In this document: positions 1 to 64,000 of the stretch, piece after piece
Layout of the letters: each line of letters opens with the position of its first letter
Position numbering within the stretch: the stretch's first letter is position 1
DNA from: Myroides oncorhynchi
Lineage (GTDB): Bacteria; Bacteroidota; Bacteroidia; Flavobacteriales; Flavobacteriaceae
NCBI RefSeq assembly: GCF_020905415.1
Contig: NZ_JAJJMP010000001.1
Location: 3,111,501 to 3,175,500 of the forward strand
Reading direction: 5' to 3'
DNA length: 64,000 nt
Translations under genes and position numbers: made by a program
Notes under the pieces: model-generated
Seen by the model: only the letters and a program-made list of their open reading frames with translations
Told to the model about the DNA's origin: nothing
The model's database searches: none

Positions 1-2
1 TA

Positions 3-1676
3 GAATTTACAAATAAGATTAAGGCTGACTTTACTGTAGGACATAATTATGGAGTGCATCGATATTATTTTCCTAATAAAGGACAACTATTAGTTGATTT
101 GTCTAGTGCTACAGGGGGTGCTTTTGTAGGTGCTCAGTACCAGGTATCTGATCATGCTATAAAGGGAAAGATTAGTTCTAAAACGACTTGTTCTGCTGGA
201 GTATATCATTTTTATTTTAATCTTGACTTTGGTAAAAAGGCAACCCTTAGAAAGATAAGTGAATATCAGTTTATCGTTGACTTTTCTTGTTCTGAAGTAG
301 AAGTTCAGGTAGGGCTTTCATCTGTATCAGAACAATATGCACAAAACAGAACTGCAGTAGGAAAAAGTTTTGAAAACACAAAAACTTTAGCTACACAAAG
401 ATGGGATGAATTATTATCTATGGCAAGGGTTAGTGATAAGGATGATCAAAGGATAAAACTTTTTTATTCATTACTTTATAGAACTCTACAAGCTCCTTAT
501 GTAATATCTGAAGAAGATGGATCTTATAGAACCATTAGTGGTCTGCTAAAAAAAGCAGACTTTAAAGTGTATCATGGATGGGCATTATGGGATAATTATA
601 GAGAGGTTATCCCTTTGTATTCTATACTGTATCCACAGGTGTATAAAGATGTGGTTCGCTCTATTTTAAATATGTATCCGTATGGCAAAAAAGACTTCTC
701 TACACTAAATGAACCTGGACCCACAGTCAGGACAGAGCACGCTTTAGTTGTTTTGGCTGATGCAGTGAATAAGGGCTATGAGTTACCTATAGATTCTATT
801 AAAGAGTACCTTGTTAGGGAGGCCAATCAACTTGATTTATCTTCTGCTGATAAAGCATTAGAATCCTGTTATGATTATTGGGCACTGAGCCAAATACTAA
901 AAAGCGTTCAAGACACTGTAAAGGCAAAACATTATTTAGACAAAGCAAAAGAATATAAGAAGTATTGGTTGAAAGACTTTAAGGATATTCATGTTCACGA
1001 TGTGGATAAAATGCAAGCAAGGGGGCTTTATCAAGGAACTATTTGGCAATATCGATGGTTAGTTCCTTATGATATAAGAGGTTTGATTCATTTAATTGGA
1101 TCCGAAAAGGAATTCGAAGATCAATTAGATATTTTTTTTCAAGGTCATTACTATAATCACGCCAATCAACCTGATCTTCAAACCTCAAGTTTGTACAATG
1201 TAACTAGAAGTCCGTATAAGAGTCAGAGATTGATTCACGACTTATTACTAAATGAGAGTATTCAGTTCTACTTTAATGATAATAGTAAAGGCATTGACCC
1301 TTATATTGGTAGAATTTATAAGAATACACCTCAAGCTTTTTTGCGCACAATGGATGATGACCTAGGTACTATGTCAGCATGGTTTGTACTTAGAAGTTTA
1401 GGATTTAGTGCAGCCAATGTTGGGTCGGATATTTTTTATCTGAATGCTCCTGTTTTTGAAAAAACTATTATACGCAATAATTTGGTAATTAGTAATAAAG
1501 AAAGAAGTTCTTATATACAAGAGGTAGAGTATAATAATAAGGATTATCAAAGGAATTATATTAGTTATAAAGAACTTTTGGGAGCATCAAATATTATATT
1601 CAAAACAAGTGAAAAGCCTAATAAGCAATGGCCTTTAGAACCATTGTGGATTTCAAATATTAAACAAGATGAATAG
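3..1676 (+). CDS. Glycoside hydrolase family 92 (alpha-mannosidase-like), 5' end outside window
   Basis: The reading frame is open to the left edge, so the true start lies outside the window. The first in-frame start candidate inside it is a GTG at 54, which is not credible as the real start. The protein resembles the C-terminal two thirds of GH92 exo-alpha-mannosidases, which are usually about 750 residues. Visible family signatures are GWALWDNYREVIPLY, followed by a proline-rich turn, and near the C-terminus DDDLGTMSAWFVLRSLGF, which matches the GH92 D-D-x-G-x-MSAW motif. GH92 enzymes are exported and use Ca2+ to trim mannose from glycans. The stop overlaps the next start by 8 bases, so the two genes are probably co-transcribed. 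The exact substrate cannot be told. Confidence 0.85.
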   Translation, partial: EFTNKIKADFTVGHNYGVHRYYFPNKGQLLVDLSSATGGAFVGAQYQVSDHAIKGKISSKTTCSAGVYHFYFNLDFGKKATLRKISEYQFIVDFSCSEVEVQVGLSSVSEQYAQNRTAVGKSFENTKTLATQRWDELLSMARVSDKDDQRIKLFYSLLYRTLQAPYVISEEDGSYRTISGLLKKADFKVYHGWALWDNYREVIPLYSILYPQVYKDVVRSILNMYPYGKKDFSTLNEPGPTVRTEHALVVLADAVNKGYELPIDSIKEYLVREANQLDLSSADKALESCYDYWALSQILKSVQDTVKAKHYLDKAKEYKKYWLKDFKDIHVHDVDKMQARGLYQGTIWQYRWLVPYDIRGLIHLIGSEKEFEDQLDIFFQGHYYNHANQPDLQTSSLYNVTRSPYKSQRLIHDLLLNESIQFYFNDNSKGIDPYIGRIYKNTPQAFLRTMDDDLGTMSAWFVLRSLGFSAANVGSDIFYLNAPVFEKTIIRNNLVISNKERSSYIQEVEYNNKDYQRNYISYKELLGASNIIFKTSEKPNKQWPLEPLWISNIKQDE

Positions 1677-2889
1677 AAAAATAAAGTTAAGTAGTATTCT
1701 ACTAGCTATGGTATTACCTGTGGTGATGCATGGACAAATAGATGCAAAACAAGATATAAAATTGCCTAGTGATTTACGAATTAATCAAATTCAAGTTCTA
1801 GGTACACATAATAGTTATGCAGAGCCAGTAGACCCTAATCTGCTTGATTATGTATCTAAAATAGTAGATCAGTCAAAAGGGAAATTATTAGAAAAAATGA
1901 GTAAAGAACAACTTGACTTTTTTAATGAGTATCACCCTAATCAGATTAGCTTTAAGGAGAGTCTATTTTATGAGCATCCAAGCTTTGAGGTTCAATTAGA
2001 CAGTGGATTAAGAAGTTTAGAACTAGACGTGTATTATGATTCTACAGGCAATAGATATACAAATCCTGCAGGATATGAGTATCTAAAATCAGTAGGAGTT
2101 AAGCAGTTAGCCACACATAATACTACAGATTTAGACAAGCCTGGTTTTAAGGTTTTACACATGGCAGATGTTGATTTTAGATCAAAGTATCCAACGTTAA
2201 AACTCGCTTTACAAAGTATCAAGAAATGGTCTGATCACAATGCAGATCACGCTCCGTTATTTATCATGATTGAAGCTAAAGATTCTAATTGGCCTTTGTT
2301 TAAGAATCCAACAGAAGTATTAAAGTATGATGAGCGTGCATTTGACCTATTAGATCAAGAAATTGTTGATATTATAGGTAGAGATAAGTTAATTACACCC
2401 GATGATTTAAGAGGAAGTTATAAAACTCTAAAACAGGCTATGGCTAATAATAATTGGCCGCTTATGTCTGAATCTAAAGGGAAAGTGTTATTTATGCTAC
2501 TACCTTCTACTGGAGGAGTAAACCAGGGAGAATCAGCCTACGTATATAATCGTCCAAATTTAGAAGGTAGAATTATGTTTGTACAGTCTAAGCCCACAGA
2601 TAGTTATGGGGTATTTCTACTTTTAGATAACGCTATTGTACGTCAAGAAGATATAAAAGAATATGTCTCTAAAGGTTATTTAGTACGAACTAGATCAGAT
2701 ATTGACACTTATGAAGCTAAAGTAAATGATGATACCCGTGCTAAAGCAGCTTTTTCAAGTGGGGCACAAGTCATATCAACAGACTTTTTCTCTAAAGACC
2801 ATAACCCGTATCGATCTGGCTATTTTATAGAACTACCAGATAACCTAAAACAGGTTAGGATAAACCCAGTGAATTATCAAAAAAGGTAA
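1669..2889 (+). CDS. Secreted Ca2+-dependent phosphatidylinositol-specific phospholipase C-like protein
   Basis: 406 residues with an N-terminal signal peptide (MNRKIKLSSILLAMVLPVVM). The TIM-barrel phosphodiesterase motifs are clear: QVLGTHNSYAEP holds the first catalytic His, LDSGLRSLELDVYYD holds metal ligands, VLHMADVDF holds the second His region, and FIMIEAKD follows. These match the Ca2+-dependent PI-PLC group (PI-PLC-C1), which cleaves phosphatidylinositol or related phosphodiesters. The gene overlaps the GH92 gene by 8 bases and is followed by a strong terminator, so the pair forms the end of an operon. Being next to a mannosidase suggests a role in breaking down glycosylated host or eukaryotic lipids, but that is inference. 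Confidence 0.85.
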   Translation: MNRKIKLSSILLAMVLPVVMHGQIDAKQDIKLPSDLRINQIQVLGTHNSYAEPVDPNLLDYVSKIVDQSKGKLLEKMSKEQLDFFNEYHPNQISFKESLFYEHPSFEVQLDSGLRSLELDVYYDSTGNRYTNPAGYEYLKSVGVKQLATHNTTDLDKPGFKVLHMADVDFRSKYPTLKLALQSIKKWSDHNADHAPLFIMIEAKDSNWPLFKNPTEVLKYDERAFDLLDQEIVDIIGRDKLITPDDLRGSYKTLKQAMANNNWPLMSESKGKVLFMLLPSTGGVNQGESAYVYNRPNLEGRIMFVQSKPTDSYGVFLLLDNAIVRQEDIKEYVSKGYLVRTRSDIDTYEAKVNDDTRAKAAFSSGAQVISTDFFSKDHNPYRSGYFIELPDNLKQVRINPVNYQKR

Positions 2890-2912
2890 TTAATATAGTT
2901 ATTATTTGTTTT

Positions 2913-2949
2913 AAAAAAGCCTTGTAGACTTTTAGCTACAAGGCTTTTG
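2913..2949. terminator. Bidirectional intrinsic terminator
   Basis: A perfect 13-bp stem (AAAAGCCTTGTAG / CTACAAGGCTTTT) closes an 8-base loop. It sits just after the PI-PLC stop codon, with A and T tracts on both sides. Confidence 0.85.
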
Positions 2950-2966
2950 TGTATATATTGTGGTAC

Positions 2967-3590
2967 TTAATCTCTTGCTGTTCTAATAGCCTTTTCACTT
3001 TACTATCTACGACTAAGTATTTTACAGCCCATAAGTGACCATCGTTATATTCGTATTTAAAAGTTTTGAATTGAGGTAAGCTACGACCTCCTATCATAGT
3101 GATAGGGTAGCTTCTAGTTGGAGAAGAGCTTCTACTGATGGTTAAGACATTGTTATATTGGTCCTAAGTAAATATTTCGATGTCTAGTAGAGTTTTTATC
3201 TTTCTAATAGTTGTCTTTATTGTTTGGATTATATTACCTGATTTATCATATTGATACTGTATTAACCAACCTTCTTGATGATTAGGCGTCTGCCAGTCTT
3301 TAGATAACTTTCTTTCCACTAAATTATGTTTGTAACAAACATAGTGAGAGTAGTAACTTTCTGCTTGACTATATCTTAAAGTATTAATGTTAGCTTTTGA
3401 TTGGCTTGAGAATTGATTACTGTATATGAGATGTTGTCATATACTAGTTCAAAACCAGCCCTAAGCCTTCGTTAAATGTAGTTTTGTAAGCCTTTACTTT
3501 GTCTTCTTTTAGGATATATTCATATATCATTAGGTTTTTACCAGTTGTCAAATGTTTTTTCTAACTCAAGCTAATTTTTAGTGGTTTGTA
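2967..3590 (-). pseudogene. Decayed paralogue of the secreted protein gene at 6780-7526
   Basis: This stretch, with no intact ORF, aligns along the minus strand with the intact gene at 6780-7526. Near-identical blocks include the one around CTTCTACTGATGGTTAAGAC (plus-strand text at 3130-3150) and the sequence encoding the DQYNNVLT region. The copy is broken by a TAG at 3164-3166, where the intact gene has a Tyr codon (TYDQYNN), by at least one frameshift, and by an internal deletion near 3440-3470 that fuses the equivalents of YKED and SEGLK. The boundaries are approximate. It is a remnant of a duplication, probably not translated. Confidence 0.8.
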
Positions 3591-3605
3591 GAAAAATAGA
3601 ATAAA

Positions 3606-4511
3606 ATGAAAGTAAAAGTGTTTTTCATTTTTAATGCTTTGTTCTTAAACGTCCTAACGATGTGGTCACAAGAGAAGTTTAAAAGTGAGTTTAAGGTTGA
3701 TTATGTCCCTTTTTCTAATTATGTAAGACCTATAGATAGTGTGAAGACACCTTCTAAAAGTGATTTTAGACGAGCAGAGGTTAATATAGAAATTCCTCTA
3801 TCTATGCGTATGGATAAGAGAAATAAACCGCGTGTATGGTCTGTAATAGTACAAGGGGCTTATGCCAAAATGGAACATAAACTATATGATGAAGATCTGT
3901 TTCCAGAAGAGCTTCTAAATGCACAAGTAGGAGTAAAGCACTTTAGATCTATCAGTGATTCATGGTCTGTTTTATTTATGGGAACTGTTGGAATTTACAC
4001 CGATATGAACACCATTAATGAGCAAGCTATTTTAGGACAAGGAGGTGTTTTCTTTATTAAGCACTTTAATAAAAAAGTATCTTTAGGAGTAGGGCCAGTA
4101 CTAACAAATAGTTTTGGTGTGCCAATGGTTTTACCAGGTATTTACTTTAATTGGCAGACCTATGGAGACTTTTTCTTAAAAGTAGCTTTTCCTCAGGGGA
4201 TGGAGTTAGGATATAAGCTAACAAATACAGTAGATCTAAAAGCAGCAATAGACTTACAGGGAATGACCGCGGTGATAAAGCAAGATGATAAAGATATGTT
4301 ACTTGGATTTCAACAGGTCGTAGCCGGGTTTAGACCTGAGTTTAAGTTTAGCAATAATATCACTTTATCACTAACAGCAGGAAGCTCTCTTGTGCGTTCC
4401 TTTTCTTATAACGAGCGAAAAATAAAGAATATCTTTAAAGAGAAGAAAGTAGCTGACCCTAAGTTTACCTCTACATTTTATGCAGCAGTAAAGTTAAAGT
4501 GGAGTCTATAG
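3606..4511 (+). CDS. Outer-membrane beta-barrel protein, DUF6268-like
   Basis: 301 residues with a signal peptide ending near Trp-Ser-Gln. The rest alternates short amphipathic strands with Gly/Asn/Asp turns and ends in an aromatic/basic strand (AAVKLKWSL), as expected for an outer-membrane beta-barrel. From memory it resembles the DUF6268 family of Bacteroidota outer-membrane proteins, whose function is unknown. It stands alone between the pseudogene and a strong terminator. No ligand or partner can be inferred. Confidence 0.65.
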   Translation: MKVKVFFIFNALFLNVLTMWSQEKFKSEFKVDYVPFSNYVRPIDSVKTPSKSDFRRAEVNIEIPLSMRMDKRNKPRVWSVIVQGAYAKMEHKLYDEDLFPEELLNAQVGVKHFRSISDSWSVLFMGTVGIYTDMNTINEQAILGQGGVFFIKHFNKKVSLGVGPVLTNSFGVPMVLPGIYFNWQTYGDFFLKVAFPQGMELGYKLTNTVDLKAAIDLQGMTAVIKQDDKDMLLGFQQVVAGFRPEFKFSNNITLSLTAGSSLVRSFSYNERKIKNIFKEKKVADPKFTSTFYAAVKLKWSL

Positions 4512-4520
4512 ATGCCTAAG

Positions 4521-4558
4521 CCTCCAAGGTAGTTTGCTAACTGCCTTGGAGGTTTTTA
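4521..4558. terminator. Bidirectional terminator between convergent genes
   Basis: A 14-bp stem with one G-T wobble (CCTCCAAGGTAGTT / AACTGCCTTGGAGG) and a TGCT loop, followed by TTTTTATTT. It separates the outer-membrane protein gene from the convergent LytTR regulator gene. Confidence 0.85.
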
Positions 4559-5305
4559 TTTGCTTAGTAAGTTTTTATAAATAACATCTTTTAGCAATGT
4601 TTCTTTTCTAAGACGAGCTATAGGAAGTTGTGTATTATTAATAAGAACTCTACTTCCAGAGATAGAGCAGATGTGATTCACATTAATCAAATAAGATTTG
4701 TGTATTCTAAAAAAATGTTCTTTAGGAAGTAATTCTTCTATCGCTACCATGGTCTGATGAATGACAAAACTCTTCTGAGCAATATGTATTTTGAGGTAGT
4801 TCTGCATCGCTTCAATATATAGAATATCTGTCCAGAGTATTTTTACAAAACTATCATCGTGTTTGATATAGACAGAGTGATCTCCTATACTTACTTCTTC
4901 TAGCTTAGTTTGATGTTTTAGAGTGTGTAGCTCTTTCGCCTTTAGTGCAGCTTGATAAAAACGCTTAAAAGCGATTGGCTTTAATAGATAATCTACGACT
5001 TGCAATCGATATCCCTCTAATGCATGTTCTGAATACGCTGTGGTGAAGATAATCATAGGAGGATTATTAATAGACTCTACAAAGTCAATACCGGATAAGT
5101 AAGGCATATTGATATCTAAGAACAGGATATCATAATCTTCAAGAGTTAGCAATTCCTGTGCCTCTAATGCAGAAGCGCAAGAGTTAGAGGCCACAAGGAA
5201 ATCTATTTTATTAATATAATCGACAATAGCTCTTCTAGCTAAAGGCTCGTCGTCTATAACCAAACATTTTAATTGGTATGATTTTTTATCAGATAGTATT
5301 TGCAT
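4556..5305 (-). CDS. LytTR-family DNA-binding response regulator
   Basis: 249 residues. Residues 12-130 form a receiver domain: acidic pocket DDE at 18-20, phospho-acceptor Asp64 in FLDINMP, Thr in FTTAYSEHA, and the Lys of LLKPI. Residues 145-245 form a LytTR DNA-binding domain, with the typical DILYIEAMQNYLKI and HFFRIHKSYLINVNHI segments. It pairs with the upstream sensor kinase: the two overlap by 17 bases on the same strand. LytTR regulators bind short direct repeats in promoters. The target genes cannot be told from this window. Confidence 0.93.
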   Translation of the reverse strand: MQILSDKKSYQLKCLVIDDEPLARRAIVDYINKIDFLVASNSCASALEAQELLTLEDYDILFLDINMPYLSGIDFVESINNPPMIIFTTAYSEHALEGYRLQVVDYLLKPIAFKRFYQAALKAKELHTLKHQTKLEEVSIGDHSVYIKHDDSFVKILWTDILYIEAMQNYLKIHIAQKSFVIHQTMVAIEELLPKEHFFRIHKSYLINVNHICSISGSRVLINNTQLPIARLRKETLLKDVIYKNLLSK

Positions 5306-6347
5306 CGGTTAAGTTAATTTGCAGTGATACAGTAAATTTGTTTTCTGTTTGCTCTATTTTAAACAGGTGTTTATTGGGATATTGCATATTTAGTCGCTCT
5401 GTCACATTCGCTATACCAATGCCTCCTTGTTGTTTCTCTATTTTATATTTATCACTATAGGAATTTTCGATATCCAAGTTTAGTATATTCTTATCTTCTG
5501 AACATCTAATTATGATATACCCTTTAGTATGGGGTAATCTTGATACGTGCTTAAAAGCATTTTCTATTAAAGGTACAAGAAGAAGAGGAGCTATTTGTAT
5601 TTGTTTGTTTTGTATATCCCATTTACATTGGACGTTCAGTTCGTCTTGCCATCGTATTTGTTCTATAGCCACTAGATGTTGTAGATATTGTACTTCTTGG
5701 TGTAAGAATACCATCTTATGATTGCATTCATATAGTTGATAACGCAGTATATCTGAGAATTTTAATAATACAGTGGAAGCTAATTCCACATTAGATTGCA
5801 TGAGAATGTGTATGTGATTTAGGATATTAAACATCAGATGAGGATTAATCTGATCTTGCAATAGCTTTATTTGAGCTTCTAAGTGTTCTTGCTTAAGCTT
5901 GGCATTTATCTGTTCTACTTTATTGTGCTCTTGATAGAATCTAATTCCACAAGTCGTTGTGTTAATAGCCATCGCTGATGGTAAAGAACTAAGTAACTTA
6001 GCGACATATAACTCTTCCCATGTATCTACATTCGTATTTTTAAGAACCTCTATGTCATTCATTAAGTAGGGAAATAGTGTAAAGCACAGAGCAATTAACA
6101 CAGTTAATAGTAACGTGCCAATAAAGAATACGACTAAGAACTGCTTCATCTTGCCCTCTTTTAACGCCTTTGGCAAGGCAATATCACTTAAAAAGTGAGC
6201 AATAATAAAGAAGAGCGACATCACTACAGCAGTATGTACTAACCATAGTAAAGGATCATCATTAAAGTGTATATAAGGCCATACCGAAAAAGTCAGTATT
6301 GACCAAAAGATAATGAAGAATAAGCGCTTATGTATATTGGTGTTCAT
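5289..6347 (-). CDS. LytS-family sensor histidine kinase (His_kinase PF06580 type)
   Basis: 352 residues. Four hydrophobic segments between residues 8 and 95 are probable membrane helices. A coiled-coil linker (140-165) leads to the phospho-acceptor motif QINPHLMFNILNHI with His170, and then a GHKL ATPase domain with the N-box LLVPLIENAFKH and the G-box GGIGIANVTERL. It should phosphorylate the LytTR regulator encoded immediately downstream. The promoter TACTTTTG lies 32 bases upstream of the ATG. No extracellular sensor domain is present, so the signal is probably detected within the membrane. Confidence 0.93.
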   Translation of the reverse strand: MNTNIHKRLFFIIFWSILTFSVWPYIHFNDDPLLWLVHTAVVMSLFFIIAHFLSDIALPKALKEGKMKQFLVVFFIGTLLLTVLIALCFTLFPYLMNDIEVLKNTNVDTWEELYVAKLLSSLPSAMAINTTTCGIRFYQEHNKVEQINAKLKQEHLEAQIKLLQDQINPHLMFNILNHIHILMQSNVELASTVLLKFSDILRYQLYECNHKMVFLHQEVQYLQHLVAIEQIRWQDELNVQCKWDIQNKQIQIAPLLLVPLIENAFKHVSRLPHTKGYIIIRCSEDKNILNLDIENSYSDKYKIEKQQGGIGIANVTERLNMQYPNKHLFKIEQTENKFTVSLQINLTDANTI

Positions 6348-6378
6348 GTATCATGGTATTAAGTACTTCTGTCAAATA

Positions 6379-6407
6379 CAAAAGTAAAGAAATGATATTA
6401 TATCATT
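6379..6407 (-). promoter_or_regulatory. Promoter of the LytS/LytTR operon with adjoining palindrome
   Basis: On the minus strand TACTTTTG (6379-6386) matches the Bacteroidota -7 element TANNTTTG. Directly upstream, in the spacer region, is a perfect 17-base palindrome, AATGATAT-T-ATATCATT (6391-6407). It is well placed to be an operator. No binding protein is known. Confidence 0.5.
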
Positions 6408-6600
6408 CTGTACTCAATTTAATTGACCAAAGGTGTATAAATTTTGACCATTGGTAATAAAACATCGTATCTAACTACGATGCTTTTTAATGAATGATAA
6501 AATGCAATAGAAAAAAAGAGAATAATAAAAAGAAAGTTGTCTTTAGAAATGATTAGAAAGATATCAGATAAAATTCACATTCCTACAGAGGTATTGATAC

Positions 6601-6720
6601 AACCTTATTAATGTAAAAATAAGAGGTTAAATAGTCAAAAAAAAGCTTATTTCGACAAAAACGTTAAAATAAGCTTTTTTTTACACCTCTATTTTTACAT
6701 ATTTGTATAAATAAGGTGTT
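6601..6720. repeat. Nested 120-bp palindrome containing a poly-T hairpin
   Basis: The core hairpin AAAAAAAAGCTTATTT (6637-6652) / AAATAAGCTTTTTTTT (6667-6682) is a terminator for the minus-strand gene ending at 6780. Outer arms extend the symmetry: ACCTTATT plus ATGTAAAAATA on the left match TATTTTTACAT and AATAAGGT on the right, with small bulges. The whole 120 bp could fold into one long imperfect hairpin, larger than a normal terminator. It may be a degenerate MITE-like element. Apart from this palindrome and the promoter above, the 6348-6779 gap holds nothing I can identify. Confidence 0.55.
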
Positions 6721-6779
6721 TTTTAGATGCTTATTTGTACAATGGTATTGTAAATAGGCAGAGTAGTGAAGTAAGTCCT

Positions 6780-7526
6780 TTACTTCATCTCGCGTTCTGC
6801 TAATAGTATTTTCTTGTTGTCACTTGCTATTAAGTATTTAGCAGTCCATAAGTGATCATCGTTGTACTTGTATTCAAAAGTTTCGTGTTGATGTAAGCTA
6901 CGACCACCGATCATAATGATAGGGTATTTTCTTGTAGGAGAAGAACTTCTACTGATAGTTAATACATTGTTGTATTGGTCATAAGTTAGTTCCTCTATGT
7001 CGAGCTGAGGCTCTCCCTTTCTGATAGTTGTTTTCTCTTTACGTGTGATGTTTCCTAAGGTATCATACTCATACTTAGTAAACCAACCTTCTTTCTGATT
7101 AGAAGTTTCCCACTTTTTAGAATATTTCGTTTCTACTAAGTTATTTGCATTGTAAGTATATAAAGAGGCGGTATCCTCTACTTTTAAACCTTCGCTATTG
7201 TATTTTAAATCAAAGTTAAGGGTATGTACTTTTTGAGGCTTTTTTGTTTCATCACTTACAATATTAGAATCAATGTTACCATACTCATCATAAGTAATTA
7301 CTACATTAGTTCTAAGGTCTTCCTTATAAAAAGCTTTATAAGACTCTACTTTACCTTCTTTTAGAGTATATTCTTTTGTCCATTTTCCCTTATTGGCATA
7401 GACTTTTTTTTCTATAACGGTAGTGTAGTTTACCCACTTTTCGCTTTTTTCTAGAGGAGCTTCTGTGCTTTGAGCACTAAGGTTAAGCCCCAAAAAAAGT
7501 GATAGAACAACTAGTGTATTTCTCAT
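6780..7526 (-). CDS. Secreted protein of unknown function with YD-like segments
   Basis: 248 residues. The signal peptide MRNTLVVLSLFLGLNLSAQ ends in a standard cleavage site. The mature part is rich in Lys, Tyr and Asp and carries loose repeats of the type Y-D-x-x-G-N (TYDEYGNI, EYDTLGNI, TYDQYNNV), like the sugar-binding YD repeats of Rhs-type proteins but only a few copies. It is presumably exported to the periplasm or cell surface. A decayed paralogue lies about 3.2 kb upstream at 2967-3590. I do not recognise a named family. Confidence 0.75.
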   Translation of the reverse strand: MRNTLVVLSLFLGLNLSAQSTEAPLEKSEKWVNYTTVIEKKVYANKGKWTKEYTLKEGKVESYKAFYKEDLRTNVVITYDEYGNIDSNIVSDETKKPQKVHTLNFDLKYNSEGLKVEDTASLYTYNANNLVETKYSKKWETSNQKEGWFTKYEYDTLGNITRKEKTTIRKGEPQLDIEELTYDQYNNVLTISRSSSPTRKYPIIMIGGRSLHQHETFEYKYNDDHLWTAKYLIASDNKKILLAEREMK

Positions 7527-7590
7527 AATATCAGTTGAATAATTAGTAATTTGATGTAAGTTAAGTTTTTAAAGGTTAATACCCAAACAA

Positions 7591-8574
7591 TTACTTCATC
7601 CACCCACTAGGAGATACACCATATTTCTTCTTAAAAGCAGAGGAGAAGTGACGTGGGTTCTTATAGCCGATAAGGTCTGAAATCTCTGTGATATTAAGCT
7701 CTTTATCTCCTAATAACCCTTTAGCATATTCCATTTTCTGATCAGCCCAAAAAGAGAATACAGTAGTTCCGAATAATTCTTTAAACCCTTTTTTAAGGAT
7801 AAAGTCATTCGTGCCAACTAAGTGCGCTAGGTCAACTAGTGAATGTGTGCTATTTAGATTGTCTAAGATAAAATCTCTAACCGCATATATCTTATCTATA
7901 TCTCTTTTGTTTAACGTAGTAGAGTAAGGTGAGTCTGACTGGAATTGTTCTAATTGTAGTAAAAGGAGTTCAATAATTTTAGCTTCTAAGAACATTTTTT
8001 TAAACAGGCCTTTGCGCTGACAGAGGATGATTTGTTCTACGATTACATACATCTGGTGGGTAATGTTTTGATTATTAGGATGCAGTAAGCTAGAAGAACC
8101 TTTCTCTATTGCGTTTCTAAATGTGTCAAAGAGATGATTATCTTGAGGTAAGAACTTCTTGAAGAAAGAAGGCTTTAGGTTTATTTCACATAGTTGGAAT
8201 GCTTCATTCTCCCATCGCATTTCACCTGAAAGGGCATTGGCATATAAGATGTTATGAGAGAAAGGAGTAAAGCTAATGTCTTTATCAAAGTTAGAAGTAC
8301 TAGCTGTGTTCTTTCCTTTTAGGCTAAAATGCATTTCGATAGTCTCGAAGTTACTCTCAAAACCTACTTCTAAAGGGCGAGCTAATATAGCATCCCCAAT
8401 GCCGATATGAACACCGTCAAAGTATATCTCCTTATAGTAACCCTGCCCTAAGAAAGAATCTATATGGGTGATATTCTCCTTAACAGGGTGTAGTGTCGTA
8501 TCAAAATAAGAAGAGGAATAATCTTTATCCACTATCGTCAATTGATGTTCTATATCATATAATCTTAAATTCAT
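7591..8574 (-). CDS. AraC-family transcriptional regulator
   Basis: 327 residues. The C-terminal 100 residues carry the double helix-turn-helix of the AraC/XylS family: VDLAHLVGTNDFILKKGFKELFG is the first, and NITEISDLIGYKNPRHFSSAFKKKYGVSPSGW the second with the family signature. The N-terminal part (1-220) is a non-standard sensing domain with no recognised ligand motif. The gene is divergent from the DUF6796-like gene, with which it shares a compact promoter region, so it may control that gene. The inducer is unknown. Confidence 0.9.
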   Translation of the reverse strand: MNLRLYDIEHQLTIVDKDYSSSYFDTTLHPVKENITHIDSFLGQGYYKEIYFDGVHIGIGDAILARPLEVGFESNFETIEMHFSLKGKNTASTSNFDKDISFTPFSHNILYANALSGEMRWENEAFQLCEINLKPSFFKKFLPQDNHLFDTFRNAIEKGSSSLLHPNNQNITHQMYVIVEQIILCQRKGLFKKMFLEAKIIELLLLQLEQFQSDSPYSTTLNKRDIDKIYAVRDFILDNLNSTHSLVDLAHLVGTNDFILKKGFKELFGTTVFSFWADQKMEYAKGLLGDKELNITEISDLIGYKNPRHFSSAFKKKYGVSPSGWMK

Positions 8575-8646
8575 TGGTATCGTATTACATTTCTTTCTGC
8601 GGAGCTTTTACTCCGTTTAACAGACATCAATCAAAAAATGACTGAT

Positions 8647-8685
8647 TAGATTTGCGCAAAGATATCAATTGTTTAGAACCGTTCT
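8647..8685. promoter_or_regulatory. Overlapping divergent promoters and a possible operator
   Basis: TAGATTTG on the plus strand (8647-8654) and TATCTTTG on the minus strand (plus-strand positions 8657-8664) are both TANNTTTG elements, set head to head with only CG between them. They point to the genes at 8770 and 8574. An 11-base palindrome, AGAAC-C-GTTCT, follows at 8675-8685. I saw no convincing -33 TTG for either promoter. Confidence 0.45.
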
Positions 8686-8769
8686 TAATTACTCTGTTAT
8701 TTTTATGCCATCAGTAGGTAGATTAAGACAAGACAAGGTATCAAAAGTGTTCAACATAATAGATTAAAA

Positions 8770-9495
8770 ATGAATTATTCAACTAAGATCAAGTGGTCTT
8801 TTATTTCAAGTATTATAGCATCGATTCTATGGGTTATCGGAGATGTTTTTGTCGCAGGTTTTGACGTGAATCCCGCGGATTATCCCTTGTTTTCACAGAC
8901 GTATGCTAATGAGTTAGACGTTAATCTAGCTGTATTAATGTTAGAGGGCTCTACGGATCGTCTGATGTTCGGAGGGCTTATCGCTTCTATGTCAGCGTTC
9001 TTATTCTTACCAGGAGTATGGCTAGCATGTCAGTATTTTAAAGACCAGACTAAGCCTTATACGTGGATTACCTACTTTATCTTAGTGATTAGTGTGGTAT
9101 TAATGCCATTAGGTCATTCAGATTTTTATTACAGTGGAGAGTTGTTTAAAGCGATCTATCATACAGATCCAGTAGCACATCCTTATCTGTTAGAAATGTC
9201 TAGAGGCTTTACAAAGGTATTGTACATCGCTTGGGGAACAGCTATTATAGTTTTATTAGCAGGGTGGCTGATGTTCTCTATCCTTGTGTTTATGAATAAG
9301 ACAAAGCTACCTAGATGGGCAGGGTTATTATCTCCTGTGTTCTTAACGATATTTCAGATGCCGATAAGAATGGCATTACCACAATCAGAACTTAGGGGTT
9401 ATCTGATCTCAGCAGGGTTTAACCTATCTTATTTAATCTTCTTTATTTTAATACTAGTATTGTTTAGGAAACAACTACAACAAGAAGATAAGTAA
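8770..9495 (+). CDS. Six-helix membrane protein, DUF6796-like
   Basis: 241 residues with about six hydrophobic segments (roughly 8-28, 66-88, 98-116, 150-172, 182-202 and 214-234). It resembles the DUF6796 family of membrane proteins, for which no function is known to me. There is no signal peptide separate from the first helix, and no catalytic motif is evident. It is divergent from an AraC regulator and ends in a good terminator, so it is probably a single-gene unit controlled by that regulator. Confidence 0.65.
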   Translation: MNYSTKIKWSFISSIIASILWVIGDVFVAGFDVNPADYPLFSQTYANELDVNLAVLMLEGSTDRLMFGGLIASMSAFLFLPGVWLACQYFKDQTKPYTWITYFILVISVVLMPLGHSDFYYSGELFKAIYHTDPVAHPYLLEMSRGFTKVLYIAWGTAIIVLLAGWLMFSILVFMNKTKLPRWAGLLSPVFLTIFQMPIRMALPQSELRGYLISAGFNLSYLIFFILILVLFRKQLQQEDK

Positions 9496-9498
9496 GAA

Positions 9499-9533
9499 AA
9501 AACGCCTTAACAAACTAATGTTAAGGCATTTTT
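9499..9533. terminator. Bidirectional terminator
   Basis: The stem GCCTTAACA / TGTTAAGGC (9504-9512 and 9519-9527) has A and T runs on its two sides. It lies between the convergent DUF6796-like and MFS genes. Confidence 0.85.
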
Positions 9534-9536
9534 GTA

Positions 9537-10721
9537 TTATATAGTAGCTTGTTTCTCTTTGATTAGGTAGCATCCCAAGTATAATAGGTGGCACGCTAGT
9601 AGTGAGCAGGCTGTTAGTATCATAATATCCGCAGGGATAAGGTTGGTTACTGCTGAGATAATAAAGGTCAATAATAACTGTAACGTACCCAATAGGGCAG
9701 ATGCTGATCCACTATTCGTTGTGAATGGCGCTAAGGCAAGCTTAGTTGTCGTAGGGAATAACACCCCTAGTGTTAGCACGATAAAGAATAGCGGTACTAA
9801 TAGTGTCTCTATTGGCTCTTTTAGTAAACACATCACCGAAAAACCTGCTGTCCATACTAGTCCAAAGTAGATAGTATATTTAATGGTTTGTTCCACGGTC
9901 CACCAGCGCGATAAAACAGAGTTAGCTAACCATGCACCTAAGATTAACCCGATGGCGTTAAAGGCAAATATACCGCTAAACATATCTGAAGACATTCCAC
10001 CATACTCCATAATAAGGTAAGGGGCATTGGCTAAGTATATCATCAGAATACTGTAAGTTAAACTTCCGATAAGGGTATATTTGACAAAGATGTTGTTCTT
10101 AACTATCTCTTTAAAGTCAGCCATTAGGTTGACCTTTTGTTTAACAGTAACTATGCGTGTTTCGGGTAAGAAGAGGAACACTGCTATTAAGCAGATTAAT
10201 CCTAATATCACTAATGTTACGAAGGTAGATTGCCACACAAAATGACTGATAAGGAAGTTACCTGCTACAGGACCAACGATAGGAGCTACTCCTGCAATGA
10301 TTGCCAATAGTGAGAACACGTTCATACTCTGATCTGCTGAGTAATACTCATTAACTACCGCACGTGCGATTACAACTCCTGCACATCCTGCAAAGGCTTG
10401 GAAGAAACGCGCTGTCCAAAACTGTTCTATTGTCTCTGCATAGATACATGCTATAGAAGCAAGGATAAAGAGAATCAGGGAGACGATAGTCGGTAACTTA
10501 CGTCCATAGCGATCAGAGATAATTCCCCAAAATAATTGACCTACTGCAAATCCTCCTAAAAAGAAAGAAAGGGATAGCTGTACATTTTTAAGATCGGTAT
10601 TAAAGGTCTGTGAGATCTTTAAGAACCCTGGCAAGTATAAATCTATACTGAAGGGCTCTAGGGCAGATAGCAGTGATAAGATAATCACCACTATAAACTG
10701 AGTTTTTGTTAACTTATTCAT
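9537..10721 (-). CDS. Bcr/CflA-type multidrug MFS transporter
   Basis: 394 residues with twelve predicted membrane helices, the length and pattern of drug:H+ antiporter family 1. Recognisable MFS motifs are SIDLYLPGF in helix 1 (typical of Bcr/CflA), the loop 2-3 motix GQLFWGIISDRYGRKLP, and AGVAPIVGPVAGNFL (motif C of antiporters) in helix 5. It should export drugs or small metabolites across the inner membrane in exchange for protons. It lies downstream of an AraC regulator on the same strand but has its own promoter. The substrate cannot be deduced. Confidence 0.88.
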   Translation of the reverse strand: MNKLTKTQFIVVIILSLLSALEPFSIDLYLPGFLKISQTFNTDLKNVQLSLSFFLGGFAVGQLFWGIISDRYGRKLPTIVSLILFILASIACIYAETIEQFWTARFFQAFAGCAGVVIARAVVNEYYSADQSMNVFSLLAIIAGVAPIVGPVAGNFLISHFVWQSTFVTLVILGLICLIAVFLFLPETRIVTVKQKVNLMADFKEIVKNNIFVKYTLIGSLTYSILMIYLANAPYLIMEYGGMSSDMFSGIFAFNAIGLILGAWLANSVLSRWWTVEQTIKYTIYFGLVWTAGFSVMCLLKEPIETLLVPLFFIVLTLGVLFPTTTKLALAPFTTNSGSASALLGTLQLLLTFIISAVTNLIPADIMILTACSLLACHLLYLGCYLIKEKQATI

Positions 10722-10740
10722 ATCTGAGTTTTGATGAGGG

Positions 10741-10748
10741 CAAAAGTA
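10741..10748 (-). promoter_or_regulatory. Promoter -7 element of the MFS gene
   Basis: TACTTTTG on the minus strand, 20 bases before the start codon. Its plus-strand context GAGGGCAAAAGTAG nearly repeats that of the promoter at 11651-11658. Confidence 0.55.
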
Positions 10749-10788
10749 GATGCTATCCCTGTTCTAAACATTATCTAAACGGAGTATA

Positions 10789-11628
10789 TTATTGGACTTT
10801 TTTCACATTTGCTCTAAAACCAAGTGGAGTCATACCTGTCTGCTTTTTAAAGAAGCGGTTAAAGTAATTCACCTCACTATAGCCTAGCTCTGCTGATATC
10901 TCTTGGATATTCAAGTCAGAGAAGCCTATTAACCTCTTGGCTTCTAACAGTAGTCTATTTTGAATGTGTTGATTAAGTGTCATTTCGGTTGATTTGACCA
11001 CTAATTCATTCATTCTCTTGACCGATAAGGCTATTTTTTCTGCGTAAAAAGAAGTGGGATAAGGCTTGGTATAATGTTCCTCTACAAGTTCTAATAGCTT
11101 TAATACTCTAGTATCCATTAGCGGATTATCCTGAGATAGCTCCTTTAAATCTTGGATATGGGTAATGTAGATACTGAGGTATTTCTCTAATACCACAGTG
11201 CGTTTCGGAGTATTCCACTCTTGTTCGAAGAGGATCATTATGGCATTAAATAAAGCTTTCTTATCCTTAGATAACTCAAACCACAAAGGAGGGTTTAAGC
11301 GAAACTTTTGCTGTTTAAACTCCTGGGCAATAATACGGTTAAAGTAGTCTTTATTCACAGATAGAAAGTACCCCTTAATACCCGTAGGATCGATATTATG
11401 CATCTGTCCAGGGTAGATTACCCATATTTGATCATCTGCTATGTTATAAGACTCAAAGTCAACTAACTGAGAACTGTTTTGCGTCTTGGTAAACCAATAG
11501 ATTTGGTAAAAGTTACATTGGTAATGATAATCAAAGTTAAAAAGTTCAATATTGTCTTCTAACTTAAAGAATTCAATAGGTACATCTTTATCGAATTGTT
11601 GCACTTTTACGACCTGCTGCTTAGACAT
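10789..11628 (-). CDS. AraC-family transcriptional regulator
   Basis: 279 residues. An N-terminal cupin-like sensing half (residues 30-150, including WVIYPGQMHNI) is followed by the AraC DNA-binding domain in the last 100 residues, ending NIQEISAELGYSEVNYFNRFFKKQTGMTPLGFR. Because it precedes the MFS exporter on the same strand and the two promoters share their flanking sequence, it probably controls the exporter and itself. The ligand is unknown. Confidence 0.9.
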   Translation of the reverse strand: MSKQQVVKVQQFDKDVPIEFFKLEDNIELFNFDYHYQCNFYQIYWFTKTQNSSQLVDFESYNIADDQIWVIYPGQMHNIDPTGIKGYFLSVNKDYFNRIIAQEFKQQKFRLNPPLWFELSKDKKALFNAIMILFEQEWNTPKRTVVLEKYLSIYITHIQDLKELSQDNPLMDTRVLKLLELVEEHYTKPYPTSFYAEKIALSVKRMNELVVKSTEMTLNQHIQNRLLLEAKRLIGFSDLNIQEISAELGYSEVNYFNRFFKKQTGMTPLGFRANVKKVQ

Positions 11629-11650
11629 TGTTTGATGATTAATGAGAGGG

Positions 11651-11658
11651 CAAAGGTA
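11651..11658 (-). promoter_or_regulatory. Promoter -7 element of the AraC gene
   Basis: TACCTTTG on the minus strand, 22 bases before the start codon at 11628, matches TANNTTTG. Confidence 0.55.
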
Positions 11659-11740
11659 GTGTTTTTTGGTAGGAGATTAAACTGTGGTAGGGAATGTGTA
11701 TTTTCTGTCTGTATGATAGAGTGGTACTTAGTGTTGTTTT

Positions 11741-11838
11741 TATATGCTTTTACATATAATTTACGTATATTTGTTTAGATTTATATGCAAATAGATATAA
11801 AATGAGGTAAACGCATATAATCGTTGTAATTGCATATA
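11741..11838 (+). promoter_or_regulatory. hipB promoter and operator repeats
   Basis: The -7 element TATATTTG is at 11766-11773. Around it are copies of one half-site: TATATG-N6-CATATA (11741-11758), TATATGC at 11782, GCATATA at 11813 and GCATATA at 11832. HipB-type antitoxins bind inverted repeats to repress their own operon, so these are likely operators. Confidence 0.55.
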
Positions 11839-11841
11839 ATT

Positions 11842-12048
11842 ATGAGAAAATCATTAGCAGGCTTTGTTAAAGAACAACGCAAAAATACAGGACTTACTCA
11901 AGAAGAGTTTGCAGAACGAGCAGGTGTAGCCGTAACTGTTATTCGAAAAATAGAACAAGGCAAAGAGAATCTTAGTTTGTCTAAGGTAAATCAAGTATTG
12001 TTAATGTTTGGACATACTTTAGCTCCAGTAAATAATAGTGAATTATGA
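11842..12048 (+). CDS. hipB: HipB-type HTH antitoxin/repressor
   Basis: 68 residues from the ATG at 11842. An in-frame TTG at 11830 overlaps the operator repeats and is less likely. The protein is a Cro/C1-type helix-turn-helix (LAGFVKEQRKNTGLTQEEFAERAGVAVTVIRKIEQGK) of the kind fused in single-protein form to HipA partners. In tripartite HipBST systems, HipB binds DNA and joins HipS and HipT in a repressing complex. The stop overlaps the next start by four bases (ATGA). The upstream half-sites suggest autoregulation. Confidence 0.85.
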   Translation: MRKSLAGFVKEQRKNTGLTQEEFAERAGVAVTVIRKIEQGKENLSLSKVNQVLLMFGHTLAPVNNSEL

Positions 12049-12380
12049 GACAAGCTTTAATTAAATACAACAATGTAGAGGCGGGTTATCTAACTGAAAC
12101 AGACCAAGGGGAGTATCATTTTGAATATGCTAAGGCTTACATTGAGCAGTATCCTAATCAATTTGTTACTTTTCAAATGCCAGTTATAAAACAAATATAT
12201 CGTAGTAAACGTCTTTTTCCTTTTTTTGATGGCTTGATTCCAGAAGGATGGTTATTAGATATTGCATCTAATAGTTGGAAGATTAACAAGTCTGATCGAA
12301 TGGGGTTATTATTAGCTTGCTGTCAAAATTGTATTGGTGCTGTGAGTGTTCATCCTTTAAATTATACAGATGATAAGTAG
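12045..12380 (+). CDS. hipS: HipS-like protein (HipA N-terminal subdomain as a separate protein)
   Basis: 111 residues matching only the N-terminal subdomain of HipA: VEAGYLTETDQGEYHFEYAK, then the hallmark FPFFDGLIPEGWLLDIAS and the LLLACCQNCIGAVSV segment (compare HipA LPFFDNLLPDS and GDCIGAV). In the known HipBST system of enteropathogenic E. coli O127 this small protein is the antitoxin that blocks the kinase. It overlaps hipB by 4 bases and hipT by 11, so translation is probably coupled. The family match is clear; antitoxin activity here is inferred. Confidence 0.85.
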   Translation: MRQALIKYNNVEAGYLTETDQGEYHFEYAKAYIEQYPNQFVTFQMPVIKQIYRSKRLFPFFDGLIPEGWLLDIASNSWKINKSDRMGLLLACCQNCIGAVSVHPLNYTDDK

Positions 12381-13317
12381 ATGTCTATATTGTTATCAAG
12401 TTCTAGAGACTAATGCCTCTCAAGAGTATCACGATAAATGTGCTATTAAATTCTTTGGTTCTAAAATAGCTCCAATATTGCCTTACGCAATGAATGAAAT
12501 GGATAGACTTGCTAAAGAAGTAGTTCAACGCTCTGTAACTGTACCTGGTGTTCAACCTAAGCTTTCTATGGGAATAGTCAAGGATGCTTTAGGTGATAAG
12601 ACTTCAGGAAGAATGACTATTTTAGATGCTTTGGAAGGATTGTATATTTTGAAACCACAGAATGAACAATTTTATCAGATGCCAGAGAATGAACATTTGT
12701 CTATGAGATTAGCTGAGTTGTTTACTATCTCAGTTGTACCATCTTCACTTATACGTTTAGCATCTGGGGAATTATGCTATTTAACTAAGCGAATCGACCG
12801 TTCTAAATCTAATTCTAAAATTCATATGATTGACTTTTTGCAAATTTTAGAATTAGAGCATAAATATCTTGGAACTATGGAACAAGTAGGAAAAACAATA
12901 GGGGACTTATCTGCTCATACTTTATTAGATAAGTTTCGTTTTTTTGAGTTGGCAGTATTTAATTTTATCATTGGTAATAATGATATGCATCTAAAGAACT
13001 TCTCCATGATTCTTTCTAATAATGATTGGTTATTAGCTCCAGGATATGATTTAATCAATGTAAAGTTGATTTTACCTAAAGATGATGAGGATACAGCATT
13101 GATGTTAGGAGGAAAAAAGAAGAATCATGACAAAAGCTATTTTGAGCGTTTTGGTACTGTTCTGCAACTTAACGAAAAGCAAATTAATTCTGTCTTTACT
13201 CGAATAAAAAAGTGGCTTCCTAAAGCTGAAAAATTAATAAAAGAATCTTTCTTATCAGCACAATTAAAACAAGATTACTTAATAGGAATAATAGAAAGAA
13301 TAAAGCGATTAGAATAA
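12370..13317 (+). CDS. hipT: HipT-like Ser/Thr kinase toxin
   Basis: 315 residues, lacking the HipA N-terminal subdomain, which is encoded separately upstream. The kinase core is intact: Gly-rich loop SVTVPGVQPKLS (55-66), lysine in LYILKP (around 95), catalytic loop IGNNDMHLKN with Asp205, and metal-binding Asp227 in APGYDLIN. Residues Ser55 and Thr57 occupy the place of the S-x-S autophosphorylation pair of HipT. A short Cys-rich start (Cys5, Cys8, Cys24) is common in Bacteroidota relatives. HipT of E. coli O127 phosphorylates tryptophanyl-tRNA synthetase; the target here is unknown. Confidence 0.87.
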   Translation: MISRCLYCYQVLETNASQEYHDKCAIKFFGSKIAPILPYAMNEMDRLAKEVVQRSVTVPGVQPKLSMGIVKDALGDKTSGRMTILDALEGLYILKPQNEQFYQMPENEHLSMRLAELFTISVVPSSLIRLASGELCYLTKRIDRSKSNSKIHMIDFLQILELEHKYLGTMEQVGKTIGDLSAHTLLDKFRFFELAVFNFIIGNNDMHLKNFSMILSNNDWLLAPGYDLINVKLILPKDDEDTALMLGGKKKNHDKSYFERFGTVLQLNEKQINSVFTRIKKWLPKAEKLIKESFLSAQLKQDYLIGIIERIKRLE

Positions 13318-13380
13318 AAGATTTGTAATTTTTTTGAGAATGAAGTACTTCCAAAATTCAATAGTAGAATTATTGAGAAA

Positions 13381-13530
13381 ATGAACACAACGCTTAAGAC
13401 TTTGCCTAATGTGTTAGAAAATCTTCCTCCACAGATAGGACTAAGTAAGGCAGGTAAATATAAGATAATCGAAATCCTTAGTAATCAACAAAGAAACACT
13501 AGAATCTCAAACATACTAAACAACTATTAA
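13381..13530 (+). CDS. Small 49-residue ORF upstream of the DUF3037-like gene
   Basis: The ATG at 13381 opens a 49-codon frame ending one base before the ATG of the next gene (TAA-A-ATG), which suggests translational coupling. The product is basic and Asn/Leu-rich (MNTTLKTLPNVLENLPPQIG at the start, RISNILNNY at the end). Another short frame, starting near 13340, ends across this ATG (ATGA). No family is recognised. It could be a small regulator or the tail of a decayed gene. The remaining 13318-13380 sequence is AT-rich with no other feature. Confidence 0.4.
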   Translation: MNTTLKTLPNVLENLPPQIGLSKAGKYKIIEILSNQQRNTRISNILNNY

Positions 13531-13531
13531 A

Positions 13532-14401
13532 ATGAAATCGTATTATAGCTTAATTAGATACTTTAATAACTCCTTGTCAAAGGAGAATATTGTTATTGGG
13601 TTAATAGCGGTTTCTCCAACCAATGTGTTTTATAAGTTTTCGGAGTCAAAGATTAGCCTTATTACTAGATTCTACGACAATAAGAATAAGTTGTTAAACT
13701 TCAATATAAAGAAAATTAGCGAGGTCTTAGAACTAAACTCTAAGGATAACTTATTTGTAGAAGAGAACACTAATAATTTAAGAGCATATTTAGATCGTTT
13801 AGCGATTTACAATAATGGAATAATTCAATTCGATAAACCAGTGGAACTAAATGTCAATATAGATGAGTCTTTCTTTAGTAAATTCTATGATAAGTATATA
13901 GGTGATTTTAGAGCTACTACTAAGCATGCTAAGAAGGATGAGGTATTTCATGATCGAGTAAATAGTCACTTTAAAAAGCCATTAGAGAATGTAATTGATA
14001 TTGACTATAAGGTAGATAAGAAGGTAATCCCTTCTCTGTTTTTTGATTATAAACTAAATGGAATAGGGGGGAATGGATCTATCTATAGCGTTAAGTGTAT
14101 TGATATTAATTCGAATAGAGCAATTGACACTATTCAGAAAGATATATCAGAACTCGAAAGCTTAAATTTTAGATTAAATGACTTCTCTAAGCAGTTAGTA
14201 GAGCACTCTGAACAGAATAAGCATTATTTAGTAATAGATCAGTATAGAGGTGAAGATGATAGGTACTTAGAACTATACGACACACTAAGTAGTCAAGAAA
14301 ATGGTTTGTATCAATTGATTAACTCAAATCAATTAGAAAGTATAACTACCGAAATTATTAAGGCAGGAACATCTAAATTCTCTGAGTTGATTTTAAAATA
14401 A
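13532..14401 (+). CDS. DUF3037-like protein of unknown function
   Basis: 289 residues, soluble, no signal peptide. The N-terminus YYSLIRYFNNSLSKENIVIGLIAV resembles the start of DUF3037 proteins (Y-S-L-I-R-Y ... N-V-G-V-I). The rest is rich in Asn, Lys and Asp and not recognised. DUF3037 genes are often found next to HipA-like kinases, which fits its place after hipT. It is separated from hipT by about 210 bases and the small ORF, so co-transcription is likely but not certain. A good terminator follows. Confidence 0.5.
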   Translation: MKSYYSLIRYFNNSLSKENIVIGLIAVSPTNVFYKFSESKISLITRFYDNKNKLLNFNIKKISEVLELNSKDNLFVEENTNNLRAYLDRLAIYNNGIIQFDKPVELNVNIDESFFSKFYDKYIGDFRATTKHAKKDEVFHDRVNSHFKKPLENVIDIDYKVDKKVIPSLFFDYKLNGIGGNGSIYSVKCIDINSNRAIDTIQKDISELESLNFRLNDFSKQLVEHSEQNKHYLVIDQYRGEDDRYLELYDTLSSQENGLYQLINSNQLESITTEIIKAGTSKFSELILK

Positions 14402-14427
14402 GTTATCTACAGAGGTAAGTAATAAAT

Positions 14428-14470
14428 ACAAAAGGCTAATATATCACTTGATGTATTAGCCTTTTATATT
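14428..14470 (+). terminator. Terminator after the hip region
   Basis: The stem AAAAGGCTAATA / TATTAGCCTTTT (14430-14441 and 14454-14465) is perfect over 12 bp. It also faces the convergent thioesterase gene. Confidence 0.85.
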
Positions 14471-14527
14471 TTATGATAATAAGTCTCTTCCCTGTTTCCA
14501 AGCGAAGCGACTCCCTGTTCCTTTATA

Positions 14528-15262
14528 TTACTCCACCACACACTGAAAACTAATATTACCGTCCTCTGTCTTGATTAGGAAGTGATCTTGATTCTCTATT
14601 GATTGTAAGATGTTATATGCTTGATTAAAGCGAAGCTCCTTCTGGAAGTGCATATCTACTAAAGTGATGTCTTTAGAAGAGGTATCAGATACTTTTAAGG
14701 CATCGATAACCCACTCAAGGTATTTGATGTTAGTCACGTGATTCACCATATCTAAATCAGAATATCTCACCGTATCACTTACTAGGTGTTTTGTCTCGAT
14801 ATTCTTATCAAAGGTGACAAACTCTCCCTTAATACTTTTCTTATCCTTATGCAAAGTAAAATGATCATGTGGTATAGCCATCACTTCAGGACGGCGTTTT
14901 ACAGTATTCATAATCACCCACATCGAACTAGCGCTAGCTAAAAGTTCTCCATTACTGTGCACTTCGAAGTTACGTACAGAGCGAATACCGTCTAGTGTTT
15001 CTATCCACGTACTAATGTCAATGCGTTCTTGCCATTTAGGATACCTAGCGATCTCTACTCTAAATTTATACACTACCCAAGACTGATTTGCCTCTTGTAA
15101 ATCCCAAAAGCTTATGCCTCCATGAATTGCGTGATTAGAAGATGCCATCTGTATCATCTTACACAAGTCAACTGTCTTAAGCTGTGCATTGATATCACAG
15201 TCGAAGTAATCAACATCGAAACTCTGAGTGAATATAGAAGTAAAGTTTGGGGATATAGGCAT
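14528..15262 (-). CDS. Acyl-ACP thioesterase
   Basis: 244 residues from the ATG at 15262. A start 60 bases further upstream would add a Lys/His-rich tail outside the family. Two hot-dog domains are visible: the first with FDVDYFDCDINAQLKTVDLCKMIQMAS, the second with the core VRYSDLDMVNHVTNIKYLEWVID, where Asp, Asn and His correspond to the catalytic region of FatA-type enzymes. It releases fatty acids from acyl carrier protein in the cytoplasm. It stands between a convergent terminator and the repeat cluster downstream of miaA. Confidence 0.85.
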   Translation of the reverse strand: MPISPNFTSIFTQSFDVDYFDCDINAQLKTVDLCKMIQMASSNHAIHGGISFWDLQEANQSWVVYKFRVEIARYPKWQERIDISTWIETLDGIRSVRNFEVHSNGELLASASSMWVIMNTVKRRPEVMAIPHDHFTLHKDKKSIKGEFVTFDKNIETKHLVSDTVRYSDLDMVNHVTNIKYLEWVIDALKVSDTSSKDITLVDMHFQKELRFNQAYNILQSIENQDHFLIKTEDGNISFQCVVE

Positions 15263-15417
15263 AGTTTTTTTGTTTTTTGTTATTTTGTGATGTCGTTTGT
15301 GGCTCTTGTGTACGCTCCGCAAAGTCGGGAGGCTTTGAGGGATTTGTTCTTTAAAAGCCTCATTCTCTTATTAAAAAGCAGTACACTTTCTCCACTATTC
15401 TCATCCTTTGCAGGGGT

Positions 15418-15513
15418 GCCCGAAGGGCGGGGTGGTTATCCTCACGGATTACAAATCCGCGACAGCAAATCTGTAACAGCGATATTTTATACAGGGCGTA
15501 AAGTGTTACGCCC
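15418..15513. repeat. REP-like cluster of three palindromes
   Basis: Three hairpins follow one another: GCCC-GAA-GGGC (15418-15428), CGGATT-ACA-AATCCG (15445-15459) and GGGCGTAA-AGTG-TTACGCCC (15494-15513). The last contains the stop codon of miaA. The 17 bases ACGGATTACAAATCCGC recur exactly at 46661-46677, so this is a dispersed intergenic repeat. Confidence 0.65.
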
Positions 15514-16426
15514 CTACGATATTCCTAATTGAATCTATGATTTGCTCTTCATCAGTCAGGTAGTCAAACCACATCACATCAGGGGTACGTTTAAACCATG
15601 TGATTTGGCGCTTAGCGAAGCGGCGTGTATTTTTCTTTATTTCCTCTAAAGCGAAGTCTAGCGAATATTCTTTGTCAAAATACGAAAATAACTCACGATA
15701 TCCAACCGTTTGTAGTGCATTATTCTCACGATGTGGGTATAAGTCTTCTGCTTCTTGTAGTAGACCTTTATCCATCATAATATCCACACGCATATTGATG
15801 CGCTCATACATCTTCTCTCTGTCTGCTTCAAGCCCGATAACGATAGGAGTGAAGTTGCGAGAGTGTTGCTTGATATTTAAGAAGCTAGAGTAGGGCTTAC
15901 CCGTACCGATACAGATTTCAAGGGCTCTAGTAACCCTTTGTGGATTATCTATTGCTACTTTCTCATAGTGGATAGGGTCTAACTCCCTTAGCATATTTTG
16001 CAAATAAGGAAGGCCTTTTTCTTCTAAGTCTTTATTAAGTTGTTCTCTTACACTTGGATCTACATCAGGGAAGTCATCTAAGCCATTCAGGATAGCATTG
16101 ACAAATAATCCTGATCCACCAACCATTACTTGCACGGGATTCTCTTTAAAGAGCTCGTCTAGCTTAGCTAGCGCATCTCTTTCGAAGTCTCCTACTGAGT
16201 ATGTATCGTGAATACTGATATTCTGAATAAAGTGATGTGGAGCTGCTGCTAGTTCTTCGCCAGAAGGTACAGCTGTTCCGATAGCCATTTCTTTGTAGAA
16301 CTGGCGACTATCACATGATATGATATGCGTATTAAAATGTTGTGCTATTTTGATTCCCAATGCTGTTTTACCAATAGCAGTAGGCCCAATCACAACGATA
16401 AGATAATTGTTATTTTTCGTAGACAT
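15506..16426 (-). CDS. miaA: tRNA dimethylallyltransferase
   Basis: 306 residues, the normal length. P-loop GPTAIGKT (14-21), the catalytic Asp39 in SCDSRQFYKEM, and the tail RRFAKRQITWFKR are all present. MiaA transfers a dimethylallyl group to N6 of A37 in tRNAs that read UNN codons. It overlaps the upstream channel gene by 17 bases on the same strand. Its stop codon lies inside the palindrome of the repeat cluster, so the repeat may also act as its transcript end. Confidence 0.96.
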   Translation of the reverse strand: MSTKNNNYLIVVIGPTAIGKTALGIKIAQHFNTHIISCDSRQFYKEMAIGTAVPSGEELAAAPHHFIQNISIHDTYSVGDFERDALAKLDELFKENPVQVMVGGSGLFVNAILNGLDDFPDVDPSVREQLNKDLEEKGLPYLQNMLRELDPIHYEKVAIDNPQRVTRALEICIGTGKPYSSFLNIKQHSRNFTPIVIGLEADREKMYERINMRVDIMMDKGLLQEAEDLYPHRENNALQTVGYRELFSYFDKEYSLDFALEEIKKNTRRFAKRQITWFKRTPDVMWFDYLTDEEQIIDSIRNIVGA

Positions 16427-17261
16427 CTCCTAATTTTTGACCACAGTTATAGCAGTAGTTTGCATCCTCATCGTATATTGTGGTAGTACATGAGCTACAG
16501 TGTCTTCTTCTTTTTGCATCTAATCGATTGCGTTTGATATTAGAGAACTCAGCTGTCACAATACCCGTAGGTACAGCGATAATACCGTACCCCATAATCA
16601 TAATAAAAGAAGCTATCATTTGTCCTAGTGGCGTTTGTGGGGCTATATCTCCATATCCAACGGTAGTAAGGGTTACAATACACCAATAGATACTCCTTGG
16701 AATACTAGTAAAACCACTTTCTTTACTTTCGATCACATACATTAATGCTCCTAGCAAAATAGACATGACAATAACGAAGTAAACAAATACAATAATCTTA
16801 GTTCTACTAGACTTTAAAGCGAGTTTTAAATGGGACTGTTGACCTAAATACGGAACTAGATTTAAGATACCGAATAAACGCAACAAACGAAGTGCTCTTA
16901 CCACAGTAAGAATACGTGAACCAGGTATAAAGAACGATAAGTACATCGGTAGAATAGAGATTAAATCTACTATACCATAAAAGCTAAAGATATACTTTAA
17001 GGGTTTCTTATTACATATTATTCGCAGTGTGTATTCTATAGAGAAAAAGATAGTGATAATCCACTCACAGACTACTAATCCTTTGTGATGTTTAAGATCA
17101 TAACTCTCTATGGACTCTAGCATCACCAGAAGCACACTCATGATGATTACTCCTAATAGGGCAATGTCAAATAGCTTTCCCGCAAAAGTATTAGAACCAT
17201 AAATAATGATATAAATCTTTTGCTTTAATATGTCCCATTTATTTTTTAATCTGCGTCTCAC
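16410..17261 (-). CDS. Voltage-gated-type potassium channel with C-terminal zinc ribbon
   Basis: 283 residues. Six membrane helices with a short arginine-rich S4 (SRILTVVRALRLLRLFGIL, 115-133), a pore loop with the K+ selectivity filter TVGYGD (200-205), and S6. The cytoplasmic tail ends in a four-cysteine zinc ribbon (Cys255, Cys258, Cys270, Cys273). The family conducts K+ across the inner membrane. It lies 12 bases downstream of the exonuclease gene and overlaps miaA, so these genes are probably one transcript. Confidence 0.9.
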   Translation of the reverse strand: MRRRLKNKWDILKQKIYIIIYGSNTFAGKLFDIALLGVIIMSVLLVMLESIESYDLKHHKGLVVCEWIITIFFSIEYTLRIICNKKPLKYIFSFYGIVDLISILPMYLSFFIPGSRILTVVRALRLLRLFGILNLVPYLGQQSHLKLALKSSRTKIIVFVYFVIVMSILLGALMYVIESKESGFTSIPRSIYWCIVTLTTVGYGDIAPQTPLGQMIASFIMIMGYGIIAVPTGIVTAEFSNIKRNRLDAKRRRHCSSCTTTIYDEDANYCYNCGQKLGDVYEK

Positions 17262-17273
17262 AAAAACTGTTTT

Positions 17274-18623
17274 TTAATAGTGAATTAATTTATACCCGGA
17301 TTTCTTATTTAAATAATTTAGAATAATGTTTCTGCTATTTCTATTAAATAATACTGGTGTTAAATTGGCTGCTATTCGTTCTGGGGCGTTGATTTGGTGG
17401 TTTAAGTTAAAGAAGCAATATCCATTGAGCTTGCCTTTCTCTAATGCTACAGCACTCTTCTCATCTACTTTGCGACCTTTATCGATGATGATAACATTGT
17501 CATTATCAATGTCAAAAGGCTTAAGAAGTTCAAGTACCTTGGCGTTGAACTGCTCTCTTGTTTGTGTAAAGTCAACAAAGAAGTTGTTTTCTGTAATCTT
17601 CGTTGATTTTTTCTCGTAAATGAAGTTTACATAAGGCAATTCACTTTGCCCTTGAAATACCTTATGCAAGAACTTTCTTGCTTCATTAGGCGAAGTGAAC
17701 GCCATGAAGTTTTTCTTTCTTCCATCTGTTTTCTCAACAGCTAGATATATATATCCTTCTATGTTTGCTTTTAGATAAAGAGAATAAGGAAACACACTAC
17801 TTTTATTCACCTTATTATATTTAGGTTTATTAGTCTGTATCTCTTCTGCTTCCTTGAGCAACGCGATTAATTCTGTACCTGTCTTTTCGAAAGTCACAGT
17901 ATAGCTCTCTTGTTGTATTTTCTTGAATACGGCAGAGTTACTTGTAAAGTGCTGCAGTACCTTCTTTCTGATATTCTTGCTTTTTCCTATAAATATGATT
18001 GTACCTTCTTTGTCTAAGATATAGTATATCCCAACAGTAGAAGGTAGTGTATCTATGATGTCTAAAAACTTAGGATTAATACCTGTTTTGATATCAGACT
18101 TAATCATAGAGGTAAGTATCGTTTTTTCTTTGTCTTTTGATAGCAGTAATTCGAACAGCTTCTCAGTAGCCATAGCATCTCCATTAGCTCTATGTCTATC
18201 TGCGATAGGGATGCCTAACGAACGCACTAACTTACCTAGACTATACGAGGGCATATCAGGTAGTAACTTTTGAGATAGCTCTACCGTGCATAGTGTATTA
18301 CGACTATATTCGTACCCTAGCCGTTTAAACTCATTGCGCAGTACGCGATAGTCAAACTCAGCATTATGAGCCACTAGCACACAGTTCTGCGTTATCTCTA
18401 TGATGCGTTTAGCCACTTCATAGAACTTAGGAGCTAGCCGTAGCATAGATGTATTTATCCCCGTAAGCTTGACTACAAATGGCTGTATCTCCATTTCTGG
18501 GTTAACTAAACTGATAAACTGATCTACAATTTGATTTCCATCAAACTTGTAGATAGCAATTTCGGTGATCCCTTCTTCATTAAACTGCCCACCAGTAGTT
18601 TCTATATCTAAGACTGCGTACAA
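17274..18623 (-). CDS. DEDDh exonuclease / GIY-YIG nuclease fusion
   Basis: 449 residues. Residues 1-165 are a DnaQ-like 3'-5' exonuclease with all catalytic residues: Asp6 and Glu8 (LDIETT), Asp91 (NAEFDYR), His144 and Asp149 (DRHRANGDA). Residues 190-280 are a UvrC/Cho-type GIY-YIG domain (GIYYILDKEG ... FIGKSKNIRKKVLQHF). The remainder is an uncharacterised C-terminal region. This arrangement resembles Pol III epsilon/UvrC-type fusion proteins thought to act in DNA repair. It starts the unit that runs on to the channel and miaA. Confidence 0.88.
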   Translation of the reverse strand: MYAVLDIETTGGQFNEEGITEIAIYKFDGNQIVDQFISLVNPEMEIQPFVVKLTGINTSMLRLAPKFYEVAKRIIEITQNCVLVAHNAEFDYRVLRNEFKRLGYEYSRNTLCTVELSQKLLPDMPSYSLGKLVRSLGIPIADRHRANGDAMATEKLFELLLSKDKEKTILTSMIKSDIKTGINPKFLDIIDTLPSTVGIYYILDKEGTIIFIGKSKNIRKKVLQHFTSNSAVFKKIQQESYTVTFEKTGTELIALLKEAEEIQTNKPKYNKVNKSSVFPYSLYLKANIEGYIYLAVEKTDGRKKNFMAFTSPNEARKFLHKVFQGQSELPYVNFIYEKKSTKITENNFFVDFTQTREQFNAKVLELLKPFDIDNDNVIIIDKGRKVDEKSAVALEKGKLNGYCFFNLNHQINAPERIAANLTPVLFNRNSRNIILNYLNKKSGYKLIHY

Positions 18624-18640
18624 CTTCTATTCTTGATTAA

Positions 18641-19312
18641 TTAATAATTGCGGTTTCCGAAGATATTACTTCCTATTCTTACCATGGTACTACCACATGC
18701 TATGGCTAGAGTATAGTCATTACTCATGCCCATAGAGATAATAGTTAGGTCGAGATTATCTTGTGTCCCGTATTGTTTTTTACACTGTACAAAGATACCA
18801 TTTAGTTGTGTAAATTCTTTCTTTACTTGTGTTTGATTATCGGTAAAAGTAGCCATTCCCATCAGGCCTACTACTTTAATATTCTTCAGGGCTTTAAAAT
18901 CCTCACTTGACAAGATGTCTTCTAGTTCGTTTTTATCTAATCCGAACTTCGTTTCTTCTTCTGCGATAAACATTTGTAATAAACATGGGATTACACGATT
19001 GTTAATCTCTGCTTGTTTATCTATTTCTTTTAATAGTCTGAAGCTGTCTACTCCATGGATAAGTGATACATAAGGCGCCATATACTTCACTTTGTTGCGC
19101 TGTACATGCCCAATCATGTGCCACTGTATATCCTTAGGAAGTGCCTGATATTTATCCGTCATTTCCTGAATTTTATTCTCACCGAATATGCGTTGCCCTG
19201 CTTCATAAGCTTCTGCGATATCCTCATTGGGCTTCGTTTTAGAAACGGCAACAAGTGTCACCTGAGTAGGTAAGGTATCCTTAATGTGTTTTAAATTCGC
19301 TGTAATTGACAT
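18641..19312 (-). CDS. yggS: YggS-family pyridoxal phosphate homeostasis protein
   Basis: 223 residues. The PLP lysine is Lys25 in VAVSKTKP. Further signatures are FGENKIQEM, WHMIGHVQRNKVKY, ETKFGLDK, LMGMATF and SMGMSNDYTLAI, ending GSTMVRIGSNIFG. The family (COG0325) binds PLP in a barrel fold and balances cellular vitamin B6 and amino acid pools without a known reaction of its own. The gene is 17 bases upstream of the exonuclease gene on the same strand. Confidence 0.95.
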   Translation of the reverse strand: MSITANLKHIKDTLPTQVTLVAVSKTKPNEDIAEAYEAGQRIFGENKIQEMTDKYQALPKDIQWHMIGHVQRNKVKYMAPYVSLIHGVDSFRLLKEIDKQAEINNRVIPCLLQMFIAEEETKFGLDKNELEDILSSEDFKALKNIKVVGLMGMATFTDNQTQVKKEFTQLNGIFVQCKKQYGTQDNLDLTIISMGMSNDYTLAIACGSTMVRIGSNIFGNRNY

Positions 19313-19387
19313 AATCTTCTATTTTTTTTATCTTAAAACTCTTATCCTCATTATGACTATTTGTAATGTGGGTTACTGATCTAAGGT

Positions 19388-20611
19388 TTATATTTCGTAT
19401 ATAAATAACCCGTTCATAAACTTAGGTTCAATATACGTACTTTTAGGAGGCATGATAAGATCATTATCAGCCACTTGTTTTATTTCGCTCACATTGGTAG
19501 GGTAAAGCATAAAACCTACTTCGTATTCTCCATCATCCACTAGTTCTTTAATGGTAACAATAGATTCATTACCTGGAACATAATCTATACGTGCATCGTT
19601 TCTCAGATCGTCTAATCCCAGTATAGGATTTAGCACTTCATCGTATAGTATCTGTGCATCTAACTGCTGTAGGATACAGTCTGTTTCTCTAACACCTTTT
19701 AGGGTCAGTGCATAGAAGTCACCATCTAAGTACATCCCGAACTCCATCTTCTTAGCTGGTTTCCACAGTTGTTGCTCTTTGTTGACTACAGTAAATTTCT
19801 TGCTTAGAAGCTTTAGAAACTCTTCTTTGGTATGGTTGTTTAAGTCGTGTATAATACGGTTAAACTCATAGATCTTAATATTGCTCTCTGCGATTAAGTA
19901 CGTCATCACAGAGTTGTGATGTACATGTATACTCTCCACATTCTCATTCTCTGTCTGTAATAACTCAGCAGAGGCAAAGCGGTGATGCCCATCAGCAATG
20001 TATAGTTCACTGATATTAGCGAACTGCTCTGTAAGCCACTTTACATCTGTATCAGTATCTATCCTCCAGATCGTATGTCTCTCTTTAGTTACTGTAGTGA
20101 AGTCGTATAAAGGCTTAGCATCCTTTTTGGTTTTAATCCACTGCTCGATATCCTGCTGATCAGGATACATCATCAGTACAGGTTCTGTATTAAACTTACT
20201 GTGGTGCAAATATTCCTTAAATAGTCTAACGCGGAACTCTAGGGTGTCTTCGTGCTTCTTAATTACGTTACTCTGATAGTCCTCGATAGAAGTACCCGCC
20301 ACAATACCTGTGAAACTCCAAGTCTTGGTACTGATCTGGTATAGATAATATACAGGTTTATCTTCATTGATCAAAATACCCTCTTTTTTGAAGTCGTTTA
20401 ACTTCGCCGCTACCATTTTATATCGCTTGTCATAAGTCACCTTAGACTGGTTGACATAGGCAGGGTTTAAGACGTGTAAAAAAGAGAAAGGATTGTATTC
20501 TAATAGATAAGCAATCTCAACAGCGTTGTAGTCTTCAAAAGATCTACAGCTGACTAAGCCCACTTTATCTCGGGTAGGGCGCAGGCCCTTAAAAGGAATT
20601 ATTTTAGCCAT
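19388..20611 (-). CDS. DUF1015 family protein
   Basis: 407 residues from the ATG at 20611 (MAKIIPFKGLRPTRD), the usual DUF1015 start. The longer frame from 20647 would begin upstream of the promoter element at 20626-20633. Typical motifs: ATP-grasp-free N-terminus with PFKGLRP, NPFSFLHVLNP, YLYQ, and the central DGHHRFASAELL. The family is widespread and its biochemical role is unknown; a kinase-like or SerB-linked role has been suggested from gene context elsewhere. It seems to be transcribed on its own. Confidence 0.88.
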   Translation of the reverse strand: MAKIIPFKGLRPTRDKVGLVSCRSFEDYNAVEIAYLLEYNPFSFLHVLNPAYVNQSKVTYDKRYKMVAAKLNDFKKEGILINEDKPVYYLYQISTKTWSFTGIVAGTSIEDYQSNVIKKHEDTLEFRVRLFKEYLHHSKFNTEPVLMMYPDQQDIEQWIKTKKDAKPLYDFTTVTKERHTIWRIDTDTDVKWLTEQFANISELYIADGHHRFASAELLQTENENVESIHVHHNSVMTYLIAESNIKIYEFNRIIHDLNNHTKEEFLKLLSKKFTVVNKEQQLWKPAKKMEFGMYLDGDFYALTLKGVRETDCILQQLDAQILYDEVLNPILGLDDLRNDARIDYVPGNESIVTIKELVDDGEYEVGFMLYPTNVSEIKQVADNDLIMPPKSTYIEPKFMNGLFIYEI

Positions 20612-20625
20612 TGGTAATATGGTAT

Positions 20626-20633
20626 CAAAAATA
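20626..20633 (-). promoter_or_regulatory. Promoter -7 element of the DUF1015 gene
   Basis: TATTTTTG on the minus strand, 14 bases before the ATG at 20611. It supports the shorter start. Confidence 0.45.
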
Positions 20634-20692
20634 TCAAAGACAACCAAGAATAAACTTGGTTGTCTCTTATTATTAACTTGTTTTAAACAGAA

Positions 20693-21580
20693 TTAAGCGA
20701 ACATCTTAGCTACTTTCTCTGCTTTTTTGCTTTCGCTGTAGTCGTAGAATCCTTCTGCAGATTTAACTCCTAGTTTGCCAGCCATCACCATATTTACTAA
20801 CAATGGACATGGAGCATACTTAGGGTTTTTAAATCCGTCATACATCACGTTTAAGATAGATAGACATACATCTAGTCCGATAAAGTCAGCTAACTGTAAT
20901 GGACCCATTGGGTGGGCCATACCTAACTTCATCACTGTGTCGATCTCTTCTACACCCGCCACACCGTTATATAGTGTTTCGATCGCTTCATTGATCATCG
21001 GCATTAAAATACGGTTGGCTACGAATCCAGGGTAATCATTTACCTCAGTGGGAACTTTATCTAATGCTTTAGACATATCCATAATCGCTTTAGTAACCTG
21101 ATCACTTGTATTATATCCTCTGATGATCTCTACTAGTTTCATAATAGGCACAGGATTCATAAAGTGCATACCGATCACGCGCTCAGGGTTCTTCACCACA
21201 GAAGCAATCTTCGTGATAGAGATAGAAGAGGTGTTAGAGGCTAAGATTACATTCTCATCACATACCTCACTAAGCTGTCTGAATATATTTAGTTTTAACT
21301 CTACATTTTCTGTTGCTGCTTCTACTACTAGATCTGCATTGGCTACACCATCTTTAATGTCAGTATAGGTGATGATATTCTCTATTGTCGCTTTTTTATC
21401 AGCTTCAGTGATGCTTCCTTTAGAGATCATACGATCTAAGTTCTTGATGATCGTAGTCATTCCTCTTTCGATAGCAGCTTCTGAAATATCGATTAAAAGA
21501 ACTGTAAACCCTTTTTGAGCAAAAGTATGTGCGATACCATTGCCCATCGTTCCAGCCCCGATAACAGCTATTTTCTTCAT
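20693..21580 (-). CDS. 3-hydroxybutyryl-CoA / 3-hydroxyacyl-CoA dehydrogenase
   Basis: 295 residues. The N-terminal Rossmann fold has GAGTMGNGIA, and the acidic residue after strand two (LLIDIS) indicates NAD. The catalytic His lies in VIGMHFMNPVPIMKLVEII, and the C-terminal dimer domain carries DYPGFVANRILMPMINEAI and GMAHPMGPLQLADFIGLD. It oxidises 3-hydroxyacyl-CoA to 3-oxoacyl-CoA in short-chain fatty acid or butyrate metabolism. It is 30 bases downstream of the oxidoreductase gene and may be co-transcribed with it. Confidence 0.93.
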   Translation of the reverse strand: MKKIAVIGAGTMGNGIAHTFAQKGFTVLLIDISEAAIERGMTTIIKNLDRMISKGSITEADKKATIENIITYTDIKDGVANADLVVEAATENVELKLNIFRQLSEVCDENVILASNTSSISITKIASVVKNPERVIGMHFMNPVPIMKLVEIIRGYNTSDQVTKAIMDMSKALDKVPTEVNDYPGFVANRILMPMINEAIETLYNGVAGVEEIDTVMKLGMAHPMGPLQLADFIGLDVCLSILNVMYDGFKNPKYAPCPLLVNMVMAGKLGVKSAEGFYDYSESKKAEKVAKMFA

Positions 21581-21609
21581 AATGGTTGTTTTATATTGTT
21601 TGTGTTAAT

Positions 21610-22578
21610 TTAATTTTTTTCCATCGCTTCGATGATTTGATACGCTAAGCGAAGTGCTTTAGTACCGTCATCTAAGGTTACGATAGGAGTAGTCTGGTTT
21701 ACTATCGCATCGTGGAATGTCTCTAACTCGTCTAATATAGCATTATTTGCTAATACCTCAGGGTTATCATAGTAAATTTGTTTCTTAACGCCTTCAGCAT
21801 TTTGTAAGATTAGGTCAAAGTCACCAGGTGTTTCTGGCGCTTCTTTCATCTTCACTACTTCACAGGTTTTCTCTAGGTAATCTACAGAGATATAAGCATC
21901 GCGTTGGAAGAAGCGAGATTTGCGCATATTCTTCATTGAGATACGGCTAGCTGTGATATTCGCCACACATCCGTTCTCAAACTCTACACGAGCGTTAGAG
22001 ATATCCGGAGACTCACTAAGTACCGCCACTCCGCTAGCACTTACATGTTTTACTGGAGACTTGACTACGCTTAAGATAGCATCTAGATCGTGTATCATTA
22101 GGTCTAATACTACAGGTACATCTGTCCCTCTAGGGTTAAACTCAGCTAGACGGTGCGTCTCGATAAACATCGGATTCTCTATCTTAGGAACCACAGCGAT
22201 AAACGCAGGGTTAAAACGCTCTACGTGTCCTACCTGTCCAAGTACATTATATTCAGCGGCTAATGCTATGATTGCCTCAGCTTCTTCAATAGTCGTAGTA
22301 ATAGGTTTTTCTAAGAATACATGCTTACCAGCCTTGATAGCTTGTTTTGCACAATCAAAGTGAGAAAGGGTAGGTGTAACGATATCCACTACATCTACTG
22401 CCTGAATTAACTCCTCTATAGTGTCAAATTTTCTATAGCCAAATTCTGCTGCTACTTTATCAGCATTCTCTTTAAAAGGATCATAAAATCCTACTAGTTC
22501 ATATTTTTCAGATTGGTTAAGTAAGCGTAGGTGAATTTTACCTAGGTGGCCTGCTCCCAATACTCCAACTTTAAGCAT
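21610..22578 (-). CDS. Gfo/Idh/MocA family NAD(P)-dependent oxidoreductase
   Basis: 322 residues from the ATG at 22578 (MLKVGVLGAGHLGKIHL). The extended frame from 22599 would start inside the promoter element at 22597-22604. The protein has a Rossmann fold with GAGHLG, the family's DVVDIVTPTLSHFD and catalytic-region lysine in VFLEKPIT, then the beta-sheet domain (VGHVERFNPAF, DLMIHDLDAILS). Such enzymes act on sugars or cyclitols; the substrate is not evident. The gene is divergent from pcm. Confidence 0.9.
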   Translation of the reverse strand: MLKVGVLGAGHLGKIHLRLLNQSEKYELVGFYDPFKENADKVAAEFGYRKFDTIEELIQAVDVVDIVTPTLSHFDCAKQAIKAGKHVFLEKPITTTIEEAEAIIALAAEYNVLGQVGHVERFNPAFIAVVPKIENPMFIETHRLAEFNPRGTDVPVVLDLMIHDLDAILSVVKSPVKHVSASGVAVLSESPDISNARVEFENGCVANITASRISMKNMRKSRFFQRDAYISVDYLEKTCEVVKMKEAPETPGDFDLILQNAEGVKKQIYYDNPEVLANNAILDELETFHDAIVNQTTPIVTLDDGTKALRLAYQIIEAMEKN

Positions 22579-22596
22579 AAAACTATATTTTGAAAA

Positions 22597-22604
22597 CAAA
22601 AATA
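22597..22604 (-). promoter_or_regulatory. Promoter -7 element of the Gfo/Idh/MocA gene
   Basis: TATTTTTG on the minus strand, with a TTG 21 bases upstream of it, fits the Bacteroidota promoter and fixes the start codon at 22578. Confidence 0.5.
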
Positions 22605-22728
22605 TAATTTATTTATCTAAACTTTCAATATTCGAGGTGAAACTTTTATTCAATTAGAATCTCAAGGCGTATAGCGATTGCTTTTGTAAGAAAATAGTGG
22701 TTATTTTGTGGTAAATAATATTTTAATA

Positions 22729-23370
22729 GTGAAAGATTCTGCAAAACATCAAGGTCTTAGAAACCAGTTGGTTGAAGTGCTTAAGCAAAAAGGGATTGTT
22801 GATACGAATGTTTTAGACGCCATTAAGCGAGTACCACGTCACTTATTCTTAGATTCGAGTTTCGAGGATTTTGCGTATCAAGATAAAGCTTTTCCCATCG
22901 GTGCTGGACAAACCATCTCACATCCATATACTGTGGCATTTCAGTCACAATTACTTCAAATCAAAAAAGATGATAAAATTTTAGAGATTGGTACAGGTAG
23001 TGGATATCAGACTGCTGTGTTAGTAGCCATGGGAGCTAGAGTGTACAGTGTAGAAAGACAAAATGAACTGTATAAAAAGACTTCTGCTTTACTGCCTAAA
23101 CTAGGTATTAGACCTAGGCTGATGACATTCGGTGACGGGTATAAAGGACTACCTAACTATGCGCCCTTCGATGCGATTATTGTTACAGCAGGAGCGCCTT
23201 TTATCCCACAGGCCTTATTAGGACAGATAAAAGTTGGGGGTAGGCTAATTATCCCTATCGGAGAAGAACAGCAAATCATGACGGAACTTATCCGCATCAA
23301 TGAAAAGCAATTCGAAAAACACGAACATGGAGACTTTAAGTTTGTCCCAATGCTTGAGAATAAGAATTGA
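22729..23370 (+). CDS. pcm: Protein-L-isoaspartate O-methyltransferase
   Basis: 213 residues from the GTG at 22729, which gives the usual family start (KDSAKHQGLRNQLV). A GTG at 22708 would add seven residues. SAM-binding motif ILEIGTGSGYQTAVL, the substrate-binding segment AFPIGAGQTISHPYTVA, and post-motifs YAPFDAIIVTAGAP and GGRLIIPIG are all present. The enzyme methylates isoaspartyl residues to start protein repair. It is transcribed away from the oxidoreductase gene. Confidence 0.93.
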   Translation: MKDSAKHQGLRNQLVEVLKQKGIVDTNVLDAIKRVPRHLFLDSSFEDFAYQDKAFPIGAGQTISHPYTVAFQSQLLQIKKDDKILEIGTGSGYQTAVLVAMGARVYSVERQNELYKKTSALLPKLGIRPRLMTFGDGYKGLPNYAPFDAIIVTAGAPFIPQALLGQIKVGGRLIIPIGEEQQIMTELIRINEKQFEKHEHGDFKFVPMLENKN

Positions 23371-23477
23371 TAGAACTTAGGTTAGTTTTATTGTACTAAT
23401 TTTCTCTTTTATTATAATAGTTTTAAGTTTCATATTTTTTTATTATGTTTATATAACCAATTAAAATATAATGAATT

Positions 23478-23777
23478 ATGAAGAAATTATTTTTCGTAGC
23501 AATTGCTTTTGCTGCATTTTCGGGAAGCGCACTAGCCTTAGATGGAAGTGCTTTGTTTACGCTAAAGACTAGCACAAATTTATCAATAAATCAAGTCTCT
23601 ACTAATGTAGAACTTGTTTATGCTTATTTAATTAAACTTCCTAGCGGGATGGAAGTATATGTCCAAGGTTATGAATGTGCATTAGAGTTTGCTGAACAAC
23701 GTGGGGGTACAATTGTAGGAGGAGCATATGTGAAGCACTATGAGGCGATGATGTGTCTTACAGGACCTGAAATGTAA
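23478..23777 (+). CDS. Small secreted protein of unknown function
   Basis: 99 residues. A clear signal peptide (MKKLFFVAIAFAAFSGSALA) is followed by a mature part of about 79 residues with two cysteines, in GYECALEF and AMMCLTG, that could form a disulphide in the periplasm. It is followed directly by a strong terminator, so it is a single-gene unit. I do not recognise the family. Similar small exported proteins of Bacteroidota are often uncharacterised. Confidence 0.65.
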   Translation: MKKLFFVAIAFAAFSGSALALDGSALFTLKTSTNLSINQVSTNVELVYAYLIKLPSGMEVYVQGYECALEFAEQRGGTIVGGAYVKHYEAMMCLTGPEM

Positions 23778-23812
23778 TAAAAATTAGATAAAAAACTGTT
23801 ATCTAAATAATG

Positions 23813-23850
23813 AAAGCTATCTAGTATTAATACTAGGTAGCTTTTCTTTT
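23813..23850 (+). terminator. Terminator of the small secreted protein gene
   Basis: A 16-bp near-perfect hairpin (AAAGCTATCTAGTATT / AATACTAGGTAGCTTT) is followed by CTTTTTT. Confidence 0.85.
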
Positions 23851-24212
23851 TTGTACTAAACTCAATATTTAAGGTTAAACCGAGAATCTACGTCAGCCAA
23901 ATACCGTTGTGTAGTAATAGATTTAATGAATTGTATCAAAACTATGTGTGTAGTTGTATATTGAGAATTGCTAAAGAAGCATTTCAATTATTACCATTAA
24001 TTAATAATGTGCAAGTAAATGCTAAAGGATTTATTCTTAATAGGTCAACAGGTAATAATGAAGAGGAGACGATAGTTTCTGTAAGGATAGATCGTTTTAA
24101 ACTAGAAACATTTAACTTTGAGTTATTGTCGCCTGCTGATTCTATGAATAATTTTGAACATAGAATGGATTTTAAAAAATATGAAGGATTTAAACCTGTT
24201 CAAGATTTATAA
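23850..24212 (+). pseudogene. 5'-truncated gene remnant, possibly DUF4236-type C-terminus
   Basis: An open frame ends at 24212 and continues upstream of its first usable start (TTG at 23907) as far as the preceding terminator, reading VKPRIYVSQIPLCSNRFNELY and so on. The translation looks like real protein (RIAKEAFQLLPLINNVQVNA, then MDFKKYEGFKPVQDL at the end). From memory it resembles the C-terminal region of some DUF4236-containing proteins, with low certainty. No start codon or promoter is visible and the N-terminal part is absent, so it is a remnant at the left border of the defence island. Confidence 0.55.
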
Positions 24213-24238
24213 TCTTGATGTATAGATGAAATTTATTA

Positions 24239-24280
24239 TAGAATAGCCTGATCATAAAAGTCAGGCTATTCTATTTTTAT
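24239..24280 (+). terminator. Terminator after the gene remnant
   Basis: A perfect 13-bp stem (TAGAATAGCCTGA / TCAGGCTATTCTA) with a 9-base loop, then ATTTTTATT. The following stretch up to the methyltransferase start (24281-24525) holds only a dubious 60-codon frame and no clear promoter. Confidence 0.85.
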
Positions 24281-24525
24281 TACACAAAGTTTTGAGAAGT
24301 CTTTAATTAATAACACTTCGATTTATAGGATTAATAAGATGATGGAATGATGTATATTGTAGATAAAATATGCGTAGAGTGCATCCGTCCAGATCTTACT
24401 AATCTTGTTAATCAAGAAAATCATGGTTTTAGACAATTGTTCGTATCCTTTACGGTTTTGCACTTGTACTATAAAGTACTAGGTGGTATATTTACAAATC
24501 AAATATTTATTAGAAGAATAATCGT

Positions 24526-27213
24526 ATGAGTGTATCCATAGCTGAGATAGAGAATAGCCTAGAGAAGGTGTTTGCTAATGTAGATAAAGAAAGCTTTATC
24601 TATGAATTTATATTGAGTTTTGGCGTACCTAATTCGACGATAGAAAGGTTAAAAAAAGGCAAGTTTAACTTAGCGGATAATGCAGGGGAATTATTGTGGA
24701 AGAAGAAGGTGTTCTTTAAAGAAACAACGCAAGAAGGTTCTTTATATGAAGCTATAGATAGTCTGAAAAGAGAGGAACGCATTAAAAAAGGAGAATATCG
24801 CTTCGTGATATTGACTAACTATGTGCAATGGGTGGCTGTAGATATGAAAACAGGAGATACATTAGACTGCTCTTTTGAAGAATTACAGAAGTACTTTGAT
24901 TTCTTTTTGCCATTGGCAGGGATAGAGAAGGCACAGTACTTAGCAGAAAACCCAGCTGATGTAAAAGCAGCTGAGCGAATGGCTAAACTATACGATCAGA
25001 TTAATACAGATAACGACTTTCAGACAGAGGAAGAAATACATAGTTTGAATGTGTTCTTATCGCGTTTGTTGTTTTGCTTCTTTGCTGAGGATACAGGTAT
25101 CTTCACAGATCAGCAGTTTACGCATGCGATAGAGAGTTCTACTAATATAGATGCCTCTGATATTCAGGAGTATTTAACTGATTTATTTACTATTCTTAGT
25201 TTACCAGAATCACATAGGCCTGATAATAGAGTGTATCTACAGCAGTTTCCTTATGTAAATGGAGGATTGTTTAACAAGCCAGTACCAGTGCCTGTTATTT
25301 CTATCCGAGCGCGTAAACTAATTATAGACTGTGGACGTCTGGACTGGAAAGCGATTAACCCAGATATATTTGGGTCGATGATACAGGCGGTAGTGACTAC
25401 AGATAAACGCGGAGGATTAGGGATGCACTATACCAGTGTACCTAATATTATGAAGGTGATTAATCCGTTGTTCTTAGATGAGTTAAGAGAGCAGTGTGTA
25501 AGAGGTAAAGAGAGTAAGAAAGAGCTTAATGCCTTATTAGAGCGCTTACAGCACATCAAGATATTTGACCCTGCCTGTGGTAGTGGTAACTTCTTGATTA
25601 TTGCTTATAGAGAACTTCGCTTATTAGAAATAGATATCCTAAAAGAACTCGCTAAGCTTACAGGAAAAGTAGGTACAGGTACATTTGATTTAGGGAATGA
25701 ATATACCTCTGTGATAAGCTTAAATAACTTCTATGGAATAGAGATAGATGACTTCGCACATGAGATTGCTCGTTTATCACTGTGGCTTGCAGAACATCAA
25801 ATGAATCAATATTTTCATGTTGAATTTGGTTATTCTAAACCTGCACTTCCACTGAAGGATGCGGGTTGTATTGTTCATGCAAATGCCTGTCGTATTGACT
25901 GGGAAGAGGTATGCCCTAAAAGGAAAGGAGATGAGATTTATATCTTAGGAAACCCTCCTTATTTGGGTGCTCGTATGCAAAATGAAGAACAGAAAAAGGA
26001 TATGGAGATTGCTTTTAACAAACAGAGGGGAATTAATAATTTAGATTACATCTCTATTTGGTTTTATAAAGGAGCTAAATATATAGAGTCAAGTAATTCA
26101 CAATTGGCTTTTGTATCAACAAACTCAATTTGTCAAGGAGAACAGGTTTCTTTATTATGGCCATCAGTACTTAATAATATAGAGATAGGATTTGTTCATA
26201 CTTCTTTTAAATGGAGTAATAATGCTAAGGGTAATGCAGGAGTTACAGTTATTATATTGGGATTGCGAAACGTGAGTAAGGATGTAAAGTATATCTTTAA
26301 AAATAACATAAGACATGAAGTATCTAATATCAATGCTTATTTATTAGAGGCATCAAATGTTTTCGTTATACCTAAAACAAAAACATTGTCTAAATTATCT
26401 GAAATGTGTTTTGGTAATATGCCTAATGATGGTGGAGCTTTGCTTTTAACTAGAGAGGAAAAGAACGAAATAAAAATAGACACTAATGAAGCAATAATTA
26501 AGAGGTTTGTAGGTGCAGAAGAATTCATTAAGGGAATTGAGAAATATTGTTTTTGGTTTGATGAGGATAATTATAAAACGTATTTAGATGTTAAGTTAAT
26601 AAATGATCGCTTTACTAAAGTTTTTAATCATAGAGAAAAAAGTTCACGTCAAGCAACTAATAAGTTAAAGGATACTTTTTATGCTTTTGGAGAAATTAGA
26701 CATAGAAATGGAAACTCTATAATTATACCAAGACATTCTTCAGAAAATAGATTTTATATACCTATAGGTTACTTAGATGATAGTAGTATAATAGGGGATT
26801 CAGCCTTAACTATTTATGATGCTAAGCCATATATGTTAAGTATCTTACATTCTAAGATACACATGGTATGGGTAGATACTATAGGAGGGAAGTTAGAAAC
26901 ACGTTATCGTTATTCTGCGAAGCTATGTTACAACACCTTTCCGTTCCCTAAAATAACAAAGGCTAAAGAACAGGAATTAGAAGAGTGTGCATACCGTATC
27001 TTAGAGGTGAGAGAACGTTACCCAGAAAAGACTTTAGCGCAGCTATATGATCCAGAGAAGATGCCTGCGGATTTAAAAGAAGCGCATCAACAGAATGATA
27101 TGGCGGTAGAATCGTGCTATAGAGAGAAACCGTTTACCTCTGATGAAGAACGCTTAGAGTATCTGTTTAAGCTGTATGAGAAGATGATTAAAGACGAAAA
27201 GAATAAGAAATAG
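24526..27213 (+). CDS. MmeI-like N6-adenine DNA methyltransferase, nuclease motif apparently lost
   Basis: 895 residues. Methyltransferase motif I FDPACGSGNFL (347-357) and motif IV GNPPYLG (475-481) mark an N6-adenine enzyme of the MmeI/type IIL group, and the central YTSVPNIMKVINPLFLDEL spacer matches that group. MmeI itself has an N-terminal D-ExK nuclease. The equivalent region here (about 50-130) reads VFFKETTQEG and lacks the E-x-K, so it probably only methylates. The segment after residue about 490 up to 800, the target recognition part, is far more AT-rich than the two ends, which suggests exchange of specificity. It is the first gene of the island, 7 bases before the next. Confidence 0.85.
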   Translation: MSVSIAEIENSLEKVFANVDKESFIYEFILSFGVPNSTIERLKKGKFNLADNAGELLWKKKVFFKETTQEGSLYEAIDSLKREERIKKGEYRFVILTNYVQWVAVDMKTGDTLDCSFEELQKYFDFFLPLAGIEKAQYLAENPADVKAAERMAKLYDQINTDNDFQTEEEIHSLNVFLSRLLFCFFAEDTGIFTDQQFTHAIESSTNIDASDIQEYLTDLFTILSLPESHRPDNRVYLQQFPYVNGGLFNKPVPVPVISIRARKLIIDCGRLDWKAINPDIFGSMIQAVVTTDKRGGLGMHYTSVPNIMKVINPLFLDELREQCVRGKESKKELNALLERLQHIKIFDPACGSGNFLIIAYRELRLLEIDILKELAKLTGKVGTGTFDLGNEYTSVISLNNFYGIEIDDFAHEIARLSLWLAEHQMNQYFHVEFGYSKPALPLKDAGCIVHANACRIDWEEVCPKRKGDEIYILGNPPYLGARMQNEEQKKDMEIAFNKQRGINNLDYISIWFYKGAKYIESSNSQLAFVSTNSICQGEQVSLLWPSVLNNIEIGFVHTSFKWSNNAKGNAGVTVIILGLRNVSKDVKYIFKNNIRHEVSNINAYLLEASNVFVIPKTKTLSKLSEMCFGNMPNDGGALLLTREEKNEIKIDTNEAIIKRFVGAEEFIKGIEKYCFWFDEDNYKTYLDVKLINDRFTKVFNHREKSSRQATNKLKDTFYAFGEIRHRNGNSIIIPRHSSENRFYIPIGYLDDSSIIGDSALTIYDAKPYMLSILHSKIHMVWVDTIGGKLETRYRYSAKLCYNTFPFPKITKAKEQELEECAYRILEVRERYPEKTLAQLYDPEKMPADLKEAHQQNDMAVESCYREKPFTSDEERLEYLFKLYEKMIKDEKNKK

Positions 27214-27220
27214 TATTGAT

Positions 27221-28852
27221 ATGAATGAGGCATTTATAAAGCAACTGTTGTTAGATAACAATGAGAATGAGCTGTTTGAGTTAAAAAAAGCAGAATCAAC
27301 ATTTTCTAAAGATGAATTAGGGAAGTATTTTTCAGCATTGAGTAATGAGGCAAACTTAAATAAGAGAGAGTATGCTTATCTGCTATTTGGTATTAACGAT
27401 GATAAAGTTATTGTAGGAAGCAAGATATCAGATACTCAGTTAGATGAATTCAAATTAGAAGTATTTAAACAGACTTCTCCTCAATGTAGTTTTTCTGCAG
27501 TAGAACGTATTTGTATCGATGGTAAAGATGTTATTTTATTCGAGATACCGAAATGCTCTGCAGGACATCCTATGAGATGGAAGGGACATTGTTATGGTAG
27601 GAATGGTGAAAGTATAGGAGCCTTAGAAGAGTTTGAATATGAACGTATAAAAGGACAAGTAAGAACAGACTGGAGTAGTAAGATAGTTGCGGAAGCTACT
27701 ATGGCGGACCTTGATAAACAAGCTATTTTAATCGCGCGCGAAAATTTTAAAGTTAAAAATTCACGTGTTAGTAATGAAGTAGATAACTGGGATGATATTA
27801 CCTTCTTGAATAAAGCAAAGCTATTAATTAGTGGTCAAATAACTACTACAGCGTTGTTACTATTGGGGAAAAGTGAATCTACGCATTGGTTAACTCCTGC
27901 TATAAGTCAACTTACTTGGATATTAAAAGATGTTGATGGAATAGAGAAAGATTATGAGCATTTTAGTAGTCCTCTGTTGTTAACAGTAAGTGATGTTTTT
28001 AAAAAAATAAGAAACTTAAAATACAGATATATCCGTACTGATTCGTTATTTCCTGAGGAGGTAGAGCAGTATGATCCTTATATTATCCGTGAAGCGCTAA
28101 ATAACTGTATTGCGCATCAAGATTACTTATTGGGAGGGAAGATAGTAGTTACAGAAAGTGAAGATGGTTATTTATTGTTTTCTAATGCAGGAGATTTTTT
28201 ACCAGGTAGTATTGAGAAAGTCATTCAAGCAGATGCACCACAGCTTATTTACCGCAATAAGTTTTTGGTAGATGCGATGGTACAGTTAAATATGATAGAT
28301 ACTATAGGAAGTGGAATTAGAAAGATGTTTCGCATACAGAAGGATAAATACTTTCCTTTGCCTGATTACTCCATTGGCAATTCTTATGTAGAAGTTAAGG
28401 TAATGGGGAAGGTGTTAAATATGGATTATGCTCGAAAGCTGGCCAAAATAAAGAGTTTATCATTAGATAAAATTATACTATTAGATAAGGTAGCTAAAGG
28501 TTTATCATTAACAGAAGCTGAAATACACATATTAAGAGAGGATAAACTTATAGAAGGTCGAAAACCTAATCTTATTATATCTTCTACTGTTGCTAAGCAG
28601 ACTAATCAAAAAGGGGAGTATGTTAAACAAAAAGGCTTCGAAGATGAGACAATTGAGTTGGCTGTAGTAGATTATCTGAGAAAATTTAAACAAGCACAAA
28701 GGACTGAAATAGAGGAAGTGTTGTTTAAACATCTACCAAGTGTACTCACTTTAAAGCAAAAGAAGGATAAAATTAAGAATGTGCTTCAAAAACTAAAAAG
28801 GGATCAAAAAGTATCTTGCGAAAATAGATTGTGGTATTTAAAAAAGGAATAA
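27221..28852 (+). CDS. AlbA_2/Schlafen-type ATP-binding protein
   Basis: 543 residues. Residues 15-140 form an AlbA_2 (Schlafen-like) domain: NELFELKKAEST, EYAYLLFGIND, and HPMRWKGHCYGRNGES. Residues 287-375 form a GHKL-type ATPase (HATPase_c_4) with N-box EALNNCIAHQDY (291-302) and TIGSGIRKMF. The C-terminal 140 residues look like tandem winged helices with a linker. Such proteins are common near restriction genes and may regulate or sense nucleic acid; their role is not established. The start is 7 bases after the methyltransferase stop. The tandem array begins right after its stop codon. Confidence 0.82.
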   Translation: MNEAFIKQLLLDNNENELFELKKAESTFSKDELGKYFSALSNEANLNKREYAYLLFGINDDKVIVGSKISDTQLDEFKLEVFKQTSPQCSFSAVERICIDGKDVILFEIPKCSAGHPMRWKGHCYGRNGESIGALEEFEYERIKGQVRTDWSSKIVAEATMADLDKQAILIARENFKVKNSRVSNEVDNWDDITFLNKAKLLISGQITTTALLLLGKSESTHWLTPAISQLTWILKDVDGIEKDYEHFSSPLLLTVSDVFKKIRNLKYRYIRTDSLFPEEVEQYDPYIIREALNNCIAHQDYLLGGKIVVTESEDGYLLFSNAGDFLPGSIEKVIQADAPQLIYRNKFLVDAMVQLNMIDTIGSGIRKMFRIQKDKYFPLPDYSIGNSYVEVKVMGKVLNMDYARKLAKIKSLSLDKIILLDKVAKGLSLTEAEIHILREDKLIEGRKPNLIISSTVAKQTNQKGEYVKQKGFEDETIELAVVDYLRKFKQAQRTEIEEVLFKHLPSVLTLKQKKDKIKNVLQKLKRDQKVSCENRLWYLKKE

Positions 28853-28856
28853 TGCG

Positions 28857-29200
28857 TAGACGATAATACGTATAGGTTTAGACGATAATACGTATAGGTT
28901 TAGACGATAATACGTATAGGTTTAGACGATAATACGTATAGGTTTAGACGATAATACGTATAGGTTTAGACGATAATACGTATAGGTTTAGACGATAATA
29001 CGTATAGGTTTAGACGATAATACGTATAGGTTTAGACGAAAATGACGTATAGATTTAGACGAAAATGACGTATAGGTTTAGACGATAACGCGTATAGATT
29101 TAGACGATAACACGTATAGATTTAGACGATAACACGTATAGGTTTAGACGAAAATGACGTATAGATTTAGACGATAATACAGATAAGTTTAGACGATTAA
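28857..29200. repeat. 16-copy tandem array of a 22-23 bp unit
   Basis: The motif TTTAGACGA recurs 16 times (the first copy begins GTAGACGA) at intervals of 22 or 23 bases. The main unit is TTTAGACGATAATACGTATA followed by GG; the first nine copies are nearly identical, and later copies vary (AAAATGACGTAT, AACACGTAT, GATTT for GGTTT). The full unit contains the 8-base palindrome ATACGTAT. It is not a multiple of 3, carries no spacers, and fills the whole gap between the AlbA-type and KAP-type genes. Unlike a CRISPR, there is no unique sequence between repeats. It could be an array of protein-binding sites or a length-variable control region. Confidence 0.95.
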
Positions 29201-29217
29201 ATAAGAAATAAAACACG

Positions 29218-30795
29218 ATGACCAACCCTACTACCACTATAAAAATATCCAACGAGTCTATAATAGATGAGTTTAAAGAGCACCTTGACTTAGAGTTAAA
29301 CCAACGCATATTATTTACTGCTCCTTTTGGGGCAGGGAAGTCAACGTTTATTAATGACTTTGAAGATGAGCATAAAGATGGATATCGCTTTATAAGACTC
29401 TATCCGGTGAACTATGCTGTATCAGCTAATGAGGATATATTTGAGCTAATTAAGTTTGATATTCTGTATGAGCTGATGGCACATCATAATGAAGAGATAG
29501 CTTTAGTAAAAGAAGACTTTGACTTTTGGTTACGTATGTCAATGTTTATGCAGAATAAAGCAGATTTAATGCCTTTGTTTTTATTTGTTTTATCACAACA
29601 TGAAAAAATAGGTAAAAGTGCAGCAGTCTTTATTGGTGCTGTAGAAAAAATATTGACACCTCTTAAAAAAGGGTTTAAAGAATATAGTGAGCAAATTAAG
29701 ATAGATGTATTAGCAGATATTACGAAGTTTTTAAACTCTTTTAAAGATAAGAAAGGCAGTCCTTATGAAATGGATGCGACTTCACAGTTTATCTTTGACT
29801 TAGTTGATAGACTTAAAGGAGATGAGTTACCTGATCAAGAGGTGATAGAAGAAGATAAGAAGATAACAAATAAGACAGTATTAGTCATAGATGACTTAGA
29901 TCGTTTAGATCCTGACCATATCTTTAGGTTGTTTAATATCTTTTCTGCTCATACACATTCGATAACAGGAGAGAATAAGTTTGGTTTTGACAAGGTTGTT
30001 TTTGTCTGTGATATAGAGAATATTCGTAAGATCTATGCACATAAATATGGAGAAGGTGTTGACTTCTCTGGGTATATGGATAAGTTCTATTCTGTGAAGC
30101 CTTTTGAGTTTGACCATAAGGAGTATTTAACTGATCAATTGGAAGAGATTATTAAAAATTATAGATTCATAAATACAGATAGTGAATTTGTTAATAGTAA
30201 TGAATTTAAAAGAATTTTAATTGGGTCTTTGAAATTTTGTTTAAAAGAGAAAATATTAAACTTACGTAGTTTAAAACAAATAGGGGTAATGTCTTTTGAT
30301 TTAAGGCAAAGTAAGAATAGTAATTATCAGGGAATGGTATTACCAGGGGTTATTATTTTTACAATACTAAAAGAAATGATGGGTAGTATTTCAGTTTTAG
30401 AACAAGGTTTATTATTAGCGTTAAAAGGGACAGAAAAAGCTTACAGTGTTCTTCCTATGGGGAGATATAGTTATAATTACAAAAATGGTTTAACACCTAA
30501 AGAGTATAATGAGCTGATAAATACTTTTATGGTATATGAGGAAGAATTTTCGATAGATAATAAACAGTTTAATTTTAATACTGAACAAAGGAATTGTTAT
30601 GTTGAAGCTTTAGACGTTAGTGTTTATTATAGCAATAATTCCTATGGTTACTCTCATAAAATTTATATTCATGAAGTTTATGAAGGAGATTGTATAGATA
30701 TAATAGATAAGAGTGACATAAATAAAGTAGAGTTATCAATATCAAATTTAATGGTTAGAGCATTCAGTAATCTGAAGAATAAAGAGGAATTATAG
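29218..30795 (+). CDS. KAP-family P-loop NTPase
   Basis: 525 residues. Walker A APFGAGKST is at 35-43 and Walker B VLVIDDLDRLDPDHIF starts at 221, with the typical KAP insertion between them. LYPVNYAVSANEDIFELIKFD is characteristic of Bacteroidota members annotated as P-loop NTPase fold proteins. There is no obvious membrane helix pair, although residues 115-150 are fairly hydrophobic. KAP NTPases occur in phage-defence loci, where their action is mostly unknown. The ATG lies about 20 bases after the tandem array. The last 200 residues are encoded by notably AT-rich sequence. Confidence 0.82.
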   Translation: MTNPTTTIKISNESIIDEFKEHLDLELNQRILFTAPFGAGKSTFINDFEDEHKDGYRFIRLYPVNYAVSANEDIFELIKFDILYELMAHHNEEIALVKEDFDFWLRMSMFMQNKADLMPLFLFVLSQHEKIGKSAAVFIGAVEKILTPLKKGFKEYSEQIKIDVLADITKFLNSFKDKKGSPYEMDATSQFIFDLVDRLKGDELPDQEVIEEDKKITNKTVLVIDDLDRLDPDHIFRLFNIFSAHTHSITGENKFGFDKVVFVCDIENIRKIYAHKYGEGVDFSGYMDKFYSVKPFEFDHKEYLTDQLEEIIKNYRFINTDSEFVNSNEFKRILIGSLKFCLKEKILNLRSLKQIGVMSFDLRQSKNSNYQGMVLPGVIIFTILKEMMGSISVLEQGLLLALKGTEKAYSVLPMGRYSYNYKNGLTPKEYNELINTFMVYEEEFSIDNKQFNFNTEQRNCYVEALDVSVYYSNNSYGYSHKIYIHEVYEGDCIDIIDKSDINKVELSISNLMVRAFSNLKNKEEL

Positions 30796-30798
30796 GCT

Positions 30799-32730
30799 AT
30801 GGAAAACATTATACAAGTAACATACGGTCAGACAGGCCAATCTACGATGTCGAATACAATGGGGATGCGTGAGATGCAGCAGAAAGCATATCAGGCTCGC
30901 CTAAGTCAGCTATTATTAATTAAGGCACCGCCTGCCTCAGGTAAGTCACGTGCTTTAATGTTTATCGCATTAGATAAACTGATTAATCAAGGGATAAAGA
31001 AAGTAATCGTGGCAGTGCCTGAGCGCTCTATCGGTTCTTCTTTTGCTTATACAGATTTGGTCGCTCATGGTTTCTTTGCTAATTGGGAGCCTAATGATAA
31101 ATATAATCTATGTACCCCTGGTATGGATGACAGCAAGAGTAAGGTAGATGCTTTTGTCAACTTTATGAAAGGCGAAGAGAAAATCTTAATCTGTACTCAT
31201 GCTACGTTGCGTTTTGCCTATGAGCAGTTGCACGATGAAGACTTTGACAACTATCTGTTAGCGATAGATGAGTTTCACCATGTATCAGCCTCAGATGAGA
31301 ATATCTTAGGGAGTTTGTTACGCTCATTGATACGCAATTCTAAGGCACATATTGTGGCTATGACAGGGTCTTACTTTAGAGGAGATTCTCTACCTGTATT
31401 GATGCCTGAAGATGAAGCGAAGTTTACAAAGGTGACATATAACTATTACCAACAGCTGAACGGGTATAAGCATCTGAAGTCTTTAGGGATAGGGTATCAC
31501 TTCTATCAAGGGAGATATTATACGGCTATAGATCAGGTATTAGATACAGATAAGAAAACGATACTACATATTCCGAATGTGAACTCTAATGAGTCCACGA
31601 GAGAGAAATACGAAGAGGTTGACCGCATCTTAGATATTATTGGATCGGTAGTAGGAGTAGATGAGCATACTGCTGTTATCACTTTAAAACGCCACAAAGA
31701 CGGTAAGCTGATCAAGGTAGCAGACTTAGTAAATGACGATGCGAGACAGCGTGAGAAGATAGTGGCTTATCTCCGCAATATAAAAGAGGCAGAGGATATG
31801 GACTTGATTATTGCGTTGGGTATGGCTAAGGAGGGGTTTGACTGGCCTTATTGTGAGCATGCTTTAACAGTAGGGTACAGAGGATCGCTGACAGAGATTA
31901 TACAGATTATAGGGCGTGCTACTCGAGATAGTGAGGACAAGACTCACGCACAGTTTACTAATCTATTAGCTCAGCCAGACGCACAGAATGACGATGTAGT
32001 AGTGGCGGTAAATAATATGCTAAAGGCTATAACAGCTTCACTATTAATGGAACAGGTATTGGCTCCTAACTTTGATTTTAAGCCGAAGCGTGATGAACGC
32101 GACTTGGCTGAGCCAGGAACGATTAAGATTAAAGGATTTAAGGGAATCACTACTGCTAAGGTAAAGTCTATCGTAGAGGAGGATATTAATGATTTAAAAG
32201 CAGCTATTCTACAAGATAGAGATGTCTCTAAGGCTATAACAGGTAGTATAGATCCTGATGTTATCAATAAGGTATTAATCCCTAAAGTGATTAAGACACG
32301 CTATCCAGAGCTGGATATAGAGGAGTTAGAAGCGGTACGTCAGTATGTGGTTTCTGATTCTGTAGTAAAATCAGGAGAGATACAGGAAGTAGGGGGTAAA
32401 AAGTTTATCGTACTGGCGAAGCAATTTATCAATATAGATGAGATAAGTATTGACTTGATAGACAGTATTAATCCGTTTCAGAAAGCGTACGAGATATTGT
32501 CTAAATCGGTCACTATCCCTGTGCTTAAAATGATACAAGAGGTATTATTAGCGTCAAAAATAAAAATATCAGATGAAGAGGCTTTATTAACATGGCCTAA
32601 GATAGTAGCCTTCGTTGATGAGCATAAGCGTGAGCCTAATGTAGATTCTGATAATGCGTTAGAAGTGCGATTAGGAGAAGTATTGGTGTTTATTAGAGAT
32701 AAGAAACGTAAGGCGATGCAGAATGGATAA
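30799..32730 (+). CDS. DExH-box superfamily 2 helicase
   Basis: 643 residues. Motif I APPASGKS (43-50), motif II DEFH (157-160), motif III MTGSYF, and motif VI QIIGRATRD (369-377) mark a superfamily 2 helicase. The C-terminal 250 residues are helical and end in a module FVDEHKREPN ... RLGEVLVFIRDKKRK, which recurs in the next gene's product. It starts 4 bases after the NTPase stop and overlaps the GIY-YIG gene by 8 bases, so the two should be made together. It likely translocates on DNA to feed the nuclease, which is inference. Confidence 0.88.
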   Translation: MENIIQVTYGQTGQSTMSNTMGMREMQQKAYQARLSQLLLIKAPPASGKSRALMFIALDKLINQGIKKVIVAVPERSIGSSFAYTDLVAHGFFANWEPNDKYNLCTPGMDDSKSKVDAFVNFMKGEEKILICTHATLRFAYEQLHDEDFDNYLLAIDEFHHVSASDENILGSLLRSLIRNSKAHIVAMTGSYFRGDSLPVLMPEDEAKFTKVTYNYYQQLNGYKHLKSLGIGYHFYQGRYYTAIDQVLDTDKKTILHIPNVNSNESTREKYEEVDRILDIIGSVVGVDEHTAVITLKRHKDGKLIKVADLVNDDARQREKIVAYLRNIKEAEDMDLIIALGMAKEGFDWPYCEHALTVGYRGSLTEIIQIIGRATRDSEDKTHAQFTNLLAQPDAQNDDVVVAVNNMLKAITASLLMEQVLAPNFDFKPKRDERDLAEPGTIKIKGFKGITTAKVKSIVEEDINDLKAAILQDRDVSKAITGSIDPDVINKVLIPKVIKTRYPELDIEELEAVRQYVVSDSVVKSGEIQEVGGKKFIVLAKQFINIDEISIDLIDSINPFQKAYEILSKSVTIPVLKMIQEVLLASKIKISDEEALLTWPKIVAFVDEHKREPNVDSDNALEVRLGEVLVFIRDKKRKAMQNG

Positions 32731-33979
32731 GAAAGTATATACGTCGTATGATGATATTTTTAACGATGATGTCTTTAATCTATTAGATGTAAAGGCAAGC
32801 GTTAAAGCGTTAAGTGAGGACGAGCGTTTGATTAATTCGTTTCAAGAGATAAATGATTTCGTTCGTGAACATAACCGAGAACCTAACAAGGTGAAGGGAT
32901 TTAGTGAGCGTATGTTATATTCGAGATTAGAAGGATTTAGAAACAATATAGCACATCAGAAGAAGTTATCTGCTTTTGATGAGTTTAACTTGTTGCCAGA
33001 GCCACTGGATAATTTAGAAGGAGACTACAGTATCCAAGTAGAAAAACCTAAAGTAGTAGAGGTAAATTCCTTTGAAGATATATTAGCTACTGATGTGTTT
33101 AATTTACTTGGTGCAGATACAGAAGATCAATTAGGATTGTTTGAATTAAGTGATGCTTTACGTGAGCATAGAGATAGAGATAAGACTGACTTTGTGGCTA
33201 AGCGTCAGCCTTGTAAAGACTTTGAGCAGTATGAGGTTATGTTTAAGGCTGTACACGAAGAATTGAGAGAAGGGCGTAGAAAGTTAGTCGAGTTTACAGC
33301 AGGGAGTCAACAAAAGGGTGCTTTCTATGTACACAAGGGAGTGTTGTTTCTATTAGAGAGTTATGAACAGAGTCGGGAAGATTCATATAAAGAAGATGGT
33401 ACACGAGTGAGACGTGATGGGCGTACGCGTTGTATTTTTGAGAATGGTACAGAGTCTAAATTGCTTTGGCGTTCTGTAGAGAAGATGCTGTATGATGATG
33501 GACAAGCAGTAACGCATTTAGCAGAGAAAGCAAACTATGAGTTGCATCTGAATGCTAATTTAGTGAAGGAGGATGATGTTAGTACAGGACATCTCTATGT
33601 GTTGCAATCTAAGAGTATAGATCCTAAAATTAAGAATATACCTAATTTATTTAAAATAGGGTTCTCTACTACAGATGTAGAGACACGTATTAAGAATGCA
33701 AAGAACGAACCGACGTACTTAATGGCTGAGGTGCATTTGGTATTGAAAGTAGCTTGTTATAACATGAATCCGCATAAGTTTGAGCAGTTATTACACGCTT
33801 TCTTTGGTGAGATAGGTTTGGTTCTAGAAGTAGCTGATAAAGATGGTGTAGTGCATAAACCAAGAGAGTGGTTTAGCGTGCCATTAGATGTAGTAGAGCA
33901 AGTAATCGACTTGATTATTAGTGAAGAAATTGTGAATTATAAGTATGATAGTAAGAATCAAAAGATAATTAAAGGGTGA
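32723..33979 (+). CDS. GIY-YIG nuclease family protein (T5orf172/MUG113-like)
   Basis: 418 residues. The C-terminal domain (290-400) is a GIY-YIG nuclease: HLYVLQS (290-296), LFKIGFS (309-315), Arg322 in ETRIKNA, and metal-binding Glu354 in HKFEQLLHAFF. Residues 8-23 and 116-132 are an internal repeat (DDIFNDDVFNLL and EDILATDVFNLL). Residues 45-80 (FVREHNREPN ... RLEGFRNN) match the helicase C-terminus. Residues 165-265 form a conserved middle domain seen in relatives (DGRTRCIFENGTESKLLWRS). It overlaps the helicase gene by 8 bases and probably cuts DNA as its partner. Confidence 0.85.
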   Translation: MDKKVYTSYDDIFNDDVFNLLDVKASVKALSEDERLINSFQEINDFVREHNREPNKVKGFSERMLYSRLEGFRNNIAHQKKLSAFDEFNLLPEPLDNLEGDYSIQVEKPKVVEVNSFEDILATDVFNLLGADTEDQLGLFELSDALREHRDRDKTDFVAKRQPCKDFEQYEVMFKAVHEELREGRRKLVEFTAGSQQKGAFYVHKGVLFLLESYEQSREDSYKEDGTRVRRDGRTRCIFENGTESKLLWRSVEKMLYDDGQAVTHLAEKANYELHLNANLVKEDDVSTGHLYVLQSKSIDPKIKNIPNLFKIGFSTTDVETRIKNAKNEPTYLMAEVHLVLKVACYNMNPHKFEQLLHAFFGEIGLVLEVADKDGVVHKPREWFSVPLDVVEQVIDLIISEEIVNYKYDSKNQKIIKG

Positions 33980-35169
33980 TGGGGAGTAAGTATTATTTAG
34001 TGTTTTCAAGAGTTTTATTAACACTTGCATTTGACTTAGTTATAGTTTTTTTGTGTTTGTATTTTTTTCTTCCTGATAATTTTCTTCCTAATGATTTTGA
34101 TAAATTAGCTGTTATAATTAGTGGGATAACTGCACCATTAATTGCTATTGCGGCAGCTATTCTTACCTTTTTAGCATTTAAGATGCAAGTGGATGTAAAT
34201 AAAAAAATTCAAAGGCAAATTAAATTACAAGAAATTGCTAATAATGAGATTCAGAAACAGAATCAACAACAAAATCAACAATTTAGATTATTACAATTTG
34301 AAAGTCAGTTTTATGAATTACTCCGTTTACATAAAGAAAATGTAAATGAAATGGTAATTCAGGGGTATGTTTTTGAGGGAATTAACAAGATTGAAAGAGA
34401 GATTGGTGGACGAAAGATATTTGTGAGTAATGTAACAGAGTTCTTGAGTTTGGTTAAGATTATTAGTGGTCATATTGAAGAAAAGAAGAGCAATTCAACA
34501 TTTGTGTTAAATGATAGATATGTGATTGCTATTGCGTATTATATCTTCTTTTTTGGATTGGATTCTTTTAAAAGACATATAGAAAATAATTGGAATCCAA
34601 TAACTAAAAAAACTATTAAAGAGGATAAAAAGAAATGCCTCACACAAATGGTAAATTGTATCAGTGCTTTTCAGGACAGACATAAGAACGCAGGAACTGG
34701 TAGATATAGTTGCTCTAAGATATCCGAAGTGAAAATGTATTTTAAATATAAACCTTATTCAGGTCATTTATCTCGATATGGTCATTATTATAGAAACTTA
34801 ATCTTAATAGTAAAACATATAGTAGGTAATAAAATAGGATTGACTTATGGAGAAGAGAGAAATTATTTACGTATTCTGAGAGCACAATTGACACCACATG
34901 AACAATTTCTACTTTTTTTGAATTGGTATAGTGGTATAGGAAGTCAATGGGAAGAAGATAGTAAGGATGGTAATAAGTTTTTTACTGAGTATCGTATGAT
35001 ACATAATATCAATACAGATGTTATAGAAGATTCTTCTTTTAATTGGGAGGGAATTATTGGAAGTAAATTTGAGAATAGATTAGATTTTAAGTATTTAAAT
35101 AATAGGGATAAAGAATTATTTGAGGTTATAGAAGGTTTTATATCAACTCAAGAGAAAAAAACAGAGTAA
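33979..35169 (+). CDS. PutAbiC-like membrane protein (putative phage abortive infection)
   Basis: 396 residues from the ATG at 33979, which shares one base with the previous stop (TGATG); a GTG one codon earlier is less likely. Two N-terminal membrane helices (about 8-30 and 42-66) are followed by a Gln-rich coiled coil (70-100) and a cytoplasmic domain with FESQFYELLRLHKENV, RYGHYYRNLILIVKHI and ILRAQLTPHEQFLLFLNWYSG. These match the putative phage abortive infection family (PutAbiC). The tight junction ties it to the island operon. Membrane-bound effectors of this kind are thought to kill or arrest infected cells. Confidence 0.78.
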   Translation: MGSKYYLVFSRVLLTLAFDLVIVFLCLYFFLPDNFLPNDFDKLAVIISGITAPLIAIAAAILTFLAFKMQVDVNKKIQRQIKLQEIANNEIQKQNQQQNQQFRLLQFESQFYELLRLHKENVNEMVIQGYVFEGINKIEREIGGRKIFVSNVTEFLSLVKIISGHIEEKKSNSTFVLNDRYVIAIAYYIFFFGLDSFKRHIENNWNPITKKTIKEDKKKCLTQMVNCISAFQDRHKNAGTGRYSCSKISEVKMYFKYKPYSGHLSRYGHYYRNLILIVKHIVGNKIGLTYGEERNYLRILRAQLTPHEQFLLFLNWYSGIGSQWEEDSKDGNKFFTEYRMIHNINTDVIEDSSFNWEGIIGSKFENRLDFKYLNNRDKELFEVIEGFISTQEKKTE

Positions 35170-36356
35170 TGCTAGATAAATTAAAAATAGATTTGGTGTC
35201 TCGATTTTATCCATTATCTATAGATGAGGTTAAAACTAATATAGATAGATTGAATTTTGATGAGTATCATCTTATGATGAATGAGCATGTTGAATGGAAC
35301 ATCGAATTAGTAAACCTTCTTAAAGATAAGATTGATTGGGCAGCATTGTTTAAGTTGAAATCCTTAAAGGTGGATATTTCTTTTATAGATCGATTTATTG
35401 ACTATATTGATTTTAAAACTGTAGGGATATGTAACGTTGTGTTTTCTAATCAAATCCATAAGGACTTTTTGGATAGATATTCTTGGGGAAGTGATAATGC
35501 TCTATTATTTTTAAATATGAATGAGGAAATAATTCCTTATGTGTTAGCAGAGTATGAGGAGGTTATTAATTGGAAAGTGTTTTCAAGAAGTATTGCGTTA
35601 CCTTACATCAGTATAGTACAGTATGAAAACTATATTGATTGGAATGAATTATCTAAGAATAATAAAATAAATGATGTAGACTTTATTTTACTTCATTATA
35701 GAACACGTTTAGATGAGAGAAGTATATCAGGCAATATTGCTTACGCTGACTTAATTCGCAAGAACCCACAGGCTTTAACTTGGAAATGGAATAGTGTACT
35801 TTTAAATCATGGTTTTTCATTAGAGAAGGACGCAGAGTTCTTGTATAAGAATTATAAAGAAAATTTGAAGTTGGCTAATAATGAAAGTATAAAAAGGAAG
35901 TTTATTAATATCTGTTTATTAAGAGGAGATAAGTTAACATCTATCATAAATTCAAAATCGATTAGCTATATTTCATGGAGTGTTTTTAACAATAGCAACG
36001 GAGTAGCACTTCCTGAGAATTTGCTTGAGCAATACAAGGATAAAATAGATTTTACTAATAATAGTTTTTTGATGAAGAGTAGTACTACTATTAGTCTTGA
36101 TTTTATTAGAAAAAACATCTCATTGTTTGATATATCTAACAGAAATTTTGCTCGTTTAAATTTAGATCTCAGGTTTGTAGAAGAGTATGAAGATGTGATA
36201 TATTGGGTTTCTCTTTCTTTCAATGAGTTTTTACAATGGAATGAGGATTTTATTATTAAGTATAGTAATAGGTTAGATTTCTTAAAATTATCATGGAATA
36301 AAAGCGTTTATTTAGGATTGGGATTAGATAAAAAGGGAGTTGGAGTTTTAAAATAA
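35169..36356 (+). CDS. Repeat protein of unknown function within the defence operon
   Basis: 395 residues, soluble, very AT-rich gene. The ATG overlaps the previous stop (TAATG). The protein consists of about eight to ten loose repeats with a core such as IDWAALFKL, VINWKVFSRS, YIDWNELSKN, YISWSVFNNS, VIYWVSLSFN and RLDFLKLSWN, spaced 25-40 residues apart. This pattern suggests a solenoid scaffold or recognition protein. I see no catalytic motif or signal peptide. I do not recognise a named family. It sits between two membrane-protein genes, so it could be a sensor or adaptor for them. Confidence 0.7.
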   Translation: MLDKLKIDLVSRFYPLSIDEVKTNIDRLNFDEYHLMMNEHVEWNIELVNLLKDKIDWAALFKLKSLKVDISFIDRFIDYIDFKTVGICNVVFSNQIHKDFLDRYSWGSDNALLFLNMNEEIIPYVLAEYEEVINWKVFSRSIALPYISIVQYENYIDWNELSKNNKINDVDFILLHYRTRLDERSISGNIAYADLIRKNPQALTWKWNSVLLNHGFSLEKDAEFLYKNYKENLKLANNESIKRKFINICLLRGDKLTSIINSKSISYISWSVFNNSNGVALPENLLEQYKDKIDFTNNSFLMKSSTTISLDFIRKNISLFDISNRNFARLNLDLRFVEEYEDVIYWVSLSFNEFLQWNEDFIIKYSNRLDFLKLSWNKSVYLGLGLDKKGVGVLK

Positions 36357-36361
36357 AGGAA

Positions 36362-36910
36362 ATGAAGGAAAGACTGCATAGTTATTGGAAAATGAATCAA
36401 TGGAGGTTATGTATTGGGGGAGCCCTTATAGTTGTAATCGTTATAATTGTGTATAGTATATTACCTGAGAGTAAACTGCGTGATGAGAAAAATGTTCTTA
36501 CTCTTGTGACGGCAACTATGGCTGGAATAATAGCTATATACTTAGGGTTAGTTAAGCAAAATTTAGATGATGATAAGTTGTTTCAGGAATTGTTTCTTCA
36601 TTTTAATAGTCGATATGATAATGATTTAAATGATCTTTTTAATGAGTTACGTGAGGAAAAAGATGATCAGCGTGAGTTGACAAAAGAAGAAAGACTTTTA
36701 GTAATAGATTATTTTAATCTTTGTAGTGAGGAATATCTTTGGCATATCCGAGGAAGATTATTACCCGAGGTTTGGAATGCATGGGAACAAGGCATTATAG
36801 CTAATTTAAAAATACCTAAAGTTAAAGAGTTATTTGATAAAGAATGTTTGAATGAAAATAGTAGAAAATCATATTATGGTTTTATTGAATATATCGAAAA
36901 GAAAATATAA
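36362..36910 (+). CDS. Two-helix membrane protein of unknown function
   Basis: 182 residues. Two membrane helices (about 16-34 and 46-64) are followed by a charged cytoplasmic domain with LFLHFNSRYDNDLNDLF and VIDYFNLCSEEYLW. The shape resembles DUF4760-like small membrane proteins found in defence loci, with low certainty. It begins 5 bases after the repeat-protein gene and ends 2 bases before the nuclease gene. Two neighbouring membrane proteins (this and the PutAbiC-like one) suggest a membrane-acting effector step. Confidence 0.65.
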   Translation: MKERLHSYWKMNQWRLCIGGALIVVIVIIVYSILPESKLRDEKNVLTLVTATMAGIIAIYLGLVKQNLDDDKLFQELFLHFNSRYDNDLNDLFNELREEKDDQRELTKEERLLVIDYFNLCSEEYLWHIRGRLLPEVWNAWEQGIIANLKIPKVKELFDKECLNENSRKSYYGFIEYIEKKI

Positions 36911-36912
36911 TT

Positions 36913-38025
36913 ATGGATTTTAATGAAAAGGTAAATAGGTTTTGTAATAAGTATAAGCTAAATGAATACAGTAGTTTTAATTTGTTGAAGGTGATGCATC
37001 ATCTTACAGATGAAAGACGTCTGCATTCAAGGTTTATAACTTTCTTATTAAATCCTAACGGAAGTCATGAACAAGGGACAAAGTTTTTAGAATTGTTTTT
37101 AAATAACACATCTATTAAGTCTTTTGAATTACAAGAAGTGTCCGTCTATCCACATGAAGTAGAAAAGAAAGAAGATGAGAATATCGATATATTCATTCAG
37201 AATAGTAAAGGACAAGCTATTATTATAGAAAATAAGATATTTGCTGGAGATAGTAATAAAAAAGAAGGAGAAACAATTAAAGCTCAGCTTCTAAACTATT
37301 ATGATAAAAAGAAAATTGAGTTTAGTGATATTACTTTAGTCTATCTGACTTTAAATGGAAAAGAACCTTCGTTTTATGAACAGTTTAAAGATATACAGCC
37401 TGAGTTAATTAGACTTGATTATATTGGTTTTATTACTAAATGGTTAGAACAGTGTTTAGAACAAACTATATCAAATAGTGATTTGCGAAGTAGTATACTA
37501 CAGTATTTAAGTATAGTAAAAGAAATAACAAATGACTTTGAATTAGCTGTTGCGTTAAAAGAGGAAACAGCTAAAGATTTAGAATCTGGATATAAGTATT
37601 GGATTATTGATAAAGATATTAATAATCACATAGTACAAGATCAGTTTAAGCATGTAAAATGGCATACTGTACATGAGTTTATGAATACATTGTATATTAC
37701 TATCACGAGTAAGTTTAATACAGAGGTTTCAAGGCTAAATGAAGATCATATTACAGCTTGTACTCATAGAAATAGCGTAAAGGCTAAAGTTGTAATAGCT
37801 TTTTTATATGAAGACACTACATACTATGTGTGCAATGATAATAAGGGATTTACTATTGGTTGTGTTGGAGATAATTGCCAAAAAGAATATAAAGTTCTCT
37901 TTGAAGGTAAATATAACTTTAATGATTTCAGTATTAGGGAAACATTTGATCTTATAAATGAAGATATAACTAAGATGTTAATTAGTAGAATCGTAGACGA
38001 GATTAACAAGTACATAGTAAAATGA
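36913..38025 (+). CDS. PD-(D/E)XK nuclease family protein (PDDEXK_4)
   Basis: 370 residues. The N-terminus has the PDDEXK_4 signature LHSRFITFLLNPNGSHEQG, followed by the nuclease core IDIFIQNSKGQAIIIENKI, with Asp92, Glu106 and Lys108 as the D ... E-x-K triad, and AQLLNYYD. The C-terminal 170 residues are not recognised. Proteins of this family are found in many defence islands and are assumed to cut DNA or nucleotides. It lies 2 bases after the small membrane protein gene and just before mcrB, all on one strand. Confidence 0.83.
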   Translation: MDFNEKVNRFCNKYKLNEYSSFNLLKVMHHLTDERRLHSRFITFLLNPNGSHEQGTKFLELFLNNTSIKSFELQEVSVYPHEVEKKEDENIDIFIQNSKGQAIIIENKIFAGDSNKKEGETIKAQLLNYYDKKKIEFSDITLVYLTLNGKEPSFYEQFKDIQPELIRLDYIGFITKWLEQCLEQTISNSDLRSSILQYLSIVKEITNDFELAVALKEETAKDLESGYKYWIIDKDINNHIVQDQFKHVKWHTVHEFMNTLYITITSKFNTEVSRLNEDHITACTHRNSVKAKVVIAFLYEDTTYYVCNDNKGFTIGCVGDNCQKEYKVLFEGKYNFNDFSIRETFDLINEDITKMLISRIVDEINKYIVK

Positions 38026-38031
38026 TCATTG

Positions 38032-40791
38032 ATGGAAGAAGGAAATAAGAAAATTTGGGAAGAAGCATTGCAATATGCGTTTACTGAATTAGATAAGAAA
38101 GGTTGGATGGCTAAGAATAATGGGAGGTATTATTTTGTAGTAAATGAAGGAAAAGAATATCCTAATAAGAAAGTTTTACACTATGTAGAGAAGTATTTCC
38201 ACAAGAAAAAAGTAAAGCTAATAGTGCCAAGTTCAGCTAATAATGGAGAGCGCTTAAATGTTTTTTTAGCTAATAACGGAGCAGAAGTTATTAGTAAGAA
38301 GGAGTCATTTATTAGTAGTTGTATAAGAGAGCAATCAGATGTTATAAAAAAACTAATAGAAGATTATAAAAAGCAAATAAAGTCAGGTGCTCTAAAGTAT
38401 GAAGAGTATAAATGGTTGTTATTTACGTCTCAGAAAGGAATGCCTTCATTACAAAAAAGTACTATTGTAGATGAGTTGCTTAGTATAAAGTTTGTGAACC
38501 TATTATATTATAGTGCTATTTCGACAATGAAGCATTTAAATAAAGATAGGAAAGATCAATATTCTGATTTATTATTAGGGCTATATGATGAGAATATAGA
38601 CATTGAAGAAAGAATAAAGCAGTTTAGTGGGGGGATTGAAAGTCTTTATCGAGAGGTAGAAACAAAACTTCAGCACCATCATGATGAAAGAACTATATCT
38701 ACTTTGCTAAGTTTTAAATATCCTGAGAAGTATTTATTGTTTAAGAACTCGTTTTACCAAAAGCTATGTAATCTTCTTGAAATGGAATCCCTTGATAAAG
38801 GAGAAAAGTATTTAGATTACCTTGAAATAGCAGAAGAAATTAGAGATAGTTTTATTAAAACAGATACTGAATTGTTATCATTGGTAAAACAATATTTACC
38901 AGAAGGGAGTTATGATGATCCTAATTATAATCTTTTGACACAGGATTTCCTTTATACTATGTTAGAAAAGAGTAATGATTATTATGATCAGTTTAAAAAG
39001 GTTAAAAAACTCTTTAATGATAAATTAAAAAGCTTAGAGAATTCTTCTATTACTTATAAAGAACGCAATGGGAAGGATTTTCAATGGGTACAAGATAAAT
39101 ATGGTATTATAGGAAATGAGTATATCCACTATGAATTGTATTGTGATAAGTCTTCTATCTATATAGACTTGCATTTGGAAGATGAAGCACAATCTAAAGA
39201 AATAACCTTGCTTTTAAAGGAACTATATATTCATTTATTGAATAAAAAGTATGATTCTGAGTTGGTGTCTTGGATAGATTGGGTCAAAGAGACTAATAGT
39301 AAAGACTACATTCAATCTATAAGATTCTATAAGGCATTTTCTTTAGATGAAGAGGATATTCTTGAAGAACAAAGTATTAGTGAAATGATTCAAAGTTTTG
39401 TGGACTTAGATGATATTATTGGCGATGATATACGCGAGTTTCTGATCAAGAATAATCAGGTAAAAGAAGAAATAGCAATTAATTATGTAGCAGAAAAAAA
39501 CATGAACCACCCACTAAACCAAATACTATACGGACCTCCTGGAACTGGGAAGACGTATACACTACAGAATAAGTTTTTCGATACTTTTACTAAAAGAGAA
39601 ATTACAATTACTAAGGAAGAATATGTAAAAAGTATTATACAGGAATTAAGTTGGTGGCAAGTAATTACCCTAGTAGTGTTAGAGATTAAAAAGGGAAAAG
39701 TAAATGATATTTATGAACATGAATATATAAAAGTAAAAGAACAATTCAGTAAGTCTAAAACTGTAGTGCCAACAATTTGGGGGCAATTACAAGCACATAC
39801 ATTATTAAAATGTCCAAATGTAAATGTTGAGAAGAGACAGGAACCTTTATATTTTTGGAAGGACGAAAATTCAAATTGGTCTATTGAAAAAGAAGATTTA
39901 GAGTCATCATATAGTGAGATTATAGATATTCAGGAAAGAGTAAATAATTACACTCCAGAAAGAAGTGTGACAATTAAGAATTATGAATTTGTAACTTTTC
40001 ATCAATCTTTTACTTATGAAGATTTTATTGAGGGGATTAAACCTGATTTAGAGGATAATACAGGCGGTGAAATTAAGTATCGAATAAAAGATGGAGTGTT
40101 TAAGACTATTTGTAAAAAAGCACAAAAAGACCCTGAGAATAGATACGCTTTGTTCATAGACGAAATCAACCGTGGGAATGTATCTGCCATCTTCGGGGAG
40201 TTGATTACCTTGATAGAAGAGAGTAAACGGTTAGGGAATGAGGAGGCATTAGAAGTTACCTTGCCATACTCAAAAGAGAAGTTTGGTGTGCCAAATAATC
40301 TGCATATTATTGGGACGATGAATACGGCTGATAGAAGTGTAGAGGCTCTGGATACTGCGCTTAGACGTCGATTTACCTTCGAGGAGATGATGCCTAATTA
40401 TGATGTAATTAAGACAGAGAACAGCTTTGGAATTGATTTGAGTAAATTATTAAGAACTATTAATGACCGTATAGAGGTATTGTTAGATAGAGATCACTTG
40501 ATAGGACATAGTTACTTCTTACATGTAGATTCTCTTGAAACACTACAATCGAGATTTAGGGATAATATTATTCCGCTGTTGCAAGAGTATTTCTATGGGG
40601 ATTATGGAAAGATGGGATTGTTACTTGGTGAAGGGTTTGTAACTAAGAAAGAGGGTGATAAGGTTGTCTTTGCTTCATTTGACTATGATAGCGATATGTA
40701 TAGTGAGAAGAGTATTTATAATTTAAAAAGTACATGGGAAGAAGGTGAGTTTAGGGAAGCTATAAGTAAGTTGTTGGGAATAAAAGTTTAA
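38032..40791 (+). CDS. mcrB: McrB-type AAA+ GTPase subunit of type IV restriction
   Basis: 919 residues from the ATG at 38032; a TTG one codon earlier is ignored. The first 480 residues are a long uncharacterised N-terminal part, which in McrB proteins recognises modified DNA. The AAA+ domain has Walker A GPPGTGKT (501-508), Walker B LFIDEINRGN (around 710), the McrB/Dnd-type signature MNTADRS (763-769), and the sensor arginines in ALRRRF. E. coli McrB hydrolyses GTP and recruits McrC to cut methylated DNA. It is placed directly before mcrC with 4 bases between. Confidence 0.9.
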   Translation: MEEGNKKIWEEALQYAFTELDKKGWMAKNNGRYYFVVNEGKEYPNKKVLHYVEKYFHKKKVKLIVPSSANNGERLNVFLANNGAEVISKKESFISSCIREQSDVIKKLIEDYKKQIKSGALKYEEYKWLLFTSQKGMPSLQKSTIVDELLSIKFVNLLYYSAISTMKHLNKDRKDQYSDLLLGLYDENIDIEERIKQFSGGIESLYREVETKLQHHHDERTISTLLSFKYPEKYLLFKNSFYQKLCNLLEMESLDKGEKYLDYLEIAEEIRDSFIKTDTELLSLVKQYLPEGSYDDPNYNLLTQDFLYTMLEKSNDYYDQFKKVKKLFNDKLKSLENSSITYKERNGKDFQWVQDKYGIIGNEYIHYELYCDKSSIYIDLHLEDEAQSKEITLLLKELYIHLLNKKYDSELVSWIDWVKETNSKDYIQSIRFYKAFSLDEEDILEEQSISEMIQSFVDLDDIIGDDIREFLIKNNQVKEEIAINYVAEKNMNHPLNQILYGPPGTGKTYTLQNKFFDTFTKREITITKEEYVKSIIQELSWWQVITLVVLEIKKGKVNDIYEHEYIKVKEQFSKSKTVVPTIWGQLQAHTLLKCPNVNVEKRQEPLYFWKDENSNWSIEKEDLESSYSEIIDIQERVNNYTPERSVTIKNYEFVTFHQSFTYEDFIEGIKPDLEDNTGGEIKYRIKDGVFKTICKKAQKDPENRYALFIDEINRGNVSAIFGELITLIEESKRLGNEEALEVTLPYSKEKFGVPNNLHIIGTMNTADRSVEALDTALRRRFTFEEMMPNYDVIKTENSFGIDLSKLLRTINDRIEVLLDRDHLIGHSYFLHVDSLETLQSRFRDNIIPLLQEYFYGDYGKMGLLLGEGFVTKKEGDKVVFASFDYDSDMYSEKSIYNLKSTWEEGEFREAISKLLGIKV

Positions 40792-40795
40792 GGAA

Positions 40796-42061
40796 GTGAG
40801 TAAGCTAAAGATTACAGTTTTTGAACATAATAAGTTAAGAATAGGGGATGTTATATCTGAAGGTAAAGTGTTTGAAGAAAGGCATTTGAATCTATTAGAA
40901 GCGTTCTACGGATCAGAAGGTGTTCCTTATTATTCTTTGATTCACAAAGGGGTGAAGTTTAACCAATATGTAGGCGTTCTACAGTTGGGTAACTTGACTA
41001 TAGAGGTATTGCCTAAGGTAGATAATAATGGAGAAGAAAAGGATACTTGGCGTAAGTTATTGATTGAGATGATTTGGCGTGTAGGAGTATTCAAAACGCA
41101 TGCGCCTACATCGAGTAACCTTTCTTTAAAAGCAAATGCTATCTTAGATGTATATATAGTGATGTACTTGCAAGAGGTTAAACGATTGCTTCATTTGGGG
41201 TTGATCAAGAAATATAGACAAGAAGAAGGGAATACTTTAGCTCTTAAGGGAAGTTTGATGTTTAGTAAACACATTCAACAGAACTTAGTTCATCAAGAGC
41301 GTTTCTATACTCGTCACAGTGTATATGATGATCAACATTTGGTGCATCAGCTTCTATATAAGGCATTGAGGTTATTAAAGTCTATTAATATGAATACGGT
41401 TTTAGAAAGTGAGATCAATCAGTTGTTATTTAGTTTTCCTGAGATGGAGGATATAAAGGTAACTGACGCTACATTTGACAAGGTACTAATAAATAGAAAA
41501 ACAACTTCTTATGAGACAGCTTTAGCTATAGCCAAACTGATATTGCTAAATTATCATCCTGATATTAGAGGAGGTAGTAGTGATGTATTGGCGTTGTTAT
41601 TTGATATGAATGTATTATGGGAACGCTTTGTTTTTGTGACGTTAAAGAAGCATTTAAGGGAATCTCATGAGGTTAGAGAACAGGTCCAACAACGTTTTTG
41701 GAAGTCACATACTGAAAGTAACCGCAGTGTGATGATGTGTGCTGATATCGTGATAACGGATAGAAATGATGTTTCTAAGACAGTTGTCCTTGATACGAAA
41801 TGGAAGAACTTAGAAGGTAAGCCATATCCTTCTGTAGAAGATTTGAGACAGATGTATGTGTATCACCACTTTTATCAAGCTAATAGGGTAGCATTAGTCT
41901 ATCCAAGTCAAGAGTCTAATGAGCATAAAGGAACTTATTTAAATGATAGAGAGAATGATATGTGTTATTTGATTCATTTGGGAGTGAGCAATAGTACTCA
42001 AGACTTCGAATTACAAATAAATACTGCTGTAAAAAGGTGGATAGCAGAGTCTGTGCAATAG
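40796..42061 (+). CDS. mcrC: McrC-type nuclease subunit
   Basis: 421 residues from a GTG at 40796. The N-terminal part has YVGVLQLGNLTIEVLPKV, which is typical of McrC. The C-terminal PD-(D/E)XK nuclease is intact: Asp317 in CADIVI, then Asp333 and Lys335 in LDTKWK. McrC supplies the cutting activity of the McrBC complex. It is the last intact gene of the island, and a truncated metallopeptidase gene follows. Confidence 0.9.
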   Translation: MSKLKITVFEHNKLRIGDVISEGKVFEERHLNLLEAFYGSEGVPYYSLIHKGVKFNQYVGVLQLGNLTIEVLPKVDNNGEEKDTWRKLLIEMIWRVGVFKTHAPTSSNLSLKANAILDVYIVMYLQEVKRLLHLGLIKKYRQEEGNTLALKGSLMFSKHIQQNLVHQERFYTRHSVYDDQHLVHQLLYKALRLLKSINMNTVLESEINQLLFSFPEMEDIKVTDATFDKVLINRKTTSYETALAIAKLILLNYHPDIRGGSSDVLALLFDMNVLWERFVFVTLKKHLRESHEVREQVQQRFWKSHTESNRSVMMCADIVITDRNDVSKTVVLDTKWKNLEGKPYPSVEDLRQMYVYHHFYQANRVALVYPSQESNEHKGTYLNDRENDMCYLIHLGVSNSTQDFELQINTAVKRWIAESVQ

Positions 42062-42096
42062 ATTATCTTTTTGATTGAGGGAAATATTAGACTAGG

Positions 42097-42303
42097 TATG
42101 CCGATGCTTTTGCGATTAAGTGGACTTTATCTGTGGACGAGGAGAAAGAAATACTTGCTAAAAAGCACTTAAATGATGAGGATATAGTAGCCTTTGCTAA
42201 AAAATTTAATACACACCCAGCTATGATTATTGGTCGTTTGCAGAAAAAAAAGCTTATAGAATATACAATAGGAAGAAAGTATTTTATTAAACTTGATTTC
42301 TAA
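42097..42303 (+). pseudogene. C-terminal remnant of an ImmA/IrrE-type protein
   Basis: A 68-codon open frame reads YADAFAIKWTLSVDEEKE and continues with DIVAFAKKFNTHPAMIIGRL to a natural stop. It is preceded in frame by a TAG at 42088-42090 and lacks a start codon. The text matches the C-terminal end of ImmA/IrrE metallopeptidase-like proteins, often fused to XRE antitoxins, where A-x-x-F precedes a F-x-x-H-P-x-x-I-x-G-R-L-Q motif. The metal-binding HExxH part is missing. It marks the right border of the island. Confidence 0.7.
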
Positions 42304-42310
42304 GATAACC

Positions 42311-42345
42311 ATAAAGTCCACTTAATCTAAGTGGGCTTTATTATT
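42311..42345 (+). terminator. Terminator at the right border of the island
   Basis: The 12-bp stem AAAGTCCACTTA / TAAGTGGGCTTT has a 3-base loop and is followed by ATTATTT. Confidence 0.8.
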
Positions 42346-42429
42346 TCTATTATAATTAATAAGTGAACAACAAGGGATAGATTCTTATTAATCAGTAAAT
42401 TTGTTATATTATACTAAAAAAGGTAAACT

Positions 42430-43224
42430 ATGTTATCACACAGAGGTAAGGAGAGGAGTTTCATGCAGAATTTGCGTTTAGCAGTCTTGTTGTCATTTGT
42501 GGGAGGAGTAGTGAATGTAAGTGGTTTTTTAGCGTTAAAACTGATGACAACGAATGTGACGGGGTATTTATCCAACTTTGCACAAGAGGTATTGACATTT
42601 GATAGAACAGCTATTCTAAAGTCAGTGTTGCTCTTAGTAGCTTTCTTTTTGGGATCTTTTACTTCCCACGTTATTCTTCAGTTACAAAAGATGATTTGGA
42701 ATAAGGTTTTCTTTACAGTGCCTTTGATTTTGGAAGCAGTATTGTTAGGAGTAGTTGCGTTTTTAGAAGGAGATGTTTTAAGTCAATATCCCATGAAGAT
42801 TGCCTATGTATTGCTGTTTGCAATGGGACTTCAGAATTCACTAGTGACTTTTATCTCTAAGGCGGTAGTAAGAACAACGCATATCACAGGTATTGTAACT
42901 GATTTAGGTATTGAGACAGCAAGGCTGTTTTTCTACTTTAGAAACGCCAATGTACGCCGTGTATTATTCTCTCATATTGGGCTTAAAGTAGCAATTGTTA
43001 TTTCTTTTGGATTAGGTGGGATTACAGCAGCGTTCTCTTTTGAGTATCTACATTTGCGTACCTTGTATATTGGCGTTGGGGTAATCTTATTTACGATTGT
43101 TTATGATTATCTAGTGGTTAAAATGATGAGAGTACTAGAAGAGGGAAAACATATTGTGGACTGGAGTAAGCGAACTGTTACTCGGGACTATAGAATATAT
43201 CGTATCTGGAAGAGAAATAAATAA
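42430..43224 (+). CDS. YoaK/DUF1275 family membrane protein
   Basis: 264 residues with about six membrane helices. DUF1275 signatures are LLSFVGGVVNVSGFLAL in helix 1, MTTNVTGYLSNFAQ, LFAMGLQNSLVTFISKAVVRTTHITGIVTDLGIE. The function of the family is unknown; some members have been suggested to be small-molecule transporters. It is a single-gene unit next to the right border of the island. Confidence 0.87.
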   Translation: MLSHRGKERSFMQNLRLAVLLSFVGGVVNVSGFLALKLMTTNVTGYLSNFAQEVLTFDRTAILKSVLLLVAFFLGSFTSHVILQLQKMIWNKVFFTVPLILEAVLLGVVAFLEGDVLSQYPMKIAYVLLFAMGLQNSLVTFISKAVVRTTHITGIVTDLGIETARLFFYFRNANVRRVLFSHIGLKVAIVISFGLGGITAAFSFEYLHLRTLYIGVGVILFTIVYDYLVVKMMRVLEEGKHIVDWSKRTVTRDYRIYRIWKRNK

Positions 43225-43308
43225 TAAAGATACCAATACTTTACGCCTAACTGTGGAGCCAATACTGTGCGTTTAATAGCTGCAAAACACAAACACAACA
43301 TTATAAAA

Positions 43309-43360
43309 CTAAAAAATCTTGTAATTAAATCTTCTCACATAGATTTAATCACAAGATTCT
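43309..43360 (-). terminator. Terminator of the small minus-strand gene
   Basis: An 18-bp stem with one mismatch (43315-43332 with 43341-43358) is followed on the minus strand by a run of six T. It lies 10 bases after the stop of the 59-residue ORF, which supports that ORF as a real gene. Confidence 0.75.
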
Positions 43361-43370
43361 AATCACGACC

Positions 43371-43550
43371 TTAGATTCCGATATGCAATTCATATTCGTC
43401 TTCTATAGTGTCTTCAGCATTAAAAGAATTAGCTGGTGATATAGCACTGCAATGAGCGCAAACATACGCATCTATAGATGGGTCGTAGTAGTGGTTTTCG
43501 TGATTGTTTTCACAATTATCACTATTTGTAAAATGTAAATTTTCATTCAT
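43371..43550 (-). CDS. Small acidic protein with CxxC motif
   Basis: 59 residues from the ATG at 43550 to the TAA at 43371. The sequence is acidic and His/Asn-rich, with Cys13, His17, His20 and a knuckle VCAHC (30-34) that could bind zinc. The end reads EDEYELHIGI. A terminator 10 bases downstream on the same strand argues that it is expressed. No family is recognised. The 430 bases upstream (43551-43979), shared with divergent ettA, show no promoter I can name with confidence. Confidence 0.6.
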   Translation of the reverse strand: MNENLHFTNSDNCENNHENHYYDPSIDAYVCAHCSAISPANSFNAEDTIEDEYELHIGI

Positions 43551-43979
43551 ATATGTGAGTTTTTTAAAGTTGTCTCTAAGATAGAGCTTTTAAGTATAAA
43601 AAACAAACACTTATGAGATTAAGTGTGTATTTATGTTGTTAAAATTTTCTAAAACAATGTTTTTTTATCTGTATAATACTATTAAAGAGTACAAAATGTT
43701 TAATTTTTTTAGTCTATAGACTATTTGGATATTATTTTAGTTATGATTAGCCAATAGAATATTGTTATCAATAAGAGATTTAACCCAAATTACTCATTAC
43801 TCAAATACCACAGAACAATTCCAGCTTCAATGCCAAAGATTTAAAACCTATCACTAATATGAAAAAATTCAAACCACTATAAAAAAGTTTCTTTATCTGC
43901 TTTATTAATCTTATTTTTGGCTAATTCGCTATAGAATGCTTATAGCTTAGTAATCAATAAATTCAATATATTTTACTTT

Positions 43980-45668
43980 ATGTCAGACGATAAAAAGGTA
44001 ATTTTTTCGATGTCAAAAGTGAGTAAAACTTACTCATCGACAAACAAAACGGTATTAAAAGATATTTATTTAAGTTTCTTTTACGGAGCTAAAATTGGTA
44101 TTTTAGGTCTTAATGGTTCAGGTAAATCTTCTTTATTAAAGATTATCGCTGGAGTGGATAAGAATTATCAAGGGGATGTGGTATTTGCACCTGGATATAC
44201 AGTAGGTTACTTAGAACAAGAACCTTTGTTAGACGAAACCAAAACTGTAATCGAAATCGTTAAAGAAGGTGCAGCAGAGACTGTGGCTATTTTAGATGAG
44301 TTTAATCAGATTAATGATATGTTTGGTTTGCCAGAGGTTTATGAAGATGCAGATAAGATGCAGAAACTGATGGATAGACAGGCTGAACTACAAGATAAAA
44401 TAGATGCTGTAGGCGGATGGGAACTTGACACAAAGTTAGCTATCGCTATGGATGCTTTGCGTACTCCAGATCCTGATACGCCTATTAATATCCTATCAGG
44501 AGGTGAGCGTCGTAGAGTTGCTTTATGTCGTTTACTACTTCAAAATCCAGATGTACTATTATTAGATGAGCCTACTAACCACTTAGATGCTGAGTCTGTA
44601 CACTGGTTAGAACAACACTTACAACAATATGCTGGTACAGTAATCGCTGTAACCCACGACCGTTATTTCTTAGATAACGTAGCTGGTTGGATTCTTGAGT
44701 TAGATAGAGGTGAGGGTATCCCTTGGAAAGGAAACTATTCTTCTTGGTTAGACCAAAAGTCTACCAGACTAGCACAAGAGGAGAAAGTAGCCTCTAAGCG
44801 TCGTAAGAACTTAGAGCGTGAGCTTGACTGGGTACGTCAGGGGGCTAAAGGTCGTCAGACCAAACAAAAAGCAAGGTTACAGAACTACGATAAATTATTA
44901 AACGAAGATCAAAAAGAGCTTGAAGAGAAATTAGAGATCTACATCCCTAATGGACCTCGTCTAGGTACTAATGTTATCGAGGCTAAGGGTGTGGCTAAAG
45001 CTTTTGGAGATAAGTTATTATATGATGATTTAAACTTTACATTACCTCAAGCAGGTATCGTAGGAATTATCGGACCTAACGGTGCTGGTAAGTCTACTAT
45101 CTTCCGTATGATTATGGCAGAGCAGCAGCCTGATGCTGGTACATTCGCTATCGGAGATACTGTAAAAATCGCTTATGTGGATCAAGCACACTCTAATATA
45201 GATCCTGAGAAATCAATCTGGGAGAACTTCTGTGATGGTCAAGAGTTGATCATGATGGGAGGTCGTCAAGTGAATTCTCGTGCGTATTTGAGTAGATTCA
45301 ACTTTGGTGGTTCTGATCAGAATAAGAAAGTATCTACATTATCAGGAGGTGAGCGTAACCGTTTACACTTGGCAATGACATTAAGAGAAGAAGGTAACGT
45401 ATTACTTCTGGATGAGCCTACAAATGACTTGGACGTTAATACACTTCGTGCATTAGAAGAAGGTCTAGAGAGCTTCGCTGGATGTGCAGTAGTTATTTCC
45501 CATGACCGTTGGTTCCTTGACCGTATATGTACACATATATTGGCTTTTGAGGGAGATTCTCAAGTTTATTTCTTCGAAGGATCGTTCTCAGACTATGAAG
45601 AGAATCGTAAGAAACGTTTAGGTGATGTAGCTCCTACTCGTTTGAGATATAAAAAATTAGTTCGCTAA
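43980..45668 (+). CDS. ettA: Energy-dependent translational throttle protein EttA (ABC-F)
   Basis: 562 residues with two ABC domains in one chain and no membrane part. The first has Walker A GLNGSGKSS, signature LSGGERRRVAL and LLLDEPTNHLD; the second has GPNGAGKST, LSGGERNRLHLA and LLLDEPTNDLD. The linker between them is the ABC-F type (RKNLERELDWVRQGAKGRQTKQKAR), and the length and overall match are those of EttA. EttA binds the ribosomal E site and gates entry into elongation according to ATP level. It ends in its own terminator. Confidence 0.95.
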   Translation: MSDDKKVIFSMSKVSKTYSSTNKTVLKDIYLSFFYGAKIGILGLNGSGKSSLLKIIAGVDKNYQGDVVFAPGYTVGYLEQEPLLDETKTVIEIVKEGAAETVAILDEFNQINDMFGLPEVYEDADKMQKLMDRQAELQDKIDAVGGWELDTKLAIAMDALRTPDPDTPINILSGGERRRVALCRLLLQNPDVLLLDEPTNHLDAESVHWLEQHLQQYAGTVIAVTHDRYFLDNVAGWILELDRGEGIPWKGNYSSWLDQKSTRLAQEEKVASKRRKNLERELDWVRQGAKGRQTKQKARLQNYDKLLNEDQKELEEKLEIYIPNGPRLGTNVIEAKGVAKAFGDKLLYDDLNFTLPQAGIVGIIGPNGAGKSTIFRMIMAEQQPDAGTFAIGDTVKIAYVDQAHSNIDPEKSIWENFCDGQELIMMGGRQVNSRAYLSRFNFGGSDQNKKVSTLSGGERNRLHLAMTLREEGNVLLLDEPTNDLDVNTLRALEEGLESFAGCAVVISHDRWFLDRICTHILAFEGDSQVYFFEGSFSDYEENRKKRLGDVAPTRLRYKKLVR

Positions 45669-45677
45669 TTAAAATTC

Positions 45678-45714
45678 TAAAAAGCCTAATTAGTTATCTA
45701 GTTAGGCTTTTTTG
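45678..45714 (+). terminator. Terminator of ettA
   Basis: The stem AAAAGCCTAA / TTAGGCTTTT, extended by TTAG/CTAG pairing, is followed by TTTTTTGG. Confidence 0.85.
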
Positions 45715-45780
45715 GTTGTTGTTTTGTTTTTTTGTGATTTCGTTTTTTCGTTTTTTTGCAGAGGGTATCATTCTTTTAAT

Positions 45781-45915
45781 AGTTAATTAAGCTTTAAAAA
45801 ACACCATCACATCATCACAGGGGCAAACGTCTAGAAAATGTCTAGTAGACATTCTTAGTGATGGAGCCAGCCGGTGCGAGAGGGGACATCACAACATCAC
45901 ACCATCACAAAAAAA
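45781..45915. repeat. CATCACA-rich intergenic repeats with a palindrome
   Basis: Short direct repeats of CATCACA/CACCATCAC occur on both sides (45803-45818 and 45888-45909). Between them is a 17-base palindrome, AATGTCTA-G-TAGACATT (45837-45853). It looks like dispersed low-complexity intergenic sequence ahead of the MBL gene. Confidence 0.5.
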
Positions 45916-45925
45916 ACATAACAAA

Positions 45926-46657
45926 ATGAACATAGATATATTAACGATTAACGCCAAATCAGCAGAGGGGCAACCAGCTATCTTTAATCCAGTAGTAGTT
46001 GGGTTTGCTGATGGAACTTCCTATTTGATAGATTGTGGATTTACCTATAATTTTAAGGAGTTTAAGCAAGAGCTAGTTAGTTTAGGGCTAATGATAGCAG
46101 ATCTAAAGGGGATTATTATATCTCATGATGATATAGACCACACAGAAGGATTGCATTGTTTTAAAGAAGAGTATGTAGCTCTGGAGGTAATTACTAGTGC
46201 TCTAGAGGCCGATTCTGTATCGGGTAAGGTAGATTCCCAGCGATTAGTACAGGTTAGAGAGAGTTTAGCACATGTGCCTATAGAGATGAAAGCTTGGGTA
46301 GAGGGCTTTATAGTAGATTTAGAAGCTGTTAAGCACTTTGAGGTAGATAGTACTTTACAGGATGGACAGCTATTTAAAGATACATTACAAGTTATAGCTA
46401 CGCCAGGACATACTAAAGGGCATATTTCTTTCTTTGATACGGAAAGCAAGACGCTTATAGCAGCTGATGCAATCGTGGTAGAGAATGGTGAGTTCAATAT
46501 AGCTAATGCTCAGTTTACTTTAGATATGGAGGCTGCACTAGCATCTGTAGAGAAGATCAAGGTACTTAAGCCTAGTCGTATTATTTGCTATCACGGTGGG
46601 GTAGTAGAGCAAGATATTGATAGGAAGTTAGAGCGATTGATTAAGAGATATAGTTAA
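45926..46657 (+). CDS. Metallo-beta-lactamase-fold hydrolase
   Basis: 243 residues. The metal-binding motif is SHDDIDHTEG, a variant of H-x-H-x-D-H in which the second His is Asp. Further ligands are in TPGHTKGHISF, LIAADAIV and CYHGG. Members of this group hydrolyse varied esters, lactones or thioesters; the substrate is not evident. It is a lone gene between ettA and the convergent gltS, with repeat sequence on both sides. Confidence 0.85.
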   Translation: MNIDILTINAKSAEGQPAIFNPVVVGFADGTSYLIDCGFTYNFKEFKQELVSLGLMIADLKGIIISHDDIDHTEGLHCFKEEYVALEVITSALEADSVSGKVDSQRLVQVRESLAHVPIEMKAWVEGFIVDLEAVKHFEVDSTLQDGQLFKDTLQVIATPGHTKGHISFFDTESKTLIAADAIVVENGEFNIANAQFTLDMEAALASVEKIKVLKPSRIICYHGGVVEQDIDRKLERLIKRYS

Positions 46658-46660
46658 GGA

Positions 46661-46706
46661 ACGGATTACAAATCCGCACCAGCAGAGTAGGGACGATTAC
46701 ATTGCG
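46661..46706. repeat. Second copy of the dispersed REP-like element
   Basis: ACGGATTACAAATCCGC (46661-46677) is identical to 15444-15460. It is followed by GTAGGGACGATTACATTGCG, a degenerate version of the reverse complement of the GGGCGTAA...TTACGCCC hairpin near 15494. Confidence 0.6.
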
Positions 46707-46718
46707 TCTAAACAAAAA

Positions 46719-46763
46719 AGAGAAAGGCTACTTAAATCAAGTTTAAGTAGCCTTTCTCTTTAT
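46719..46763. terminator. Bidirectional terminator between MBL gene and gltS
   Basis: A perfect 18-bp stem (AGAGAAAGGCTACTTAAA / TTTAAGTAGCCTTTCTCT) closes a 5-base loop. Confidence 0.88.
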
Positions 46764-46780
46764 ATTTTGTTTTCTATTTC

Positions 46781-47989
46781 CTATATAAATGTAACAAAGA
46801 CATTTAAGATTAATGCGTTTAAGATATCAATAAAGAATGCACCTACCATCGGAATGATAAGGAATGCTTTAGGAGATGGCCCGAAACGGCTTGTCACTGC
46901 TTGTATATTCGCTACAGCAGTTGCAGTAGCTCCTAGTCCGAATCCACAGTGTCCTGCACTTAGCACGATAGCATCATAGTCTTTCCCCATGGCTCTATAC
47001 GTTATAAAGTAAGCAAAGAATAACATCATCACTACTTGCACCACTAAGATAAGTAATACAGGTAAAGCAAGCTCTGTGATAGTCCACATCTTTAGAGACA
47101 TTAAGGCACATGCTAAGAAGATTGATAAACCAGCATTACCCAGTATCTCTATAGATTCATCGTGCATCTTTACTTTAAACAGGTGAGGAAGTACATTTCT
47201 GATGACAACCCCTATGAATAAACACCATACGAAAGTAGGTAGTTTAAATGCGTATTGGGCATTCCAGTCTGCTAGATATTGTCCCACAACTAGACAAATC
47301 GAAAGAAACGTGATAGTCATCATTATGCTCTTATAGTTGACCTTTTTGTCTGTCACTACAGATGGAACAGAGATTTCATGTGTCTCATCATTTTCTTCTA
47401 TTTGCTCTGGAGATAATTCCTTGTAATTGTTCTTGCGCAGTAGTTTATACGCTAATGGTCCACCGATAGTTCCTCCTAATATCAGTCCAAAAGTAGCACA
47501 TGCCATACCGATATCTCTAGCTCCTACTAAAGGGTTAGCACTCGCCATAAATGTGTCAGCCCAACCTCCTGCAGTACCATGACCACCTGTAAGGGTAATC
47601 GAACCAGCAATTAATCCAAATCGAGGGTCAAGCTCTAACAAATAAGCTAAGGTGACTCCTAAGAAGTTTTGACAAATAATAAAAACAGCTGCTACCACTA
47701 GAAATATAATTAAGCTTTTTCCTCCTTTAAGTAGTGTTCTAAAATCTGCATTTAATCCAATAGAAGAGAAAAACACATACATCATCCCCTGTTGAATATC
47801 TTCATTGATAGTGAATACTTTACCTGAGATAGAATAAGCAGCCCATGATACCATAGCAACGATAAAACCACCTACAACAGGTTCGGGGATATTGAATTTT
47901 TGAAAAAAGTTTACTTTTTGAACTACAAAGTGCCCTAATAAAAGCACAAAGCAAGCAAGCATTAATGTTTCATAAATTCCAAAATCCAT
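46781..47989 (-). CDS. gltS: Sodium/glutamate symporter
   Basis: 402 residues with about ten to twelve membrane helices. ESS-family signatures: FNIPEPVVGGFIVA near the start, ITLTGGHGTAGGWADTF in the first re-entrant loop, and LSAGHCGFGLGATATAVANIQAVTSRFGPSPKAFLI near the end. It takes up glutamate with Na+. A TATATTTG promoter element lies about 60 bases upstream. It converges on the MBL hydrolase gene. Confidence 0.94.
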   Translation of the reverse strand: MDFGIYETLMLACFVLLLGHFVVQKVNFFQKFNIPEPVVGGFIVAMVSWAAYSISGKVFTINEDIQQGMMYVFFSSIGLNADFRTLLKGGKSLIIFLVVAAVFIICQNFLGVTLAYLLELDPRFGLIAGSITLTGGHGTAGGWADTFMASANPLVGARDIGMACATFGLILGGTIGGPLAYKLLRKNNYKELSPEQIEENDETHEISVPSVVTDKKVNYKSIMMTITFLSICLVVGQYLADWNAQYAFKLPTFVWCLFIGVVIRNVLPHLFKVKMHDESIEILGNAGLSIFLACALMSLKMWTITELALPVLLILVVQVVMMLFFAYFITYRAMGKDYDAIVLSAGHCGFGLGATATAVANIQAVTSRFGPSPKAFLIIPMVGAFFIDILNALILNVFVTFI

Positions 47990-48048
47990 ATAAGTCTGTT
48001 TTATTTAAATTACTATAAAAAAATAGAGTATTTGAGTACTCTCGGTCG

Positions 48049-48056
48049 CAAATATA
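48049..48056 (-). promoter_or_regulatory. Promoter -7 element of gltS
   Basis: TATATTTG on the minus strand, about 60 bases upstream of the gltS ATG. Confidence 0.45.
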
Positions 48057-48206
48057 AATAAACTAGGATGGAGTATCGCGAAAAAGTTAGTTTTATTGTG
48101 TTAAGGTTATTGAATTGTTATTTGTATTCTGCCATGGTAATGAGTGAGATGTAGTTTGATTGTCAGTTTAATTACAATCACAGTAAAGAAATTTGAATAT
48201 CTTACT

Positions 48207-48236
48207 TTGAGATTAGTATATAAATAATTACTTTTG
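48207..48236 (+). promoter_or_regulatory. guaA promoter (TTG-N19-TACTTTTG)
   Basis: TTG at 48207-48209 and TACTTTTG at 48229-48236 with 19 bases between match the Bacteroidota consensus. The -7 box ends 3 bases before the ATG at 48240, so the mRNA would be leaderless or nearly so. Confidence 0.65.
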
Positions 48237-48239
48237 CGC

Positions 48240-49766
48240 ATGCAACACAATGTACTTATTTTAGATTTTGGATCGCAATACACTCAGTTGATTGCGAGAA
48301 GAGTTCGCGAGTTAAACATATTCTGCGAAATCTTTCCTTACAATGATATGCCTAAAGATTTGACAGAATATAAAGCTGTTATCTTATCAGGTAGTCCTTA
48401 TTCAGTTCGCTCAGAAGAAGCGTTACACCCAGATTTATCAAACATTAAAGGAAAAATGCCTTTATTAGCAGTGTGCTATGGTGCACAGTATTTGGCTCAT
48501 TTCTTCGGTGGAGAAGTAGCACCATCAGATACTCGTGAGTATGGTAGAGCTAATCTAGACTTCATCGCAGAGGATGATTTCTTTAAGGGGATTCCTCATA
48601 ATAGTCAAGTGTGGATGAGCCACAGTGATACAATCAAACAATTACCTACTAATGGTGTACTTTTAGCAAGTACTAAGGATGTGAAGAACGCTGCTTATAA
48701 AGTAGAAGCAGAACAAACTTATGCTATTCAGTTTCACCCAGAAGTTTATCACTCTACAGACGGAGCACAGCTGTTGAAAAACTTCTTAGTAGATATCGCA
48801 GGAGTTAATCAAGACTTTACTCCAAGTGCTTTCGTAGAAGAAACAATCGCGGATTTAAGAAATAAAATCGGAACAGAAAAAGTAGTATTAGCTTTATCTG
48901 GAGGTGTAGATTCAACAGTAGCTGCTGTATTATTACACAAAGCTATCGGAGAGAACCTATACTGTATTTTCGTTAATAATGGACTATTGCGTAAAAACGA
49001 GTTCCAAAACGTATTAGATCAATACAACGGAATGGGATTAAACGTAAAAGGTGTAGACGCTACAGATCGCTTTATGGAAGCTTTAGCTGGTCTAGAAGAT
49101 CCAGAATTAAAACGTAAAGCTATCGGTAAATCATTTATTGATGTATTTGATGATGAATCAAAATTAATAGACGATGCTACATTCTTAGGTCAAGGTACTA
49201 TCTATCCTGACGTCATAGAGTCTATTTCTGTTAAAGGACCTTCTGCAACTATCAAATCTCACCATAACGTAGGGGGATTACCTGACTTTATGAAGTTGAA
49301 AATAGTAGAGCCTTTGCGCATGTTATTTAAAGATGAAGTACGTAGAGTAGGAGCTTCTTTAGGTATTGATCCTGAGTTATTAGGAAGACACCCTTTCCCA
49401 GGACCTGGATTAGCGATTAGAATCTTAGGTGATATCACACAAGAGAAAGTACGTCTATTACAAGAAGTAGATGCTATCTTTATCGAAGGACTAAAAGAGC
49501 ATGGTCTTTATAACTCAGTATGGCAGGCAGGAGCAATCCTTTTACCTGTTAATAGTGTAGGTGTTATGGGAGATGAGCGTACCTATGAGAAGGTAGTAGC
49601 TCTTAGAGCTGTAGCTTCTACTGATGGTATGACAGCTGACTGGGTACACTTACCTTATGAGTTCTTAATGGAAATATCAAATAAAATAATTAACCGCGTA
49701 AAAGGTGTAAACAGAGTGGTTTACGATATTAGTTCTAAACCGCCTGCAACAATTGAGTGGGAATAA
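48240..49766 (+). CDS. guaA: GMP synthase (glutamine-hydrolysing)
   Basis: 508 residues from the ATG at 48240; a TTG two codons earlier overlaps the promoter. The N-terminal glutaminase has the nucleophile in [13 protein letters not shown] and the His/Glu pair in QFHPEVYHS. The ATP pyrophosphatase has [12 protein letters not shown], and the C-terminal dimer domain reads [14 protein letters not shown], ending KPPATIEWE. It converts XMP to GMP. It appears to be a single-gene unit with a terminator after it. Confidence 0.97.
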
Positions 49767-49781
49767 TTTAAATAATTGAAT

Positions 49782-49815
49782 AAGTCGCTGTAACTTTGTT
49801 ATAGCGACTTTTCGC
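49782..49815 (+). terminator. Terminator of guaA
   Basis: AAGTCGCTGTAAC / GTTATAGCGACTT form a 13-bp stem with one mismatch, followed by TTCGCTTTT. Confidence 0.7.
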
Positions 49816-49833
49816 TTTTATAATTCGACGCTA

Positions 49834-51876
49834 ATGAAAAAGAAGTTATTTATAGCCTTAACGGCATTTGTTTTTACATCCTCTGTTTTTGCCCAAGCTG
49901 GGTCATTTATTCAATATCGAGTTAATAAGGGGGATACAGTGAGTAAAGTCTCTAGGGATTATGATATTCCTGTGGGAGAAATCCTTAAGTATAATCCTGA
50001 TGCGAAAAATGGAATTAACGAGAATAGTTTTCTGCTAATTCCTACCAAAGACTTTATAGCAAAAGAAAAGAATAAGAGTGCTAATCCTCTATTAAAGGAG
50101 AAAGATAGCGCAAAAGCAAATAATACTTCTACTAGCAAGGGTTTACACATGGTACAACCTAAGGAAACTCTATACAGTATTAGCAAAAAGTATGGAGTGA
50201 CAGTAGATAATCTACACGCGTGGAATCCTACGTTAAAAACGACAGGACTATTAGCTGATAGCGAAATTATTGTTGCACCTAATTACAAGAAGAATAGTTC
50301 TACTGATGTAACTAGTTTTGACCAAAATATTCCAAAAAAAATACCTGCTACATTACCCTCGTCATCAGCCGATACAATAAAAGATATTAATAATATTTAC
50401 TATAGAACTATAGATGTAGAACCACAAGCTACTTTGTATAGCTTAGCAGTGGTATATAATACGTCTGTACAACGTCTGTTGGAACTTAATCCTGAACTTA
50501 AGGATGGATTAAAAAGCGGACAGTCTATCAAGGTTCCTGCTTATGGATTCCAATCTAAAGCTAAAGTAGTAGAGGTAACTCCTAAACCTAGCCAAACTAA
50601 GTTTATAAAGCTAATAGTTGAACCCCAACAAACACTTTATAGCATTAGTCGTAAATATGACGTACCAGTCAAGGAATTGATTAAACTTAATCCAAGCTTA
50701 CAAGACGGGTTGAAAAGTGGCATGGAACTATTAGTGCCAAGTACTGGTAAAGAAGTAATACAGGAGGTAACACATGGTAATATTACTCTTCCAGAAGCAA
50801 CTGGTGGTTTTGTTGATTTAAGTGACTCTATTACTCGATCTGAACGCAAAGAATTAGCCTTATTACTGCCGTTTAATATTGATAAAGTAGGAGCAGATGC
50901 AGACGCAAAACTTGGGTCTGATGCCTTTTTAAATATGACTTTAGACTTCTATTCTGGTGCTAAGTTAGCAGTAGAATATGCAGAGAGTTTAAACTTGCCA
51001 TTGACAGTGAATGTATATGACTCTAATGAGACCAAGTCTAGCAGTGGTGTGAAGGATATATTTAAAAATAAAGACTTTAACGATACGGATGTTATCATAG
51101 GACCTTTTTATCAAAGTAATGTGGACGAAGCAGTGAAGAATTTGCCTAATGATAAAGTGATTCTAGTATCTCCATTGTCTAATGAAAAAGCAACATCATC
51201 TAATCGTTTAGTGCAAACAATGCCTTATAGTGATGTGCTTAAAAAGCAATTGATAGATTACTTTAAAAACTCAGGTGCGAAGATAACTGTAGTGGTTGAT
51301 GATAAAAAACAATCAACAAAGCAGTTTATGCAAAAGCATTTCTCTGATATTAAAGTAGTCAGTACATCTCAAATTAGCGAATTAGACAAGACATTAGTTA
51401 AAGATAAAAAGAATGTATTTATCTTAGATTCCAATAGTATCGCTTCTGCTTTATTGTTTACAGATAGATTAAAGAATAAAGTGAAGGATTATGATATACA
51501 GATTGCCTCTTTTGATAAATCTGATATATTCGATTATAACGAAATCAAAATACAGACTTTAGTTGACTTAAAGTACACTTTCCCTTCTGTAACAAGAGAT
51601 GCGGGTGAGTCTAAGTCAGAATCACTATTTGCACAAGAGTATAAAAATAAATATAACGTATATCCTAACCGCTTTGCAACAAGAGGTTTTGATGTGACAC
51701 TAGATGTAATCTTGAGAATGTTCCAACAAGAGGAATTTCTTCAGACTTCGGCAAAGAAATCACAAGAGATAGAGAACCGATTCGTCTATGGTAGAAATCC
51801 TGAAGGCACAGTGCGTAATACAGGTGTTTATTTATTACAGTACGACAGTGATTTAAATGTAAAGGTGATTAATTAG
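49834..51876 (+). CDS. LysM repeat protein with periplasmic ligand-binding-like domain
   Basis: 680 residues with signal peptide MKKKLFIALTAFVFTSSVFA. Four LysM repeats follow: residues about 28-72 (YRVNKGDTVSKVSRDYDIP), 104-148 (VQPKETLYSISKKYGV), 188-233 (VEPQATLYSLAVVYNT) and 255-300 (VEPQQTLYSISRKYDV). LysM domains bind peptidoglycan. Residues 335-675 resemble a type 1 periplasmic binding fold (KLAVEYAESLNLPLTV, DTDVIIGPFYQSNVDEAV, ILVSPLSNEKATS). The protein probably sits on the cell wall. A ligand is not known. It is followed closely by the DUF3820 gene. Confidence 0.85.
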   Translation: MKKKLFIALTAFVFTSSVFAQAGSFIQYRVNKGDTVSKVSRDYDIPVGEILKYNPDAKNGINENSFLLIPTKDFIAKEKNKSANPLLKEKDSAKANNTSTSKGLHMVQPKETLYSISKKYGVTVDNLHAWNPTLKTTGLLADSEIIVAPNYKKNSSTDVTSFDQNIPKKIPATLPSSSADTIKDINNIYYRTIDVEPQATLYSLAVVYNTSVQRLLELNPELKDGLKSGQSIKVPAYGFQSKAKVVEVTPKPSQTKFIKLIVEPQQTLYSISRKYDVPVKELIKLNPSLQDGLKSGMELLVPSTGKEVIQEVTHGNITLPEATGGFVDLSDSITRSERKELALLLPFNIDKVGADADAKLGSDAFLNMTLDFYSGAKLAVEYAESLNLPLTVNVYDSNETKSSSGVKDIFKNKDFNDTDVIIGPFYQSNVDEAVKNLPNDKVILVSPLSNEKATSSNRLVQTMPYSDVLKKQLIDYFKNSGAKITVVVDDKKQSTKQFMQKHFSDIKVVSTSQISELDKTLVKDKKNVFILDSNSIASALLFTDRLKNKVKDYDIQIASFDKSDIFDYNEIKIQTLVDLKYTFPSVTRDAGESKSESLFAQEYKNKYNVYPNRFATRGFDVTLDVILRMFQQEEFLQTSAKKSQEIENRFVYGRNPEGTVRNTGVYLLQYDSDLNVKVIN

Positions 51877-51877
51877 T

Positions 51878-52102
51878 ATGATCAATAATGAAAAGTATCT
51901 AGTAGAGTTAGCACATACTAAAATGCCATATGGCAAATATGAAGGGTGGTATCTAATAGATTTGCCAGAGTATTACGTCGTTTGGTACCATAATAAGGGA
52001 TTTCCTAAGGGGAAGCTAGGAGAGCAGCTAGCTTTAATCTACGAGTTGAAGCTAAATGGTCTAGAACAATTGATCAGAAATATTCGAAACAATTTTAAAT
52101 AA
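51878..52102 (+). CDS. DUF3820 family protein
   Basis: 74 residues. The signature KMPYGKYEGWYLIDLPEYYVVWYHNKGFPKGKLGEQLALIYELK is typical of DUF3820, a small family once linked to quorum-controlled virulence in Pseudomonas but with no known biochemical role. It begins one base after the stop of the LysM gene, so the two are co-transcribed, and a terminator follows. Confidence 0.88.
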   Translation: MINNEKYLVELAHTKMPYGKYEGWYLIDLPEYYVVWYHNKGFPKGKLGEQLALIYELKLNGLEQLIRNIRNNFK

Positions 52103-52114
52103 TTAAAATATAGA

Positions 52115-52153
52115 AAAAAGGACAGGTTATCGTAATAATCTGTCCTTTTTTTG
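52115..52153 (+). terminator. Terminator after the DUF3820 gene
   Basis: AAAGGACAGGTTAT / ATAATCTGTCCTTT with one wobble pair and a 4-base loop, then TTTTT. The rest of the gap to 52435 is AT-rich; I see nothing else in it. Confidence 0.85.
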
Positions 52154-52435
52154 TTTAGTTAGAGACAGGTCTTTATGCAGTTGAATTTACGAAAATAAAT
52201 TGTACACAAAAGAAAGCTGTTATATTTTTCTAAAAGTATAGATAACCTTAGTATTTATTAAAATAATTGTATTATTAGTTTTTTGGCATTAGAAGTATAA
52301 GTTCTATAATGAGGTTAGTTAGGATTATCAAATTGATAAAAAAAAGTACTGATAACCTCGTATGTGGTAATAGAGAGGGGTTTTTTTGATGTTGTTTAGG
52401 AAACTCAAAAGAGGTTTAATGCAAATTAATTATTG

Positions 52436-52443
52436 TAAATTTG
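52436..52443 (+). promoter_or_regulatory. Promoter -7 element of the type II NADH dehydrogenase gene
   Basis: TAAATTTG matches TANNTTTG and lies 21 bases before the ATG at 52465. It overlaps the TTG at 52441 that would otherwise extend the frame. Confidence 0.5.
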
Positions 52444-52464
52444 CAAGGTAAAAATCGAGTGATT

Positions 52465-53754
52465 ATGATGAATATTCCTACTTCAGATCGACCACGTGTT
52501 GTTATTATCGGCGGTGGTTTTGGGGGATTAGCGCTTGCTAAGAAACTAAAGAATAAAAACTTTCAAGTTGTACTTTTAGATAAGCATAACTACCATACTT
52601 TTCAACCGTTGTTATATCAAGTAGCAACAGGAGGATTAGAGTCGGGATCTATTGCTTACCCTATCCGTAAGGTAGTACAAAACTATGATCAGATCTTCTT
52701 TAGAGTCGCTAATGTACAGCGTATAGATACAGAGAATAAAAAGGTTATAGCAGATATTGGTACGATTTTTTATGATTATGTAGTAATCGCTACAGGATCT
52801 AAGACGAACTTCTTTGGTAATGAGAATATTACCAAGAACAGTATGGCGATGAAGACTATTCCTGAGTCTCTAGATATCCGTAGTTTAGTATTAGAGAACT
52901 TCGAAGCAGCTCTTCTGACTACTGATGATCAAGAGCAAAAGGCGTTAATGAACTTCGTTATCGTAGGTGCAGGACCAACAGGAGTAGAGCTAGCAGGAGC
53001 TTTAGCAGAGATGAAAAACCATGTATTGCCAAAGGATTATCCAGACTTAGATTTTAATAAGATGCAAATTCACGTAGTGCAAGGAGCCAATAAGGTCTTG
53101 GATGCCATGAGTGAGAAGTCTTCTAAAAAGGCACAAGAATTCCTTGAGAAACTAGGAGTGAAGGTATATTTAGGAGAGATCGTTACAGATTATCAAGATA
53201 AAGTAGTGCATACTAAGTCAGGTATGCAGTTTGCTGCAGAGACGATGATATGGACTGCTGGGGTGATGGGAGCCGCTGTAGATGGTTTTGACACTACAGT
53301 TATTCAACGAGGTAATAGAATCAAAGTAAACGAGTTCAATCAAGTAGAAGGCTTCACAGATATATTTGCTATCGGTGATGTCGCAACTATGATGACTGAA
53401 AAGACACCTATGGGACACCCTATGATGGCTCAACCAGCTATTCAACAAGGGGAATTGTTAGCGAACAACTTGATCAGACTCAGAGAAGGACAACCTCTAA
53501 AGTCATTTACTTATGTAGATAAAGGATCTATGGCGACTATCGGACGTAACAAAGCAGTGGTAGACTTACCGAAGTTTCAGTTTAGTGGGTTCTTCGCTTG
53601 GTTCGTGTGGATGTTCGTACATTTAATGTCTCTAATCGGATTTAGAAATAAATTAGTTGTGTTTTGGAACTGGTTATATAACTATATGATGTTTGATAGA
53701 CAGGCACGTCTTATCATTCGCCCATTTAAGAATAAAGAAAATCAACGCGAATAG
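52465..53754 (+). CDS. ndh: Type II NADH dehydrogenase (NAD(P)/FAD-dependent oxidoreductase)
   Basis: 429 residues from the ATG at 52465 (or the next codon, also ATG). Two Rossmann motifs are clear: VVIIGGGFGGLALAKKL for FAD and FVIVGAGPTGVELAGALAEM for NADH, plus the second FAD motif FTDIFAIGDVATM and QPAIQQGELLANN. The C-terminus carries a long hydrophobic amphipathic part (FFAWFVWMFVHLMSLIGF) that anchors NDH-2 to the membrane. The enzyme passes electrons from NADH to quinone without pumping protons. Confidence 0.9.
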   Translation: MMNIPTSDRPRVVIIGGGFGGLALAKKLKNKNFQVVLLDKHNYHTFQPLLYQVATGGLESGSIAYPIRKVVQNYDQIFFRVANVQRIDTENKKVIADIGTIFYDYVVIATGSKTNFFGNENITKNSMAMKTIPESLDIRSLVLENFEAALLTTDDQEQKALMNFVIVGAGPTGVELAGALAEMKNHVLPKDYPDLDFNKMQIHVVQGANKVLDAMSEKSSKKAQEFLEKLGVKVYLGEIVTDYQDKVVHTKSGMQFAAETMIWTAGVMGAAVDGFDTTVIQRGNRIKVNEFNQVEGFTDIFAIGDVATMMTEKTPMGHPMMAQPAIQQGELLANNLIRLREGQPLKSFTYVDKGSMATIGRNKAVVDLPKFQFSGFFAWFVWMFVHLMSLIGFRNKLVVFWNWLYNYMMFDRQARLIIRPFKNKENQRE

Positions 53755-53780
53755 TCTAGATAAGACACTGATTAAAGTAT

Positions 53781-53825
53781 AAAAAAAAGCCTACAAACTT
53801 GTTATAAGATTGTAGGCTTTTTTTG
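53781..53825. terminator. Bidirectional terminator
   Basis: AAAAAAAGCCTACAA / TTGTAGGCTTTTTTT flank a 13-base loop. The loop-side sequence AACTTGTTATAAGATTG is repeated at 53874-53890 inside the end of the DUF3810 gene. Confidence 0.88.
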
Positions 53826-53830
53826 TGGAG

Positions 53831-54898
53831 TTAAATAGGATTCTTTAAATCATAATTAATCAGAAGATCAACGAACTTGTTATAAGATTGCAAACCTTCT
53901 TTTTGGTTGTTAAGCTTCAGGAAACTATTGTAAAACACCTTAAAGAAAGTATCAGTAAAATTTTTATATTCACTCCAGAAGACAATATTCTCATTCAGAT
54001 TCTGCTTTACGCCAGGTCGTATTGTTTTTAAAAGATCTTGTACCTCAGAAGACTCTATATCGTTGATATTGGAAATACAGTATCTAAGTGCGTAAATGAT
54101 GGCAGCGTATTGATATGCTAAGTCCTGCTGATTATAAGACGCCATAAAGCCTATGAAGTTCGCATCGCTTTCTTTAGCGAAGCCTAGTTGATGCGACAGT
54201 TCGTGAGATGCCGTTACGATTAAGGTAAGAGTAGGTACTTTACTATTGACCTGAGCCTCTAGTGTAAACGGATTTATATATCCCGAAAATCCCATATACG
54301 TTAGGGGTAAGCTAAATAAAGACTCTTTAATTGCCAGTGTTTTAGTATGATCTATATTGTGCAAGAAGCTTACTTGCTCCACACCCTTTTTGCTGTCTTT
54401 TAGGATTGTGTTGATATCCTGTTTTAGGTATACACCTACTAGGGTATCTTTAGTGATAGCTAATTGCAGTAAATTAGCCTTTTTAATCAACTTATTTGTT
54501 AGTGTGATAAGTTGATCTTCATCATACCCTGTTTCTATCTCTAATTGGCTTTCTAGGCTAGGACGGTAGTTATTTAATCCCCAACCTAAGTTAAATAGAA
54601 TGTAAAACACAGTAATGAACTTTAAAGCAAGACTACCACAAGCCATACTAATCTTCTTCCAACCTTTATTCTCTTTAATTGCCTTGTATAGTTTATAGAT
54701 AAGAAATACCCCGACTACTAGATACAGTACATCACCTAAAGAAAAGGGAAGAAGGGAGGTAACCGTATTAAATATTTTACAGAGATAGTAGTAAAACCCT
54801 GTCGTGTAGTTGGTCTCTATCCACTGTGGATAAGAGGTAATTATATTGAACGCAACGATAGAAAAAACAAACAAGAGTAACCAATACTTTAATTTCAT
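53831..54898 (-). CDS. DUF3810 family membrane protein with HExxH motif
   Basis: 355 residues. Three N-terminal membrane segments (about 5-22, 52-72 and 86-106) and the family motif LGWGLNNYRPSL lead to a large outer domain with HELSH (232-236) in VTASHELSHQLGFAKESDANFIGF, where two His and the downstream Glu could bind zinc. This suggests a membrane-bound metallopeptidase-like protein, but no activity is known for the family. It is divergent from the ferredoxin gene. Confidence 0.87.
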   Translation of the reverse strand: MKLKYWLLLFVFSIVAFNIITSYPQWIETNYTTGFYYYLCKIFNTVTSLLPFSLGDVLYLVVGVFLIYKLYKAIKENKGWKKISMACGSLALKFITVFYILFNLGWGLNNYRPSLESQLEIETGYDEDQLITLTNKLIKKANLLQLAITKDTLVGVYLKQDINTILKDSKKGVEQVSFLHNIDHTKTLAIKESLFSLPLTYMGFSGYINPFTLEAQVNSKVPTLTLIVTASHELSHQLGFAKESDANFIGFMASYNQQDLAYQYAAIIYALRYCISNINDIESSEVQDLLKTIRPGVKQNLNENIVFWSEYKNFTDTFFKVFYNSFLKLNNQKEGLQSYNKFVDLLINYDLKNPI

Positions 54899-54947
54899 AA
54901 AACTGTGATAAAATTCGTTTAATTAATTTAGAATAGATAAAAATAGA

Positions 54948-54955
54948 TATATTTG
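54948..54955 (+). promoter_or_regulatory. Promoter -7 element of the thin ferredoxin gene
   Basis: TATATTTG, 17 bases before the ATG at 54973, matches TANNTTTG. Confidence 0.5.
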
Positions 54956-54972
54956 TATCAAATTCTAAAACT

Positions 54973-55236
54973 ATGAGTAAAGTTAAGAAAGGTGAGAGAA
55001 CTATCTTCGTTTGCGATGGAAAAAAATGCTGTAGATATAATGAAGAGACTAAGAGTTGCTTTAAAGCCTTATTAGAAGAAAGCGGACTTTCTGACGATTA
55101 CTCTGTGTGTAAGATGAAATGCCAAGGAATGTGTAAAAGCGCTCCTGTGGTGTATATCTCTAGCCACGACAAGTATAAAAAAGAAGTCGGAGCCAAGAAA
55201 GCAAAGAAGATTTTCCAGGAATACATAATCGCTTAA
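54973..55236 (+). CDS. Thioredoxin-like [2Fe-2S] ferredoxin domain protein
   Basis: 87 residues. Cysteines fall in the thin-ferredoxin pattern: Cys14 with Cys19 (VCDGKKCC) and Cys50 with Cys54 (KCQGMC), suitable for one [2Fe-2S] cluster. It is cytoplasmic, with no signal peptide. Such small proteins are found alone in many Flavobacteriaceae; partners are unknown. Its terminator is identical over 43 bases to the one after the next gene. Confidence 0.85.
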   Translation: MSKVKKGERTIFVCDGKKCCRYNEETKSCFKALLEESGLSDDYSVCKMKCQGMCKSAPVVYISSHDKYKKEVGAKKAKKIFQEYIIA

Positions 55237-55266
55237 TTATAGTATTACCGTAATATTCTATAACAG

Positions 55267-55310
55267 AGAAACAAGGCTATTTAGTTATACTAGATAGCCT
55301 TGTTTTTTTT
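55267..55310 (+). terminator. Terminator of the ferredoxin gene (copy 1 of a 43-bp direct repeat)
   Basis: AACAAGGCTAT / ATAGCCTTGTT stem followed by eight T. The 43 bases from 55267 are identical to 56779-56821. Confidence 0.9.
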
Positions 55311-55348
55311 ATTAAATTGTGTGTCAATAAAAATGTCCAATATTTAAG

Positions 55349-55356
55349 TATATTTG
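55349..55356 (+). promoter_or_regulatory. Promoter -7 element of the S41 protease gene
   Basis: TATATTTG, 25 bases before the ATG at 55382. No clear -33 TTG is visible. Confidence 0.45.
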
Positions 55357-55381
55357 GTCGTTATCACAAACCAATTAATTA

Positions 55382-56779
55382 ATGAGAATAAAGGTCTTAC
55401 TTACGATATTGTACGTATTTATGTTTAATATAATCTATGCTCAAAATGGAATAGATTATATTTCTAGAGAGGATTTAAATAAAGAATTTGATTTTCTAGT
55501 AGAGGCAATAAAAAATACTCATCCAAATCCTTATCAGACAATATCTGAAAAGGAGTTTGTACAACAAACAGTAACTATTAAGGAGAGCTTTAAAGATTCT
55601 TTAACAACGAAAGAGTATTATAGAGTGATAGCTCCATTTGTTGCGTCCTTAAATGATGGACATACTAGATTAGCTTTCCCAGGTCGGAAGTTGTTGCATT
55701 CAGAAGATAATCTGTTTCCTTATATTATTAAAGCAAGTATTGATAGTCCTTTTTTAAAGGTTACAGAAAATATTGATAATGAGTTTGTTCAAATTCCTGT
55801 TGGTGCTGAAATATTAAAAATAGGAGGTATCTCTTCTGAACAAATCATTCAGAAGATAATAGATAATACCAGTGGAGAGAGTAAGGAGTACAGATTAAAA
55901 ATGGGAGCAGATTTTAATATGTTTGCTTTTGTTTTTGGGACTTTCTATGATTTAGAAGAGCAAGTCTATGTTGATTATATTTATGAAGGTGAGTCGATTA
56001 GTAAAAAGGTTCCTACAGTTACTTTACAAAGATTAATGAATATTGCTAAAAATAGAAAAGCTGATCCAGTTAGTTCTATTGCTATAACTAATTATACTTT
56101 ATCGTTAATACCTGAAAAAAGCACTGCTATTTTAGATATCCGTTATTTGGGAGAAAAGAAGGAGTTTGAACAATTTTTAAAAGAGAGCTTTAAAACTATT
56201 AATGAAGCTAAAATTAAAAAGATTGTGATTGATATTCGAGAGAATGGTGGTGGAAATTCTTTATTAGGTGATGAGTTGTTAAAATATTTATCACCTACAC
56301 CTTTTAGACAATTTGATCGAACAGTAGTGAAGTATAGTCAATTACAAAAGGAGATTTATGCTAATCGCTGCCAGAATAATCAGCAAAATTGCGATTTGTA
56401 TAACTATATCAATACAAAGCAAAATGGAGAACTAGAGATCTTAACTGTAAAAGATTTGGTTATACCTCATCTAGCAGAAGATCGTTTCCAAGGAAAAGTT
56501 TATTTGCTGACTAGTAGAAGAACTTTTTCTTCTGCTATGAACTTAGCACAAGCTTTTAAATATTATAAGTTGGGTGAGATAGTTGGGGAAGAAACAGGAG
56601 GGTATTTGGTTTCATTTGGGGATTTGATAAGTATTAATTTACCTGTAACTAATTGGAATTTTGCTATTTCTACTAAGAAGTTCTATACTGTTGGATCAAA
56701 AGAAACAGATTCACATGGTGTAGTACCTGATATAAGAATCAATGCAATTAATGCATTAGATTATGCAAAGAAGAATTAA
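55382..56779 (+). CDS. Secreted S41-family (tail-specific) protease
   Basis: 465 residues with signal peptide MRIKVLLTILYVFMFNIIYA. An N-terminal helical part carries SLNDGHTRLAFP, a PDZ-like middle follows, and the S41 core is DIRENGGGNSLL, then SRRTFSSAMNLAQAFKYY with the catalytic Ser at 383 or 384, VGEETGG, and DSHGVVPDI. It would cut exported proteins in the periplasm. The gene lies between two identical 43-bp terminator copies, which suggests that it entered as a unit by recombination at the terminator. Confidence 0.88.
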   Translation: MRIKVLLTILYVFMFNIIYAQNGIDYISREDLNKEFDFLVEAIKNTHPNPYQTISEKEFVQQTVTIKESFKDSLTTKEYYRVIAPFVASLNDGHTRLAFPGRKLLHSEDNLFPYIIKASIDSPFLKVTENIDNEFVQIPVGAEILKIGGISSEQIIQKIIDNTSGESKEYRLKMGADFNMFAFVFGTFYDLEEQVYVDYIYEGESISKKVPTVTLQRLMNIAKNRKADPVSSIAITNYTLSLIPEKSTAILDIRYLGEKKEFEQFLKESFKTINEAKIKKIVIDIRENGGGNSLLGDELLKYLSPTPFRQFDRTVVKYSQLQKEIYANRCQNNQQNCDLYNYINTKQNGELEILTVKDLVIPHLAEDRFQGKVYLLTSRRTFSSAMNLAQAFKYYKLGEIVGEETGGYLVSFGDLISINLPVTNWNFAISTKKFYTVGSKETDSHGVVPDIRINAINALDYAKKN

Positions 56780-56821
56780 GAAACAAGGCTATTTAGTTAT
56801 ACTAGATAGCCTTGTTTTTTT
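56779..56821 (+). terminator. Terminator of the S41 gene (copy 2 of the 43-bp direct repeat)
   Basis: Same hairpin as at 55267-55309, base for base. The last base of the S41 stop codon is the first base of the repeat. Confidence 0.9.
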
Positions 56822-56964
56822 AGGGTTTACAGTTTTAACTCTGCGTTTAAAAGACTAATATTCTTACGAAGTGATAAAATGAAGTGTCCTCTTAAACCTA
56901 ATTATCGCTGCAAAGTCTCTCGACTTTCGGCTAATTATCTCAAATATTTGACATCTATCTCCTT

Positions 56965-56972
56965 TACTTTTG
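56965..56972 (+). promoter_or_regulatory. Promoter -7 element of the secreted protein gene at 57029
   Basis: TACTTTTG matches TANNTTTG and lies 56 bases before the ATG. Confidence 0.45.
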
Positions 56973-57028
56973 TGATTAAGACAGATAATGCCTATGTTTA
57001 GGCTCTTAAAACTAATCTAACCCTATTT

Positions 57029-57586
57029 ATGAAAAACATCATTGTTTTGGCAACCGCTTTATTATTTACAATTAGCTCTTTTGCCCAAAAAGAACCTACT
57101 AACCCAGAGAAGTTCTTAGCGTCATTAAGTGCACATTGTGGTAAAGCATATAAAGGACAAGTAGTATCTCCTAATGTACCTGCAGACTTTAACGACAAAG
57201 AATTACTAATGAAAGTTATCTCGTGTAAAGCAGACGAAGTAAAGATCTCATTCTTTGTAGGAGAAGATCTGTCTCGCACGTGGATCTATACACTAGTGGA
57301 TGGAAAAGTAAAGCTGAAGCACGATCACAGACTTCAAGATGGTACACCTGATCAGATCACGATGTATGGTGGTACAGCTACTAATACAGGTTTTGCAGAT
57401 ATGCAATTCTTCCCTTCTGATCAGCAGACTGTTGATATGATGAGCTCTATAGCAGGTAATGTATGGTGGGTAACTATCAGTGATAATATTTATACTTACA
57501 ATCTAAAGAGAGTGGATAAGACTAGCTTCTTCAGTGTATCTTTTGACTTGTCAACGCCTGTGGTGACAGATAAGATGCCTTGGTAA
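57029..57586 (+). CDS. Secreted protein of a conserved uncharacterised family
   Basis: 185 residues with signal peptide MKNIIVLATALLFTISSFA. The mature protein has conserved-looking blocks LSAHCGKAYKGQVV, SRTWIYTLVDGKVKLKHDHR and DGTPDQITMYGG. From memory, similar blocks occur in secreted proteins of other Bacteroidota and some Proteobacteria, with no named domain known to me. Two cysteines (in AHCGK and SCKAD) may pair. It is a single-gene unit with its own terminator. Function unknown. Confidence 0.75.
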   Translation: MKNIIVLATALLFTISSFAQKEPTNPEKFLASLSAHCGKAYKGQVVSPNVPADFNDKELLMKVISCKADEVKISFFVGEDLSRTWIYTLVDGKVKLKHDHRLQDGTPDQITMYGGTATNTGFADMQFFPSDQQTVDMMSSIAGNVWWVTISDNIYTYNLKRVDKTSFFSVSFDLSTPVVTDKMPW

Positions 57587-57603
57587 AATTAAGGATATAA
57601 ACG

Positions 57604-57642
57604 AAAAAAGCCTCATCAGATTTCTCTTTTGAGGCTTTTTTC
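57604..57642 (+). terminator. Terminator of the secreted protein gene
   Basis: AAAAAAGCCTCA / TGAGGCTTTTTT stem with a 14-base loop. Confidence 0.85.
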
Positions 57643-57998
57643 TTCATAGCAATTTAATTTATTTTTAATTGTGGGGCAATTATTGTTTCAAATTTGGATA
57701 GGCTTTATACCTTTGTTCTTACATCCTGCAAAAAGGAATCAAAGAATATTTAGTGGTTAAAAGCATGGCAAATGTAGAGGTATATCTCAAATGGTGCAAT
57801 TGTTAGAACTCCATATTAACATAAAGTATACCTTTTGTATAACATAAAATTAGGTTGTAAAACTGCTTATAATTATATTTTTTTAATATAAGTTGTTTGT
57901 TTGTAGTGTTTTATAAGGTGATTTAGTTGTTGTTGTCTTTGGATTGTGTAAATTATATATTTGGTTGGTGTATTTATAAATGTTAAAAAACAATAGTG
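57643..57998. promoter_or_regulatory. Intergenic region with two promoter-like sites
   Basis: TTG (57933-57935), 20 bases, TATATTTG (57956-57963) fits the promoter of the Nudix gene, 35 bases before its ATG. A second element, TACCTTTG at 57708-57715, lies almost 300 bases upstream with no gene directly after it. No ORF of note lies between. Confidence 0.45.
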
Positions 57999-58391
57999 AT
58001 GTTAAGAGTTATATGTGCCATAATAGAGTGTGATGAGAAAGTTTTAATCGCTCAACGAAGTGATAAAATGCTATTACCGCTTAAATGGGAGTTTCCAGGT
58101 GGAAAAGTTGAAGTAGGAGAGAGCGATCACGACTGTATTATCAGAGAGATTAAGGAAGAGCTAAATCTAGATATTACAGTATTAGATCGACTTACACCAG
58201 TAACACATCATTATGATACTTTCTCCTTAGAATTAATTCCCTTTGTTTGTCAAGCCAATACACAAGTGTTTGAGAATACAGAACACGCACAAGTACTATG
58301 GGTAAACCCTAAAGTGTTAATGAGGTATGATTGGGCAGAAGCTGATATCCCTATCGCAAAAGAATATTCGCTATCGCTATATTCTAATTAA
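57999..58391 (+). CDS. Nudix hydrolase, MutT-like
   Basis: 130 residues from the ATG at 57999; a GTG one codon earlier is ignored. The Nudix box is complete: GGKVEVGESDHDCIIREIKEEL with the R-E-x-x-E-E core, and WEFPGGK before it. Length and sequence fit the MutT/NudG group of (oxidised) nucleotide pyrophosphatases that clean the nucleotide pool. It is followed by a short imperfect hairpin (TGCTTGCC-TTTT-AGGCAGCA) near 58395, and then a 200-base gap with nothing recognisable. Confidence 0.88.
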   Translation: MLRVICAIIECDEKVLIAQRSDKMLLPLKWEFPGGKVEVGESDHDCIIREIKEELNLDITVLDRLTPVTHHYDTFSLELIPFVCQANTQVFENTEHAQVLWVNPKVLMRYDWAEADIPIAKEYSLSLYSN

Positions 58392-58599
58392 CAATGCTTG
58401 CCTTTTAGGCAGCATTAGGGATAGATACGCCCTATCCAGTAGCCATAATCCGTGCCGTGTATTTCCCACAGTAACCATATCCCATATCATATTTCAACAA
58501 AAAAGGGCATCTATACAGACACCCCCCTTTGCGGTCAATTACTATATGTTAAAAGAATAAACATACCTCATCGACCTATTGAAACATAGTTATTGATGG

Positions 58600-61002
58600 T
58601 TATTTTATGATTTTAATAGGAGTATGCCCCTTGTTGATCGTTGTATCTTCTTGTTGCTCTTTTTTATTCTTTCCTCCGAAGTTATAAGTAATTCCAAATT
58701 TGAATACACGCATATCGTTCTTCACAGTGAAATTAGTCAACTGATTAGGATTTTCTAAGACAGTAGTGCGTACTCCTCCTGTCTTAAACAAATCACTTAC
58801 TGCTAGTGTAGCAGTGAACTTCTCATCTAAGAACTTCTTACTTACCCCAAGGTTTACCTCTGCTAAAGAGCGATATTTAAAGTTAGAATCTATCCCTCCG
58901 TTTTGGTACCAAGCCGTTAGCTCGATGCTGATATTCTGAGGTAGCTTGAAGTTGTTATACGTGAATACACCTATACTATTTTTGTTCTCATTCACAAGGT
59001 TGTTATCATATCTAGTATTGTAGTAATATACCCCGTGGTAGTTCTCCCACCAATTAATAGTAGGTATAGGCATTGATAAAGAAGCTTGCCACTCACTTCT
59101 ACTTTTGCCATTTATACTCGTGAAGTAAGCCTTGTTAAGCCCTTCATTAAAATAGCTGTATAGCATCGGATCAGTTATTCTACTATATCCTAAACTCAAA
59201 TCAATAAAACCTAGAAACTGCTGATTGACCTCTATATTATTAGAATATTCAGGCTGTAGATTAGGGTTACCCATAGAAGTCGTGGTACTGTTTAGGTATC
59301 GCACCGCAGGGTTAAGCTTATCAAATTCAGGTCTTTCTATTCGTCTAGAGTAAGATGCCATCACAGCATAGTTATCATTAGCGGTATAAGTTACCTGTAC
59401 AGTAGGGAATAGCGAGAAGTAATCTTGTTTTACTAACTTCTTGTGATTTAGTGTATCACCAGATATATGTGTATATTCTCCTCTTAATCCTGCTGTGATA
59501 GCCCATCTGTCAAAGTTCATATCTAACGAACCATAGAAAGCGTGAACCCCTGTTTTATATTCAAACTCACTCTTTCTTATATTATTTACCGCATTGCCAT
59601 TATTGATAAGTGTTCTTAGACGTTCATCTGTTTGGAGAACAGTGTAATTGCTCTTGACGCCAAACTCTATTTTACCACTCGTATTCTCTTGTTCCCAAAG
59701 ATGTTTTTGGTAATCTGATTTAAAGTTAAACTCTTTTCGATCAGTAGGGTAGGTATTGTGTTGTTTGGCTAGCAGCGCATTTGGACGCAAGGTATTGCCA
59801 TTGTTCCCAAAGATGTAATCATTTACATCTGCCTTGACATAAACAGTTCCCACTGAAGTAGTCCAATTCTCTTTCTCTGCTACTTTTACCTTATAGGTTA
59901 AATCTGCTGTAAAATTGGTTAGTTTGCTCTTGCTTTGATTCTTCTGAATTGACTGTTGAGTAGCAGTACCTATTGCTCCAAAGTCAATAGCTGTGTTCAC
60001 TGTACTTGGCGTATCGTTATAATCAACTGACGTTTTTAGACTAAGCATATTACCGTTGTCAAATGTTCTGTCAACGCCTAGTTTGACTAAGTGTGATCTA
60101 CTGTTAACGAAAGTGCGTTGAGATTGGTTAAGCCATTGTTTATCTAATGTAGTAAGCTCTTTCTTCTCATAATTTTCTCGTAGTCTATCAGGTGCATAAC
60201 TAAAAGAGTAAAGAAAGTTATAGTTCCAATGCTCATTTCCATACCCAAGACTTAACGAATGATCTGTACTTACTTTTTTACTCACTCCCACAGTAGAGTT
60301 CACCGTTCCATAGAACCCTTGTACTAGCTTCTTTTTAGAGATAATGTTAATCACTCCGCCTGTACCAGACGCATCTATATTCGCAGGAGGTATATTCATA
60401 ATCTCAATAGACTCTAGCGTAGCACCAGGAGTACCTTTCAATATTGTCTTAAGTTGTTCAGCAGACAGTTGCGTAGGTTGTCCATCCATTAAGACCGTCA
60501 CTCCAGACTTTCCCTTAATCTTAAGTTCCCCGCTTTGACTGATTGTTACCCCAGGTAGTGTTTTGAGCACATCATAAGCAGACTGTGTATTGGCTAGACT
60601 ACTCTGCTCGATGTTTAAAGTAGCCTTACCGGGAGTTACTTTTAACGCCTTTCTGTGGCTTGTGATCATCACCTCGTCTAAGATATTCTCATCAGGAGTC
60701 ATTACTAAATTTAGAGGAGTATTGACCCTTGAGATATCCACCTTTAGTATTAGATCTTTATAACCTATGAAACTACTAGTTAGCTTGTAATTTCCCGTTG
60801 ATTTAATAGCATCAAAGCTAAAACTGCCATCTTCTTCACTCGTGATGAAGTATTCTTCTTTTGCATTATTAGTAGCTTGTAGTACTAGAGTCGCCCAGCC
60901 GATAGGAGCAGATTGACTATCCTTAAGCATACCTTTTAACTGAGACTGTGCCCATAGAGGTATGCTGATTATACACAGAAGTATAATTAATATCTTTTTC
61001 AT
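58600..61002 (-). CDS. Outer-membrane beta-barrel family protein (TonB-receptor-like)
   Basis: 800 residues with signal peptide MKKILIILLCIISIPLWA. Residues 22-105 form a CarboxypepD_reg-like domain (LKGMLKDSQSAPIGWATLVL), residues about 125-225 a plug (AYDVLKTLPGVTISQSGELKIKGKSGVTVLMDG), and the rest an OMP_b-brl_3 barrel ending with MRVFKFGITYNFGGKN. Such proteins sit in the outer membrane and are thought to import ligands or serve as surface receptors. No SusD partner gene is next to it, so a glycan role is not indicated. A TACATTTG promoter element lies about 30 bases upstream. Confidence 0.9.
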   Translation of the reverse strand: MKKILIILLCIISIPLWAQSQLKGMLKDSQSAPIGWATLVLQATNNAKEEYFITSEEDGSFSFDAIKSTGNYKLTSSFIGYKDLILKVDISRVNTPLNLVMTPDENILDEVMITSHRKALKVTPGKATLNIEQSSLANTQSAYDVLKTLPGVTISQSGELKIKGKSGVTVLMDGQPTQLSAEQLKTILKGTPGATLESIEIMNIPPANIDASGTGGVINIISKKKLVQGFYGTVNSTVGVSKKVSTDHSLSLGYGNEHWNYNFLYSFSYAPDRLRENYEKKELTTLDKQWLNQSQRTFVNSRSHLVKLGVDRTFDNGNMLSLKTSVDYNDTPSTVNTAIDFGAIGTATQQSIQKNQSKSKLTNFTADLTYKVKVAEKENWTTSVGTVYVKADVNDYIFGNNGNTLRPNALLAKQHNTYPTDRKEFNFKSDYQKHLWEQENTSGKIEFGVKSNYTVLQTDERLRTLINNGNAVNNIRKSEFEYKTGVHAFYGSLDMNFDRWAITAGLRGEYTHISGDTLNHKKLVKQDYFSLFPTVQVTYTANDNYAVMASYSRRIERPEFDKLNPAVRYLNSTTTSMGNPNLQPEYSNNIEVNQQFLGFIDLSLGYSRITDPMLYSYFNEGLNKAYFTSINGKSRSEWQASLSMPIPTINWWENYHGVYYYNTRYDNNLVNENKNSIGVFTYNNFKLPQNISIELTAWYQNGGIDSNFKYRSLAEVNLGVSKKFLDEKFTATLAVSDLFKTGGVRTTVLENPNQLTNFTVKNDMRVFKFGITYNFGGKNKKEQQEDTTINKGHTPIKIIK

Positions 61003-61033
61003 CTTGAAATAGTATTAGCGGTTATTTCAAAGG

Positions 61034-61041
61034 CAAATGTA
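61034..61041 (-). promoter_or_regulatory. Promoter -7 element of the outer-membrane barrel gene
   Basis: TACATTTG on the minus strand, 31 bases before the ATG at 61002. Confidence 0.45.
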
Positions 61042-61225
61042 TACTGAACATCCACTCTTTTTTTTTGGTTTTACATCAAGTAACATATTTTTATACTAAA
61101 GCTATTTAAAATGCGACTATAGTGTTGTTCAGGGAGAAAAGCACCTATAATTACTGTATAAACACTTCGTGTGCAAAAAATGTCAGTTGATGTATCTATC
61201 TATATATCGAAGAACTCCACTGCAT

Positions 61226-61233
61226 TACATTTG
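61226..61233 (+). promoter_or_regulatory. Promoter -7 element of the GNAT gene
   Basis: TACATTTG, 17 bases before the ATG at 61251. Confidence 0.5.
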
Positions 61234-61250
61234 CACCAAATAGAGGAGTT

Positions 61251-61835
61251 ATGAGAATTAATAGATATTTGAATAAAGGGTATCGCTCTACTGCGGCGAT
61301 GATCTTAGTACAAGCTTTTAAGAATAAATTATTAGGAATATTAGGAACAGAAGAGCAGTTATATAAAGTGATCTTACAGTCGATAGATGCTAAGCATATA
61401 GTGGTAGCTCGATCTAGTGAAGGGGAACTTATCGGTGTGGCAGCTTATCAGTATAATGGCAAGTTTACCCTTGATATCACCCTGAGTACGATGATTGAAG
61501 TCTACGGATTCTGGAGGGGAATACAAAAGATGTTTATGCTATTCACTCATTTTCCGACTAAGCGAGATATTTCTACACTCTATGTAGATGCCTTAGCTGT
61601 AGATGCTCGCTTTAGGGGACAGGGAGTAGGGCAACTTCTGCTTAAAGAAATAGAAAAAATAACCATAGAGGAGAACCTCAGTTTTGTCTCTCTAGATGTG
61701 GTCAAAGAAAATACTCGTGCAAAAGAACTTTATGAGAAAGTAGGTTTCGTAGAGGTGAAATATGAAGAGCTTGATACTAAGTCAAGTGATAGACTAGGTT
61801 TCTCAGGGTATTACTATATGATGAAGTTGGTTTAA
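61251..61835 (+). CDS. GNAT-family N-acetyltransferase
   Basis: 194 residues. The acetyl-CoA-binding motif A is VDALAVDARFRGQGVGQLLLKEIEK, followed by the motif B segment SLDVVKENTRAKELYEKVGFVEV. The N-terminal 80 residues are the variable substrate part. The acceptor cannot be told. It stands alone between the divergent outer-membrane gene and the second LytS/LytTR pair. A GAGGAG run 8 bases before the ATG is an unusually good ribosome binding site for this window. Confidence 0.88.
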   Translation: MRINRYLNKGYRSTAAMILVQAFKNKLLGILGTEEQLYKVILQSIDAKHIVVARSSEGELIGVAAYQYNGKFTLDITLSTMIEVYGFWRGIQKMFMLFTHFPTKRDISTLYVDALAVDARFRGQGVGQLLLKEIEKITIEENLSFVSLDVVKENTRAKELYEKVGFVEVKYEELDTKSSDRLGFSGYYYMMKLV

Positions 61836-61921
61836 CTATACTTCAGTTTAGCTTAGTGTAGAATGAGAATAGTATTTTGTCACTTGAAGTTTTTTGTTTA
61901 AATTACTAATCAGTACATTAT

Positions 61922-61929
61922 TACCTTTG
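61922..61929 (+). promoter_or_regulatory. Promoter -7 element of the second LytS gene
   Basis: TACCTTTG ends 1 base before the ATG at 61931, and a second in-frame ATG follows at 61934. The transcript would be leaderless. Confidence 0.45.
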
Positions 61930-61930
61930 A

Positions 61931-63016
61931 ATGATGAGTGAAGTGAGTAAACAAGAGCACAAGAATTGGAAATACAGAGCTTGGCTAACCCTATTTGTGG
62001 CGCTATTCTTTATTTTTTCCTTGTATATCGTCAGTACAGCAGATCAGTATCAGATTGTATCCTTTGAGAGTGGATATACATTCACTGCAGATGTGATATG
62101 GTTCATCGTTATAAGTTGGGTAGTGACTACACTGGGGATATTTATATCTGATAAGTTACCGATGAAGACCTATTCTATTAAAGAACTAGCGCGCTTATGG
62201 ACGTTACAGATACTTATAGGCGTACTTATCTTCTTGTCATTAGTGATTATAACGGACTATTATCTAATCGATGCAGATTATGTAGCTAAAGATGATTGGG
62301 TAGAGGTTAGACAGTTTTTATTTATTGGTGTTTGTCTAATGATTATTATTATGGTTATCCACAACGGGAGAAAACTTATCAGGCTATGGAAAGACTCTGT
62401 TTATGAAAACTCACAGATGAAAGAGATTATGTTACAATGTCAAGTAGCTTCTCTAAAAGCACAGCTAGATCCTCACTTTATGTTTAACAACTATAGTGTG
62501 CTAGGAAGTCTAATCAAAGAAGACAGTGAGAAAGCAAGCCAATTCTTAGAACGATTATCGGATGTACACCGTTACTTACTTAGTAATCTAGAACACGACT
62601 TGGTCAGCTTAGCCAAAGAAATACAGTTCTTAATAGACTATTTTTACCTGATGAAGATACGCTTCGGTGATAGTATACAAGTTGATGTAAGTGTCAAACC
62701 CGAATTATTGGGGATGAAGATACCGCCGATGACCTTACAACTATTGCTAGAGAATGCCATAAAATATAATAAAGCAACTAAGAAAAGTCCCCTCAATATC
62801 AAGATTTATGGGGAAGAAGAATATTTAGTGATTGAGAATAATTTGCAACTACTAAATAACCTTCCTCATTCTTCTAAATTAGGACTGACTAATATAAGGA
62901 AGAGATACCAACTCGTCGAAGATAGAGAAGTGGTGATAGAACAGACAGAATCAGTATTTAGAGTAAGAATCCCTTTGTTACAAGATTATGATAAGAGCAT
63001 TAATAGTAGAAGATGA
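61931..63016 (+). CDS. LytS-family sensor histidine kinase
   Basis: 361 residues. Four membrane helices (about 17-36, 54-73, 92-110 and 130-146) lead to the phospho-acceptor motif KAQLDPHFMFNNYSVLGSLI with His182 and a GHKL ATPase (PPMTLQLLLENAIKYNK and KLGLTNIRKRYQLV). The first two codons are both ATG, and the promoter element lies so close that the second may be the true start. It overlaps the LytTR gene by 29 bases and should phosphorylate its product. There is no sensor domain outside the membrane. Confidence 0.92.
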   Translation: MMSEVSKQEHKNWKYRAWLTLFVALFFIFSLYIVSTADQYQIVSFESGYTFTADVIWFIVISWVVTTLGIFISDKLPMKTYSIKELARLWTLQILIGVLIFLSLVIITDYYLIDADYVAKDDWVEVRQFLFIGVCLMIIIMVIHNGRKLIRLWKDSVYENSQMKEIMLQCQVASLKAQLDPHFMFNNYSVLGSLIKEDSEKASQFLERLSDVHRYLLSNLEHDLVSLAKEIQFLIDYFYLMKIRFGDSIQVDVSVKPELLGMKIPPMTLQLLLENAIKYNKATKKSPLNIKIYGEEEYLVIENNLQLLNNLPHSSKLGLTNIRKRYQLVEDREVVIEQTESVFRVRIPLLQDYDKSINSRR

Positions 63017-63746
63017 ACAGTATAATGCGCAGCACCTAATAGGGCTGTTAAGTGAGATAGACCCTACTATAGAGATAGTCGCTGTGATAGAAGGGGTAGA
63101 AGACTGTATAGAACGCTTAGAGACTGATCATAACATAGATCTTATCTTTATGGATATCAGGCTGTGTGACGGTGTGTGCTTCGAGATATTTGATGCAATA
63201 GAGGTAGAGATACCTATTGTATTCACTACTGCGTATGATCAATATGCCTTACAGGTATTCCAAGTTAATAGTATAGATTATTTGCTAAAACCCATCAAGA
63301 AAGTTGCCTTGGCACAAAGCATAGACAAGTACAAGAAACTACATAAACTACAAGCCTTCGACAAGAGTATCTTAAACAATCTGAGTGAAGTAATGCTCGG
63401 CAAAAAAGAAAACTATAGAATGCGCTTCCTCTTGAGTAATAACGATCGTTATAAAGTTATCCAAACTCAAGATGTCGCTTATATCTATACAGAGTTTCGC
63501 TTGTCAAAAGCAGTGATGTTCGACAAATCAGAACACGTGCTACCCTTCACAATGGAAGAGCTAGAAACCGAACTTGATCCAAAGCGATTCTTCAGAGCCT
63601 CTAGACAATATCTAGTCAGCTATGAAAGCATCAAAACAATACAAAACAACCTTAATAGCAAGGTCAGTATTATCCTAAATAACAATGTAGAAGTTGATCT
63701 AAGTAGAGAACGCACAAGAGCTATAAAGCAATGGCTAGACACCTAG
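62988..63746 (+). CDS. LytTR-family DNA-binding response regulator
   Basis: 252 residues. The receiver domain (1-120) has the acidic pair in IVEDEQ, phospho-acceptor Asp56 in FMDIRL, Thr in FTTAYDQ and Lys in LLKPI. The LytTR domain (150-250) has VAYIYTEFRLSKAV and PKRFFRASRQYLVSYESI. It overlaps the kinase gene by 29 bases. This is the second such pair in the window and is not closely similar to the one at 4.5-6.3 kb. Confidence 0.92.
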   Translation: MIRALIVEDEQYNAQHLIGLLSEIDPTIEIVAVIEGVEDCIERLETDHNIDLIFMDIRLCDGVCFEIFDAIEVEIPIVFTTAYDQYALQVFQVNSIDYLLKPIKKVALAQSIDKYKKLHKLQAFDKSILNNLSEVMLGKKENYRMRFLLSNNDRYKVIQTQDVAYIYTEFRLSKAVMFDKSEHVLPFTMEELETELDPKRFFRASRQYLVSYESIKTIQNNLNSKVSIILNNNVEVDLSRERTRAIKQWLDT

Positions 63747-63754
63747 GCCCTTCA

Positions 63755-63910
63755 GGGAGTTAGGAGTTATAAATTAGGAGTTAGGAATTTTTTGCCCTTC
63801 GGGCAATAGGGACAGCCATCGCGATGGTAAAACTATCTGTCCCCTGTATTTGCTCACACCATCATGGTGTCTTTATCTAAACAATTCTGAGTGTGTGCCT
63901 AGTGATTATA
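63755..63910. repeat. Cluster of palindromes and short direct repeats
   Basis: The direct repeat TTAGGAGTTA occurs twice (63759-63786 region). Then come hairpins TTGCCC-TTC-GGGCAA (63792-63806), an outer stem GGGACAG/CTGTCCC (63809-63843) enclosing CCATCGCGATGG, and ACACCAT-C-ATGGTGT (63856-63870). The stretch has the character of the REP-like clusters near 15.4 and 46.7 kb. The last 90 bases of the window show no feature. Confidence 0.6.
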
Positions 63911-64000
63911 AAGCCCTCTGTCAAGTCTGAAAGAGCCTGCTTTTTTCGTTTCTTTAGTATTCATAAGTATATAAATGTATTTATATGTAATACAAAAATA

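What the first reader, a model, noticed from the sequence alone, without database searches (positions are those of the whole stretch)
28857..29200. 16-copy 22-bp tandem array inside a defence-type gene cluster
The whole gap between the AlbA-type and KAP NTPase genes is a tandem repeat with no unique spacers and an 8-base palindrome (ATACGTAT) in the consensus unit. The nine left copies are nearly identical and the right ones are diverged, a pattern that fits ongoing expansion at one end. A 22-bp period puts the sites on one face of the helix, which suits cooperative protein binding. It may be an operator array, a nucleoprotein platform for one of the flanking ATPases, or a length-based switch of KAP, helicase and nuclease expression.
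Basis: partly seen in the sequence, partly recalled or inferred. Interest (0 to 1): 0.75.

Follow-up and report, generated by a model that had tools for sequence, protein, structure and literature searches.

The report
Phased DNA repeats behind Schlafen-like gene
A bacterial phage-defence cluster carries a block of 22-base DNA repeats that seems to belong to the Schlafen-like gene just before it, because many relatives of that gene carry their own block of repeats spaced by turns of the DNA helix, which suggests that the protein docks on an array beside its own gene.

Summary
The array is real: sixteen unit starts, 15 complete 22/23-bp units, eight identical on the left, filling the gap between an AlbA_2 (Schlafen-like) gene and a KAP gene, and unique in this genome. 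It goes with the AlbA_2 gene, not with KAP: none of 36 KAP loci has it (three show no upstream DNA). Relatives of the AlbA_2/HATPase/winged-helix protein usually have short repeats just 3' of their stop codon: 25 of 32 non-redundant relatives have a 7-mer three or more times there, against 23 of 174 control gene ends. Units differ between relatives, but spacings fall near 10-12, 20-23 and 31-33 bp (best period 10.6). A second sample met the spacing classes fixed on the first in 7 of 11. In two related pairs the last codons plus array diverge between near-identical flanks; in a third, divergence starts at the same place. The genes sit in type I, III, IIG and BREX operons. Best reading: a cassette of Schlafen-like protein plus cognate, helically phased DNA-binding array. 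Binding, regulation and effector docking are inferred. The protein architecture is described in BREX; I found no description of the arrays, but the main bacterial-Schlafen preprint could not be read.

The parts
28857..29197 (+). Tandem array: 15 complete units of 22/23 bp and a truncated sixteenth; core TAGACGA in all 16, mostly as TTTAGACGA
28857..29032 (+). Eight identical 22-bp units (recently homogenised or expanded part)
27221..28852 (+). Schlafen-like protein gene (543 aa): AlbA_2 at residues 15-132, HATPase_c_4 at 318-393; proposed binder of the array
   Evidence: Pfam; relatives
28631..28849 (+). C-terminal winged-helix region (residues about 471-543), proposed reader of the repeats
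   Evidence: models, structure comparison, divergence islands
24526..27213 (+). MmeI-type IIG restriction-modification enzyme, upstream neighbour
   Evidence: Pfam and PADLOC
29218..30795 (+). KAP NTPase gene, downstream neighbour; its relatives lack the array
30799..32730 (+). DEAD/ResIII helicase gene, downstream
32723..33979 (+). T5orf172 (GIY-YIG type) gene, downstream

Best explanation
The array is the cis-acting DNA-binding array of the Schlafen-like protein encoded immediately upstream. Protein gene and array form one cassette that is carried inside restriction-modification and BREX operons. The C-terminal winged helix reads a short core (here TTTAGACGA) repeated every one or two helical turns, so that copies of the protein line up on one face of the DNA. 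Occupancy most likely limits expression of the protein itself and read-through into the next defence gene, and may hold a potentially suicidal Schlafen-type effector docked and inactive. Shown by comparison: array real and unique in the genome; linked to the AlbA_2 gene; helically phased spacing in the family; fast joint divergence of C-terminus and array in a few pairs; location inside RM and BREX operons. Inferred: binding itself, the winged helix as reader, repression, docking and release.
For: Repeats 3' of the stop in 25 of 32 non-redundant relatives against 23 of 174 control gene ends and 2 of 28 5' flanks. Distances between repeats have a 10.6-bp period (R 0.63, n 74; 0 of 20,000 uniform draws); controls R 0.09. 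Shortest distance per locus in 10-12 or 20-23 in 25 of 32 against 19 of 151 controls, and in 7 of 11 of a second sample with the classes fixed beforehand. The locus-specific motif is confined to the gene end (95 copies there, 1.4 expected from the rest of the same 22 loci, motifs chosen by eye). Closest relatives (53-55% identity) have TTTAGAC-type units like the window. Pairs L260/L261 and L248/L253: C-terminal codons and array diverge between near-identical flanks; L237/L240: divergence starts at the same place and the motif changes. C-terminus models as a winged helix. Setting in RM and BREX operons. Near-identical loci L257 and L259 differ by one 10-bp unit.
Against: No binding data. The all-pairs test of 28 relatives gave equal weak partial correlations of array with C-terminus and with N-terminus (0.129 and 0.132, both p 0.02). 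L227 and L231 share array words at 33% C-terminal identity, and L248/L253 keep the same motif TGCAGAA despite their divergent C-termini. In 3 of 20 loci the next gene is a methyltransferase, so the array does not generally precede the nuclease. 7 of 32 relatives fail each of the two criteria; L299 passes the spacing test of the second sample with no array evident by eye. The third catalytic acid of Schlafen RNases (position recalled) is N in 18 and D in 14 of 33. The array folds better as RNA than shuffles (z -7.5), as palindromic repeats would anyway.
Confidence: 0.6

Rival explanations
1. RNA element: the repeats act in the operon transcript, bound by the AlbA_2 domain as a translational control or as an RNA antitoxin in the manner of type III toxin-antitoxin systems.
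For: Repeats lie inside what look like operons, between co-directional genes, and copies within an array are mostly co-oriented. RNA fold of the array is stronger than shuffles (z -7.5). AlbA_2/Schlafen domains are known for RNA cleavage (recalled; PMC12839542 passages).
Against: Spacing follows the B-DNA helical repeat, which single-stranded RNA binding does not ask for. No Rfam family at the array: the two sub-threshold matches lie in the AlbA_2 gene. Some arrays contain inverted copies.
Confidence: 0.17
2. Neutral minisatellite: slippage in a tolerant gap, without function.
For: Eight identical left units and a one-unit difference between L257 and L259 show that copies come and go.
Against: Repeats with different units recur at the same place behind most relatives of one protein but rarely behind other genes, and with a helical period.
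Confidence: 0.1
3. Operator array for another regulator, or for KAP, that controls the downstream KAP, helicase and nuclease genes; its place behind the AlbA_2 gene is secondary.
For: The array lies directly before KAP, and 22 bp is about two helical turns.
Against: KAP relatives lack it; relatives of the AlbA_2 gene have arrays before many kinds of genes.
Confidence: 0.08
4. Iteron-like replication origin of an integrated element.
For: 22-bp direct repeats are of iteron size (recalled).
Against: No replication initiator among the ten proteins scanned around the array; relatives mostly have 10-12-bp units; plasmid DNA search gave only three records at E 0.03 or worse, phages none.
Confidence: 0.02

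Closest known systems
[quoted passage not shown] abstract, outline and passages seen)
   Same: Same order of domains (AlbA_2, HATPase, C-terminal winged helix) and the same setting inside BREX (L277, L278) and, here, restriction operons.
   Different: The paper's held main text has no 'direct repeat', 'tandem repeat', 'operator', 'intergenic' or 'binding site'; the cognate 3' array is what is added here. Its supplements were not seen.
Controller (C) proteins and C-boxes of type II restriction systems (recalled)
   Same: A protein of a restriction operon acting on DNA repeats in the operon (proposed here).
   Different: C proteins are small single-domain HTH proteins with sites before their own gene; here a 543-aa three-domain protein with an array behind its gene.
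Type III toxin-antitoxin systems such as ToxIN (recalled)
   Same: Tandem repeats beside a putative RNase gene, with locus-specific units.
   Different: Repeats 3' of the gene, units of 10-12 or 22 bp, spacing in phase with the DNA helix.
PrrC and RloC, suicidal tRNases linked to type I restriction loci (recalled)
   Same: A possible suicidal RNase kept latent inside a restriction operon.
   Different: Unrelated protein fold, and no DNA array is part of those systems as I recall them.

Membership tests
Schlafen (AlbA_2) - HATPase - wHTH family | AlbA_2 domain | tested here: met
   PF04326, E 9e-16, residues 15-132
Schlafen (AlbA_2) - HATPase - wHTH family | HATPase / minimal histidine-kinase-type domain | tested here: met
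   PF13749, E 4.6e-9, residues 318-393; E291, N295, H299, G363, G365 invariant in 33 sequences (the GHKL reading of these residues is recalled)
Schlafen (AlbA_2) - HATPase - wHTH family | C-terminal winged helix | tested here: met
Schlafen (AlbA_2) - HATPase - wHTH family | RNase activity | not testable with these tools
   E15 in 31, E20 in 33 of 33; third acidic position N in 18, D in 14 (catalytic positions recalled)
Type II restriction controller (C protein / C-box) | small single-domain HTH protein | tested here: not met
   543 aa with AlbA_2 and HATPase domains
Type II restriction controller (C protein / C-box) | sites before the controller's own gene | tested here: not met
   array lies 3' of the gene; 5' flanks of relatives repetitive in 2 of 28
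Type III toxin-antitoxin (ToxIN) | repeats 5' of a small RNase gene | tested here: not met
   repeats 3' of a 543-aa gene
CRISPR array | unique spacers between repeats | tested here: not met
   head-to-tail units without spacers
Plasmid iteron origin | adjacent replication initiator gene | tested here: not met
   none among the ten proteins around the array that were scanned

The most novel reading that the evidence does not exclude
A two-part defence cassette of a new kind: a Schlafen-type effector docked on its own helically phased DNA array inside a restriction or BREX operon, where displacement from the array (for example by phage DNA-mimic proteins or by breakdown of the host chromosome) frees the effector, with winged helix and array changing together so that each cassette stays private.
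Probability: 0.25. Interest if true: 0.88.

Novelty: new variant of a known kind. Interest (0 to 1): 0.7.

Why it matters
Schlafen-type genes are described as widespread backup effectors in BREX (PMC12839542), and how such an effector is kept quiet until infection is open. A cognate, helically phased DNA array beside the gene gives a concrete, testable answer: the controlling site is known, its core and spacing can be altered, and pairs such as L237/L240 and L260/L261 offer natural exchanges for mapping specificity. It would also explain a class of odd short tandem repeats inside defence operons.

Tried and rejected
KAP as the partner: 36 relatives fetched, none with the TTTAGACG array and none with a TRF array scoring 60 or more in the 600 bp before the match; three of them (L068, L073, L074) begin at or in the gene and show no upstream DNA. 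The unit elsewhere: a 17-mer scan of 299 family genomes found one site each in six other genomes; 25 of 398 genus genomes, this genome included, match a loose two-copy pattern, and the matches listed elsewhere have other units (lists are cut per genome). Plasmid and phage DNA searches gave no meaningful match. IMG/VR search with the single protein found no relative; with the alignment four, of which two were close enough to use. The remote AlbA_2 relatives L266 and L267 show no evident array. PDB by sequence: none. Full-length model poor, mean pLDDT 48, so only the C-terminus was searched; cullin winged helices dominate the list and no specific family stands out. Promoter and terminator scan: no excess over shuffles. 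TRF scores against dinucleotide shuffles were a poor control, because shuffles of repeat-rich DNA stay repetitive: 23 of 34 gene ends, 1 of 30 5' flanks and 22% of shuffles reach score 45. All-pairs test of C-terminus against array: not decisive. Polarity of the arrays relative to the gene across loci: not established, because I wrote each locus's motif as I read it on the sense strand; those counts show only that copies within an array are mostly co-oriented. A recalled idea that RloF of Campylobacter is this protein was wrong: a passage of PMC11411939 calls it a DUF262 (GmrSD) protein. PMC7641849 and PMC12153781 were seen in passages only and mention COG2865 without repeats in what I saw. 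Literature searches without a description of the arrays.

Full report
What is there. Between window 28857 and 29197 lies a tandem array of 15 complete units (twelve of 22 bp, three of 23 bp) and a truncated sixteenth. The eight left units, 28857-29032, are identical; the right ones vary. The array occupies nearly all of the 365 bp between the stop codon of an AlbA_2/HATPase_c_4 gene (27221-28852) and the start of a KAP NTPase gene (29218-30795). It is unique in this 4.16-Mb genome, and scans of 299 genomes of the family and 398 of the genus showed no second array of this unit among the matches listed (the lists are cut per genome).

Which neighbour owns it. I fetched 36 loci with relatives of the KAP protein; none has the array, though three of them show no upstream DNA. 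Two keep the order MmeI-type enzyme, KAP, helicase, GIY-YIG gene but lack the AlbA_2 gene: in L044 the MmeI and KAP genes are 5 bp apart, in L043 another gene fills the place; neither has repeats there. I then collected relatives of the AlbA_2 protein: 5 of 397 family genomes at E 1e-60 and 29 of 395 phylum genomes at E 1e-35, this genome included in both, four plasmids and two usable IMG/VR contigs. Reading the DNA behind their stop codons showed short repeats in most, with different units: AAGATTAATTAG in L229, TTAAGAGAAGAA in L239, TTAGTCGCGTTT in L243, TGCAGAA-type in L248 and L251, TAAGAAAG in the plasmid L260. The closest relatives (53-55% identity: L227, L231, L232) have TTTAGAC-type units, like the window.

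Numbers. With near-duplicates removed (32 of 40 kept), 25 of 32 relatives have a 7-mer with at least two G or C three or more times within -30 to +220 of the stop, and 14 of 32 four or more times. Their 5' flanks reach three in 2 of 28. Of 175 control gene ends with a gap of 100 bp or more, 24 reach three and 3 reach four; one of these is the window's own AlbA_2 gene, leaving 23 and 2 of 174. In 22 loci the locus-specific motif has 95 copies (84 in the orientation I wrote, 11 inverted) within -60 to +400 of the stop, against 1.4 expected from the rest of the same loci. Those motifs were chosen by eye from the same sequences, so one search is the fairer test; and the orientation count shows only that copies within an array are mostly co-oriented.

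Helical phasing. Distances between repeated 7-mers in the 32 gene ends fall at 10-12 (28 locus-distances), 20-23 (16) and 31-33 (10), with none at 16, 17, 19, 27-30, 34 or 35; best period 10.6 bp, R 0.63, n 74, and 0 of 20,000 uniform draws as high. Control gene ends give R 0.09, n 108. Since distances within one array are not independent, I also took the shortest distance per locus: 25 of 32 lie in 10-12 or 20-23, against 19 of 151 control gene ends, Fisher p 5e-13. Of the other seven, four have no repeated 7-mer (L235, L240, L244, L264) and three a shorter distance (L233, L237, L256). The classes were set after seeing the first histogram, so I applied them unchanged to a second sample: 7 of 11 usable loci met them, p 0.0003 against the same controls. 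Of the four that failed, L288 and L292 have 10- or 11-bp distances beside a shorter one of 9, L297 has 14, L298 has 33. One that passed, L299, shows no array by eye. The relatives are not independent of each other: the 29 full-length ones among the 32 fall into 12 groups at 60% identity, and 9 of the 12 contain at least one locus meeting the criterion as its shortest distance among loci with data, in L226, L228, L243, L246, L247, L250 and L265 as single-member groups. A 10.5-bp rhythm is what sites on one face of B-form DNA would give; this favours DNA over RNA as the bound form.

Protein side. The protein has AlbA_2 at residues 15-132 and HATPase_c_4 at 318-393, with residues I read as the GHKL motifs invariant in 33 sequences. 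The C-terminal 89 residues model as a winged helix (mean pLDDT 77.5), and structure comparison lists winged helices of many kinds. The full-length model is poor. In L260/L261 the DNA is 83-100% identical in 60-bp windows up to -280 of the stop, 63-78% from -220 to +20, and 87-100% beyond. L248/L253 has a similar shape. In L237/L240 the proteins are 93-100% identical over residues 1-455, 89% over 456-500 and 50% over 501-543, and the motif changes from an AAGAGA type to a TTTTACGA type. This suggests that C-terminus and array change together. Against this, an all-pairs test of 28 relatives gave equal weak partial correlations for C-terminus and N-terminus, L227 and L231 share array words at 33% C-terminal identity, and L248/L253 keep the same motif.

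Setting. I fetched wider stretches for 20 relatives and used four loci already held. For 20 of these 24 the next gene downstream, or the third in L275, was scanned: HsdR in 4, ResIII/DEAD helicase in 3, PglZ in 2, N6/N4 methyltransferase in 3, AAA_21-type ATPase in 2, YhcG nuclease in 2, a weak SIR2_2 in 1, none in 3. Of ten upstream genes scanned: HsdS in 4, ResIII in 2, N6/N4 methyltransferase in 2, MmeI in 1, an Eco57I-type enzyme in 1. L277 and L278 are BREX loci with PglZ and BrxL behind the array; in L278 the gene before is PglX. As a methyltransferase follows the array in 3 of 20, a model in which the array delays only the nuclease does not hold in general.

Mechanism. I commit to this: the protein binds its own array through the C-terminal winged helix, with copies aligned on one helical face, and the array limits its own expression and read-through, possibly holding the effector docked. 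Linkage and phasing are shown by comparison; binding, regulation and docking are inferred. An RNA element is kept as the main rival at 0.17, since the array lies in a probable transcript and folds better as RNA than shuffles (z -7.5). Seven loci have an inverted copy at the last codons or stop, which no model here explains.

Known and new. Rakesh and Krishnan 2026 (PMC12839542; [quoted passage not shown] The terms 'direct repeat', 'tandem repeat', 'operator', 'intergenic' and 'binding site' have no occurrence in the main text held; supplements were not seen. They cite Taboada et al. 2025 on bacterial Schlafens in phage defence, a preprint I could not read. My ten literature searches showed no description of the arrays; that is a statement about those searches of this library only. 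PADLOC gave one weak hit for the window protein (E 0.0003, an Argonaute-associated model) and none for two relatives at 1e-10. I therefore call it a new variant of a known kind.

Noticed in passing
window 24526-33979; L043, L044, L268: An MmeI-type IIG enzyme, a DEAD/ResIII helicase and a T5orf172 GIY-YIG gene recur together, with a KAP gene in the window, L043 and L044 and with the AlbA_2 gene plus array instead in L268 (its third downstream ORF was not scanned). This may be a defence system without a name.
   Followed up: partly
genus genomes, control columns: The control pattern (the query read backwards, GCAGATTT twice at 10-20 bp) has up to 45 forward and 30 reverse matches in one genome and many in other large genomes of the genus: an abundant repeat family.
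   Followed up: no
L228, L231, L232, L235, L236, L237, L240 at the AlbA_2 stop codon: An inverted copy of the unit overlaps or lies near the last codons or stop, facing the array behind it.
   Followed up: no
window 33976-42061: Downstream defence genes: putAbiC-domain protein, two proteins without Pfam match, a PDDEXK_4 nuclease (PADLOC candidate PDC-S26), an AAA_5 McrB-like gene and an McrC-like gene below the curated cut-off.
   Followed up: no
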